From the NCBI GenBank assembly GCA_937923575.1, contig CALDUL010000078.1:1-37655 (forward strand): a stretch of DNA of 37,655 bases. Reading direction: 5' to 3'. Shown here in pieces: positions 1 through 37,655 of this stretch; within the stretch, counting starts at the first letter, position 1; every line of letters starts with the position of its first letter. Below the pieces are notes generated by a model. That model did not search any database and was not told where the DNA came from. It saw nothing but the letters and a program-made list of their open reading frames with translations. The DNA is from an uncultured Algimonas sp. Lineage in GTDB: Bacteria > Pseudomonadota > Alphaproteobacteria > Caulobacterales > Maricaulaceae. The position numbers were made by a program, and so were the translations under genes.

Positions 1-227
1 AACGCGAGCTAAAATCGACGCATTATAGTTCTGAGGTCAAAAGACTTACTGAAGAGATCGAGCGCCTTCGAAAATTGGCAGAATCCAGCAACGCAAAGCA
101 AAAGAAGAAGGCCAAGAGCGTTCTTCAACCCAAGCCCGACATACCAACTAGCTTAGTGAAGAAGAAGGGGCGAAGCGATCAATGGGTTCCTGTCTATCAA
201 GGTGGATCGACTGGACTGAAACGCTGA
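1..227 (+). CDS. C-terminal fragment of an unrecognised coiled-coil protein (5' end outside window)
   Basis: An open frame enters the window (first full codon at base 3) and ends with TGA at 225-227, giving 74 visible residues. The first part is a heptad-like charged helix (VKRLTEEIERLRKLAE). It is followed by a very lysine-rich stretch (KQKKKAKS) and a short tail, SDQWVPVYQGGSTGLKR. No catalytic motif is visible, so I do not recognise the family. Codon use is markedly more AT-rich than in the rest of the window, as is the DNA just downstream, which suggests an acquired segment. It could be the end of a mobile-element gene such as a recombinase or accessory protein, but nothing in the visible residues proves that. 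Confidence 0.6.
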   Translation, partial: RELKSTHYSSEVKRLTEEIERLRKLAESSNAKQKKKAKSVLQPKPDIPTSLVKKKGRSDQWVPVYQGGSTGLKR

Positions 228-424
228 ATTTCCCAAGAATGGGGGTAGTTTTGGGGGTATGAATTGAAAAATACCTCTAAAACTCTATTTTTTTCAAATA
301 TCTAAAAGGATAATGCGTTGCCTCTTCTGGCACCATTTTCCCAACGATTTTCAATGCCGATCCTATAATCGCAGGGTCGTGTTTCGCTCGGGCGTTTGCG
401 GGTTTGACCTGCCGGGCGATGTGC
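228..424. other. AT-rich intergenic stretch, no gene seen
   Basis: The two flanking genes converge on this spacer. It holds the paired TGGGGGTA repeats and a run of AT-rich sequence (about 262-312). GC content rises back to the level of the window at about 370. No credible reading frame or RNA gene was found. Confidence 0.5.
240..259 (+). repeat. Two direct copies of TGGGGGTA, 12 bases apart
   Basis: TGGGGGTA occurs at 240-247 and again at 252-259, about one helical turn apart and just after the stop of the left-edge gene. Paired short direct repeats next to an AT-rich border can be recombinase or excisionase arm sites. That role is inference only, since no integrase is visible in the window. 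Confidence 0.4.
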
Positions 425-451
425 AAAGCCCGCCTCGGGGAGGCGGGCTTT
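425..451 (-). terminator. Hairpin terminator after the giant surface-protein gene
   Basis: A perfect 12-base stem (425-436 with 440-451) has a 3-base loop and carries AAA/TTT at its base. It starts 5 bases past the stop of the minus-strand giant gene. Because the stem ends in A and T runs on both strands, it could act in both directions and also end the left-edge gene. Confidence 0.8.
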
Positions 452-456
452 GGTAT

Positions 457-3400
457 TTAGAACTTGCCAACGACGTTGAAGAACCAGCCGACGGCGTCCT
501 CCTCGCGGGCTGAGAGGTATTGCTCCTCCACTCCGCCCCAAGTGAGGCCGGCACCGATTTTCGCGTTGTCGCCGACGTGGCGGTAGAGACCGGCAAGGCC
601 GCCATCGCGTGTGATGATGCCGCTACCGATGTCGAGATGGCGCAGCTCCACGGTTGCGTCCCATTTCGACGTCGCGTGATAGTCGAGGCGGGCAATCAGC
701 AGATCGGCTTCGCTCTTGGTGAAGTCCAGCTGGTCGCGCGAGCTCGTCACCTCGCCGGAGCGGTAGGCGTATTTGCCGCCCAGCGTCCAGCGCGGTGTCA
801 CGTCATAGGAGCCGTCCACGCTCGCGATCATGCTCTTCTGGCGATAGTCCAGCGTCTGCCCGCCGAAGCGTTGCGAGGTCGGTGACAGATCGTCCAGCCA
901 AACAAGCTTCGCCAGCAGGTTGAACCGGTCGTCCCAGATCGGGCGATAGGCGGCCGCGATCGAGGCTTCGATAAACTCCGCATTGTTGAAGCTCTGCGGG
1001 CCAAGCTGGGCATCGGGACGCGACTGGTCCGACTTGGCAAGGTTGAACTTGCCCTGCAGCTTGAGCTCGTCGGACGCCTCGTAGCGAGCGGTCGAGCGCA
1101 GCAACCAGGTACGACGTTCATCGCCCGTCTCGATGTTCTCGTCCTCGCGCCATTCCGCCGACACGCCTGCGCTCATGCGCTCATTGCGCCAGCTTGCCTT
1201 GCCGGCGAAGCTCTCGCGGTCGAACTGATCGACCGTTCCGATTTCCGCCGAGACGCCGAAGCTCCAATTGCCGGGGCTGTAGTCGATCCCGTAGGCGTGG
1301 GTCAGACCGTGCAGGCCCTGATCTGCGAACTGGAAGCGCTCCTCGCCGTAAATGCTCAGCGCATCACCATAGCGTTGGCGCGTACCGACATTGAGCGTTC
1401 CGAGGTTCGCCGCGAGCTGGCTGTTGAGCGGCAGGTCGTAGGCGAGATAGCTCTCGTCGCCGTCCTCGTGCTCGAAGCGCAGGCTCGCGCGCGCGCCCAG
1501 CCCGTCCTCGCCCGTGGAGATTTCACCGCCGCCCAGCACATTCTTGGACAAGCGCACTTCCGCGCCCGCGCCGATCCGGTCTGTGGTGCGGGTGTTGTCA
1601 CCCTCAAGACCGAGCTGACCAAAGGCGTAGAGACTGTTGCTGTCATCCAGCTTGTAGTCGACGCGGCCACCGATCGACGTGCCGCTATTGCCGCGGCTGT
1701 CGTCAGAGAAGGCGACTCCGCCCCGCAGTGTGACCCGCTCGTTCACGGCCGCTTCCACGCTGGCTTCGGCATAGGAGCGCGAACCCACAGTCTGTTCGTC
1801 GGTGATGTCGGCGCGGGCTTTCAGGCGCAGGCCTTCTGACAGGCCGATGTCCATGCCGCCTCCGAACTGCTCGATCGCCTGATCGGTCGCTTCAGAGTAG
1901 CCGGCGAAACCGGCGTCGCGGTTGCGGTAATAGGCATAGGTCGTGCCGTCCCAGCCGATGGCAGCGAAGTCGTCGAAGTTGACTGCCGCCTCCAGAGCGA
2001 GGCCGTCGGCAGAGTTCTGCCCAGCGACACCGCCGCGGTCCTGTGCGGCATAGGTAAAGCCGCCGTCATTGGACCGGAACGCCTGCACGCCGAGACCTTC
2101 CGTCCGGGCATACTCCGCCTTCACATAGGAGCGCGGGGCAAATTGCAGCGTGGCATCGATGCCGTAGAGATCAGACTCCGCTCCGCCGTCCGTGTCGTGA
2201 TTGTATGTCGCGCCCAGCTTGAAGCTGTCGCCCAACCAGCGCGACACACGCGCACCGTAAACTGCCGCGTCGTCAGAGGCGCCGAAGACCGGCGTGTACT
2301 CATAGTCGACGACCAGCACGGACTCGTTGCCGCTCTGGTTGCCGTCGCGGAACAAACGTCCGTCATCCGTTGTCGAGCCGAGCGGTTGCGTCAGCAGCAC
2401 GCGGCCCTGGATGAAGTCGAGGTCGTAATCTGTACCATATGTCAGGCGGCGGGACTCCAGCACAAGGCCGGAGACGCTGTCGCGTGTCTCGACGCGGACG
2501 ATCTCCGAGCCGATGGCAATATCGCCGTGGCGCAGATAATAGACCGAGCCTCCCGTACCGCGCAGCACATCACGGCCTTGGCGTGATCCACCCTCGGCGA
2601 TGAAGGCTGTCAATTCGGTCCGCTCGTCGCCCAGCGCCGTCGGTGCGCCGCCGCCGTCCCAGCGCAGCTTCGCACCATAGAGAGTGCGGCGCACGCGGCC
2701 AAATTCGGTGTCGGTGAACTGCGTCTGGTAGTTGCCCCAGAGCAGGTAGTCATCGTCACGCTCGATCCGTGCATAGACACGGCCCGAAGTCGGCGCGTCC
2801 TGCTCGATTGTGCTCTCGTCACCATAGGTCGGGTAGTAGCGGTCGGGGTCAAGACGGCGCAGGAGGCTGTTGACGTCCTTGTCGTCCAGACCATTCAGCA
2901 AATTGCCGAGCCCGGCTTCGCCCGTGTCGGCGGTCGCGGTGACAGCCCAACGGTCGTTCAGCTTAGAGCGGACATAGAAGGCCACGCGGCCATCCTCATA
3001 GGAGCGGTCGCCGTCGGCATCGCGCGCGATGTTCTGGCCAATGGTGGCTTCGACCTGCGCGACGAAGAAGGTGTCGCGCGCACTGACGTCGACGCTGCGC
3101 ATGATGCGGTAGCCGTCGCTGGCCTCAATCGTGACGGACTGTTCGCCGCTCGGCAGGATCTGCTCGGCGACAAAGCGACCCGCTTCGTCCACGCGCACAG
3201 TCTGGCCCATGACTTGCACAGTGTCAGAGGAGACATTGCGGCCATAGACGCGGACCGTGCCGCCCGGCGTGCGCAGTCGGTCAACGAGCAGTGTCGAGTG
3301 ACCAAAGGCGGTGAAGCGTTCGCCCTCCCACTCGGCCGGAGTGAGGTCGAATTCGGCCTCGCCCAGGTCGAGCGATTTCGGTGCGGTCTCGTCAAAGCCT

Positions 3401-6400
3401 TGGCCGTCGATACCATAGACGCGCAGCACATAGCTGAGGTCGCGCGGCAGGACACCGTCGATGATTGGCAGGCGTGCCTGTCCATCGGCGAAGGTCGCGG
3501 TCGCGAGCGGTTCGCCGCGGGTGGAGCTCTTGGCCTCAAACAGGCGCAGCTCGGCGCGGGTCACATAGGCGTCGTAATTCCAATAGCCCTCCGCGTGGAT
3601 GATGCGGGCACCGCCTTCACCGTCGCTGACAACATTGGCCTGCGCATTCAGACGCTTGAGCGTATCGAGCGCGGAGACAGTCGTCTCGACTTCCATCGCG
3701 TCGGCGTAAGGCGTCGTGGCATTGCCCCAGTCGAGCCAGCGCTGCAGGCGGTTCGGCCGTGTGCTGGCGTCGGGTCCGGTCGATCGGCGGCCGACGGACG
3801 GTCCGTCGAACACGGGATCGTCGCCGTCCTGGCGCAGACCGAAACCGTCTTCGGCCAGTCGCGTAGAGCGGTCGCCGCGTGGGCCGTCGATCGGCTCCAT
3901 GCGGGTCACGCGGCCGTCCTCGCCTTCGCCGAAGCGAATGCGGTCGCGATTACCCGGACGCGGCTGCTCGCCGTCCGTATCGAAGACCTGTCCGGCTTGC
4001 ACAAAGCGCTCGCCGTCTTCCGTCCCATAGGGCGCGATATCGGCCGGGCGGTGCGTGCCCCAATCGGCCTGCAGCGCGATGTCGGTCAGGCCGCCATCAA
4101 GATCGCGGACCATGGCCAGCGCCACTTGCAGCTTGCCCTGCGCGGATTCGACCAATTCGCCTTCCTCGGCGTGATAGACGATCAGCGCGCGTTCCATGTC
4201 GGCGCGCTCCGCACGGGCTTGCAGCAGAACGCTAGCGGCACGTTCGGCGGCATCGGTGCGGATACGGCCGTTTTCGAGATCGGCTGCGAACAGATCGACG
4301 CGGACCAGCGGGCGGTGCGCCGCGCCGAAGTTCATCTTCACGAACTTGCCGCGCGTGGCCCGCACGACGCGCGGGTTCTCGGTCGTAACATTATAGGCCA
4401 GCGGCAGCGTACGGTCGTCCAGCTTGAGCAGGAAGTTGCTGCCACGCTCCGCATCCGGAATGCTCGCGCATGGGATATGGTAGCGGCCGAATTCGTCCGT
4501 CGTGATGATGTCGCCATTGACGGTCGCCAGGCGCACGCCCGGCAGGCCGGGTTCACCGTCGTCCGGATAGCCGTTCTGGTTCACATCGTCATAGACGCGG
4601 CCCAGCACGGGTGTGCAATCGAAGCTCGGCTCCGGGATATAGTCGACGACAGCCGTTGCAATCTCCGAGCGCGATCCGTCGCGCAAGCTCTCCGCAAAGG
4701 CCTGGTTCTCATGCGCACCGAATTCGACATTCGGACCCGCGAGCAGGCGCAGCGACACGGCCAGCGTTTCGCCCGGGTCAAGCGTGTCCAGCGGAGCGTC
4801 TTCGCCCAGCGCGATATCCCAGGACAGCACGCCGCGCGACTGCACGAGCGGCTCGGAGACGACAGGCTCCCCGCCGTCGCTGACGCGCGCGCTGCCCGGC
4901 ACGAAGGCAAAGCCCTGCGGCAGGCGGTCTGTGATGCGCAGATCCGTCATGGTGGAGCCGGAGTCGTTGGTGACCTCGATGCGGTAGAGCACGGGATCGC
5001 CGATCTGCACGGTGCGCGGCTGAGCGGTCTTGGTGACCGTGAGCTGCGAGGCGTCGGACAGGGGCACAAGCTCAACAGATGCATCGGCAGATGCCGTGAT
5101 CGGTGAGCCGTCCAGCGGCGTGAGCGCGGTCGCGTTGACTGTGTTGACGAAGTCGCCCGCGCGGTCGGGACTGACCGCAATGTCGAGCTCGACCGTCACG
5201 CTATCACCCGGGGCGAGCGAGCTCGTGCTATCGAGGGTTTCGGCAAAGGTCGCACCGTCATAGCGCGTGTCGATCTTTGCATTGCTGCTCGAATCGTCGG
5301 TCATGCGCAAATTCATGAGGCTGACACGGTCCGGGCCGAAGGTCTCCTGCAGGTTATCGATCAAGCTAACGCCGTTGAGCTGCGTTTCGCCGGTGTTCTC
5401 CACGCGCAGGGCATAGGTCAGCAGCTGGCGGCCATCGGCGTCGAGTTCGGGTCCGGACACAACCGACTTGGTCGTGGTCAGACCCGGCACACCGCAATCG
5501 CGCAGCGGGATGTTGTTAGCCAGCACGCTTGGGTCGCCTGCTTCGAATGCGAAGCGTGTGTAGAAGCGTGGGTTGGCGGGCAGCCCAGCATCGGCGAGTC
5601 GGTTCGTGTCGGCGACTTCGGTGCTGCCGATGACGGCCGGGTTGGCTGGCAGGAGCGAAGTCGCGTCCAGCACTTCGGTTTCCGGCAGGCGTGCCGTGCT
5701 GACGTTACCCGTGGTTGGATAGGTCAGCTCCAGCTCATACTCGCCGGGTTCCGTGACGTAGAACTGGTAGAAACCGTCCGTCCCGTCTTCGACGATGACG
5801 ATGTTGTTGAGCGTACCGATGGCGCTGTTGCGACCGGCAGGACCGTTCACGGCGATGCGACCGCCGGACAGGATGCCGCCGTTCTCTTCGCAGTAGAAGT
5901 AGCCGGTTGGATCGTAATCCAGCGCATCGGGGATGCCGTCACCATCGCGGTCTTCCTCAAAGCTCTCGAAGATGTCCGGTGCGCCGTCGCCGTCGCGGTC
6001 CTCGAGCGGGTGCGGTGTAGGTTGCAGGTCGTCACCGGAGCCGGGCGTGACGCTCGGATCGTTGGACGGCACGGGGCTGCTGAGTTCGGCGGCGTTGGCG
6101 AAGGCTGTATTGCCCTGCGCGGGTCCGGCGATTGTTGCATCGACGCGGACCGTCAGCGTGACCGTCGCGCGTTCGCCAACAGCCAGCGCACCGGAGCCGT
6201 CGAACAGTTCGGTCGTGGCCGCGCCGTCATATCCGGCGTTCAGTGTACCCGTCAGCGGACCGTCGGCAGTCGTCGTCGGGTCGGCATAGATCACGGCAGG
6301 CGCGAGCGTCGTGCGCAGATCGTCGATCAGCGACAGTCCCGTGAGCGTCACATTGCCGGTGTTCTCCAGCACCAGATCATAGGTCAGGTCGTAGATCGGG

Positions 6401-9400
6401 CCACCGACCTGAACGGAACTGGCGACCGTCTTCTGCAGCGACAGGCGCGGCATACGGTCGGCCGTGACCGTCTCGGACACTTCGGGCGAACCCGCATCGC
6501 CACTGTCGGCGGAGGCGAGGTTCGTCACGGAGCCCGCGTCGATATCGGCCTGTGTCACGGCGTAGTCGGCCGTACAGGTCAGGCTCTCGGACGGGGCGAG
6601 CAGCGTTGTCGGACAGACGACGGTATCGATCTTGTCGTCGGTGACGGAGACGCGTTCGGTCAGGGTCTGGTTGCCCGTATTGGTCACGTCATAGGCGTAG
6701 GAGACGATGTCGCCGACCTGGACGAAACTCTCGGTCGTGGCGCGCTTGACGATGGACAGGCCGGGCGCGGCCTCGGTCTCGATCGTGACGCTGTCTGGGC
6801 TCGAAACCGTGTCGCCGCTGCTTGCAGTCGCGATATTGGTCACGAAGCCCGCATCGAGATCCATCTGTGTCACCGTGTAGTCGGCGGCGCACGTCAGGGT
6901 TTCGGTCGGTGCGATCAGCTCTGCCGGGCAGACGACCGTTGCGATCTTGTCGTCGCTCACCGTGACCGGATCGGTCAGGGTGACGTTGCCGGTGTTGGTC
7001 ACGACATAGCTATAGGTCACGATCTGGCCCGCTTCGGTCAGAGCCGTTGCATTGGCGGACTTTGCGATCGTCAGTGATGGCTCTTGCGTGGCGGTCACAG
7101 AGACGGTGTCCGGAGCGGACGGCGTCTGCGTGCCGACCTGTGCGGTTGCGATATTGGTCACAGTGCCTGCATCGAGATCCGCTTGCGTGACCACATCCTC
7201 GCCGAAGCAGGACAGGGTCGCGCCGGGCACGAGGCCTCCGCCTGGCAGGGCTGGGCAGGTGACATCGGCGATGCGGTCATCGGTGATGGCCACAGCGTCC
7301 GTCAGCGTCACATTGCCGGTATTGCGAACGATATACTCATAGGACAGCGTATCGCCGACCGCGGTGAATGTGCTCGACAGGGCGCGCTTGTCCACCGTGT
7401 AGGCGGGCGCGCGGTCACCATTGACGGTCGCGCTCTCGGTCGGTGAGGTCGTCGTGCCGTCCGTGGCGCTGGCCGTATTGGTCACAGTCCCCGCATCGAC
7501 ATCCGCCTGAGTGACCGTGTCGGTACCGGTACAGGTGATCTGCGCGCCGGGCAGCAGGCCGCCGCTCGGCAGGGCTGGACAGGTCACATTCGCGATCCGG
7601 TCGTCGGAGACGGTGATCGCCTGGGTGACGGTCACATTGCCGGCATTGGTGACGATGTATTCGTAAGACAGCTGATCGCCAGCCGCGTCGAACTGCGTGT
7701 CCAGCGCGCGCTTTTCAAGGCTGAGCGCAGGAGCTGTTGCGGCGTTGACCGTCTCGCTGACAGGCGCAGTTTCAATTGTGCCGGAGCGACCCATCGCCGT
7801 GTTGGTGACGGAGCCCGCATCGATGTCGGCCTGGGTGACCGTGTCAGAAGCCGTACAGGTCAGCGTCGCGCTTGGCGGAAGACCCCCTGCCGGGAGAGCC
7901 GGACAGGTGACTTCGGCAATACGGTCGTCCGAGACGGAGACAGCGTCTGTCAGCGTCACATTACCCGTATTGGTCAGCACATATTCGTAGCGCAGCTCAT
8001 CGCCGACAGCGGCGTAGCTGGTGTCGAGCGCGGTCTTGGCGAGGCTCAGCGCGGGCTCCTGCGTGCCGTCGATCGTTGCGGTCGCGGGCGGCGTTGTTGT
8101 CGTGCCGTCCGTGGCGGTCGCGATGTTGGTCACGCTCCCGGCATCGAGATCGGCCTGGGTCACCGTGTCGGAGGCTGTGCAAGTCAGCGTCGCATTCGGG
8201 ACAAGTCCGCCCGCTGGCAGCGCCGGACAGGCGATCGTGCCGATGCGGTCATCCGAGATGGAGAGCGCGTCGGTGACGGTCACATTACCGGTGTTGGTGA
8301 TGGTGTAGCTGTAGTCCAGCACATCGCCGACCGTCGCGAAGTCGTTGCTGCGCGCGGTCTTGACCATGTCGAGCGCCGGATTCTGGTCCGCGTCCACGGT
8401 TTCGGAGACCTGCGTCGACACTGTATTGCCGGAGCGCGCCGTGGCGAGGTTCACAACCTGGCCCGAGTCGATGTCAGCCTGAGCGACCGTATCGGAGCCC
8501 GTACAGGTCAGCGTCGCATTGGGTGCGAGGCCATTTGCGGGCAGAGCCGGGCAGCGCACGTCGTTGATGCGCGAGTCGGTGATTTCGACCGGAAGGCGCA
8601 GGGTGACATTGCCGGTGTTCGTCACGACGAAGGCATAGTCGAGCACGTCACCGACGCTGTCGAAAGAGGCGCTACGCGCGGTCTTCACGACATCCAGCGC
8701 GGGCATTTGCACGGCCGGGATGGTGACGAAGACGGGCGGCGAGGATGCGCGCGGATGCTCCGCATAGGCGTCGTTGGTCAGGCTGCCTGCGTCGATATCG
8801 GCTTGCGTGACCGTGTAGTCGGCCGTGCAGACCTCGATCTGGCCCGGCACGAGATTACCCGTGAAGCAGTCGATGGCACCGATCTTGTTGTCGATGACCT
8901 GGACCGTGTTCGTCAGCGTGACGTTACCGGTGTTCTCGATCTCGAAACGGTAGGTGATCGTCTCGCCGACGGTCGCATAGTCCGGCGTCATGCTCGACTT
9001 GCGCACTTCCAGCGCGGGGTTGGCGTTGGCCGGGATGGTCTCGGAATCGGGTGCCGATGTGACCGTGCCGTCCGTTGCGGTCGCGATATTGGTGACAACG
9101 CCGACATCCAGATTGTCCTGCGTCACGACGAAGTCGGCCATGCAGACAAGGTCCGCACCGGGAGCGAGGCCGCCCGCTGGCAGAGCCGGGCAAACAACGG
9201 ACGGGATGCGGTTGTCCGCCACGGTGATCGGATTGGTGATCGTGACATTGCCCGAATTGGTGACCGTATATTGATAGGTCACGATATCGCCGGGCAGGTT
9301 GAAGTTGATGGTCGTGGCGCGCTTGTCGATCTCTAGCGACGACATACGGGTGGCGAAGACACGCTTCTCAACAGTTGGTGACACAACGGTACCGCTCGTC

Positions 9401-12400
9401 GCCGACGCGACGTTCGTGACCAGCCCCGCATCGATGTCGGTTTGAGTGACAATGTAGTCGGCCGCGCATGTCACGCTCTCGCCCGGCAGCAATTGGCCAT
9501 TCGGCAGAGCCGGACAAGACACGGACGCGATCTTGTCGTCGGCAACGGTCACGGGATCGGTCAAAGTGACATTACCGGTGTTCGTCACGTCGAATTCGTA
9601 TGACACCACGTCACCGGGCGTATCGAAGGTCTGCGTCAGAGCGCGCTTGACGATATTCAATGCGGGACCTTGATCGGCCGAGACGGTCGCCATGTCGGGA
9701 TCCGAGACTGTCGAGCCATTGGACGCGGTCGCTGTATTGGTCACGAAGCCGGCGTCGAGATCGGCCTGCGTCACGAGATAGGTCGCGGTGCAGGAGATCA
9801 TGGCATTGGGCGCAAGACCCGCCATGGGCAGGGCTGGACAGGTCACCGAAGCAATCCGGTCATCGGAGACATCTATCGCGCCGCTGAGCGTGACATTGCC
9901 GGTGTTGCGGACATCGTAGCGGTAGGAGAGCACATCGCCGACGGTATCGAACTGCGTCTGCAGTGCGGTCTTCACGATATCGAGCGCTGGAGCCTGCATC
10001 GCGTCCACGGTCTCGGAGACTGTTGGCGAGGACGTGCCGGGAATGCTGGCCGACGCGAGGTTCGTCACCGAACCTGCATCCACATCGGCTTGCGTCACGG
10101 TGTAGCTCGCCGAGCAGGTCAGCACTGCGCCCGGAGCCAGTCGACCACTCGGAAGCGCCGGGCAGGAGACCGACGCGATGCGGTCATCGGACACGGAAAC
10201 CGCATCGGTGATTGTGACATTGCCGGTGTTCGTCACGTCATAGGCGTAGTCGATGCGCTCGCCCGCCGCTGCGAAGCCCGCACTCAGCGCGCGCTTGACG
10301 ATATCGAGGGCGGGTTGTGGATCAGCGGTAGCAACTTCGGTCACGGGAGAGCTCTGCGTCGTGCCGCTGGTTGCGGTGGCGGTGTTCTCGATCCGGCCTG
10401 CGTCGAGGTCGTCCTGGCTGACCGTATCCGTGCCGGTGCAGGTGATCTGCGCGTTCGGGGCGAGGCCACCGGCCGGCAGCGCAGGGCAGCTGACGGTGAT
10501 GCGGTTATCGGACACGGCGAGCGCGTCGGTCAGGCTGACATTGCCCGTATTGGTGATGACATAGGCATAGGACACCGTCTGGCCCAGCGTGTCGAAGACC
10601 TGCGGATCGGCCGTCTTGGTCATGGAGAGCGAAGGCTGGCTATCAGCCGTCACGGTCTCGGATACCTCTGGCGACGTCGTCGTGCCGTCCGTGGCGCTGG
10701 CCGTGTTGGTCACCGAACCCGCATCCAGATCGGCTTGCGTGATGATGTCGGACGCTGAACAGGTCAGCTGCGCACCGGGCAGCAGGCCACCCGCCGGCAG
10801 CGCCGGGCAGGAAATCGACGCGATGCGGTCATCATTGACAGTCACGGCATCGGTGATGGTCACATTGCCCGTATTGGTGATGACGTAGCGATAATCGATG
10901 ACGTCGCCGACGCTGTCGTAATCGGACTGTGCAGCGGTCTTGGCGATGTCCAGACTGCGAGTCTGGTTGGCGTCAATTGTCAGTGTGTCTGTCACAGGCG
11001 CGAGCGTCGTGCCTGCAGGAGGCGTGGCCGAAACGGTCGCGACATTGGTGACCGAGCCTGCATCGAGATCACTCTGGGTGACAGTGTCGGTGCCGGTGCA
11101 GGTCGTGGACGCACCGGGCGCAAGCGTGGTGACGGGGCAGTTCACAGTCGCGATCCGGTCGTCCGAAACGACGATGTTCGTGACCACGACATTGCCCGTA
11201 TTGGTCACGGCAAATTCGTAGGACAGCGTGTCGCCAACGGCGGAGAAGTCGCTTTGCGGACTTGTCTTGGCAATGGCGAGCGCAGGCGTGCGGGTGCCAT
11301 CAACCGAGGCGGTATCGGTCTGCGAAGGCACGGCTGTGCCGTCCGGGCCGTCGGCAGACAGCGTGGCGGTGTTCTCGACATTACCGGCATCCACATCGGC
11401 CTGCGTGACCGTGTAGTCGGCGGTGCAAACTGTGCTCTGACCGGGCGCTAGCGTGGTGGTCGGGCAAGCCACAGTCCCGGCGAGTGGGTCATCGATGGCG
11501 ATATTGGAGAGCGTCGTCGTACCGATGTTGGCCACATCAAAGGCGAAGGACAGCACGTCGCCCGCATTCGCAAAATTGGTCGAGACGGCCCGCTTGGCGA
11601 AGCTGACATCGGTCTGCGGATTGCCGGTCACCGTTGCGCTCGCGGTCTGGTCTAGCGGCGTGCCGCCGGGCGGTGTGGCCATGGCTGTTGCCGTATTCGT
11701 CACCGTGCCGGCGTCCACATCGGCCTGGGTCAGCGTGTATTCGCCCGTGCAGGTCGCGGTCGCGCCAGGTGCGAGCGTCGTGGTCGGACAGGAGAGCGAC
11801 GGGATCAGCGGGTCGCTGACGCTGATAGCCGACAGAGTGACATTGCCCGAGTTCGTCAGATCGAACGCGAAGCGGAGCGTATCGCCCGCCGCGGCGAAGC
11901 TCGTGTCCACCGCGCGCTTGGCGAAATCGAGCGCGGGCGAAACGGTCGCGTCGACCGTCTCGGACACGGGCGCGGACACCAGCGTATCTTTTTGGGCAAA
12001 GGCTTGATTGGTCACGGAGCCATTGTCGATATCGGCCTGGGTGACGCTGTAATCGGCTTCGCAGACCTGCGTGGAGCCTGGCGTGAAATTGCCGATGAAG
12101 CATTCGATCGTGCCGATCTTGTCGTCCACGACTTCAGTCGTGCCCGTCAGCGTGACGTTGCCGTCATTGCTCAGCGTGAAGCGGTAGGTAACCACATCGC
12201 CGGGCGCGGCGAAAGTCGTGGTCAGGGCTTCCTTGATGACCGACAGCGCGGGCGACTGGTCGGCCGGGATCGTCTCGGAGGTCTGTGGCGAGCTCAGCGC
12301 ACCGCTGTTCGCAGACGCGAGATTGGTCACCTGTCCGGCGTCGATATCGGCCTGTGTGGCAGTGTATTGTGCGGAGCAGGTCAGCGTTGCGGCTGGGGCG

Positions 12401-15400
12401 AGACCACCCGCTGGCAGGGCTGGGCAGGACACGTTCGCAATCAAGTTGTCGGAAACCGTGATCGGATCGGTCAGCGTCGTGTTGCCGGTATTGGTGACGA
12501 CATACTCATAAGTCGTGACATCACCGGGCAGCTCGAAATTCACGTCGGTCGCGGTCTTGAGGACGGACATGGCGGGATTCTGGTCGGCGTCGACTGTCGC
12601 AGTGTCCGTGGCCGCGTCGAGCGTGCCGCCCGCTGGCGTGCCAGTCGCAGTGACGATATTGGTCACGTCGCCCGCATCAATATCGGCTTGCGTGACCGTA
12701 TCCGTGGCCAGGCATGTGACCGTCTCCGTCGGGTCGAGAACGGCGTCGCCATTCCCCTGCCCCGCGACGTCGCAGCTCACCGCGCCGATGCGGTCGTCCG
12801 AGACGTTTAGTGCGGAAATCGCGACATTGCCGGAGTTGGAAATCACGAAGCTGTAGTCCAGCTCATCGCCGACAGCCGCGTAGCTCGCATCCAGTGCGGT
12901 CTTGACGATGGTCAGCGCAGGTGTCTGCGTCGCGTCGACGGTCTCGGTCCCCGTGGCAGGCGCCAGCGTTCCGCCGGCGGGAGTGCCTGAGGCCGTCGCG
13001 TTGTTGACGACAGACCCCGCGTCGAGGTCGGCTTGCGTGACTGTATCGGTCGCGGTGCAGACGACTGTCTCACCGGGATCGAGCGCGGCATCGCCGTTCC
13101 CTTGGGCAGTGACTGCGCAGACGACTGTATCGATCCGGTCATCCGTCACCGCGAGGTCCGCAATGCTGACATTGCCGGTGTTGGACACGGTATAGTCATA
13201 GGTCAGCACGTCATCGACGGCCGTGTATTCGGTCTCGCGCGCGGCTTTGGCGAGCGTGAGAGCGGGCATCTGATCGGCGGAGGTCGTGGCCGTGGCATCG
13301 GGCGAGGTCGTCGTGCCATCAGTCGCGCGGGCTGTATTGACGACCGAACCGGCGTCCAGATCCGCTTGGGTGATCGCATAATCCATGGTGCAGGACAGCG
13401 TCGCATTGGGCGCAAGACCGCCCGCTGGCAGTGCGTCGCACTGCACGGCGCGCGGGGGCTGCACGCGGTCATCATCGACACTGATGGCGGAGGTGATCGT
13501 GACGTTACCGGTGTTCGTCACGACGAAATCATAGGTGACGATTTCGTTCACCGCCGAGAAGGACGCGGCGCGGGCCGTCTTGGTCAGCGAGAGCGCGGGC
13601 GACTGGTCGGCGGAAACGGTCTGAGTGTCCGTGACAGGCGCGAGGGTACCACCTGCGGGCGTGCCGTTCGCCGTCGCGACATTGGTGACCGAGCCTGCAT
13701 CGAGATCGGCTTGCGTAACCGTGTCGGTACCGGAGCAGGTCGTGGAGGCGCCGGGCGCGAGCGTCGTGACAGGGCACGTTACCGAGGCGATCCGGTCATC
13801 TGTCACGGTCAGCGCAGCGATCTCGACATTGCCGGTATTCTCGACATCGAACTCGTAGCGCAGCGTGTCGTTGACGGCGGCAAAGGTCGTATCCAGCGCG
13901 CGCTTGGTAATCGACAGTTCTGGCGACTGCGTGCCGGATACGGTGACCGTATCGGTCGGCGGAACGAGGGTCCCACGCGCAGGCGTACCGGTGGCGGTGG
14001 CGTTATTGACGACCGAGCCAAAGTCCAGATCGGCTTGCGTGACGGAGTAATCGGCCGTGCAAGTCGTGGTCTCGCCAGGCGCGAGCACCGTGACCGGGCA
14101 GGAGACGGACGCGATCTTGTCGTCCGAGATCGACAGGTCGGAAACAGTGACATTGCCGGTGTTGGCGACGACATATTCATAGGAGAGCACGTCGTTCACA
14201 GCCGTGAAGTCGTTGTCGAGCGCGCGCTTGGTTATCGTCAGCGCCGGGCTCGGCCCTTCGGTCTGCGCGCTGGCATCGTCTGTGGCTGCCGGCAGCGTGC
14301 CCCGTGCGGGCGTTGCGCTCAGCGTGGCGGTGTTGGTGATCGGCGTGCCCGCGTCAACGTCCGCCTGGGTGACCGTATAGGTGGCCGTGAAGGTGGTGGA
14401 CTGGCCGACGCCGAGATCGGAGACGGTCGCCGGCGTGATTGCGGACAGAGTGCCCGCACCGTTGTGGACGTCGGAGACCGACAGGGCCGACAGCGAGACA
14501 TTGCCCGCATTGGTCACGACGTAGCTGTAGGTTACCACATCGCCTTCGGCCAGATCGCTGTCCGGCGAGGCCGTCTTGACCAGCGTGGCAAGCGGTTCGG
14601 CCGCGCGCGGGGTGACCGTCTCGTCCGCCGTCGGAGGCGTGAACGTGCCGCCCGCCGGAGTGGCCGACGCCGTCGCCGTGTTCGTGATCGGCGTGCCCGC
14701 GTCGATGTCTGCCTGGGTGATGGTGTAGGTCGCGGTGAAGGTCGCGCTATCGCCCGGCGCGATGGTCGCGACATTGGCGGGCGTGATGGCCGACAGCGCG
14801 CCCGTGCCGGAATGGACATCCGAGACGCCGACATTGTTCAGCGCGACATTGCCGGTGTTGGTCAGGGTATAGCTATAGGTGATGACGTCATCGACGACGA
14901 CGCCGGCTGTCTTGTCGGCGGTCTTGGTCAATGTGGAGGCCGGCTGCGGGTCCTCGACCGAGACGCTCTCGCTATCATTCACCGGATCGAGTGTGCCGCG
15001 CGCAGGCGTGGCGGATACGGTCGCCGTGTTCGTGATCGCCGTGCCCGCATCGATGTCGGCCTGGGTGACGGTGTAGTCGGCCGTGAACTCGACGAAGTCG
15101 CCAACGGCGAGCGACGCGACAGAGGACGGGCTGATCGCGCCCAGCGTGCCCGTGCCATTATGCGCGTCCGTGACGCTCACGCCCGACAGACTGACATTGC
15201 CCGTATTGGTGACGCGGTAGCTATAGGTGATGACGTCGCCGACGGCGACATCGGTCGTGTCGGACGCGGTCTTGGCCAGCGTCATGGCGGGCGCGGGCGC
15301 TTCGACCGTGACGGACTCGGTCGCGGTCGGATCGCTCAGCGTGCCGCGCGCGGGCGTGCCGGTGGCGGTCGCGGTGTTGGACACGGGCGTGCCCGCATCA

Positions 15401-18123
15401 ACATCGGCCTGGGTGATGGTGTACTCGGCCGTGAAGGTCGCGTCGTCGCCGGGCAGCAGGATGGCGACGGATGCGGGCGTGATCGCGCCCAGCGCGCCGG
15501 AGCCACCATGGGCGTCGCTCACGCTGACGTCGGTAATGGTCGTGTTGCCGCTGTTGCGGACCACATAGCTATAGGTGACGACGTCGCCTTCCGCCAGATC
15601 GGCATCCGACGAAGCGGTCTTGGCCAAGCTCAGAGCGGGCGAGGCAGCAGAGACGGCGACGGACTCATCGGCCGTGGGCGGGATCAGCGTGCCGCGCGCA
15701 GGCGTGGCGGTCGCAGTCGCGGTGTTGGTGATCGGCGCGCCCGCATCGACATCGGCCTGAGTGATCTCGTACTCGGCGGTGAACTCGGCGAAGTCGCCGG
15801 GCTCGATCACGGCAACGCTCGCCGGGCTGATCGCGCCCAGCGTGCCCGTACCCGCATGCACATCGGTGATGCTCGCATCGCTCAGGCGCACATTGCCGGT
15901 GTTCGTCAGACGGTAGGTATAGGTGATGATCTGTCCGGCAACGACATCCGTCATGTCCGAGGCCGTCTTGCTCAGCGTGGCCTGCGGATCGGCCGCCTCG
16001 ATTGTGACGCTCTCGTCAGCCGTCACAGCGGCCAGCGTGCCGCGTGCGGGCGTTGCGCTCAGCGTAGCGGTGTTGGTGATCGGCGTGCCCGCGTCAACGT
16101 CCGCCTGGGTGACCGTATAGGTGGCCGTGAAGTCCTGGGTGTCGCCCGGTGCGAGGCTGGCAAGGTTCGAAGGGCTGATCGTGCCAAGGGAGCCCTGTCC
16201 GCCGTGAACATCGGAGATGCTGAGCGCGGTGAGCGTCACGTCACCCGTGTTGGCGACCGAATATGTGTAGGTAATCGTCTGACCCGCTTGAAGATCCGTG
16301 TCGTCGGATGCGGTCTTGGTCAAAACGGCAAGCGGCGCGGGCTCGCCGAGGGTAACGCTGGCATCCGCGGTTGGATTGGTCAGCGTGCCGCGGGTGGGCG
16401 ACAGGTCCGCAGTGGCTGTATTCGTGATTGGAGCCCCGGCGTCGAAATCGGCCTGAGTGACCGTGTAGGTCGCGGTGAAGTCCTGGCTGTCACCGGGTGC
16501 GAGAGTGGCTGTGGCGGGCGTGATCGCGGACAGAGTGCCGGAGCCTGATTGCACATCGGACACCGATGCATCGATGGTGACATTGCCGGTGTTGGCCACC
16601 GTGTAGGTGTAGGTGATGAGATCGCCCTCTTCGGCGTCCGATCCGGGCGACGCCAGCTTGGCGAATGTGGCAGCCGGATTGGGTGCGACAAGCGTGATGG
16701 TTTCGTCGGCGGACACGTTAGCGACCGTACCGCGCTTGGGCGTGGCGGATGCCGTGGCCGTATTGTCGATGGTCGGACCCGCATCCAGGTCGCCCTGCTG
16801 CACGACATAGGTCGCCGTGAATGTCTGGCTCTGGTTCGGGCCGAGGTCATCGCGTTCGGCCGGCGTGATCGCCGACAGCGTGCCAATGCCGGCGTGGACA
16901 TCGGTGATGGTCACATCGTCCAGCGTGATGTTGCCCGTGTTCTGGACCACATAGGTGTAGGTGATGGTATCGCCCGCGTCGACAGCCGTTGTTTTGGACG
17001 CGGTCTTGGTCAAGGTCATGGAATTGTCGGAGTCGGGTCCGGGGATCGAAAGTGTCCCCGAGACATTGCCAAGCGTCCCTTCGGTCGGCGTGGCCGTTAC
17101 ATTGGCGGTGTTCACGAAGACGACATCGTCGTCGATATTGGCCTGAGTGACGGAGTGCTGACCCGAACAGGTCATCGTCTGGCCGGAATTAAGCGCTGTC
17201 AGCGGGCAGCTCACGGCCCCGGTGATAAAGCTGTCGTCCACGACCACATTGGTCAGACGAACCGAGCCGATGTTGGTGACGAGAAAGCTATAGTTGATGA
17301 TATCGCCCACGGCCGAGTATTCCGTGCGGTCGGCGGTCTTCTCGATCGTGATGCCGGGTGCGACTTCCGGCGTGCCGGTCGCGTCCACGCCGTCGCGGAA
17401 GAACCAGGCGTTGTCGCCGCGCGTCGTGCTGGATCCCGTATCCTCATCGCGGATGAAGGGTGTGGTCGATCCCGTGGAGAAGATATTGTCCAGAACATTG
17501 GGCGCCAAATCGAACCAGGCCGTGCTGGTTTCGGTCGTGCCCTGATTGCGGAAGCAGTTTTCGGTGTTCGACACCTGGGTCGTGCCCGTCAGGTTGGTGC
17601 GCTGGACAGAATTGGGCGCCAGGTCCGACAGGCTGGACACGGGCAGGCCGTTCACTTGGAACGACACGTCCTGATAATCGAAATTGCCAGGACAGGCGTC
17701 GGCGTCGCGCACGGTCAGTCGCGCATAGCCTTCGGAGATGCCGCCGCCAAAATATTCCGAACACGTGACTGTGCCGCAGTTCAGCGCCTGTGTTGGGCCG
17801 AGCTGGAAGGTCGGAATTCCGCGGAACGCAGCGGGATCGCCCGTGCCGGCAAAGCCTTGGAACTGGGTCGATGGATTGACGAACTGGTAGTAGATGTTCC
17901 CATTGTCGCCGATCAGCACAAACATCGTGCCGCCCACGGGCGGGTAGGTACTTGGGATCGCGCCGTTGCCATTGGGGACGGTTTCCGTGAACGTCGTCGC
18001 GTGCGCGTCCGTCGCCATCCCCGTACTCAGCATCACCGTTGTCAGACCGCCCAGAACCAGCTGGGCTGCCCGCTTCGTCACGGTTGCAGCCTTAAAACGA
18101 AGTCGCGCTATTCTTGCAGACAT
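457..18123 (-). CDS. Giant secreted repeat protein with C-terminal outer-membrane beta-barrel (about 5,890 aa)
   Basis: One uninterrupted frame encodes a signal peptide (MSARIARLRFKAATV..., hydrophobic core, cleavage near DAHAT) and a unique N-terminal domain of about 230 residues. Then come about 33 tandem Ig-like repeats of 107-116 residues with the DUF7507/DUF11 pattern (GD.I.Y.Y.VTNTGNVT...VTQADLDAGSVTN) and three divergent repeats. The rest is an aspartate-rich DRDGDG segment, an SdrD-B-like domain, an unassigned region and a barrel of about 870 residues ending in Phe (VVGKF), a typical BAM-recognition end. The product should be anchored in the outer membrane; surface display and an adhesive or structural role are inferred. 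Start: ATG at 18123 precedes the signal peptide directly. A TTG at 18132 lies 8 bases after GGAAAGAGG and may be the true start; a GTG at 18165 is less likely. The gene is monocistronic, has a terminator, and faces an HxlR regulator. Confidence 0.9.
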   Translation of the reverse strand: MSARIARLRFKAATVTKRAAQLVLGGLTTVMLSTGMATDAHATTFTETVPNGNGAIPSTYPPVGGTMFVLIGDNGNIYYQFVNPSTQFQGFAGTGDPAAFRGIPTFQLGPTQALNCGTVTCSEYFGGGISEGYARLTVRDADACPGNFDYQDVSFQVNGLPVSSLSDLAPNSVQRTNLTGTTQVSNTENCFRNQGTTETSTAWFDLAPNVLDNIFSTGSTTPFIRDEDTGSSTTRGDNAWFFRDGVDATGTPEVAPGITIEKTADRTEYSAVGDIINYSFLVTNIGSVRLTNVVVDDSFITGAVSCPLTALNSGQTMTCSGQHSVTQANIDDDVVFVNTANVTATPTEGTLGNVSGTLSIPGPDSDNSMTLTKTASKTTAVDAGDTITYTYVVQNTGNITLDDVTITDVHAGIGTLSAITPAERDDLGPNQSQTFTATYVVQQGDLDAGPTIDNTATASATPKRGTVANVSADETITLVAPNPAATFAKLASPGSDAEEGDLITYTYTVANTGNVTIDASVSDVQSGSGTLSAITPATATLAPGDSQDFTATYTVTQADFDAGAPITNTATADLSPTRGTLTNPTADASVTLGEPAPLAVLTKTASDDTDLQAGQTITYTYSVANTGDVTLTALSISDVHGGQGSLGTISPSNLASLAPGDTQDFTATYTVTQADVDAGTPITNTATLSATPARGTLAAVTADESVTIEAADPQATLSKTASDMTDVVAGQIITYTYRLTNTGNVRLSDASITDVHAGTGTLGAISPASVAVIEPGDFAEFTAEYEITQADVDAGAPITNTATATATPARGTLIPPTADESVAVSAASPALSLAKTASSDADLAEGDVVTYSYVVRNSGNTTITDVSVSDAHGGSGALGAITPASVAILLPGDDATFTAEYTITQADVDAGTPVSNTATATGTPARGTLSDPTATESVTVEAPAPAMTLAKTASDTTDVAVGDVITYSYRVTNTGNVSLSGVSVTDAHNGTGTLGAISPSSVASLAVGDFVEFTADYTVTQADIDAGTAITNTATVSATPARGTLDPVNDSESVSVEDPQPASTLTKTADKTAGVVVDDVITYSYTLTNTGNVALNNVGVSDVHSGTGALSAITPANVATIAPGDSATFTATYTITQADIDAGTPITNTATASATPAGGTFTPPTADETVTPRAAEPLATLVKTASPDSDLAEGDVVTYSYVVTNAGNVSLSALSVSDVHNGAGTLSAITPATVSDLGVGQSTTFTATYTVTQADVDAGTPITNTATLSATPARGTLPAATDDASAQTEGPSPALTITKRALDNDFTAVNDVLSYEYVVANTGNVTVSDLSISDDKIASVSCPVTVLAPGETTTCTADYSVTQADLDFGSVVNNATATGTPARGTLVPPTDTVTVSGTQSPELSITKRALDTTFAAVNDTLRYEFDVENTGNVEIAALTVTDDRIASVTCPVTTLAPGASTTCSGTDTVTQADLDAGSVTNVATANGTPAGGTLAPVTDTQTVSADQSPALSLTKTARAASFSAVNEIVTYDFVVTNTGNVTITSAISVDDDRVQPPRAVQCDALPAGGLAPNATLSCTMDYAITQADLDAGSVVNTARATDGTTTSPDATATTSADQMPALTLAKAARETEYTAVDDVLTYDYTVSNTGNVSIADLAVTDDRIDTVVCAVTAQGNGDAALDPGETVVCTATDTVTQADLDAGSVVNNATASGTPAGGTLAPATGTETVDATQTPALTIVKTALDASYAAVGDELDYSFVISNSGNVAISALNVSDDRIGAVSCDVAGQGNGDAVLDPTETVTCLATDTVTQADIDAGDVTNIVTATGTPAGGTLDAATDTATVDADQNPAMSVLKTATDVNFELPGDVTTYEYVVTNTGNTTLTDPITVSDNLIANVSCPALPAGGLAPAATLTCSAQYTATQADIDAGQVTNLASANSGALSSPQTSETIPADQSPALSVIKEALTTTFAAPGDVVTYRFTLSNDGNVTLTGTTEVVDDKIGTIECFIGNFTPGSTQVCEADYSVTQADIDNGSVTNQAFAQKDTLVSAPVSETVDATVSPALDFAKRAVDTSFAAAGDTLRFAFDLTNSGNVTLSAISVSDPLIPSLSCPTTTLAPGATATCTGEYTLTQADVDAGTVTNTATAMATPPGGTPLDQTASATVTGNPQTDVSFAKRAVSTNFANAGDVLSFAFDVANIGTTTLSNIAIDDPLAGTVACPTTTLAPGQSTVCTADYTVTQADVDAGNVENTATLSADGPDGTAVPSQTDTASVDGTRTPALAIAKTSPQSDFSAVGDTLSYEFAVTNTGNVVVTNIVVSDDRIATVNCPVTTLAPGASTTCTGTDTVTQSDLDAGSVTNVATVSATPPAGTTLAPVTDTLTIDANQTRSLDIAKTAAQSDYDSVGDVIDYRYVITNTGNVTITDAVTVNDDRIASISCPALPAGGLLPGAQLTCSASDIITQADLDAGSVTNTASATDGTTTSPEVSETVTADSQPSLSMTKTADPQVFDTLGQTVSYAYVITNTGNVSLTDALAVSDNRITVSCPALPAGGLAPNAQITCTGTDTVSQDDLDAGRIENTATATSGTTQSSPVTEVATADPQPALDIVKRALSAGFAAAGERIDYAYDVTNTGNVTITDAVSVSDDRIASVSCPALPSGRLAPGAVLTCSASYTVTQADVDAGSVTNLASASIPGTSSPTVSETVDAMQAPALDIVKTALQTQFDTVGDVLSYRYDVRNTGNVTLSGAIDVSDDRIASVTCPALPMAGLAPNAMISCTATYLVTQADLDAGFVTNTATASNGSTVSDPDMATVSADQGPALNIVKRALTQTFDTPGDVVSYEFDVTNTGNVTLTDPVTVADDKIASVSCPALPNGQLLPGESVTCAADYIVTQTDIDAGLVTNVASATSGTVVSPTVEKRVFATRMSSLEIDKRATTINFNLPGDIVTYQYTVTNSGNVTITNPITVADNRIPSVVCPALPAGGLAPGADLVCMADFVVTQDNLDVGVVTNIATATDGTVTSAPDSETIPANANPALEVRKSSMTPDYATVGETITYRFEIENTGNVTLTNTVQVIDNKIGAIDCFTGNLVPGQIEVCTADYTVTQADIDAGSLTNDAYAEHPRASSPPVFVTIPAVQMPALDVVKTARSASFDSVGDVLDYAFVVTNTGNVTLRLPVEITDSRINDVRCPALPANGLAPNATLTCTGSDTVAQADIDSGQVVNLATARSGNTVSTQVSETVDADQNPALDMVKTARSNDFATVGDVLDYSYTITNTGNVTVTDALSISDDRIGTIACPALPAGGLVPNATLTCTASDTVTQADLDAGSVTNIATATDGTTTTPPATATIDGTQEPALSLAKTALDTSYAAVGDELRYEYVLTNTGNVTLTDAVSVSDDRIAEVTCPALPAGGLPPSATLTCTASDTVTQADIDAGSVTNTAMGRSGTIETAPVSETVNAATAPALSLEKRALDTQFDAAGDQLSYEYIVTNAGNVTVTQAITVSDDRIANVTCPALPSGGLLPGAQITCTGTDTVTQADVDAGTVTNTASATDGTTTSPTESATVNGDRAPAYTVDKRALSSTFTAVGDTLSYEYIVRNTGNVTLTDAVAITDDRIADVTCPALPGGGLVPGATLSCFGEDVVTQADLDAGTVTNIATAQVGTQTPSAPDTVSVTATQEPSLTIAKSANATALTEAGQIVTYSYVVTNTGNVTLTDPVTVSDDKIATVVCPAELIAPTETLTCAADYTVTQMDLDAGFVTNIATASSGDTVSSPDSVTIETEAAPGLSIVKRATTESFVQVGDIVSYAYDVTNTGNQTLTERVSVTDDKIDTVVCPTTLLAPSESLTCTADYAVTQADIDAGSVTNLASADSGDAGSPEVSETVTADRMPRLSLQKTVASSVQVGGPIYDLTYDLVLENTGNVTLTGLSLIDDLRTTLAPAVIYADPTTTADGPLTGTLNAGYDGAATTELFDGSGALAVGERATVTLTVRVDATIAGPAQGNTAFANAAELSSPVPSNDPSVTPGSGDDLQPTPHPLEDRDGDGAPDIFESFEEDRDGDGIPDALDYDPTGYFYCEENGGILSGGRIAVNGPAGRNSAIGTLNNIVIVEDGTDGFYQFYVTEPGEYELELTYPTTGNVSTARLPETEVLDATSLLPANPAVIGSTEVADTNRLADAGLPANPRFYTRFAFEAGDPSVLANNIPLRDCGVPGLTTTKSVVSGPELDADGRQLLTYALRVENTGETQLNGVSLIDNLQETFGPDRVSLMNLRMTDDSSSNAKIDTRYDGATFAETLDSTSSLAPGDSVTVELDIAVSPDRAGDFVNTVNATALTPLDGSPITASADASVELVPLSDASQLTVTKTAQPRTVQIGDPVLYRIEVTNDSGSTMTDLRITDRLPQGFAFVPGSARVSDGGEPVVSEPLVQSRGVLSWDIALGEDAPLDTLDPGETLAVSLRLLAGPNVEFGAHENQAFAESLRDGSRSEIATAVVDYIPEPSFDCTPVLGRVYDDVNQNGYPDDGEPGLPGVRLATVNGDIITTDEFGRYHIPCASIPDAERGSNFLLKLDDRTLPLAYNVTTENPRVVRATRGKFVKMNFGAAHRPLVRVDLFAADLENGRIRTDAAERAASVLLQARAERADMERALIVYHAEEGELVESAQGKLQVALAMVRDLDGGLTDIALQADWGTHRPADIAPYGTEDGERFVQAGQVFDTDGEQPRPGNRDRIRFGEGEDGRVTRMEPIDGPRGDRSTRLAEDGFGLRQDGDDPVFDGPSVGRRSTGPDASTRPNRLQRWLDWGNATTPYADAMEVETTVSALDTLKRLNAQANVVSDGEGGARIIHAEGYWNYDAYVTRAELRLFEAKSSTRGEPLATATFADGQARLPIIDGVLPRDLSYVLRVYGIDGQGFDETAPKSLDLGEAEFDLTPAEWEGERFTAFGHSTLLVDRLRTPGGTVRVYGRNVSSDTVQVMGQTVRVDEAGRFVAEQILPSGEQSVTIEASDGYRIMRSVDVSARDTFFVAQVEATIGQNIARDADGDRSYEDGRVAFYVRSKLNDRWAVTATADTGEAGLGNLLNGLDDKDVNSLLRRLDPDRYYPTYGDESTIEQDAPTSGRVYARIERDDDYLLWGNYQTQFTDTEFGRVRRTLYGAKLRWDGGGAPTALGDERTELTAFIAEGGSRQGRDVLRGTGGSVYYLRHGDIAIGSEIVRVETRDSVSGLVLESRRLTYGTDYDLDFIQGRVLLTQPLGSTTDDGRLFRDGNQSGNESVLVVDYEYTPVFGASDDAAVYGARVSRWLGDSFKLGATYNHDTDGGAESDLYGIDATLQFAPRSYVKAEYARTEGLGVQAFRSNDGGFTYAAQDRGGVAGQNSADGLALEAAVNFDDFAAIGWDGTTYAYYRNRDAGFAGYSEATDQAIEQFGGGMDIGLSEGLRLKARADITDEQTVGSRSYAEASVEAAVNERVTLRGGVAFSDDSRGNSGTSIGGRVDYKLDDSNSLYAFGQLGLEGDNTRTTDRIGAGAEVRLSKNVLGGGEISTGEDGLGARASLRFEHEDGDESYLAYDLPLNSQLAANLGTLNVGTRQRYGDALSIYGEERFQFADQGLHGLTHAYGIDYSPGNWSFGVSAEIGTVDQFDRESFAGKASWRNERMSAGVSAEWREDENIETGDERRTWLLRSTARYEASDELKLQGKFNLAKSDQSRPDAQLGPQSFNNAEFIEASIAAAYRPIWDDRFNLLAKLVWLDDLSPTSQRFGGQTLDYRQKSMIASVDGSYDVTPRWTLGGKYAYRSGEVTSSRDQLDFTKSEADLLIARLDYHATSKWDATVELRHLDIGSGIITRDGGLAGLYRHVGDNAKIGAGLTWGGVEEQYLSAREEDAVGWFFNVVGKF
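460..3090 (-). other. C-terminal beta-barrel region of the giant protein
   Basis: The last roughly 870 residues alternate polar and hydrophobic residues in short strands separated by D/G/N-rich turns, and the protein ends in an aromatic Phe. The start of the region includes YYPTYGDEST, APTSGRVYARIERDDDYL and WGNYQTQF. I associate these with outer-membrane domains at the C-terminus of large DUF11-type proteins (recalled, not searched). Strand count and pore shape cannot be judged by eye. Confidence 0.7.
4465..4620 (-). other. SdrD-B-like / carboxypeptidase-regulatory-like domain
   Basis: The segment reads GRVYDDVNQNGYPDDGEPGL, then PGVRL, TTDEFGRYHIPC. This matches the SdrD B / prealbumin-like pattern (D.N.NG..D.GE.G..GV.L, then T...G.Y.) that often bridges surface repeats to an anchor. 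The acidic D/N loop is a likely calcium site. Confidence 0.7.
5915..6005 (-). other. Aspartate-rich calcium-binding-like repeats
   Basis: Two adjacent DRDGDG-type motifs (EDRDGDGAPDIFESFEEDRD and DRDGDGIPDALDYDPTG) follow the repeat array. They resemble thrombospondin type-3 / dockerin-like calcium-binding loops. Calcium binding is inferred from the motif. Confidence 0.7.
14303..14392 (-). repeat. Near-identical 90-base tract, copy in unit 9
   Basis: This matches 16043-16132 with one mismatch (14326 versus 16066). The offset is exactly 1,740 bases, which equals five 348-base units. It encodes the second half of the unit (TVTQADVDAGTPITNTATLS). Confidence 0.85.
16043..16132 (-). repeat. Near-identical 90-base tract, copy in unit 4
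   Basis: This is the partner of 14303-14392, with one mismatch in 90 bases. The neighbouring parts of the two units diverge immediately at the downstream end (from 16133), which fits short-patch gene conversion or recent unequal exchange. Confidence 0.85.
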
Positions 18124-18180
18124 CTCAGACAATGTTTCGTCCTCTTTCCGGCCCCGGGCGATCACTCAAGCGCTCAAGAA

Positions 18181-18553
18181 GATAACGAATGGCTAAGATT
18201 GGTTCAGACAAGTGGTTAACAGAACGTTATCGTTCATCTGAGCGACAGGTGTATTAACAGAGCGGGTCGCCGACGTCATACCCCATTGATTATACAGTAT
18301 TTTTAAAACGGCATTCGTTAACAGCGCACGCGTGGAGGTCGGCGTGTTTTGCAAGAGTTACGTTTTGAGAGCGACCCAGAATGGTCGACTTCCAAACCGT
18401 AACCAGGCCACGCTTCGGGAAGATTTAATGGTCGCAAATCCGCCCCGGGTTTTGACCCGCTCGCGCCGTCAGGGCGGTCGATGTCGGCCAAAGCTTCACA
18501 AACACAGGTTTTGGCGCTGCGTTTTGATCAACCTTAGATGTCGTCGTTAACAC
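18181..18553. promoter_or_regulatory. Divergent upstream region with TTAACAG / CGTTAACA motif cluster
   Basis: The 461 bases between the giant gene and the HxlR regulator contain no credible gene. TTAACAG occurs at 18216-18222, 18254-18260 and 18318-18324, and CGTTAACA at 18316-18323 and 18545-18552. GATAACG (18181-18187) and its inverse CGTTATC (18225-18231) flank the first site. An AT-rich patch at 18285-18308 (GATTATACAGTATTTTTAAA) is the best promoter-like stretch. The binding protein is unknown; the adjacent HxlR regulator is the obvious candidate, by inference. Confidence 0.4.
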
Positions 18554-18584
18554 ACTGATTACTTTTCGTGCCCAATGGAACGGA

Positions 18585-19040
18585 ATGACACGTTACAGCT
18601 CCCCCGACATTGCGCCGCCCTTTTTCTATGACGTGACGGCATGCCCGATCCGATCGGTGACCCACCGCATCGGTGGTAAGTGGCCCATGCTTGTGCTGTG
18701 CCATCTCAGCTTTGGAGATCATCGTTTCACGCAATTGCTTGGCGCCATCCCGGACATATCGCAACGCATGTTGACCCAGACGCTTCGCCGCCTGGAAGAG
18801 GATGGACTCGTTATCCGCACAGTCACGGCCGAGGTCCCGCCCCGGGTTGATTATGCGCTGTCCGAGACAGGCATTTCCTTGCTGCCTGTCCTGCAGGAAC
18901 TCCTGCGCTGGGGTGGGCGCAACCGGTCGCGGATCGAGGCATCGCGTTCGGCTTATGCCGCACAACACCCAGCCCCGCGCATCGCCAAATCTCCGGCGAG
19001 ATCATCGCGGGACGGGATCCGTCTCAGACAGGTTTCATAG
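18585..19040 (+). CDS. HxlR-family transcriptional regulator
   Basis: A 151-residue winged-helix regulator. The HxlR signature is clear: a conserved N-terminal Cys-Pro (Cys20), then IGGKWPMLVLCHL, RFTQLLGAIPDISQRMLTQT, LRRLEEDGLV and the wing VDYALSETG. HxlR proteins bind DNA as dimers and often sense reactive electrophiles or oxidants through the N-terminal cysteine. The tail after about residue 125 is basic and longer than in minimal members. The ATG at 18585 follows a GGAACGGA stretch. The gene is divergent from the giant surface-protein gene and shares its upstream region, so it may regulate that gene, itself, or both. The target and signal are not shown by the sequence. Confidence 0.85.
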   Translation: MTRYSSPDIAPPFFYDVTACPIRSVTHRIGGKWPMLVLCHLSFGDHRFTQLLGAIPDISQRMLTQTLRRLEEDGLVIRTVTAEVPPRVDYALSETGISLLPVLQELLRWGGRNRSRIEASRSAYAAQHPAPRIAKSPARSSRDGIRLRQVS

Positions 19041-19158
19041 TTACAGGGCCTATCGTTGATCATCCTCTATCGGTGGATAAGCTAGAACGGAATTGAACCT
19101 CAGGCGACGCCACCCTCGCAGATCGTTGCGAAGAGGCGGTTCGCGCCCCGTTTTCGCA

Positions 19159-19464
19159 TCAGTGCTTAAGCAGCAGCGCCACCAGCTCAGACACTTTCTG
19201 TTCTCGCTCGGCCTTGTCATCGCTGGCAATGGCGTCGGCGAGGCAGTGGTCGGCATGATCGGACAGGAGCTCGCCCTCGACCTTGCGCAGCGCGGCCTGC
19301 ACCGCCTTCACCTGCGTCAGCATATCGATGCAGTAGCGGTCGTCATCGATCATCTTCGACAGACCGCGGACTTGCCCCTCGATACGTGCGAGGCGGCGCG
19401 AGACGCCTGCGCGTCGGTCTCGGCGGGCGCAGTGGCTGCCGTGCGGGCGGGTCTTGTCATTCAT
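19159..19464 (-). CDS. csoR: CsoR/RcnR-family metal-sensing repressor, copper type
   Basis: A 101-residue all-helical repressor of the DUF156 family. Core motifs are RLARIEGQVRGLSKMI, RYCIDMLTQ and LLSDHADHC. Cys45, His70 and Cys74 have the same spacing (25 and 4) as the Cu(I) ligands Cys36-His61-Cys65 of mycobacterial CsoR, and a Tyr precedes the first Cys as in that protein. This favours copper(I) over nickel/cobalt (RcnR) or formaldehyde (FrmR) sensing. The N-terminus has an extra HGSHC cluster of unknown role. The family's apo form binds a GC-centred palindrome, and metal releases it; such a site lies just upstream, between this gene and the divergent three-gene operon. The promoter drawn upstream would give an mRNA starting at or next to the ATG. 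Confidence 0.88.
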   Translation of the reverse strand: MNDKTRPHGSHCARRDRRAGVSRRLARIEGQVRGLSKMIDDDRYCIDMLTQVKAVQAALRKVEGELLSDHADHCLADAIASDDKAEREQKVSELVALLLKH

Positions 19465-19471
19465 AACATTT

Positions 19472-19500
19472 GAGATACCCTATGGGGGTATGCTTGGCAA
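19472..19500 (-). promoter_or_regulatory. Predicted csoR promoter
   Basis: Read on the minus strand, a TTGCCA -35 box (19495-19500) and a TATCTC -10 box (19472-19477) are separated by 17 bases. The CsoR operator fills the spacer. The predicted transcription start falls within a few bases of the csoR ATG (19464), suggesting a leaderless message. Prediction by eye only. Confidence 0.45.
19475..19491. promoter_or_regulatory. CsoR-type operator
   Basis: ATACCCTATGGGGGTAT has 6-base inverted halves (ATACCC / GGGTAT) around a 5-base centre. This matches the TACCC...GGGTA operators known for Cu(I)-CsoR repressors. It lies 11 bases from the csoR start and covers the A and T of the divergent ATG at 19490, so bound repressor would block both promoters. 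Confidence 0.75.
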
Positions 19501-20131
19501 AGCCCTCATAATACTCGGACTGTTGGCGGTGACTGACGCGGCGCATGCCCGGCCCGTGTCCTATGCGGGCGGCTGGACGGTGATGGAGGAGACGGACCGC
19601 GGCGCGAGCGCGGCGATCATTCACTATTCGCCCAGTGCGTTTTACTCGGTCGGGGTGAAAGCCGACTGGGACAGACGCAACGACCTGCTCTTCACGGGCG
19701 GCCAGCTCACCTGGTTGGCCAAGCGCTGGTTCGGCGAAGACTACCAAGCCAATCTCTACATCTGGGGCGCGGCCGGGATCGCCAAGGGTATCGACGACAA
19801 TCCCGGCGAAGAACAACTGGCCGGGCAAATCGGCGTCATGGCCGATTGGGAAACGCGGCGCTGGTTCCTCGGCTACCGCGCGGCGGGGCGCGACTACGGT
19901 TCGCTCGACGCCAGCGCCTTTCACGCCGCCAAGGTCGGGGTCGCGCCCTATATCGGCGATACGGGCGATCTGCACACTTGGCTGATGGTCGAAGTCGATC
20001 AGCGGCCGGAGCTGCGGGACACCGTCGGCGTCACGCCGATGATCCGCTTCTTCAAGGGCGAAGCCCTGCTGGAGGCTGGCTGGAGTTTGACCGACGACCA
20101 GCCCCTGCTTAATTTCCAATATCGCTTCTAG
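19490..20131 (+). CDS. Outer-membrane beta-barrel-like protein of the CsoR-controlled operon
   Basis: A 213-residue protein with a signal peptide (MLGKALIILGLLAVTDAAHA) and a mature part of alternating strands rich in W, Y and G (YSVGVKADWDRR, GGQLTWLAKRWFG, ANLYIWGAAGIAKG), ending in NFQYRF. The terminal Phe and strand pattern indicate a small outer-membrane barrel; no named family was recognised. The ATG at 19490 is chosen because it begins the signal peptide. It lies inside the CsoR operator, so translation may be leaderless; a TTG at 19454 would add 12 residues. It is first of three close genes (9 bases to the next) with metal-handling partners, so a role in copper efflux, binding or envelope protection is inferred from context only. 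Confidence 0.75.
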   Translation: MLGKALIILGLLAVTDAAHARPVSYAGGWTVMEETDRGASAAIIHYSPSAFYSVGVKADWDRRNDLLFTGGQLTWLAKRWFGEDYQANLYIWGAAGIAKGIDDNPGEEQLAGQIGVMADWETRRWFLGYRAAGRDYGSLDASAFHAAKVGVAPYIGDTGDLHTWLMVEVDQRPELRDTVGVTPMIRFFKGEALLEAGWSLTDDQPLLNFQYRF

Positions 20132-20140
20132 GAGACGACC

Positions 20141-20617
20141 ATGATCCGAACGCTTCTCACGATCAGCCTATTTGCCCTCGCCGCGCCGGCGTTCGCGCAA
20201 GACAATACCGCCCATAACAGCAGCACGTCCTACGGCTCCGGCTCACACTTCGGTGACCAGGGGGCAGACCATGCGGGGCATGACCACAAGGCCGACGACC
20301 ACGCCTCCCACACCATGGTGAGCGACCTCGCCCTGACCCGCACGCCGGAGATCGACGCGGCGCTCGCAGCCGGGGGCGAGCCCGTCGTGGTCAAGGTGCT
20401 GGGCGCGGTATGCGACTTCTGCGCCACCGCGATGAACAAGACTTTCGGACGCCGCGACGATGTCTCCGCCGTGCATGTCGATCTGGACGCCAAGACGCTG
20501 AACCTCGTGCTGATCCCCGGCGCCGAGATGGACGACAAGCGCCTGCGCAAGCTGGTCAAGAAATCCGGCTATAAGGCGGATGACATCGCGCGCGGCGCGG
20601 CGCTCTCCCAGCGCTAG
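20141..20617 (+). CDS. Periplasmic His-rich HMA-domain metal-binding protein
   Basis: A 158-residue protein with a clear signal peptide (cleavage after AAPAFA, residue 19). A low-complexity segment follows with seven histidines between residues 25 and 57 (HAGHDHKADDHASH), likely to bind metal. From about residue 80 there is a heavy-metal-associated fold with the CxxC site (CDFC, residues 91-94) and the closing LVKKSGYKADDI. It resembles MerP and periplasmic CopZ-like chaperones. The ATG has a good ribosome site (GGAG at 20131-20134). Lying between a barrel protein and a MerT-like membrane protein under CsoR control, it probably shuttles or buffers copper or a related soft metal in the periplasm. 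The exact metal is not determined by sequence. Confidence 0.85.
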   Translation: MIRTLLTISLFALAAPAFAQDNTAHNSSTSYGSGSHFGDQGADHAGHDHKADDHASHTMVSDLALTRTPEIDAALAAGGEPVVVKVLGAVCDFCATAMNKTFGRRDDVSAVHVDLDAKTLNLVLIPGAEMDDKRLRKLVKKSGYKADDIARGAALSQR

Positions 20618-20625
20618 CCCCTTCC

Positions 20626-21012
20626 TTGGCCGAGCCCCTGACCCGCCGCAGCCTGCTCGCGCCGACGCTGTCGCTATTCGCGAGCACATCGACCCTGCTC
20701 TGCTGCGCCCTGCCCGCACTGCTGGTGACGATCGGTGCGGGCGCGGTCATGGCGGGGATTGCCTCCAACGTTCCGGGCTATGTCTGGCTGACCGAGCGAA
20801 AGGTGCCGTTATTCATCCTGTCGGGCGTGCTGCTGGTCGCCGCGCTGTTCATGCGTTGGCGGTCCCGCAACGCGCCCTGCCCGATCGACCCAGTCGAGTC
20901 CGAAGCCTGCACACGGCTGCGGCGCACCAGCGGCGTGATCCTCTGGGCGTCGGTGGCGATTTATTTGATCGGGGGCTTCTTCGCCTTCTTCGCGGCCGAC
21001 CTGCTGCTCTGA
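20626..21012 (+). CDS. MerT-like small membrane transporter
   Basis: A 128-residue protein with three predicted membrane segments (about 15-45, 60-76 and 103-125). The first contains a vicinal Cys-Cys-x-x-Pro motif (LLCCALPALL, Cys26-Cys27), as in the metal-accepting helix of MerT. Cys85 and Cys95 lie in the loop between segments 2 and 3, again recalling MerT, which has a second cysteine pair. MerT takes mercury from periplasmic MerP into the cell; here the partner upstream is an HMA protein controlled by a CsoR repressor, so copper is as likely as mercury. The start is taken as TTG at 20626, 8 bases after the previous stop, without a strong ribosome site, so coupled translation is likely. 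No merA or mercury regulator is nearby. Confidence 0.7.
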   Translation: MAEPLTRRSLLAPTLSLFASTSTLLCCALPALLVTIGAGAVMAGIASNVPGYVWLTERKVPLFILSGVLLVAALFMRWRSRNAPCPIDPVESEACTRLRRTSGVILWASVAIYLIGGFFAFFAADLLL

Positions 21013-21153
21013 TCCAACTGCGCAGCAAGCGCGCAAATCGCTTTGCAGGGCGCGCAAAAGTCCATAGGCGCGGGGCATAGTCAGCGGCGTCTCAAAGACC
21101 GCCCGCCGACCAGATCAGGCTGTTCCTGTTAGCGCTAAAAACACACGGCCCCC

Positions 21154-23151
21154 ATGTCCAATATCTCACGCGCGCATCCCGCGCTGGCGACCGCCTTGCA
21201 GACCAAAGGCTACGCCACCCTCACCCCCGTGCAGGACGCCGTGCTCGACCCGGCGCTGCAAGGCCAGGACCTGCTCGTTTCCGCCCAGACGGGCTCGGGT
21301 AAGACGGTCGCCTTCGGGCTGGCCATGGCGTCTTCCCTGCTGGGCGAGGACGAGCGGCTCAGTCAGGCCGATGCGCCGCTCGCGCTCTGCATTGCCCCGA
21401 CGCGCGAACTGGCCCTGCAGGTCAAGCGCGAGCTCGACTGGCTCTACCGTGATGCGGGGGCGACCGTCGTCTCCTGCGTCGGCGGCATGGATTCGCGCAC
21501 CGAACGGGCGGCGTTGGGGCGCGGCGCGCATATCGTCGTGGGCACGCCCGGACGGCTCTGCGACCACTTGAGCCGCCGCGCGCTTGACCTGTCAGAGCTG
21601 CGCACCGTCGCGCTGGATGAGGCGGACGAGATGCTGAAGATGGGCTTCCGCGAGGAGCTGGAGACGATCCTCGACGCGACGCCGGATGAGCGGCGCACTC
21701 TGATGTTCTCCGCGACTGTGCCGCAGTCCATCATGGGCATGACCAGAAAATACCAGCGCGATGCCGTGCGTGTGAACACGGCCGCCGAGGCCAAGCAGCA
21801 TCTGGACATCGACTACAAGGCGATGAGCGTCAGTTCGGTCGACCGCGAAAACGCGATCATCAATGTGCTGCGATATTACGATGCCAAGAATGCGATCGTC
21901 TTTGCCGACACGCGGCTGGCCGTGAACCGCATGGTGCAGCGCCTGTCCAATCGCGGCTTTGCCGTCGTCGCGCTGTCGGGCGAGTTGTCGCAGAGCGAGC
22001 GCAGCCATGCGCTGCAAGCCATGCGCGACGGCCGGGCGAAGGTCTGTGTCGCGACCGATGTTGCGGCCCGCGGCCTCGATCTGCCGGACCTCGCGCTCGT
22101 CATTCACGCGGACGTCCCGCGCAACCGCGAAGCCCTGCTGCACCGCAGCGGGCGCACGGGGCGGGCGGGCCGCAAGGGTACGTCGGTGCTGATCATCGCG
22201 CCCAACCGCAAGCGTAATGCCGAGCGCCTGCTCCGCGACGCGAACATCACGGCAGAGTGGAGCGAGGCGCCAAACGCCGACGCCATCATCGCCAAGGACA
22301 ATGAGCGCATGCTGGAAAACATGACCTTGGGCGGCTCGCTTTCTGACGAGGAGCAGACGCTGATCGTGCGCCTGCTCAAGGCTCATTCGCCGGAGCACAT
22401 CGCGGCCGCTTTCATTCGCCAATACCGCGCCGGCCAATCCGCGCCCGAAGACCTGCTGCCGGCCGACGCCAAGCCGACTGGCAAGACGAAAGGCAAGAAG
22501 GGCAGCAAGGGCAATGACGACAGTCCCCGCTCCACTGGACCACGCCCCACTGGACCACGCGATGACTTCGAGGGCGGTATCTGGTTTTCGCTCAATGTCG
22601 GGCGCAAGCAGAAGGCGGAGCCCAAGTGGATCCTGCCCATGCTGATCAAATCAGGCGGGCTAAAGAAGGCCGAGATTGGCGCGATCCGCATCACCGAGCG
22701 CGCGACCTTCATCGAGGTCGCCCCGCGCGCGATGGAAGACTTCGTCAAGACCATCGGGCCGGACGGCAAGATCGAAGCCGCGATCACGGCCACACGGTTG
22801 GACGGACGCCCCGATCTATCCAAGCCCGCGGGACATCAGAACGCGCATGAGGGTCGTTCCAAGCCGTCCTACAAGAAGACGTCCAAGCCGAAGCCCTCCC
22901 AGCCGAAGCCGTCCCGCCCGAAGTTATCCGAGGGCGATGCGGCGATGACCCGCAAACCGCGCAAGTCACCGGACGGGATTGGCGCGACCGACAAGCCCAA
23001 AAAGCCGCATAAGAAGAAGCTCGCCCGCGCGGCGGCACTCAAGGCTCAAGGTGGCTCGACCAAGGGTGGCTCGACTAAAAAAGGCGGAGCGGGGAAAAAG
23101 GGCGGCGTGAAGAAGGGCGAGCGCAAGAATACGCGTCGTCGAAAGCCTTAA
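21154..23151 (+). CDS. deaD: DEAD-box ATP-dependent RNA helicase with DbpA-type RNA-binding domain
   Basis: A 665-residue RNA helicase. Visible motifs are a Q-motif region (GYATLTPVQ), Walker A AQTGSGKT (44-51), PTRELALQ, GTPGRL, DEAD in LDEADEMLKMGF, SAT, and HRSGRTGRAGRKG in the second RecA domain. A linker and a DbpA-type RNA-binding domain follow at about 473-535 (GGIWFSLNVGRKQ...IGAIRI...FIEV). The tail is more than 100 residues of lysine/proline/serine-rich sequence (SKPKPSQPKPSRPK, then GGSTKGGSTKKGG), expected to be disordered and to bind RNA nonspecifically. The domain order matches DeaD/CsdA proteins, which act in ribosome assembly and mRNA unwinding, especially in the cold. It appears monocistronic; the ATG at 21154 opens the conserved part directly. 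Confidence 0.9.
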   Translation: MSNISRAHPALATALQTKGYATLTPVQDAVLDPALQGQDLLVSAQTGSGKTVAFGLAMASSLLGEDERLSQADAPLALCIAPTRELALQVKRELDWLYRDAGATVVSCVGGMDSRTERAALGRGAHIVVGTPGRLCDHLSRRALDLSELRTVALDEADEMLKMGFREELETILDATPDERRTLMFSATVPQSIMGMTRKYQRDAVRVNTAAEAKQHLDIDYKAMSVSSVDRENAIINVLRYYDAKNAIVFADTRLAVNRMVQRLSNRGFAVVALSGELSQSERSHALQAMRDGRAKVCVATDVAARGLDLPDLALVIHADVPRNREALLHRSGRTGRAGRKGTSVLIIAPNRKRNAERLLRDANITAEWSEAPNADAIIAKDNERMLENMTLGGSLSDEEQTLIVRLLKAHSPEHIAAAFIRQYRAGQSAPEDLLPADAKPTGKTKGKKGSKGNDDSPRSTGPRPTGPRDDFEGGIWFSLNVGRKQKAEPKWILPMLIKSGGLKKAEIGAIRITERATFIEVAPRAMEDFVKTIGPDGKIEAAITATRLDGRPDLSKPAGHQNAHEGRSKPSYKKTSKPKPSQPKPSRPKLSEGDAAMTRKPRKSPDGIGATDKPKKPHKKKLARAAALKAQGGSTKGGSTKKGGAGKKGGVKKGERKNTRRRKP

Positions 23152-23301
23152 CCTTCTTCGCAAATTGGGCCGGCCGCGCCGGGCGGCATGGCTTGACCCT
23201 ATTCTGTCCCGGACCTATCGAAAAATTGTGTGGGTTGAGACATTCGTGCCGCCCTCGCCCATAGCCGCGTGTCGATGATGGACACCGGATTGTTTCGGGG
23301 A

Positions 23302-24366
23302 ATGTCCATCACAAACTCTGCCAAAATCCTGCCCGTTATCATCTGCGGAGGTGCAGGCAGCCGCCTTTGGCCGCTGTCTCGCCGATCCGAGCCCAAGCAG
23401 TTCGCCTCGCTGACTGGACAGACCTCTCTGTTTCAGCAGACGCTGCAACGCTTTGGCGGCGACGACTTCCTGCCGGCCGCCGTCATCACCAATGCCGCCC
23501 ATGCCGATGTCGTGCGCGAACAGGCGGATGCGTTGGGACTGACGCTCGGCCCAATCGTGCTCGAACCCATGGGACGCAACACGGCGGCCTGCGGCGTGGT
23601 CAGCGCGCTATTGGGCCAGGCGGATGCGCGCGCGGGTGCCGTGTTGATGGCGCCGGCCGATCACCACATCGAGCGGCCGGACGACTTCCTCAAAGCCATT
23701 CGTACCGCACGCCCGCTCTCAGATGATGGCATGATGGTGACCTTCGGCATCACGCCGACGGGTCCGCACACGGGCTTTGGCTATATCGAGGGCGGAGAGG
23801 CGCTATCCGCCGGACGCCGCGTGGCGAAGTTTCACGAAAAGCCGACCGCGGACAAGGCCGCCGCCTATATCGCGACGGGCGATTTCTATTGGAACGCTGG
23901 CATCTTCTTGTTCGAACCGGACGCCATGCTGGGTGAGTTTGCAAGCCACGCGCCCGACGTGCTGGGCGCCGTGAAGGCCTCCGCCGCGCGCACGGACGAC
24001 ACCATCGCGCTGGCCGCGGATCGCTTTTCCGACGTCCCCGACATCTCGTTCGACTACGCCATCGCAGAGCGCACCCAGCGCGCCGCCGTGGTCGAAGCGG
24101 ATATGGGCTGGAGCGACATCGGCAGCTATTCCGCCCTGTTCGAGCTGCGCGAGCGTCTCGGCGATCCGGCCATGCCCGAGGGCGCCATCGTCAAGGCGGG
24201 CGAAGGCGTCTTCATCGACAGCGACGATCCGGAGCTGACGGTCACAGTCGCGGGGCTCGACAATGTCGGCGTCATCATTCGCGCGGGCCGCGTCCTGGTC
24301 GTGAACCTGAAGGCGGACCAGTCTGTCAAACCCGTCGTCCAAGCCCTGCCTGACGCATTGCGCTAA
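23302..24366 (+). CDS. manC: Mannose-1-phosphate guanylyltransferase (GDP-mannose pyrophosphorylase)
   Basis: Makes GDP-mannose from mannose-1-phosphate and GTP for surface polysaccharides. The nucleotidyltransferase signature GGAGSRLWPLSR is at residues 16-27, followed by EPKQF, the APADHHIE region, GFGYIEGG, KFHEKP and FYWNAGIFLF, all typical of the type II ManC/AlgA/CpsB catalytic domain. It has about 354 residues, so it lacks the C-terminal phosphomannose isomerase (cupin) domain of the bifunctional form. ATG at 23302 is chosen because it leaves a short leader (MSITNSAK) before the first strand, as in relatives; in-frame ATGs at 23275 and 23278 and a GTG at 23269 would extend it, and none has a convincing ribosome site. 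It faces galE, another sugar-nucleotide gene. Confidence 0.9.
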   Translation: MSITNSAKILPVIICGGAGSRLWPLSRRSEPKQFASLTGQTSLFQQTLQRFGGDDFLPAAVITNAAHADVVREQADALGLTLGPIVLEPMGRNTAACGVVSALLGQADARAGAVLMAPADHHIERPDDFLKAIRTARPLSDDGMMVTFGITPTGPHTGFGYIEGGEALSAGRRVAKFHEKPTADKAAAYIATGDFYWNAGIFLFEPDAMLGEFASHAPDVLGAVKASAARTDDTIALAADRFSDVPDISFDYAIAERTQRAAVVEADMGWSDIGSYSALFELRERLGDPAMPEGAIVKAGEGVFIDSDDPELTVTVAGLDNVGVIIRAGRVLVVNLKADQSVKPVVQALPDALR

Positions 24367-24453
24367 GCCGGCTGTAAAAAGGTCCGCGCCCCGGGATCAT
24401 CTCCACATTGAAGGAGCTCAAGCGCGGCGGGCGCGGCGATGCTGATCCTGTAG

Positions 24454-24690
24454 CGGCATTTTATTGCGGCCATAACACGTGACCGCGCTGGGATCGTTCT
24501 GGATACTAATACCGCCATCGCGGCCTACACCATTCTGCGCATCGCGCTGGCCAATCCGGACTGGGAGGAAAACGGCGTCCACCCAGCGGCCTCTGTGCTT
24601 GTCGCGAGCCCGCTGTTTCTCACGACAGGGATTTGGAACGACCGCGTGAAGGACGTGTTGAGCCAATTGGCGCAGCTCAGACCGATCTAG
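24454..24690 (+). pseudogene. Possible small gene or remnant without a usable start
   Basis: After a TAG at 24451-24453, an open frame of 78 codons runs to TAG at 24688-24690. Third positions are strongly GC-biased as in real genes here, and the translation looks protein-like: IVLDTNTAIAAYTILRIALA, then PDWEENGVHP, AASVLVASPLFLTTGIW and NDRVKDVLSQL. No ATG, GTG or TTG occurs in the first 47 codons. It is therefore either a decayed gene, a frameshifted one, or uses a rare start. The hydrophobic stretch suggests a small membrane protein; the family is not recognised. Its stop overlaps the galE stop on the other strand (CTAG). The bases 24367-24453 before it hold nothing recognisable. Confidence 0.35.
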
Positions 24691-25709
24691 GCGTCCGGCT
24701 TGATCGGCAGCGCCTTGCCCTCCAAGCCCCAGACACGGCGATGAAACGCCCATGCGTCCCCGATCACCAGCTCTGGCGTGGAGCGTCTGGTCTTGAAGCC
24801 CAACAGGCGCTCCGCCGTCGACGTGTCGGCCAGCAGGGTCGGCGCATCGCCGGGGCGGCGCGGATGCTCGTCATAGGGCACGGGCATGCCGGTGACCGTC
24901 TCGACCGCTTCCAAGATCTCGCGCACGGTGAACCCCGTGCCGCTGCCCAGATTGCAGACAAAGCTGTCGGCGCCGTCCAGCAGGCGGTCGAGCGCGGCGA
25001 GATGCGCGTCGGCGAGATCGGAGACATGCACATAGTCGCGCACGCAGGTCCCGTCGCGCGTGGGGTAATCCGTGCCAAACAGCTTCATCCGGCCCTCACC
25101 CAGACCGGCCGCCGCCTTCAGCGCATTGGGGATGAGGTGGCTTTCCGGATCGTGCTCCTCGCCGATATCGCCGTCAGGGCTCGCGCCGGACGCATTGAAA
25201 TAGCGCAGCGCCGCATAGCGCAGACTTTCGGCCTTGCTGACGTCGGACAGCATGGTCTCGACCGCCAACTTTGTGCGGCCATAGACGCTAACCGGGGTCT
25301 GGGGTTCGGCTTCGGTCAGTGGCAGCGTTTCCGGCTCGCCGTAAGTGGCGCAAGTCGAGGAAAAGACCAGCGTCTCCACGCTGGCCGCCTTCATCGCCTG
25401 CAACAATGTGATCACGCCGCCGACATTATTGTCCCAGAAACGAAGCGGTTCGCGCTCGCCCTCGCCAACCTCGATGCAGGCGGCGAAGTGCATGACAGCA
25501 TCGATGTCGTGAGCAGCAAAGGCGGCGTCCAGCTCTGCGCGCTTGCGGATGTCGCCGCGCACCAGCGGGCCCCATTGGACGGCGTGTTCATGACCTGACG
25601 ACAGATCGTCGAACACGACGGGGTTGTCACCGCGCGCCGCCAAGGCCTTGCAGATATGCGAGCCGATATAACCCGCGCCGCCCACGACCAAGACCGTCTT
25701 GGAACCCAT
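24687..25709 (-). CDS. galE: UDP-glucose 4-epimerase
   Basis: Interconverts UDP-glucose and UDP-galactose through an NAD-bound 4-keto intermediate, supplying galactose for polysaccharides. It is an extended short-chain dehydrogenase of 340 residues. The NAD motif GGAGYIG is at 10-16, FDDLSSGH at 33-40, catalytic SST at 117-119 and the YxxxK pair (Tyr143, Lys147) in VYGRTK. RYFNASGA and RDYVHVSDLADAH are also GalE hallmarks. The ATG at 25709 is preceded by GAGAGG at 7 bases and begins the Rossmann strand; an upstream extension to 25880 is open but lacks family similarity. Together with manC it points to exopolysaccharide or LPS sugar supply. Confidence 0.92.
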   Translation of the reverse strand: MGSKTVLVVGGAGYIGSHICKALAARGDNPVVFDDLSSGHEHAVQWGPLVRGDIRKRAELDAAFAAHDIDAVMHFAACIEVGEGEREPLRFWDNNVGGVITLLQAMKAASVETLVFSSTCATYGEPETLPLTEAEPQTPVSVYGRTKLAVETMLSDVSKAESLRYAALRYFNASGASPDGDIGEEHDPESHLIPNALKAAAGLGEGRMKLFGTDYPTRDGTCVRDYVHVSDLADAHLAALDRLLDGADSFVCNLGSGTGFTVREILEAVETVTGMPVPYDEHPRRPGDAPTLLADTSTAERLLGFKTRRSTPELVIGDAWAFHRRVWGLEGKALPIKPDA

Positions 25710-26268
25710 GTTTGCCCTCTCAATTGGATGGCCGGGATCTAGGCCGCGGGTGCGCGGGCGTCCACCGTAAAGCTGTCCGAGACTTCTCAGGGTGACGTCG
25801 GAATAAGACGAACGCTTGCCGGGTTGCAGCTGATCGATCCGGGTTGAAACGCAAAGCATGTCCGGCGCACCTGGCGTCATCAGCAGTGAACTGGGATCTG
25901 TGGCGCAGGCTCAATCGATCCGGCGCGCTCTTTCGCCCGCTCGACCGCTCGCTCGCCGCGATGCACCGCCGCGCCAGCAGGACGACAAGAGATAGGGACG
26001 GCAAGCGAGAGTGCCACCGTCGTCTGCTCTTCCCGATCGCTGCCAAATCCGTGGCCAGTTCGATTATATTGTCTGGTGAGGTACGAGCTTTCGTCTTCCC
26101 GCACCCTCATTGAAGGTCGGTCGCGCGCGATGCCGACTTCGGTGCCAGGGCTTCTGCACGCGCACACCGCACTGGCGGACATCGTCATCTCTGCTAGTGG
26201 CGGGGTGAGTGACGCGTTTTGAGCACCGCCTCAGGGCTTCGCCACATTTGGACCAATGGGACCGCGGC
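25710..26268. other. 559-base intergenic region between divergent genes
   Basis: It separates divergently transcribed galE and the FAD monooxygenase gene, so it should hold both promoters. Short open frames here have no family resemblance and no ribosome sites. No tRNA, hairpin terminator or clear repeat was seen. Confidence 0.4.
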
Positions 26269-27468
26269 ATGCATATCCTGATCGCAGGCGCAGGGATTGG
26301 CGGGCTCACAGCCGCGCTGTGCGCTCTGCATTTCGGGCATAGCGTCACCGTTCTGGAACGGGCGGAAGCCTTGCGTGAGGTCGGCGCGGGCATCCAGCTG
26401 CCGCCCAATGCCATGCGGGTCTTTCGCGCGCTGGGGCTGGAGGCGGAGATCGCGCGCAATGCCTTTGCACCCGACGCCATCGAAGCGCGGATGGGCGAGA
26501 CGGGCCGCACACTCTTCACCATTCCTCTATCTGACGCGGCGCAGCAACGATGGGGCGCGCCATATCTCCACATCCACCGTGCGGACTATATCGCCGCCCT
26601 GCGAGACGCACTCAAGGCCCGCGCGCCCGGCTGCCTGCGGCTCGGCGCGGAGCTCACTGACTACAGAAGCACGCAAGACGGCGTGGACGTCGTGCTGGAG
26701 AGCGGAGAGAGCCTGAGCGCTGATATACTGGTTGGTGCGGACGGTATTCGCTCCGTCGTGCGCGAACGGATGCTGGGACCGGATGCACCTGTCTTTACCG
26801 GCAATATTGCCTGGCGTGCCGTCGTACCGATCCACGCGCTGGGCGATCACGCCCCGCGCCCGACGGCCTGCGCCTGGATGGGGCGCGGTCGTCACGCCGT
26901 CACCTACCGATTGCGCCGCGGGACACTCGCGAATTTCGTCGGCATCGTCGAGCGTACGGACTGGACGAAAGAGAGTTGGTCGGAACCCGGCGATACCGCC
27001 GAGGCGCGTGCCGATTTCGCCGACTGGCATCCAACCATCACGACGCTGCTGAATGCCGTGCCCGAAGGTGCGCTCTACCGCTGGGCGCTCTATGACCGTG
27101 CGCCGCTGTCGCGCTGGACGGACGGTCCCGTTGCGCTGCTGGGTGATGCAGCCCATCCGATGCTGCCGTTTCTGGCACAGGGCGCCGCCATGGCGGTGGA
27201 GGACGCCTGGGTTCTGGCGCGAGAGCTAGCCTATCCGGGACGCGCGCCGTCGGACTCCCTGCGCGCCTACCAGTCCGTGCGCCTGCCCCGCACCGCAGCT
27301 GCGCAGGCCGGATCGCGCGCCAATATGGGGACCTTCCACCAGCGCACGCTGTTGGGCCGCGCCAAGACCTACGGGCCGATGTGGCTCGCGGGACGACTCG
27401 CGCCCACGCTGGTGCACCGCCGCATGGACTGGCTTTACGGTCACGACGTCACGCAAGGCCGCGTATAG
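26269..27468 (+). CDS. FAD-dependent aromatic-ring-type monooxygenase
   Basis: A 399-residue flavoprotein of the salicylate hydroxylase / UbiH class, which uses NAD(P)H and O2 to hydroxylate a substrate. The dinucleotide-binding motif GAGIGG is at residues 7-12 in the first strand, followed by VLERAEALREVGAGIQLPPN, the DG motif in VGADGIRSVVRE and the FAD-ribose GD motif in LLGDAAHPMLPFLAQGAAMA near residue 290. The ATG at 26269 starts the Rossmann strand; an upstream in-frame ATG at 26209 adds 20 unconserved residues. The substrate cannot be told: no ring-cleavage or ubiquinone genes are adjacent. The next gene downstream, an MDR oxidoreductase, may be co-transcribed after a 214-base gap. 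Confidence 0.85.
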   Translation: MHILIAGAGIGGLTAALCALHFGHSVTVLERAEALREVGAGIQLPPNAMRVFRALGLEAEIARNAFAPDAIEARMGETGRTLFTIPLSDAAQQRWGAPYLHIHRADYIAALRDALKARAPGCLRLGAELTDYRSTQDGVDVVLESGESLSADILVGADGIRSVVRERMLGPDAPVFTGNIAWRAVVPIHALGDHAPRPTACAWMGRGRHAVTYRLRRGTLANFVGIVERTDWTKESWSEPGDTAEARADFADWHPTITTLLNAVPEGALYRWALYDRAPLSRWTDGPVALLGDAAHPMLPFLAQGAAMAVEDAWVLARELAYPGRAPSDSLRAYQSVRLPRTAAAQAGSRANMGTFHQRTLLGRAKTYGPMWLAGRLAPTLVHRRMDWLYGHDVTQGRV

Positions 27469-27682
27469 ACAGCGCACGGCTTCGCGCCGCCGACAGAGAC
27501 GCGGCTCTATGTCCTCATGTCCGAGACGTCCTGCCCGTACACCATTATGGCGCTGTGGCCGGCGATGCCGAACGCTTTCGTCGTCAATGATCTGACCTCT
27601 TTTAGCGACCATCGGGTGGACCGCATACCCGATGAGGCGCGACAAACTTTGCGCAACCCGCTCTCCTGGCCGATAGGTCCCC

Positions 27683-28714
27683 ATGCCCTCTGACATGATG
27701 ACCGTTTCTCGCCTGCGCGCCGACCGTTCTCCGGGCGATGCGCTCGCCGCTATCGAGACAGTTCAAGCGGCCATACCCGAACCCGGACCCGGCGAAGTCC
27801 GCATGCGCGTGCGGGCCAGCTCGCTGAACTATCACGATCTGGCCGTGGCGACCGGCATGATCCCGACGAGCGGCGCGCGCGTTCTCCTGTCAGACGGCGC
27901 GGGCGAGATCGACGCGCTCGGAGACGGCGCCGACAAATGGCGCGTCGGCGATCGTGTGCTGTCGACATTCTTCCCGAACTGGGCCGAGGGCACACCGTCC
28001 CTGCCCAAATTGCTCGGCGTGCCGGGCGATCACGCCGACGGTTTCGCCGCGCAATATGTCTGCGTACCGGAGGCGTCGCTCACGCACATGCCGTCGCACA
28101 TGTCCTTTGCAGAGGCCGCCACCCTGCCCTGCGCGGCGCTGACCGCCTGGCGCGCTCTGGCCGAAGAAGCCCGTGTGCAACCCGGCCAGACGGTACTGGT
28201 TCAGGGCTCAGGCGGCGTCTCGGTCGCCGCACTGCAACTCGCCAAGGCGATGGGCGCGACAGTCATTGCGACCAGCTCCAGCGACGCCAAGTTGGAGCGC
28301 CTGCGCGAACTCGGCGCGGACCATGTGATCAATTACAAAACGGAGCCGAATTGGGGCGACCGCGCCAAGGCGCTGACCAATGGTGTCGGCGTAGACGAGG
28401 TCATCGAAGTCGGCGGGCCGGGCACGCTGGCGCAGTCGATCAAGGCCAGCCGGATCGGCGGGCACATCACGCTGATCGGCGTATTGACCGGGATCAGCGG
28501 CGAGGTGCCGACTGCCGCGCTATTTTCGTCCAATATCACCCTGGCTGGTGTGACGGTGGGCTCCCACGCCATGCAGCGCGCGCTCGTCGCCTTCACGGAA
28601 GCGCATGACATCAAGCCCGTCATCGACCGCAGCTTCGCCCTCGACACGCTCGCCGCCGCCTTCGCCCATCAGATTTCTGGACGGCATTTCGGAAAGATCG
28701 TGATCGAGATCTAA
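27683..28714 (+). CDS. MDR-superfamily NAD(P)-dependent oxidoreductase
   Basis: A 343-residue medium-chain dehydrogenase/reductase. An N-terminal GroES-like domain (GPGEVRMRVRASSLNYHDL) is followed by a Rossmann domain with the nucleotide motif QGSGGVSVAALQLAKAMGA at about 174. It lacks the Cys/His/Glu ligands of the catalytic zinc (the usual GHE box is absent) and the structural-zinc cysteines, so it belongs with quinone oxidoreductase / zinc-independent alcohol dehydrogenase types rather than classical alcohol dehydrogenases. The substrate is unknown. ATG at 27683 or 27695 could start it. Its stop overlaps the stop of the convergent mmsB gene by a few bases, with no terminator between them. 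Confidence 0.85.
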   Translation: MPSDMMTVSRLRADRSPGDALAAIETVQAAIPEPGPGEVRMRVRASSLNYHDLAVATGMIPTSGARVLLSDGAGEIDALGDGADKWRVGDRVLSTFFPNWAEGTPSLPKLLGVPGDHADGFAAQYVCVPEASLTHMPSHMSFAEAATLPCAALTAWRALAEEARVQPGQTVLVQGSGGVSVAALQLAKAMGATVIATSSSDAKLERLRELGADHVINYKTEPNWGDRAKALTNGVGVDEVIEVGGPGTLAQSIKASRIGGHITLIGVLTGISGEVPTAALFSSNITLAGVTVGSHAMQRALVAFTEAHDIKPVIDRSFALDTLAAAFAHQISGRHFGKIVIEI

Positions 28715-29586
28715 AGCGAGCCGTTGATGAGCTTCATCACGCCGGAGAAATCCAGCCCGCCCTCACCCGCCGCTTCCATCAGCGCGTAGAGGCTTTCCGC
28801 CTGAGCGCCCAGCGGTGTGGCGGCGCGGGCTGTGGTCGCGGCCTCTTTCGCCAGCCGAAGATCCTTGAGCATCATCGCAGCGGCAAAGCCCGGCTGGTAG
28901 TCGCGGTTGGACGGCGCGCCCGGCACGGGTCCCGGTGCGGGGCAATAGCTGGTCATCGACCAGTTCTGGCCCGACGCGGTCGAGCTGATGTCGAAAAAGG
29001 TCTGTGCGTCGAGGCCGAGTTTCGCGGCCAGATTGAAGGCCTCGCACGTCCCGATCATGTGAATGCCCAGCAGCATGTTGTTGCAGATCTTCGCGACCTG
29101 TCCATTGCCCGCGGGCCCGGCGTGAAAGACATTGGCACCCATGATGTCGAGCAGCGGCTGCGCACGTTCGAAGGCGTCCGCCTCCCCGCCGCACATGAAG
29201 GTCAGGCTCCCCGCCGCCGCACCGGCCACCCCGCCGGACACTGGCGCGTCGATCATGGCAAAGCCGAGCTCTGTCGCCTCGCTGATGACATCGCGCGCGC
29301 TTGCCACGTCGATGGTCGAACAATCGATCATCAGCGTGCCCGGCGCGGCATGCTGGAACAGATCGGCATAGACCATGCGCACATGCGCGCCGGCGGGGAG
29401 CATGGTCACGACGACATCCGCGCCCTCGACCGCATGTGCAGAATCTGTCGCCGCCTCGCAGCCCGCCTCGACCGCCCGCGCTATTGCATCCGGCGATATA
29501 TCCAGCGCGCGCACGCTGTGGTGCCGGGCGAGATTGGACGCCATGCCGAGGCCCATATTGCCGAGGCCGATGAAAGCGATTTTCAT
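28711..29586 (-). CDS. mmsB: 3-hydroxyisobutyrate dehydrogenase
   Basis: Oxidises 3-hydroxyisobutyrate to methylmalonate semialdehyde with NAD in valine breakdown. It has 291 residues, the family's usual size. IGLGNMG sits at residues 6-12, the substrate motif DAPVSGGVAGAAAG at 113-126, and the catalytic lysine is Lys166 in GQVAKICNNMLLG. It lies 25 bases after the 3-hydroxyisobutyryl-CoA hydrolase gene on the same strand, giving two consecutive valine-pathway steps in one operon, with an AGGA ribosome site 9 bases before the ATG. The context separates it from the related tartronate semialdehyde reductases. Confidence 0.92.
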   Translation of the reverse strand: MKIAFIGLGNMGLGMASNLARHHSVRALDISPDAIARAVEAGCEAATDSAHAVEGADVVVTMLPAGAHVRMVYADLFQHAAPGTLMIDCSTIDVASARDVISEATELGFAMIDAPVSGGVAGAAAGSLTFMCGGEADAFERAQPLLDIMGANVFHAGPAGNGQVAKICNNMLLGIHMIGTCEAFNLAAKLGLDAQTFFDISSTASGQNWSMTSYCPAPGPVPGAPSNRDYQPGFAAAMMLKDLRLAKEAATTARAATPLGAQAESLYALMEAAGEGGLDFSGVMKLINGSL

Positions 29587-29611
29587 AGCGTCAATTCCTG
29601 TCGCGTGCTGT

Positions 29612-30646
29612 TCACGAGGCGATGAATGTTAGGGGCGGCTCCGCGCGAATTGCGAACATGCGCTGGGTCTGAGCGGCCAGATCATCGCCATGTTCCGCCG
29701 ACCAGCCGGGGTTCCGGTCCTTGTCGATCAGCTGCGCGCGTATGCCCTCGTAGAAATCCTGCGTCGTGAGAAAGGCCAGCGACAGATCGAGTTCGCGCGC
29801 CATGGCGTCGCGGAAATCGAGCGTGGCCCCTTCGCGCACGGCACGCAGGGTTGTCGCCAAGGCCAGCGGGCTCTTGCGGCGTAAGCTTTTCGCCTGTTTG
29901 GCGGACCAGTCGGAGCCTTCCGCGTCGAGCGCGTCCAGTATCGCTGCAACGCTATCAGACGCGAAGGCGGTGACAGCGTCCGGGATCGGCTCTTCCTTGG
30001 GCGGCTCTTCCGAAAACTGTGCCAACACGGCTGCCGCCTCGCCCTCTCCCAGCGCACGGATCAACGCGGCGTGCTGCTCGGTCGGCACGAAATGAGTCGC
30101 GACGTTCGTGGTGAGACAACCGCCCGGCCCCAGCCGCGCGCCGGTCAGGGCGAGCCAAGTGCCGATGGCTTCGCCCAATCGCGGAAGAAAATACGTCCCG
30201 CCGACATCCGGAAAATAACCGATACCCGTTTCCGGCATGGCGAACAGCGTTGTGTCGCCCGCGACGCGGTACTGACCATGGACCGACAGCCCGACGCCGC
30301 CACCCATGACGATGCCGTCGATCAGCGCGACATAGGGCTTTGAGTAGGTCTTGATCAGATCGTTGAGCGCATACTCTTTACGCCAGAACTCTTCGGCGCG
30401 ACCGTCGCCGCGTCCGCCATTGGCCTTGCCGCTATCATGCAGCATGACCACGTCGCCACCCGCACAAAATGCCCGCTCACCCGCGCCGTCGATCAACACG
30501 TTGCGGATTGTTTCATCGTCGCGAAACTTCACTAGCGCCCGCGTGATCAGTTCTACCATCTCCGTATTCAGCGCATTGAGCGCCGCCGGTCGGTCGAGCG
30601 TGATGCGGCCCAGATGGCCGGAGCGAGAGGTGCGAACGGTAGTCAT
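29612..30646 (-). CDS. 3-hydroxyisobutyryl-CoA hydrolase (enoyl-CoA hydratase superfamily)
   Basis: Releases 3-hydroxyisobutyrate from its CoA ester, the step just before MmsB in valine degradation. A crotonase-fold protein of 344 residues, longer than simple enoyl-CoA hydratases and typical of HIBCH. It has RITLDRPAALNALN, the oxyanion-hole motifs FCAGGD (60-65) and GIVMGGGVGLS (111-121), and the HIBCH-specific PETGIGYFPDVGG with Glu139 and Asp147. ATG at 30646 is chosen since the conserved N-terminus begins there; an upstream in-frame start would add about 29 unconserved residues. No strong ribosome site. First gene of the pair with mmsB. Confidence 0.9.
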   Translation of the reverse strand: MTTVRTSRSGHLGRITLDRPAALNALNTEMVELITRALVKFRDDETIRNVLIDGAGERAFCAGGDVVMLHDSGKANGGRGDGRAEEFWRKEYALNDLIKTYSKPYVALIDGIVMGGGVGLSVHGQYRVAGDTTLFAMPETGIGYFPDVGGTYFLPRLGEAIGTWLALTGARLGPGGCLTTNVATHFVPTEQHAALIRALGEGEAAAVLAQFSEEPPKEEPIPDAVTAFASDSVAAILDALDAEGSDWSAKQAKSLRRKSPLALATTLRAVREGATLDFRDAMARELDLSLAFLTTQDFYEGIRAQLIDKDRNPGWSAEHGDDLAAQTQRMFAIRAEPPLTFIAS

Positions 30647-30804
30647 GGCCGCGGTATAGAGCCGCCGTGAGCGATGACCAGAGCGAGCGGACTGGGAGCG
30701 CGTGGGTGATGGCGGCCCAATGTTTGCGCGCAAGCATCGGGCGTCGCCACGCCTTACAGCTGTCGCCCCGGCATTATCTTCAATTCACCAGACCCGGCGA
30801 AGTC

Positions 30805-32073
30805 CTAGATCTGCGCGTCCATCCAGCGCTTGTAGTCCTTGGTCTGGCGGGCTTGGTTGCGTTGCTGAACGAGGGAGGCCACGACGGGATTGTGCTTGGG
30901 CTTCGGCGTATCGCCGCGGCTCATGCGGCGCAGGTTCGCCTTGGCCAAGGCCATATTGGCGAGCGAACGCAGGGCGGGGTTTTTCCAGTTCACCGACTGC
31001 ACGGGACCGGAGACATCGTCGCCCGCCGCCCAGCGCGCGGGCAAATCCGGCGTGATGATCAACCCGCGGGCAAGACCGACGAGATCGATGCCTTCCGTCG
31101 CGACGACGCGCTCGGCCGTGGCGCGCTGGGTGACACCGCCGGTAACCATCAGCGGCATGGAAGCCGAGCTCGCGATCTGTGCGGCGAAATCGAGGAAATA
31201 GGCTTCGCGCGCCTTTGTGCTCTGGCTGACCCGGCCGTCGACGCTCTCGCCCATCATGGCGGAACTCTCGTAATTGCCGCCGGAAATCTCGACGAAGTCG
31301 ACGGCGTCGCGGCCCAGCCAGTCGACTACGCGGGTTGCGTCGGCAACATCAAACCCGCCCTTCTGGAAGTCGGCGGAGTTGAGCTTCACCGCGACCACGA
31401 AATCATCGCCGACACGGTCCCGCACGGCGCGTACGATGTCGCGCAATATCCGGGCGCGATTTTCCAGCGAGCCGCCATAGGCATCGTCGCGGCGATTGGT
31501 CAGCGGAGAGAGGAATTGCGCCAGCAGATAGCCGTGTGCGGCGTGGATCTGCACGCCGTCTGCGCCGACCGATTTGGCGGCCACAGCCGTCTCCGCGAAG
31601 CGCCGGATCACGCCGCGAATCTCGTCCTCGCTCATGGCGCGGGCGGGCGCGAAGAGCTTTGACAGGGTCTCACTGCCCATGTCGAGGCGAGAGGCAGACG
31701 CGCTGACGGCTTCCTGGCCCTGCGCGGCGTATAGCTGCCGGCCGGGATGGCTGATCTGCATGATGAGTGAGGCCCCTTCCGACTTCGCCGCCGCGATCCA
31801 GCGTGTGAAGCGGTCGCGCGCGTCCGGGTCGTCCAACGTTCCGTGCTGTAGCACGACGCCGCCGGGTCCGGTCATGGCGCGCGGGTCGACCATGACATTG
31901 CCCGTGATCATCATGCCGAGGCCACCCTTGGCCCAAGCGGCGTAGAGGCGCTCCAGCCGTTCGCCCGGGAGCTGGCCGTAATCGGCCATGTTCTCTTCCA
32001 TCGCGGCCTTGGCGATGCGGTTGGGAACGGTGTGCCCGCAGGGCAGCGTCAGAGGGGAAAACAGATCTGTCAT
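30805..32073 (-). CDS. NADH:flavin oxidoreductase, Old Yellow Enzyme family
   Basis: A 422-residue FMN-binding TIM-barrel enzyme that reduces activated C=C bonds or related substrates with NAD(P)H. The N-terminus FSPLTLPCGHTVPNRIAKAA and the strong OYE signature HAAHGYLLAQFLSPLTNRRD, then DAYGGSLENRARI, are present. QISHPGRQ and a C-terminal GLARGLIITPDL phosphate-binding segment fit the FMN site. Cysteine clusters for an iron-sulphur centre are absent, and there is no second flavin domain, so it is a single-domain OYE and not a dienoyl-CoA reductase. The physiological substrate is unknown. It lies 59 bases downstream of argF on the same strand and may be co-transcribed. Confidence 0.88.
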   Translation of the reverse strand: MTDLFSPLTLPCGHTVPNRIAKAAMEENMADYGQLPGERLERLYAAWAKGGLGMMITGNVMVDPRAMTGPGGVVLQHGTLDDPDARDRFTRWIAAAKSEGASLIMQISHPGRQLYAAQGQEAVSASASRLDMGSETLSKLFAPARAMSEDEIRGVIRRFAETAVAAKSVGADGVQIHAAHGYLLAQFLSPLTNRRDDAYGGSLENRARILRDIVRAVRDRVGDDFVVAVKLNSADFQKGGFDVADATRVVDWLGRDAVDFVEISGGNYESSAMMGESVDGRVSQSTKAREAYFLDFAAQIASSASMPLMVTGGVTQRATAERVVATEGIDLVGLARGLIITPDLPARWAAGDDVSGPVQSVNWKNPALRSLANMALAKANLRRMSRGDTPKPKHNPVVASLVQQRNQARQTKDYKRWMDAQI

Positions 32074-32132
32074 AGGCGCGCTTTAGCGGGACGGATAAGC
32101 CGCTTCAATGACAGTTGGTCGGCGCGGACGGA

Positions 32133-33080
32133 TCAGGTGGCGACATCCGCCCCTTCTGGAATCGCGCCCATGCACCATGCCAGCACGCCCTTTTGCGCAT
32201 GGAGCCGGTTCTCCGCCTCATCCCAGATCGCGCTGTCCGGGTCTTCCATCAGCGCGTCGGTGATTTCCTGACCGCGATAGGCAGGCAGGCAGTGCAGCAC
32301 GGTCGCGCCGGATTTCGCCCGCGCGACACGCTCTCCATCGAGACCATAGCCCGACAGCGCGTCAAGCCGTGCGTCATAATCGGCATCGCCCATGGAGACG
32401 AAGCAATCCGTGATCAGCGCGTCGGCACCGTCGGCGGCGGCGTTCGGATCGTCGCCCAGCACGATGTCTGCGCCTTGCTGGCGCGCGCGCTCCACATCCT
32501 GACCCGGCAAAGTGTAGCCGTCAGGGCTCGCCACATGCAGGGAGAAGCCCATTTGCGCGGCCACATTCACAAAGCTCATCGCGACATTATTGCCATCGCC
32601 AATCCAGGCGAGCTTCGCGCCGTTTAGCGTCGTGCCGCGCTCTTCCAGCGTCATTAGATCGGCAAGGATCTGGCAAGGGTGGTTATAGTCCGACAGGCCG
32701 TTGACGATCGGGACAGAGGCATAGCGCGCGAATTCGACCAGCGTGTCGTGGCTATTCACGCGCAGCATGATCGCATCGACATAGCGCGACAGCACCCGGG
32801 CGGTGTCGCGCACGGGCTCTCCTCGGCCGAGTTGCATGGTGTCAGACGTTGCCACAATGGCCGAACCGCCGAGCTGCCTCATGCCCTGTTCGAACGAAAA
32901 ACGCGTCCGGGTGGAGGACTTCTCGAAAATCATCGCGAGGGTCCGGCCGGGCAGATCTGCGGACGGGTCGACCGCGCCTTTCGGCAGGCCTGAGCGCGCC
33001 GCCTTCAGAGCATGCGCATGATCGAGAATGCTGCGGATCTGCACAGCGGACAGATCGGCGAGAGAGAGAAAGTCCGGCAT
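32133..33080 (-). CDS. argF: Ornithine carbamoyltransferase
   Basis: Makes citrulline from ornithine and carbamoyl phosphate in arginine synthesis. It has 315 residues, the usual size. The carbamoyl-phosphate motif STRTRFSFE begins at residue 56; MQLGRGEPVRDTARVLSRY, HPCQILADLMT, DCFVSMGD and the ornithine-site LHCLPAYRGQEI (Cys near 264) are all present. The frequent partner argD is not next to it; a divergent membrane-protein gene lies upstream. ATG at 33080. Confidence 0.95.
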   Translation of the reverse strand: MPDFLSLADLSAVQIRSILDHAHALKAARSGLPKGAVDPSADLPGRTLAMIFEKSSTRTRFSFEQGMRQLGGSAIVATSDTMQLGRGEPVRDTARVLSRYVDAIMLRVNSHDTLVEFARYASVPIVNGLSDYNHPCQILADLMTLEERGTTLNGAKLAWIGDGNNVAMSFVNVAAQMGFSLHVASPDGYTLPGQDVERARQQGADIVLGDDPNAAADGADALITDCFVSMGDADYDARLDALSGYGLDGERVARAKSGATVLHCLPAYRGQEITDALMEDPDSAIWDEAENRLHAQKGVLAWCMGAIPEGADVAT

Positions 33081-33172
33081 GGCCCGCTTTACTCTGTCGG
33101 AGCGCGAATAGGCAACCGGGGCCGCCTATTCGTTAAGCCGGATTTACCCTGTCCGGCGACGGATCAGTAAGG

Positions 33173-33985
33173 ATGAGCGGTTACGTCTTCCCCATGGTCG
33201 ATCTCACCACAGGACAGATCACGGCGCCGCATGCGCATGAGCGCCCCCAACAGCGCCCCAAGCAACGCCCGGTCAAGCGCAAGCCGCCACGCCGTCCGCT
33301 GCAACGCGGGCAGCAGCTGTGGGATTGGATAAAACTGCGCGGATTGTGGCCCGTTGGCCTGCTGCTCATCGGCCTGACGGCGCTCTATGTCTATATCGTG
33401 CGACTGCCGGTCGCGATGTTCGTGCAGGAAGAGTTCACGGCGGTCGTGCCTGGCTGGGTCGCCTTCAACAAGACCGTGCTGGTGGTGCATATTCTCACCG
33501 CCCTGCCACCGCTGGTGCTGGGTTGGATCGGCTTTTCAAAACGCTTGCGGAAACGCTCGCTCAGCCTGCACCGCTGGGTCGGGACATTCTACTGCTACGG
33601 TATCTGGGTCAGCGCGGTCACGGGCTTCATGTTGGGGGCCAAGCACGTCAACGGCTTCCTGACGGCCATGGGTTATTGCACGCTGGCGCTCGCATGGTTC
33701 TCGACGACATGGATTGCCTACCGAACGGCGAAGCAGCGCAATATTCCGGCACACCGCGAATGGATGATCCGCTCCTATGCCGTGACGCTCGCCGTCGTCA
33801 CCGTGCGCCCGCTCACCATGCTGCCGCAATATGTCGATGTCGGCACAATGGACTACGCCCTGTTCATGAGCTGGGCCTGCTGGATTCCGAACATCATATT
33901 GGGTGAGCTCTATGTCCGCTCGACGGATTTCCGCGGACGATTGGTGAGCTGGCGCAGGCCCAAGGGCGGCGCAGCGCGGGCATAG
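33173..33985 (+). CDS. DUF2306-type multi-pass membrane protein
   Basis: A 270-residue protein with a very basic, proline-rich cytoplasmic N-terminus (PQQRPKQRPVKRKPPRRP) and about six or seven membrane segments between residues 60 and 245. Two conserved-looking His motifs, SLHRWVGTFY and PAHREWMIRSYA, match the DUF2306 pattern, and paired histidines of this kind could bind haem or metal, but no function is established. ATG at 33173 has AAGG immediately before it; ATG at 33194 is an alternative. Divergent from argF, with no clear partner. Confidence 0.75.
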   Translation: MSGYVFPMVDLTTGQITAPHAHERPQQRPKQRPVKRKPPRRPLQRGQQLWDWIKLRGLWPVGLLLIGLTALYVYIVRLPVAMFVQEEFTAVVPGWVAFNKTVLVVHILTALPPLVLGWIGFSKRLRKRSLSLHRWVGTFYCYGIWVSAVTGFMLGAKHVNGFLTAMGYCTLALAWFSTTWIAYRTAKQRNIPAHREWMIRSYAVTLAVVTVRPLTMLPQYVDVGTMDYALFMSWACWIPNIILGELYVRSTDFRGRLVSWRRPKGGAARA

Positions 33986-34095
33986 TCGAGGCGACTCGCG
34001 CTCCGCGCCGAAGGCGTGTCTTGTAGCGCTTGCAATATTCGAGAGTTGGGGGCCGTCGCTGCGCTCCGGAAGTCGCCGTTTTTTGTCCCCCGGAC

Positions 34096-34120
34096 CAAAA
34101 ATCCCGCCAAAGGGCGGGAC
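34096..34120 (-). terminator. Terminator after tRNA-fMet
   Basis: On the minus strand a CCCGCC-CTTT-GGCGGG hairpin (34103-34118) is followed by a T run (34097-34101). It begins about 10 bases after the tRNA CCA end, so it is a canonical intrinsic terminator for that transcript. Confidence 0.8.
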
Positions 34121-34128
34121 TGGCGACT

Positions 34129-34205
<77 letters not shown>

Positions 34206-34586
34206 CCAAGAAGGCCGGGCTATATTGAAGGCTGTCAGAGGGTGCAAGCGTGAAATGGAGCGAATATGCAGCGCATGATTTCGGCAGGCGCATAGACCGG
34301 GCAAGATAGCGCGATGAGCGGCAAGTCCAACGACGATATGTTCGGCGACATGGTCGAACGCGCCGAGGCAGAACGAGAGGCGCGCGCGAAGTCGGCTTCG
34401 ACAAGCTAGTCCGCCAGGCGATGGGGTCGCGCACGTAAGAGCCCGCGCAGCGCGGTGGAAAGGCTGTCCGGTCGGACCTCATCACGACGACTTATACCTT
34501 AAAGCCAACCAATCTGGAATGCGTGCGCATCGAAGCGCGCCAGCGCCGCGAGGCTCGCTCGGGCGGCTCACGCGTGCCCCGGCGCG
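34206..34586. other. Gap of 381 bases upstream of tRNA-fMet
   Basis: Apart from the small broken reading frame at 34314-34438, nothing recognisable was seen. The tRNA promoter should lie in the first 100 bases or so on the minus strand; no convincing -35/-10 pair stood out. Confidence 0.4.
34314..34438 (+). pseudogene. Possible small gene disrupted by a CG-dinucleotide shift
   Basis: An ATG at 34314 opens a frame (MSGKSNDDMFGDMVERAEAE...) that stops after 31 codons at 34407-34409. The GCGCGCGCG run near 34380-34388 sits just before a second open frame (EVGFDKLVRQAMGSRT) ending at TAA 34436-34438. Removing one CG joins them into a coherent 40-residue acidic protein. No ribosome site is strong and the family is not recognised, so this is a remnant, a slippage mutation or chance. 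Confidence 0.25.
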
Positions 34587-35933
34587 TTAGAATGTGCTGG
34601 CGAAGCTGGCGCGCAAGGCGGCGACGGCGTCCGCGCCGTGCAACACGTCTTCGTCTGATCCGACATTGATCGTCAGAAGCGGTGTGAACCAGCCCCGCCC
34701 GACGCCCTGGTTGAGGAGGTCCTCGGCCGAGAGGCAGTGACGCCCGGCTTTCAATCCGAGTTGAAAAGCGACGGGCCCGACACCGTGATAGGATCGGTAG
34801 ATGACTTCGGTGCAGACGAGCCGGTCGGAGGTCGCGAAATCGAAGACGAAGTCGTAGAGCTTACCCGCATGGGTCAGCCCGCGTGCGATGGCCGTGTCTA
34901 TGTCATTGGCGTTGAGTGTCGGGCGCAGCACGACCAGGCTGTCGACCTGCACAGTTTCCGACAGATCGCGGCGGAGCACGCCGTCCTTTTTTGCCTCCAG
35001 CACATCGAAGCCGCCGCCGGCTGCCAGACCGACGAAGAGTGCGCTATGCGGCCAGAAGCCGGGCAGGAAGAGGTTGGACAGCGCGTCGTCGTGACGGGTC
35101 ACGAGAACGTCTCCGGGTCGCAATTCGGTCCGCAGCATGTCCAGATGCGCTGCCGTGATCCGCTTGGGTGCGCCGAGTGGCTTGAGCAGCGGTATCTTGC
35201 GCTCGGCAATATCTGATCCGGAGCTCTCGAATAGATCGAACATGATTTGGCGCCAGGCCGACCAGCCGCGTCTGCGCAGACTGTGGCGGACGAAACCCGC
35301 ATAGCGCTGCAGATGATCGCCGCGCGATGCGCCGGGCAGGTTTAGCCGCTCCAAGATGTCAGCGATCATCTCATGCTCGGGGGAGCTCCGGAGTGCGTCC
35401 ATCACGGCGTCGCGATGGCGGTCGAAGTAATCCCGCGCAGCGTAATAGGGTCGCATCAGCTGCGCGGATGTCAGCTGGCGATAGAGACGGGTGAAGCGCT
35501 TTCGCGGAATACCGTAGCGGCTCTCTTCCTCGTCGAGCTTCTGCCAGACGAGTTCACGTTCACGCGCTAGCGCGATGATCGTCTCTCCCGTGCGCACGAT
35601 AATTTCGGCCCCTGCGAAGGCCACGCCGAAGTCACGCAAGGCGTCCGGCTCCAGCTTTGGCCGCCGACCGCGGAAGCGTTTAAACCGCGCTCCCAGATGA
35701 TCGATCGCGTCATAGAGCGCGACCCGCGTGGCGAGATAGCGCGCATAGGCATCTCTCAGCCGTTCATCCTCGACCGGGTCGTAATATCCCCGCGCTTCGG
35801 CTGCGCGGCTGTCTGCGCGCATACGCGCGAGTTCTTTGGCAGTTGGCAAGGCCGCCATGGCCGCGCGTACCGTTTGCAATGCGGACAGACGTGGTGATGG
35901 GTTGGACGTCGAGCGTTGTGGGTCCACGGTCAT
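34587..35933 (-). CDS. YiiX/YebB-like papain-fold (NlpC/P60-related) protein
   Basis: A 448-residue protein. The first 230 residues are a charged helical domain without a recognised family. The C-terminal part resembles the permuted NlpC/P60 group that includes YiiX/YebB: LRPGDVLVTRHDD, then FWPHSALFVGL with the candidate catalytic His near 295, and YDFVFDFATSDRLVCTEVIY with the candidate Cys near 373. Members are thought to be thiol peptidases, amidases or lipid acyl hydrolases; the substrate here is unknown. No signal peptide or membrane segment is visible, so it is probably cytoplasmic. It lies between the rRNA operon end and tRNA-fMet on the same strand. Confidence 0.7.
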   Translation of the reverse strand: MTVDPQRSTSNPSPRLSALQTVRAAMAALPTAKELARMRADSRAAEARGYYDPVEDERLRDAYARYLATRVALYDAIDHLGARFKRFRGRRPKLEPDALRDFGVAFAGAEIIVRTGETIIALARERELVWQKLDEEESRYGIPRKRFTRLYRQLTSAQLMRPYYAARDYFDRHRDAVMDALRSSPEHEMIADILERLNLPGASRGDHLQRYAGFVRHSLRRRGWSAWRQIMFDLFESSGSDIAERKIPLLKPLGAPKRITAAHLDMLRTELRPGDVLVTRHDDALSNLFLPGFWPHSALFVGLAAGGGFDVLEAKKDGVLRRDLSETVQVDSLVVLRPTLNANDIDTAIARGLTHAGKLYDFVFDFATSDRLVCTEVIYRSYHGVGPVAFQLGLKAGRHCLSAEDLLNQGVGRGWFTPLLTINVGSDEDVLHGADAVAALRASFASTF

Positions 35934-36086
35934 GTTGGCTATCTAGCACGGAAGTTGATGGAGCAAAGTTACAGCTTATGCGTGAGCGTCTGTCACTTCG
36001 CGGCCTTGCAAGGTTTACGACGCCGCACTCTCCCAGGCGAGGCGTACCATCTAGCCGCTACAGCACAGCTCTGCGGAGCGCAGCCT

Positions 36087-36956
36087 CTACTCCGGTATGA
36101 TGTTGCCATGCTCATCTGTCAGCTGGAAGCTGATCTTGGACACGACATTCTGGCGCGTCACACGTTGGCCGCCGGACCAGGCGGGATGGTAGAACCAGAG
36201 ACCTGTCGTGAAGAGGGATGCGCCTTCCAAGACAGGATCGGTACAACTCAAGCGCCGCAGGTTCTGGACGAAGCCATCCGGAGTGATGTCAAATCGCACG
36301 CGACAGTGTCCGCTACGTGTCGCTTCGGGTGGCATATAGGGCGGCAGGCGCAGGCAGGGCTCGGCATCCGCATCCGGCCGTATGGGCGGGCGCGCATCAT
36401 AGGCCGCCGCGCACTGCCCCACACTCAATGACGTCACCTTATAGTTGGCACCGAGATAGGGCGCTTCGACATCGGATCCGTGCCACGCCATCTGTGGCAA
36501 ATGCCCTCCGCCGATTAGAATGACCGGCAAGACGTCTCCCACGCGCCCGGGGAGAGCACAGGGTGTCGTACACTTTGCCAGCGGAGACCCCGTCAGCGGA
36601 TCGAGAAGTACGGCCAGAACACCCGAAGTGGCGACCGGAATCGGGTATCTCTCAGTCATGTCGAGCGGGAGGTCCGCCTCCGCCTTGGCGCTGGCAATGA
36701 AAGCCCGAATATCCTCCGGCAGATTTGTCGTGAAATGAGAATCCAGTTCCTTCAACGTCCGACGGAGTTGGCGTCGATGAAGCGCCTCAACTCTTTCTGA
36801 TCGTGCCGTCGGGACCACGTTATCGCTGTCGTTGGTCACCACCAGGCCGTTGTCGTTCGCGTAATTTATCTGCAGCGCGTGGACACGCGCAGGACCGCTA
36901 AAAACAAAGAGCGCCACGAAAGCGAACAAGGCGAAGAGACGCGGGGTCAGTGACAT
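36087..36956 (-). CDS. TonB C-terminal-domain protein with signal sequence
   Basis: A 289-residue protein. The ATG at 36956 begins a signal-like segment (LFALFAFVALFVFSGPARVHA), which may be cleaved or serve as a membrane anchor. The middle region has no recognised domain. From about residue 190 it reads ATRSGHCRVRFDITPDGFVQ, NLRRLSCTDPVLEGAS, WFYHPAWSGGQ and VVSKISFQLTDEHGN. This fits the TonB C-terminal (energy-transducer) fold, with a cysteine pair often seen in such periplasmic versions. There is no proline-rich spacer as in classical TonB, and no ExbB/ExbD nearby, so it is more likely a stand-alone periplasmic TonB_C protein than a true transducer. Its start is about 130 bases from the 5S gene. 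Confidence 0.7.
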   Translation of the reverse strand: MSLTPRLFALFAFVALFVFSGPARVHALQINYANDNGLVVTNDSDNVVPTARSERVEALHRRQLRRTLKELDSHFTTNLPEDIRAFIASAKAEADLPLDMTERYPIPVATSGVLAVLLDPLTGSPLAKCTTPCALPGRVGDVLPVILIGGGHLPQMAWHGSDVEAPYLGANYKVTSLSVGQCAAAYDARPPIRPDADAEPCLRLPPYMPPEATRSGHCRVRFDITPDGFVQNLRRLSCTDPVLEGASLFTTGLWFYHPAWSGGQRVTRQNVVSKISFQLTDEHGNIIPE

Positions 36957-37006
36957 GCACAGGGAGCAACGCACGCACACCGGTAACACGTTCTAAGCGC
37001 AGAACG

Positions 37007-37037
37007 CAAAAACGCCCCCGACTTTCGTCGAGGGCGT
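37007..37037 (-). terminator. rRNA operon terminator
   Basis: On the minus strand an 11-base stem (37012-37022 with 37027-37037, one G-T wobble) carries a GAAA tetraloop and is followed by TTTTT. It lies about 50 bases past the 3' end of 5S rRNA, so it closes the rRNA operon. Confidence 0.85.
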
Positions 37038-37085
37038 CATCTGTTTCGTTGTAATCGGAGGGTTCGCTGTTCGTGGCCTGGATAA

Positions 37086-37201
37086 ACCGGGCGGTGACCT
37101 ACTCTCCCGTGCCTTAAGACAAAGTACCATCGGCGCTGAGAGGCTTAACGACCGTGTTCGGGATGGGAACGGGTGGGGACCTCTCGCCATAGCCACCCGG
37201 C
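37086..37201 (-). rRNA. rrf: 5S ribosomal RNA
   Basis: The minus strand reads CCGGGTGGCTATGGCGAGAG at the 5' end and carries the conserved CCCGTTCCCATCCCGAACAC and GGTACTTTG segments. It ends in GGTCACCGCCCGG, which pairs with the 5' end. The length of about 116 bases is normal; the ends are set by helix I and may be off by a few bases. Confidence 0.93.
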
Positions 37202-37402
37202 TAATGCAAAGGATGATTGTTAGTCTCCAAGAGAAAACCTCTTGAGGAAACGTAACGGCGTAAAGATATCGTCATTCAAAGTTCTCGGGTCAACTTTCCG
37301 AACGATGCCCGGGTTGAACCTGTGTTGTTTGTTGCAAATGCTTATTCATTTGGGCGAAACGATCGCCACGCATGAACATTTTGGGAGAAAAAATCGAGTA
37401 TA
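37202..37402 (-). other. Internal spacer between 23S and 5S rRNA
   Basis: About 200 bases of transcribed spacer. No tRNA lies in it. It presumably holds processing stems for the 23S 3' end, which cannot be paired because the 23S 5' side is outside the window. Confidence 0.7.
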
Positions 37403-37655
37403 AAGCCAATCGAGTTATTAGTATCAGTAAGCTTCACATGTCACCATGCTTCCACACCTGACCTATCAACGTCCTGGTCTCGGACGACTCTCAAGGGAGC
37501 TCTGGTATTGAGGCTGGTTTCCCGCTTAGATGCTTTCAGCGGTTATCCGTTCCATTCATAGCTACGCTGCAATGCCACTGGCGTGACAACAGCTCCACCA
37601 GAGGAATGTCCACCCCGGTCCTCTCGTACTAAGGGCAGATCCTCTCAAAACTCCT
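37403..37655 (-). rRNA. rrl: 23S ribosomal RNA, 3' end (partial)
   Basis: The last roughly 250 bases of 23S rRNA, running off the right edge. Conserved blocks on the minus strand include the sarcin-ricin loop region with GTACGAGAGGACCGGGGTGG, GGCATTGCAGCGTAGC, GCTGAAAGCATCTAAGCGGG and the final ACTGATACTAATAACTCGA. The mature 3' end is approximate. Confidence 0.93.

Follow-up and report, generated by a model that had tools for sequence, protein, structure and literature searches.

A CsoR-associated gene trio spanning the bacterial envelope: very probably a copper-handling system not described before

What does a copper-type repressor control in a genome where no copper ATPase is found? This question arises from a 37,655-nucleotide contig of an uncultured Algimonas sp. 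(CALDUL010000078.1, hereafter the window), where a csoR gene faces an operon for an outer-membrane barrel, an exported HMA-domain protein and a MerT-like protein (Table 1). All genes of this four-gene set were present where a first-pass annotation had placed them, and its statement that CopA ATPase, CusCBA and mercury reductase are lacking holds for the window as well as for its whole genome (85% complete): TIGR01511 found no copper ATPase there at E 1e-30 and TIGR00914 no RND pump at E 1e-100, and the best MerA score, 340 bits, lay below the cut-off of 454. As judged from sequence, the trio very probably handles copper as a system not yet described, since the set recurs in many bacteria under two unrelated copper-type regulators. 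The belief that no named system has this exact set also stood, as our literature search found no published description of it among the records listed.

Table 1. Features of the csoR locus (positions in the window)
Feature	Position	Strand	Remarks
csoR	19159-19464	-	PF02583 match; faces the barrel-HMA-MerT operon
Putative trio promoter	19454-19481	+	-35 TTGTCA 19454-19459, spacer 16, -10 TACCCT 19476-19481
CsoR type-2 operator ATACCCTATGGGGGTAT (TAC-N9-GTA)	19475-19491		Overlaps the barrel gene start codon
Outer-membrane barrel gene, first of the operon	19490-20131	+	213 aa with signal peptide
Exported HMA-domain (CxxC) gene	20141-20617	+	158 aa; signal peptide and domain joined by a 7-His linker
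MerT-like inner-membrane protein gene	20626-21012	+	128 aa, TTG start; Cys26-Cys27, Cys85/Cys95

The csoR product matched PF02583 with 96.8 bits against a curated cut-off of 22.8, could be aligned to the CsoR structure 4m1p with its three ligands (Cys, His, Cys) in register, and has the exact spacing of Cu(I) CsoR that had been read in it (Cys45, His70 and Cys74, or C-x24-H-x3-C), these ligands being kept in 33, 32 and 33 of the 33 csoR loci. It is also the only CsoR-family gene found in its own genome (one match). Such repressors recognise a type-2 operator, for which we took the TAC-N9-GTA consensus with G-tracts from the available part of PMC3902906. Of the 33 csoR loci, 27 have a site of this form where the operon begins (it was not seen in the other six) vs none of the 47 loci without csoR, and only 14 occurred elsewhere in 944,916 bases, supporting the control by CsoR that had been proposed. 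Two sites of the form ATACC-N7-GGTAT exist in the window's own genome, where the window operator is the sole G/C-rich one. The 17 bp of this operator reach over the trio's start codon and -10 region, and csoR starts 10 bp away, so that CsoR could block both the trio and csoR. In this arrangement, transcription of the trio would begin at or next to the ATG, giving a leaderless or nearly leaderless mRNA, as deduced from a promoter that scored weakly against the hexamer consensus, with -10 elements matching 3-4 of 6 bases.

Are the four genes a real unit? The genome-neighbourhood survey that had been suggested answered this point. Among 80 named barrel relatives the HMA gene adjoins the barrel gene in 77, the other three being cut by the contig end, and both HMA and MerT accompany the barrel in 73. 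MerT is absent from 3 of the 76 named loci with sequence running far enough, making the barrel-HMA pair the firmer core. Within the family, gene order was kept in all 30 barrel loci examined (out of 45), a count in which MerT is truncated by the end of the contig in L051 and HMA and MerT are partly matched around a run of N in L061; some genomes are common to these 30 loci and the 80 named ones. A csoR gene stands beside the barrel in 27 of the 45 barrel-bearing family genomes and in 33 of the 80 named loci, placed before it, divergent from it or after it; Litorimonas cladophorae (L086) is a relative with the divergent arrangement of the window. Moreover, the order is conserved across Alpha- and Gammaproteobacteria together with operators and overlaps of 4 bp. 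These counts of neighbours and operators refute the idea of four unrelated genes brought together by chance, in favour of which we found nothing and which we regard as next to impossible.

The first protein of the operon had been described as a small barrel-like outer-membrane protein, and its AlphaFold2 model is indeed a barrel of 12 strands (pLDDT 89, pTM 0.79). None of 22 family members matched Pfam and a single one matched NCBIfam, weakly; the barrel is thus a predicted 12-strand family absent from both collections. Assignment to a known family was tried and rejected, as there was no Pfam match and the fold search yielded generic barrels, a result that proves no function and excludes no family. 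A likeness to PcoB/CopB lies in the copper context, and the model superposes on PcoB (7pge) with Z 11.6 and an rmsd of 3.0 over 143 residues, but unlike PcoB/CopB it has no Pfam sequence match, and many non-copper barrels, autotransporter barrels and porins among them, score higher by fold. Of its residues, His45 is kept in 78 of the 80 named loci and His162 and Met166 in all 80, and this His/Met set probably lines the lumen. The gene was not found on plasmids, and the four stretches of viral contigs that matched a peptide pattern encoded no relative, for which reason we discarded mobile or plasmid cargo as an explanation.

For the second protein, the CxxC motif and the seven histidines reported before are both present, but the histidines, all within the first 80 residues, sit between the signal peptide (called by eye) and the HMA domain, and they form an N-terminal linker and not the tail that had been described. 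The CxxC is kept in 77 of 77 proteins. The score against PF00403 was a near miss (24.3 bits, cut-off 24.8) and that against the MerP model TIGR02052 fell far short (12.5 bits, cut-off 92.55), while the match to the solved copper-ATPase HMA chain 1p6t reached E 3.2e-05. In the third protein the vicinal pair Cys26-Cys27 was confirmed. A CC pair followed by a second Cys pair is the hallmark of MerT, and from this family resemblance the protein probably resides in the inner membrane. It scored 23.4 bits against PF02411, below the cut-off of 32.9, and 3 of 16 aligned members, the window's included, matched this model at E 0.05. Both the HMA and the MerT-like proteins are consequently relatives and not filed members of the known families. 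The CC pair occurs in 73 of 73 members and the cysteines of the second pair in 72 and 71 of them. This second pair, Cys85/Cys95 in the window, had gone unmentioned in the first-pass annotation. In favour of a role in copper handling, a MerT-like relative was found in a copper-resistance island of a Vibrio plasmid.

Altogether, the trio resembles the MerT-MerP module of mer operons (PF02411; TIGR02052), where a periplasmic CxxC HMA protein also accompanies a protein of the inner membrane that bears a CC pair and a further pair of cysteines. It differs from that module in falling below the family cut-offs and in the added outer-membrane barrel, and from mer operons in that CsoR or a CutF-like ORF (see below) replaces MerR and MerA is not found. 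With CsoR-copZA efflux operons it shares a Cu(I)-type CsoR, a type-2 operator and a controlled HMA protein, whereas a P1B ATPase is missing from the operon and was not found in its own genome (85% complete), the HMA protein is exported and the targets are envelope proteins. The suggestion that mer-type transport parts had been joined to a copper-type sensor is therefore supported: an outer-membrane component and a copper-type switch are added to a transport module familiar from mercury resistance.

The loci without csoR offered a second line of evidence. In 39 of these 47 loci the operon is headed by a small Cys-rich ORF ending in PP(R/K) that resembles the copper sensor CutF; it is absent from the window itself. 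By CutF-like criteria taken from the available part of PMC9973294 (a few ORFs exceed the 150 residues of that paper), 39 of the 47 loci carry a small ORF upstream on the same strand that has a Cys motif as well as PP in its last 15 residues, vs 13 of 2,045 controls. Hyphomonas polymorpha (L127) is one of the csoR-less relatives. The PP(R/K) motif, framed after reading the ORFs and on the same loci as those counted, lies near the C-end, 37-44 residues beyond the last Cys. Like CutF (cutFOG, Rhodobacter) and CruR (DUF2946, Bordetella), these ORFs have a signal peptide (called by eye), a Cys motif and, near the C-end, a proline motif. The SD-like motif of the next gene may also fall in a stem: that of the barrel gene was paired in 32 of 35 folds of loci having one, vs 8 of 16 in the control. 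The folds had a mean z of -1.76 (n=41), 14 of them below -2, but a consensus stem from 12 sequences covers the ORF stop codon and not the SD, with weak covariation. On the other hand, they differ from CutF and CruR in ending with PP(R/K) and not RAPP and in falling below the DUF2946 cut-off, and the trio is not named as a target in the available parts of PMC9973294 and PMC9426467. CruR was considered as a name for the ORF and rejected in favour of CutF, which fits better: no R(A/G/S)PP was found in ORFs adjoining the barrel in the 80 loci tested, and none of the ORFs scanned passed the cut-off of PF11162 (DUF2946/CruR; best 14.1 vs 23.7 bits). CutF switches its target on with copper, according to the available part of PMC9973294, and a CruR-type ORF shuts its operon down with copper, according to that of PMC9426467. 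Our first reading of two sensors of opposite sign was dropped in view of the copper-on response described for CutF.

Of the remaining csoR-less loci, five have upstream room and neither regulator (L100, L131, L147, L155 and L156) and three are cut upstream (L085, L090 and L154). On a quick barrel tree, midpoint-rooted and without bootstrap, in which 8 of 81 rows are unlabelled and three loci with both regulators were scored as CsoR, the regulator changes about 7 times, at least 4 of them forced. Such a pattern offers a natural experiment, with one target placed under a repressor in some species and under what seems to be a nascent-chain sensor in others.

How could the trio work? The sequences show gene order, operator, conserved metal ligands, predicted barrel fold and regulator change; the metal, the direction and the hand-over between the three proteins are what we infer. 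At low copper, CsoR would sit on its operator, blocking both the trio and csoR. Cytosolic Cu(I), or Ag(I), would bind the Cys-His-Cys site and release CsoR from the DNA, allowing synthesis of the barrel-HMA-MerT mRNA. The MerT-like protein may then use its two Cys pairs to move Cu(I) over the inner membrane; in the periplasm the HMA protein, with its CxxC and His linker, would hold and ferry the metal, and the barrel with its conserved His/Met set would be the outer-membrane end of the route. A net outward or sequestering flow is favoured since both kinds of regulator are expected to be copper-on, and we give about an even chance to a copper-induced, envelope-spanning metal-handling operon, most likely serving copper tolerance.

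The opposite direction has points of its own. Known MerT proteins are metal importers, and a MerT-like carrier that is passive could export metal only if some force drove it. In a scheme of copper uptake, the barrel would admit the metal, the HMA protein would act as its carrier in the manner of MerP, and import by the MerT-like protein would bring it into the cytosol, where it would be stored or serve cuproenzymes. Besides the resemblance to MerT, this scheme is favoured, against the outward reading, by a same-strand gene like those of TonB-dependent receptors (an import family; query confirmed by Pfam) just upstream in 7 of the 80 named loci (each of them of the Maricaulis/Oceanicaulis kind), and by a CXXC...RAPP (CruR-like) ORF about 3 kb upstream in three others. 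However, copper lifts repression by CsoR, so that a CsoR-controlled importer would feed itself, the CutF-like ORF is likewise expected to be copper-on, and the operon has no visible cytosolic copper sink. Uptake is thus possible but not probable in our opinion. A different ORF of about 700-740 residues occupies the upstream receptor position in L097, L105 and L108.

Delivery of copper to cuproenzymes in the periplasm or the membrane, as in oxidase assembly, is a third way to read the route. Caulobacter does feed its aa3 oxidase through an outer-membrane receptor and a periplasmic chaperone (available part of PMC12617631), but no oxidase or assembly gene was noticed in an unsystematic look through the recurrent neighbours, and copper-on regulators do not fit supply. 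We consider delivery in place of tolerance quite improbable.

If the flow is outward, does the trio stand in for CopA? In support of the tolerance reading, 18 of the 32 good genomes that bear the barrel had a copper-type ATPase vs 55 of 63 without it, and 5 of 15 did where csoR is linked, although these genomes are related and not independent and the ATPase model makes no distinction between export and CcoI types. A bolder version of the tolerance reading, which we advance tentatively and would not call probable, is an ATPase-free copper exit, where an outward-run MerT-type carrier passes the metal to the HMA chaperone and a dedicated 12-strand barrel, standing in for CopA in lineages without a copper ATPase, and where the cassette has been repeatedly re-wired between DNA-binding and nascent-chain copper sensors. 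Many marine Alpha- and Gammaproteobacteria carry the trio, some of them in genomes where no copper ATPase was found, and copper exit or entry in cells without CopA becomes testable on one small operon.

Finally, the metal could be a different one, mercury, silver or a broad range of thiol-seeking metals, with copper sensing incidental. This line follows from a sister cassette, an HMA-MerT pair with a different barrel, found in 18 family genomes. The MerR beside one such cassette (L079) had the mercury MerR 5crl as its nearest match (97.8 bits), with CueR close (92.2 bits), and MerA passed the cut-off in 6 of the 18 genomes, in one of them (G134) on the same contig and within 2 kb. The sister cassette thus partly goes with a MerR closest to the mercury sensor and with MerA, and these parts may serve Hg. 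For the window-type trio such a role is unlikely: MerA passed the cut-off in only 1 of the 45 genomes bearing this barrel, the regulators here are Cu types, and the HMA domain of the window scores nearer CopZ/CopA than MerP.

The four genes lie where the first-pass annotation had placed them, with 25 bp between csoR and the barrel gene and spacings of 9 and 8 bp within the trio that csoR faces. The Cys-His-Cys site ascribed to the regulator is found at Cys45, His70 and Cys74, all three aligned with the solved CsoR 4m1p, and this gene is the sole CsoR-family member found in its own genome, a 2.58 Mb assembly of 122 contigs (85% complete) of which the window is one. The HMA protein has a CxxC motif, and its seven histidines, formerly described as a tail, sit in the first 80 residues, ahead of the domain. 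The third protein, named MerT-like because its Pfam score falls below the cut-off, carries the expected vicinal pair (Cys26-Cys27) and a second one, Cys85 and Cys95. Immediately before the locus lies the gene for a very long protein, whose opposite strand holds long antisense open frames.

Features of the window and of compared loci (L-numbers)
Feature	Location	Strand	Remark
Long gene	457-18165	-	5,902 residues, repetitive, apparently secreted
csoR	19159-19464	-	PF02583, 96.8 bits
Promoter-like elements			-35-like TTGTCA, 16 bp, -10-like TACCCT ending 8 nt ahead of ATG
Barrel gene	19490-20131	+	
HMA gene	20141-20617	+	
MerT-like gene	20626-21012	+	
Gene directly after csoR	L063:3548-4348		MauE domain, weak glutaredoxin match
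Post-csoR gene	L075:10155-10901		alike by eye to that of L063
Post-csoR gene	L076:6977-7735		alike by eye to that of L063
CruR-like ORF	L097:3322-3768		CXXC...RAPP
CruR-like ORF	L105:3862-4266		CXXC...RAPP
CruR-like ORF	L108:3228-3710		CXXC...RAPP

In the family of the window, the barrel occurs in 45 of 137 genomes and the MerT-like gene in 69. The order barrel-HMA-MerT is kept in all listed barrel loci (30 of the 45), save that a contig end truncates MerT in L051 and that HMA and MerT are only partially matched in L061, which contains a run of N. Among the best 80 of 336 barrel relatives from named genomes, some of them in genomes that the family set also includes, HMA adjoins the barrel in 77 and MerT in 73. 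Each of the 3 loci missing HMA and 4 of the 7 missing MerT are interrupted by a contig end; MerT is genuinely absent at L139, L147 and L151. These loci come from Litorimonas, Oceanicaulis, Glycocaulis, Hyphomonas, Henriciella, Parvularcula, Aquisalinus, Hirschia and Micavibrio, among others, and also from gammaproteobacterial Halieaceae. The Micavibrio-like L139 and L151 show the arrangement HMA-barrel-HMA-CsoR.

A csoR gene is present at 33 of the 80 named loci, either directly ahead of the barrel with a 4-bp overlap (18), divergent (5), after the HMA or MerT gene (3) or upstream in other ways (7). In the family, 27 of the 45 barrel genomes have it no more than about 1 kb from the barrel and 17 lack it there, the remaining neighbourhood (G054) being truncated at a contig end. 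In the gap between csoR and the barrel gene, the window and 12 selected relatives with divergent csoR share the motif ATACC-N7-GGTAT, which reaches into the start codon and has one other, A/T-rich occurrence in the own genome. Type-2 CsoR sites are described in the available text of PMC3902906 as TAC-N9-GTA with G-tracts. When searched as TAC-N9-GTA with at least 6 G/C within N9, such an operator was found around the operon start at 27 of the 33 csoR loci (all but L092, L094, L096, L098, L101 and L141) versus none of 47 csoR-less loci, three of them cut short, the background being 14 sites in 944,916 bases elsewhere. As the -10-like element ends so near the ATG, the trio mRNA probably has no leader or almost none. 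In L038, from the near-complete genome G046, the presumed barrel start after the operator reads ATA, not the conserved ATG.

Most csoR-less loci have instead a Cys-rich ORF that resembles CutF and, as judged from its N-end, is apparently exported; it precedes the barrel gene by 32 to 101 bp (once 343 bp). In the available text of PMC9973294, the Cys motif and proline-rich end of CutF switch on the next gene under copper by opening a stem that covers the SD. The ORFs end in PP(R/K), 37 to 44 residues past the last Cys, and 31 of the 42 have four prolines there; 13 of 2,045 other ORFs carry this motif, which was framed after inspection, the count thus being descriptive. Those scanned scored below the DUF2946 cut-off. 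Across the 42 (39 csoR-less loci and 3 with csoR, within L087-L160), the end is mostly (D/E)PPPP(R/K) at near-constant spacing. Of 35 predicted folds, 32 pair the SD-like motif of the barrel gene, versus 8 of 16 starts of a rough control, and 41 folds gave a mean z of -1.76 (14 below -2). The consensus fold of 12 sequences has a seven-pair stem spanning the ORF stop codon, not the SD, and shows two pairs with double changes, a weak support.

Altogether, 39 of the 80 loci have the ORF only, 30 csoR only, 3 both and 5 neither, with 3 cut by contig ends, and the regulator label switches 7 times across the tree of barrels, at least 4 of them forced by well-supported branches. Such an apparent exchange of two unrelated copper-type sensors on one target is the best evidence for copper as the signal. 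Since Cu(I) makes CsoR release its operator (PMC3902906, available text), both regulators would be expected to act as copper-on. In L097, L105 and L108, whose trios have their own PP(R/K) ORF, a CruR-like ORF is found some 3 kb ahead of the barrel gene, and after it comes an ORF of roughly 700-740 residues.

The trio is very probably a system for handling copper-group metals, and there is an even chance that it confers copper-induced tolerance, with metal flowing outward or being sequestered. The chief doubts come from the known role of MerT proteins as importers and from a TonB-dependent receptor-like gene that 7 of the 80 relatives have upstream. In agreement with the lack of CopA, CusCBA and mercury reductase noticed earlier, the 85%-complete own genome has no match to the copper ATPase model TIGR01511 (E 1e-30) or the RND pump model TIGR00914 (E 1e-100), and nothing in it passes the MerA cut-off; Caulobacter is likewise without CopA, according to the available text of PMC12617631. 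In genomes of good quality (completeness of 90% or more, contamination of 5% or less), a TIGR01511-type ATPase, a model that does not separate export ATPases from the CcoI type, occurs in 18 of 32 with the barrel versus 55 of 63 without it (Fisher p 0.0015, rough because the genomes are related), and in 5 of 15 where csoR is linked to the barrel. No title or abstract among the matches listed described this gene set, and no paper was found combining CsoR, MerT and a heavy metal-associated domain, in a literature mostly outside subscription journals that leaves absence unproven; PMC6769254, PMC9426467 and PMC12914433 do not mention 'MerT' in their main text.

The barrel is modelled with twelve strands (AlphaFold2, 22 aligned relatives; mean pLDDT 89, pTM 0.79). 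Of 22 members, none has a Pfam match at E 0.05, and a single one weakly matches an NCBIfam model. Its top structural neighbour is the autotransporter domain BrkA (Z 17.3, rmsd 2.6, 178 aligned), with the KdgM porin at Z 13.8 and the copper protein PcoB at Z 11.6 over 143 residues; on the predicted model, the best neighbours are generic barrels and thus uninformative on function. His45 is conserved in 78 of the 80 named loci, and His162 and Met166 in all. Because His162, Trp164 and Met166 alternate along one predicted strand, we infer that they face the lumen.

A second barrel, of about 287 aa, occurs in 18 family genomes that have the MerT-like gene without the window's barrel, adjoining HMA and MerT-like genes in all 18, and no genome of the 137 has both barrels. 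Its model (pLDDT 77) resembles the COG4313 channel 4rl8 (Z 24.8, 237 aligned) and FapF (Z 25.0), and one of three scanned members exceeds the Phenol_MetA_deg cut-off. At 10 of 19 loci, a MerR-family match is found in its vicinity; that of L079 is closest to the Hg MerR 5crl (97.8 bits), with CueR near at 92.2. MerA exceeds its cut-off in 6 of the 18 genomes, in one of which (G134) it lies near the cassette; of the 45 genomes that carry the window's barrel, 1 has such a MerA. An HMA-MerT module has therefore been combined with two different outer-membrane barrels, perhaps in a mercury and a copper setting. The sister loci (L078-L081, L173-L190) may be mercury cassettes that include a channel in the outer membrane. 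In L171, a Vibrio alginolyticus plasmid, a MerT-like match falls within a gene whose annotation is heavy metal-associated, adjoining a GDCCVxC protein within a copper-resistance island.
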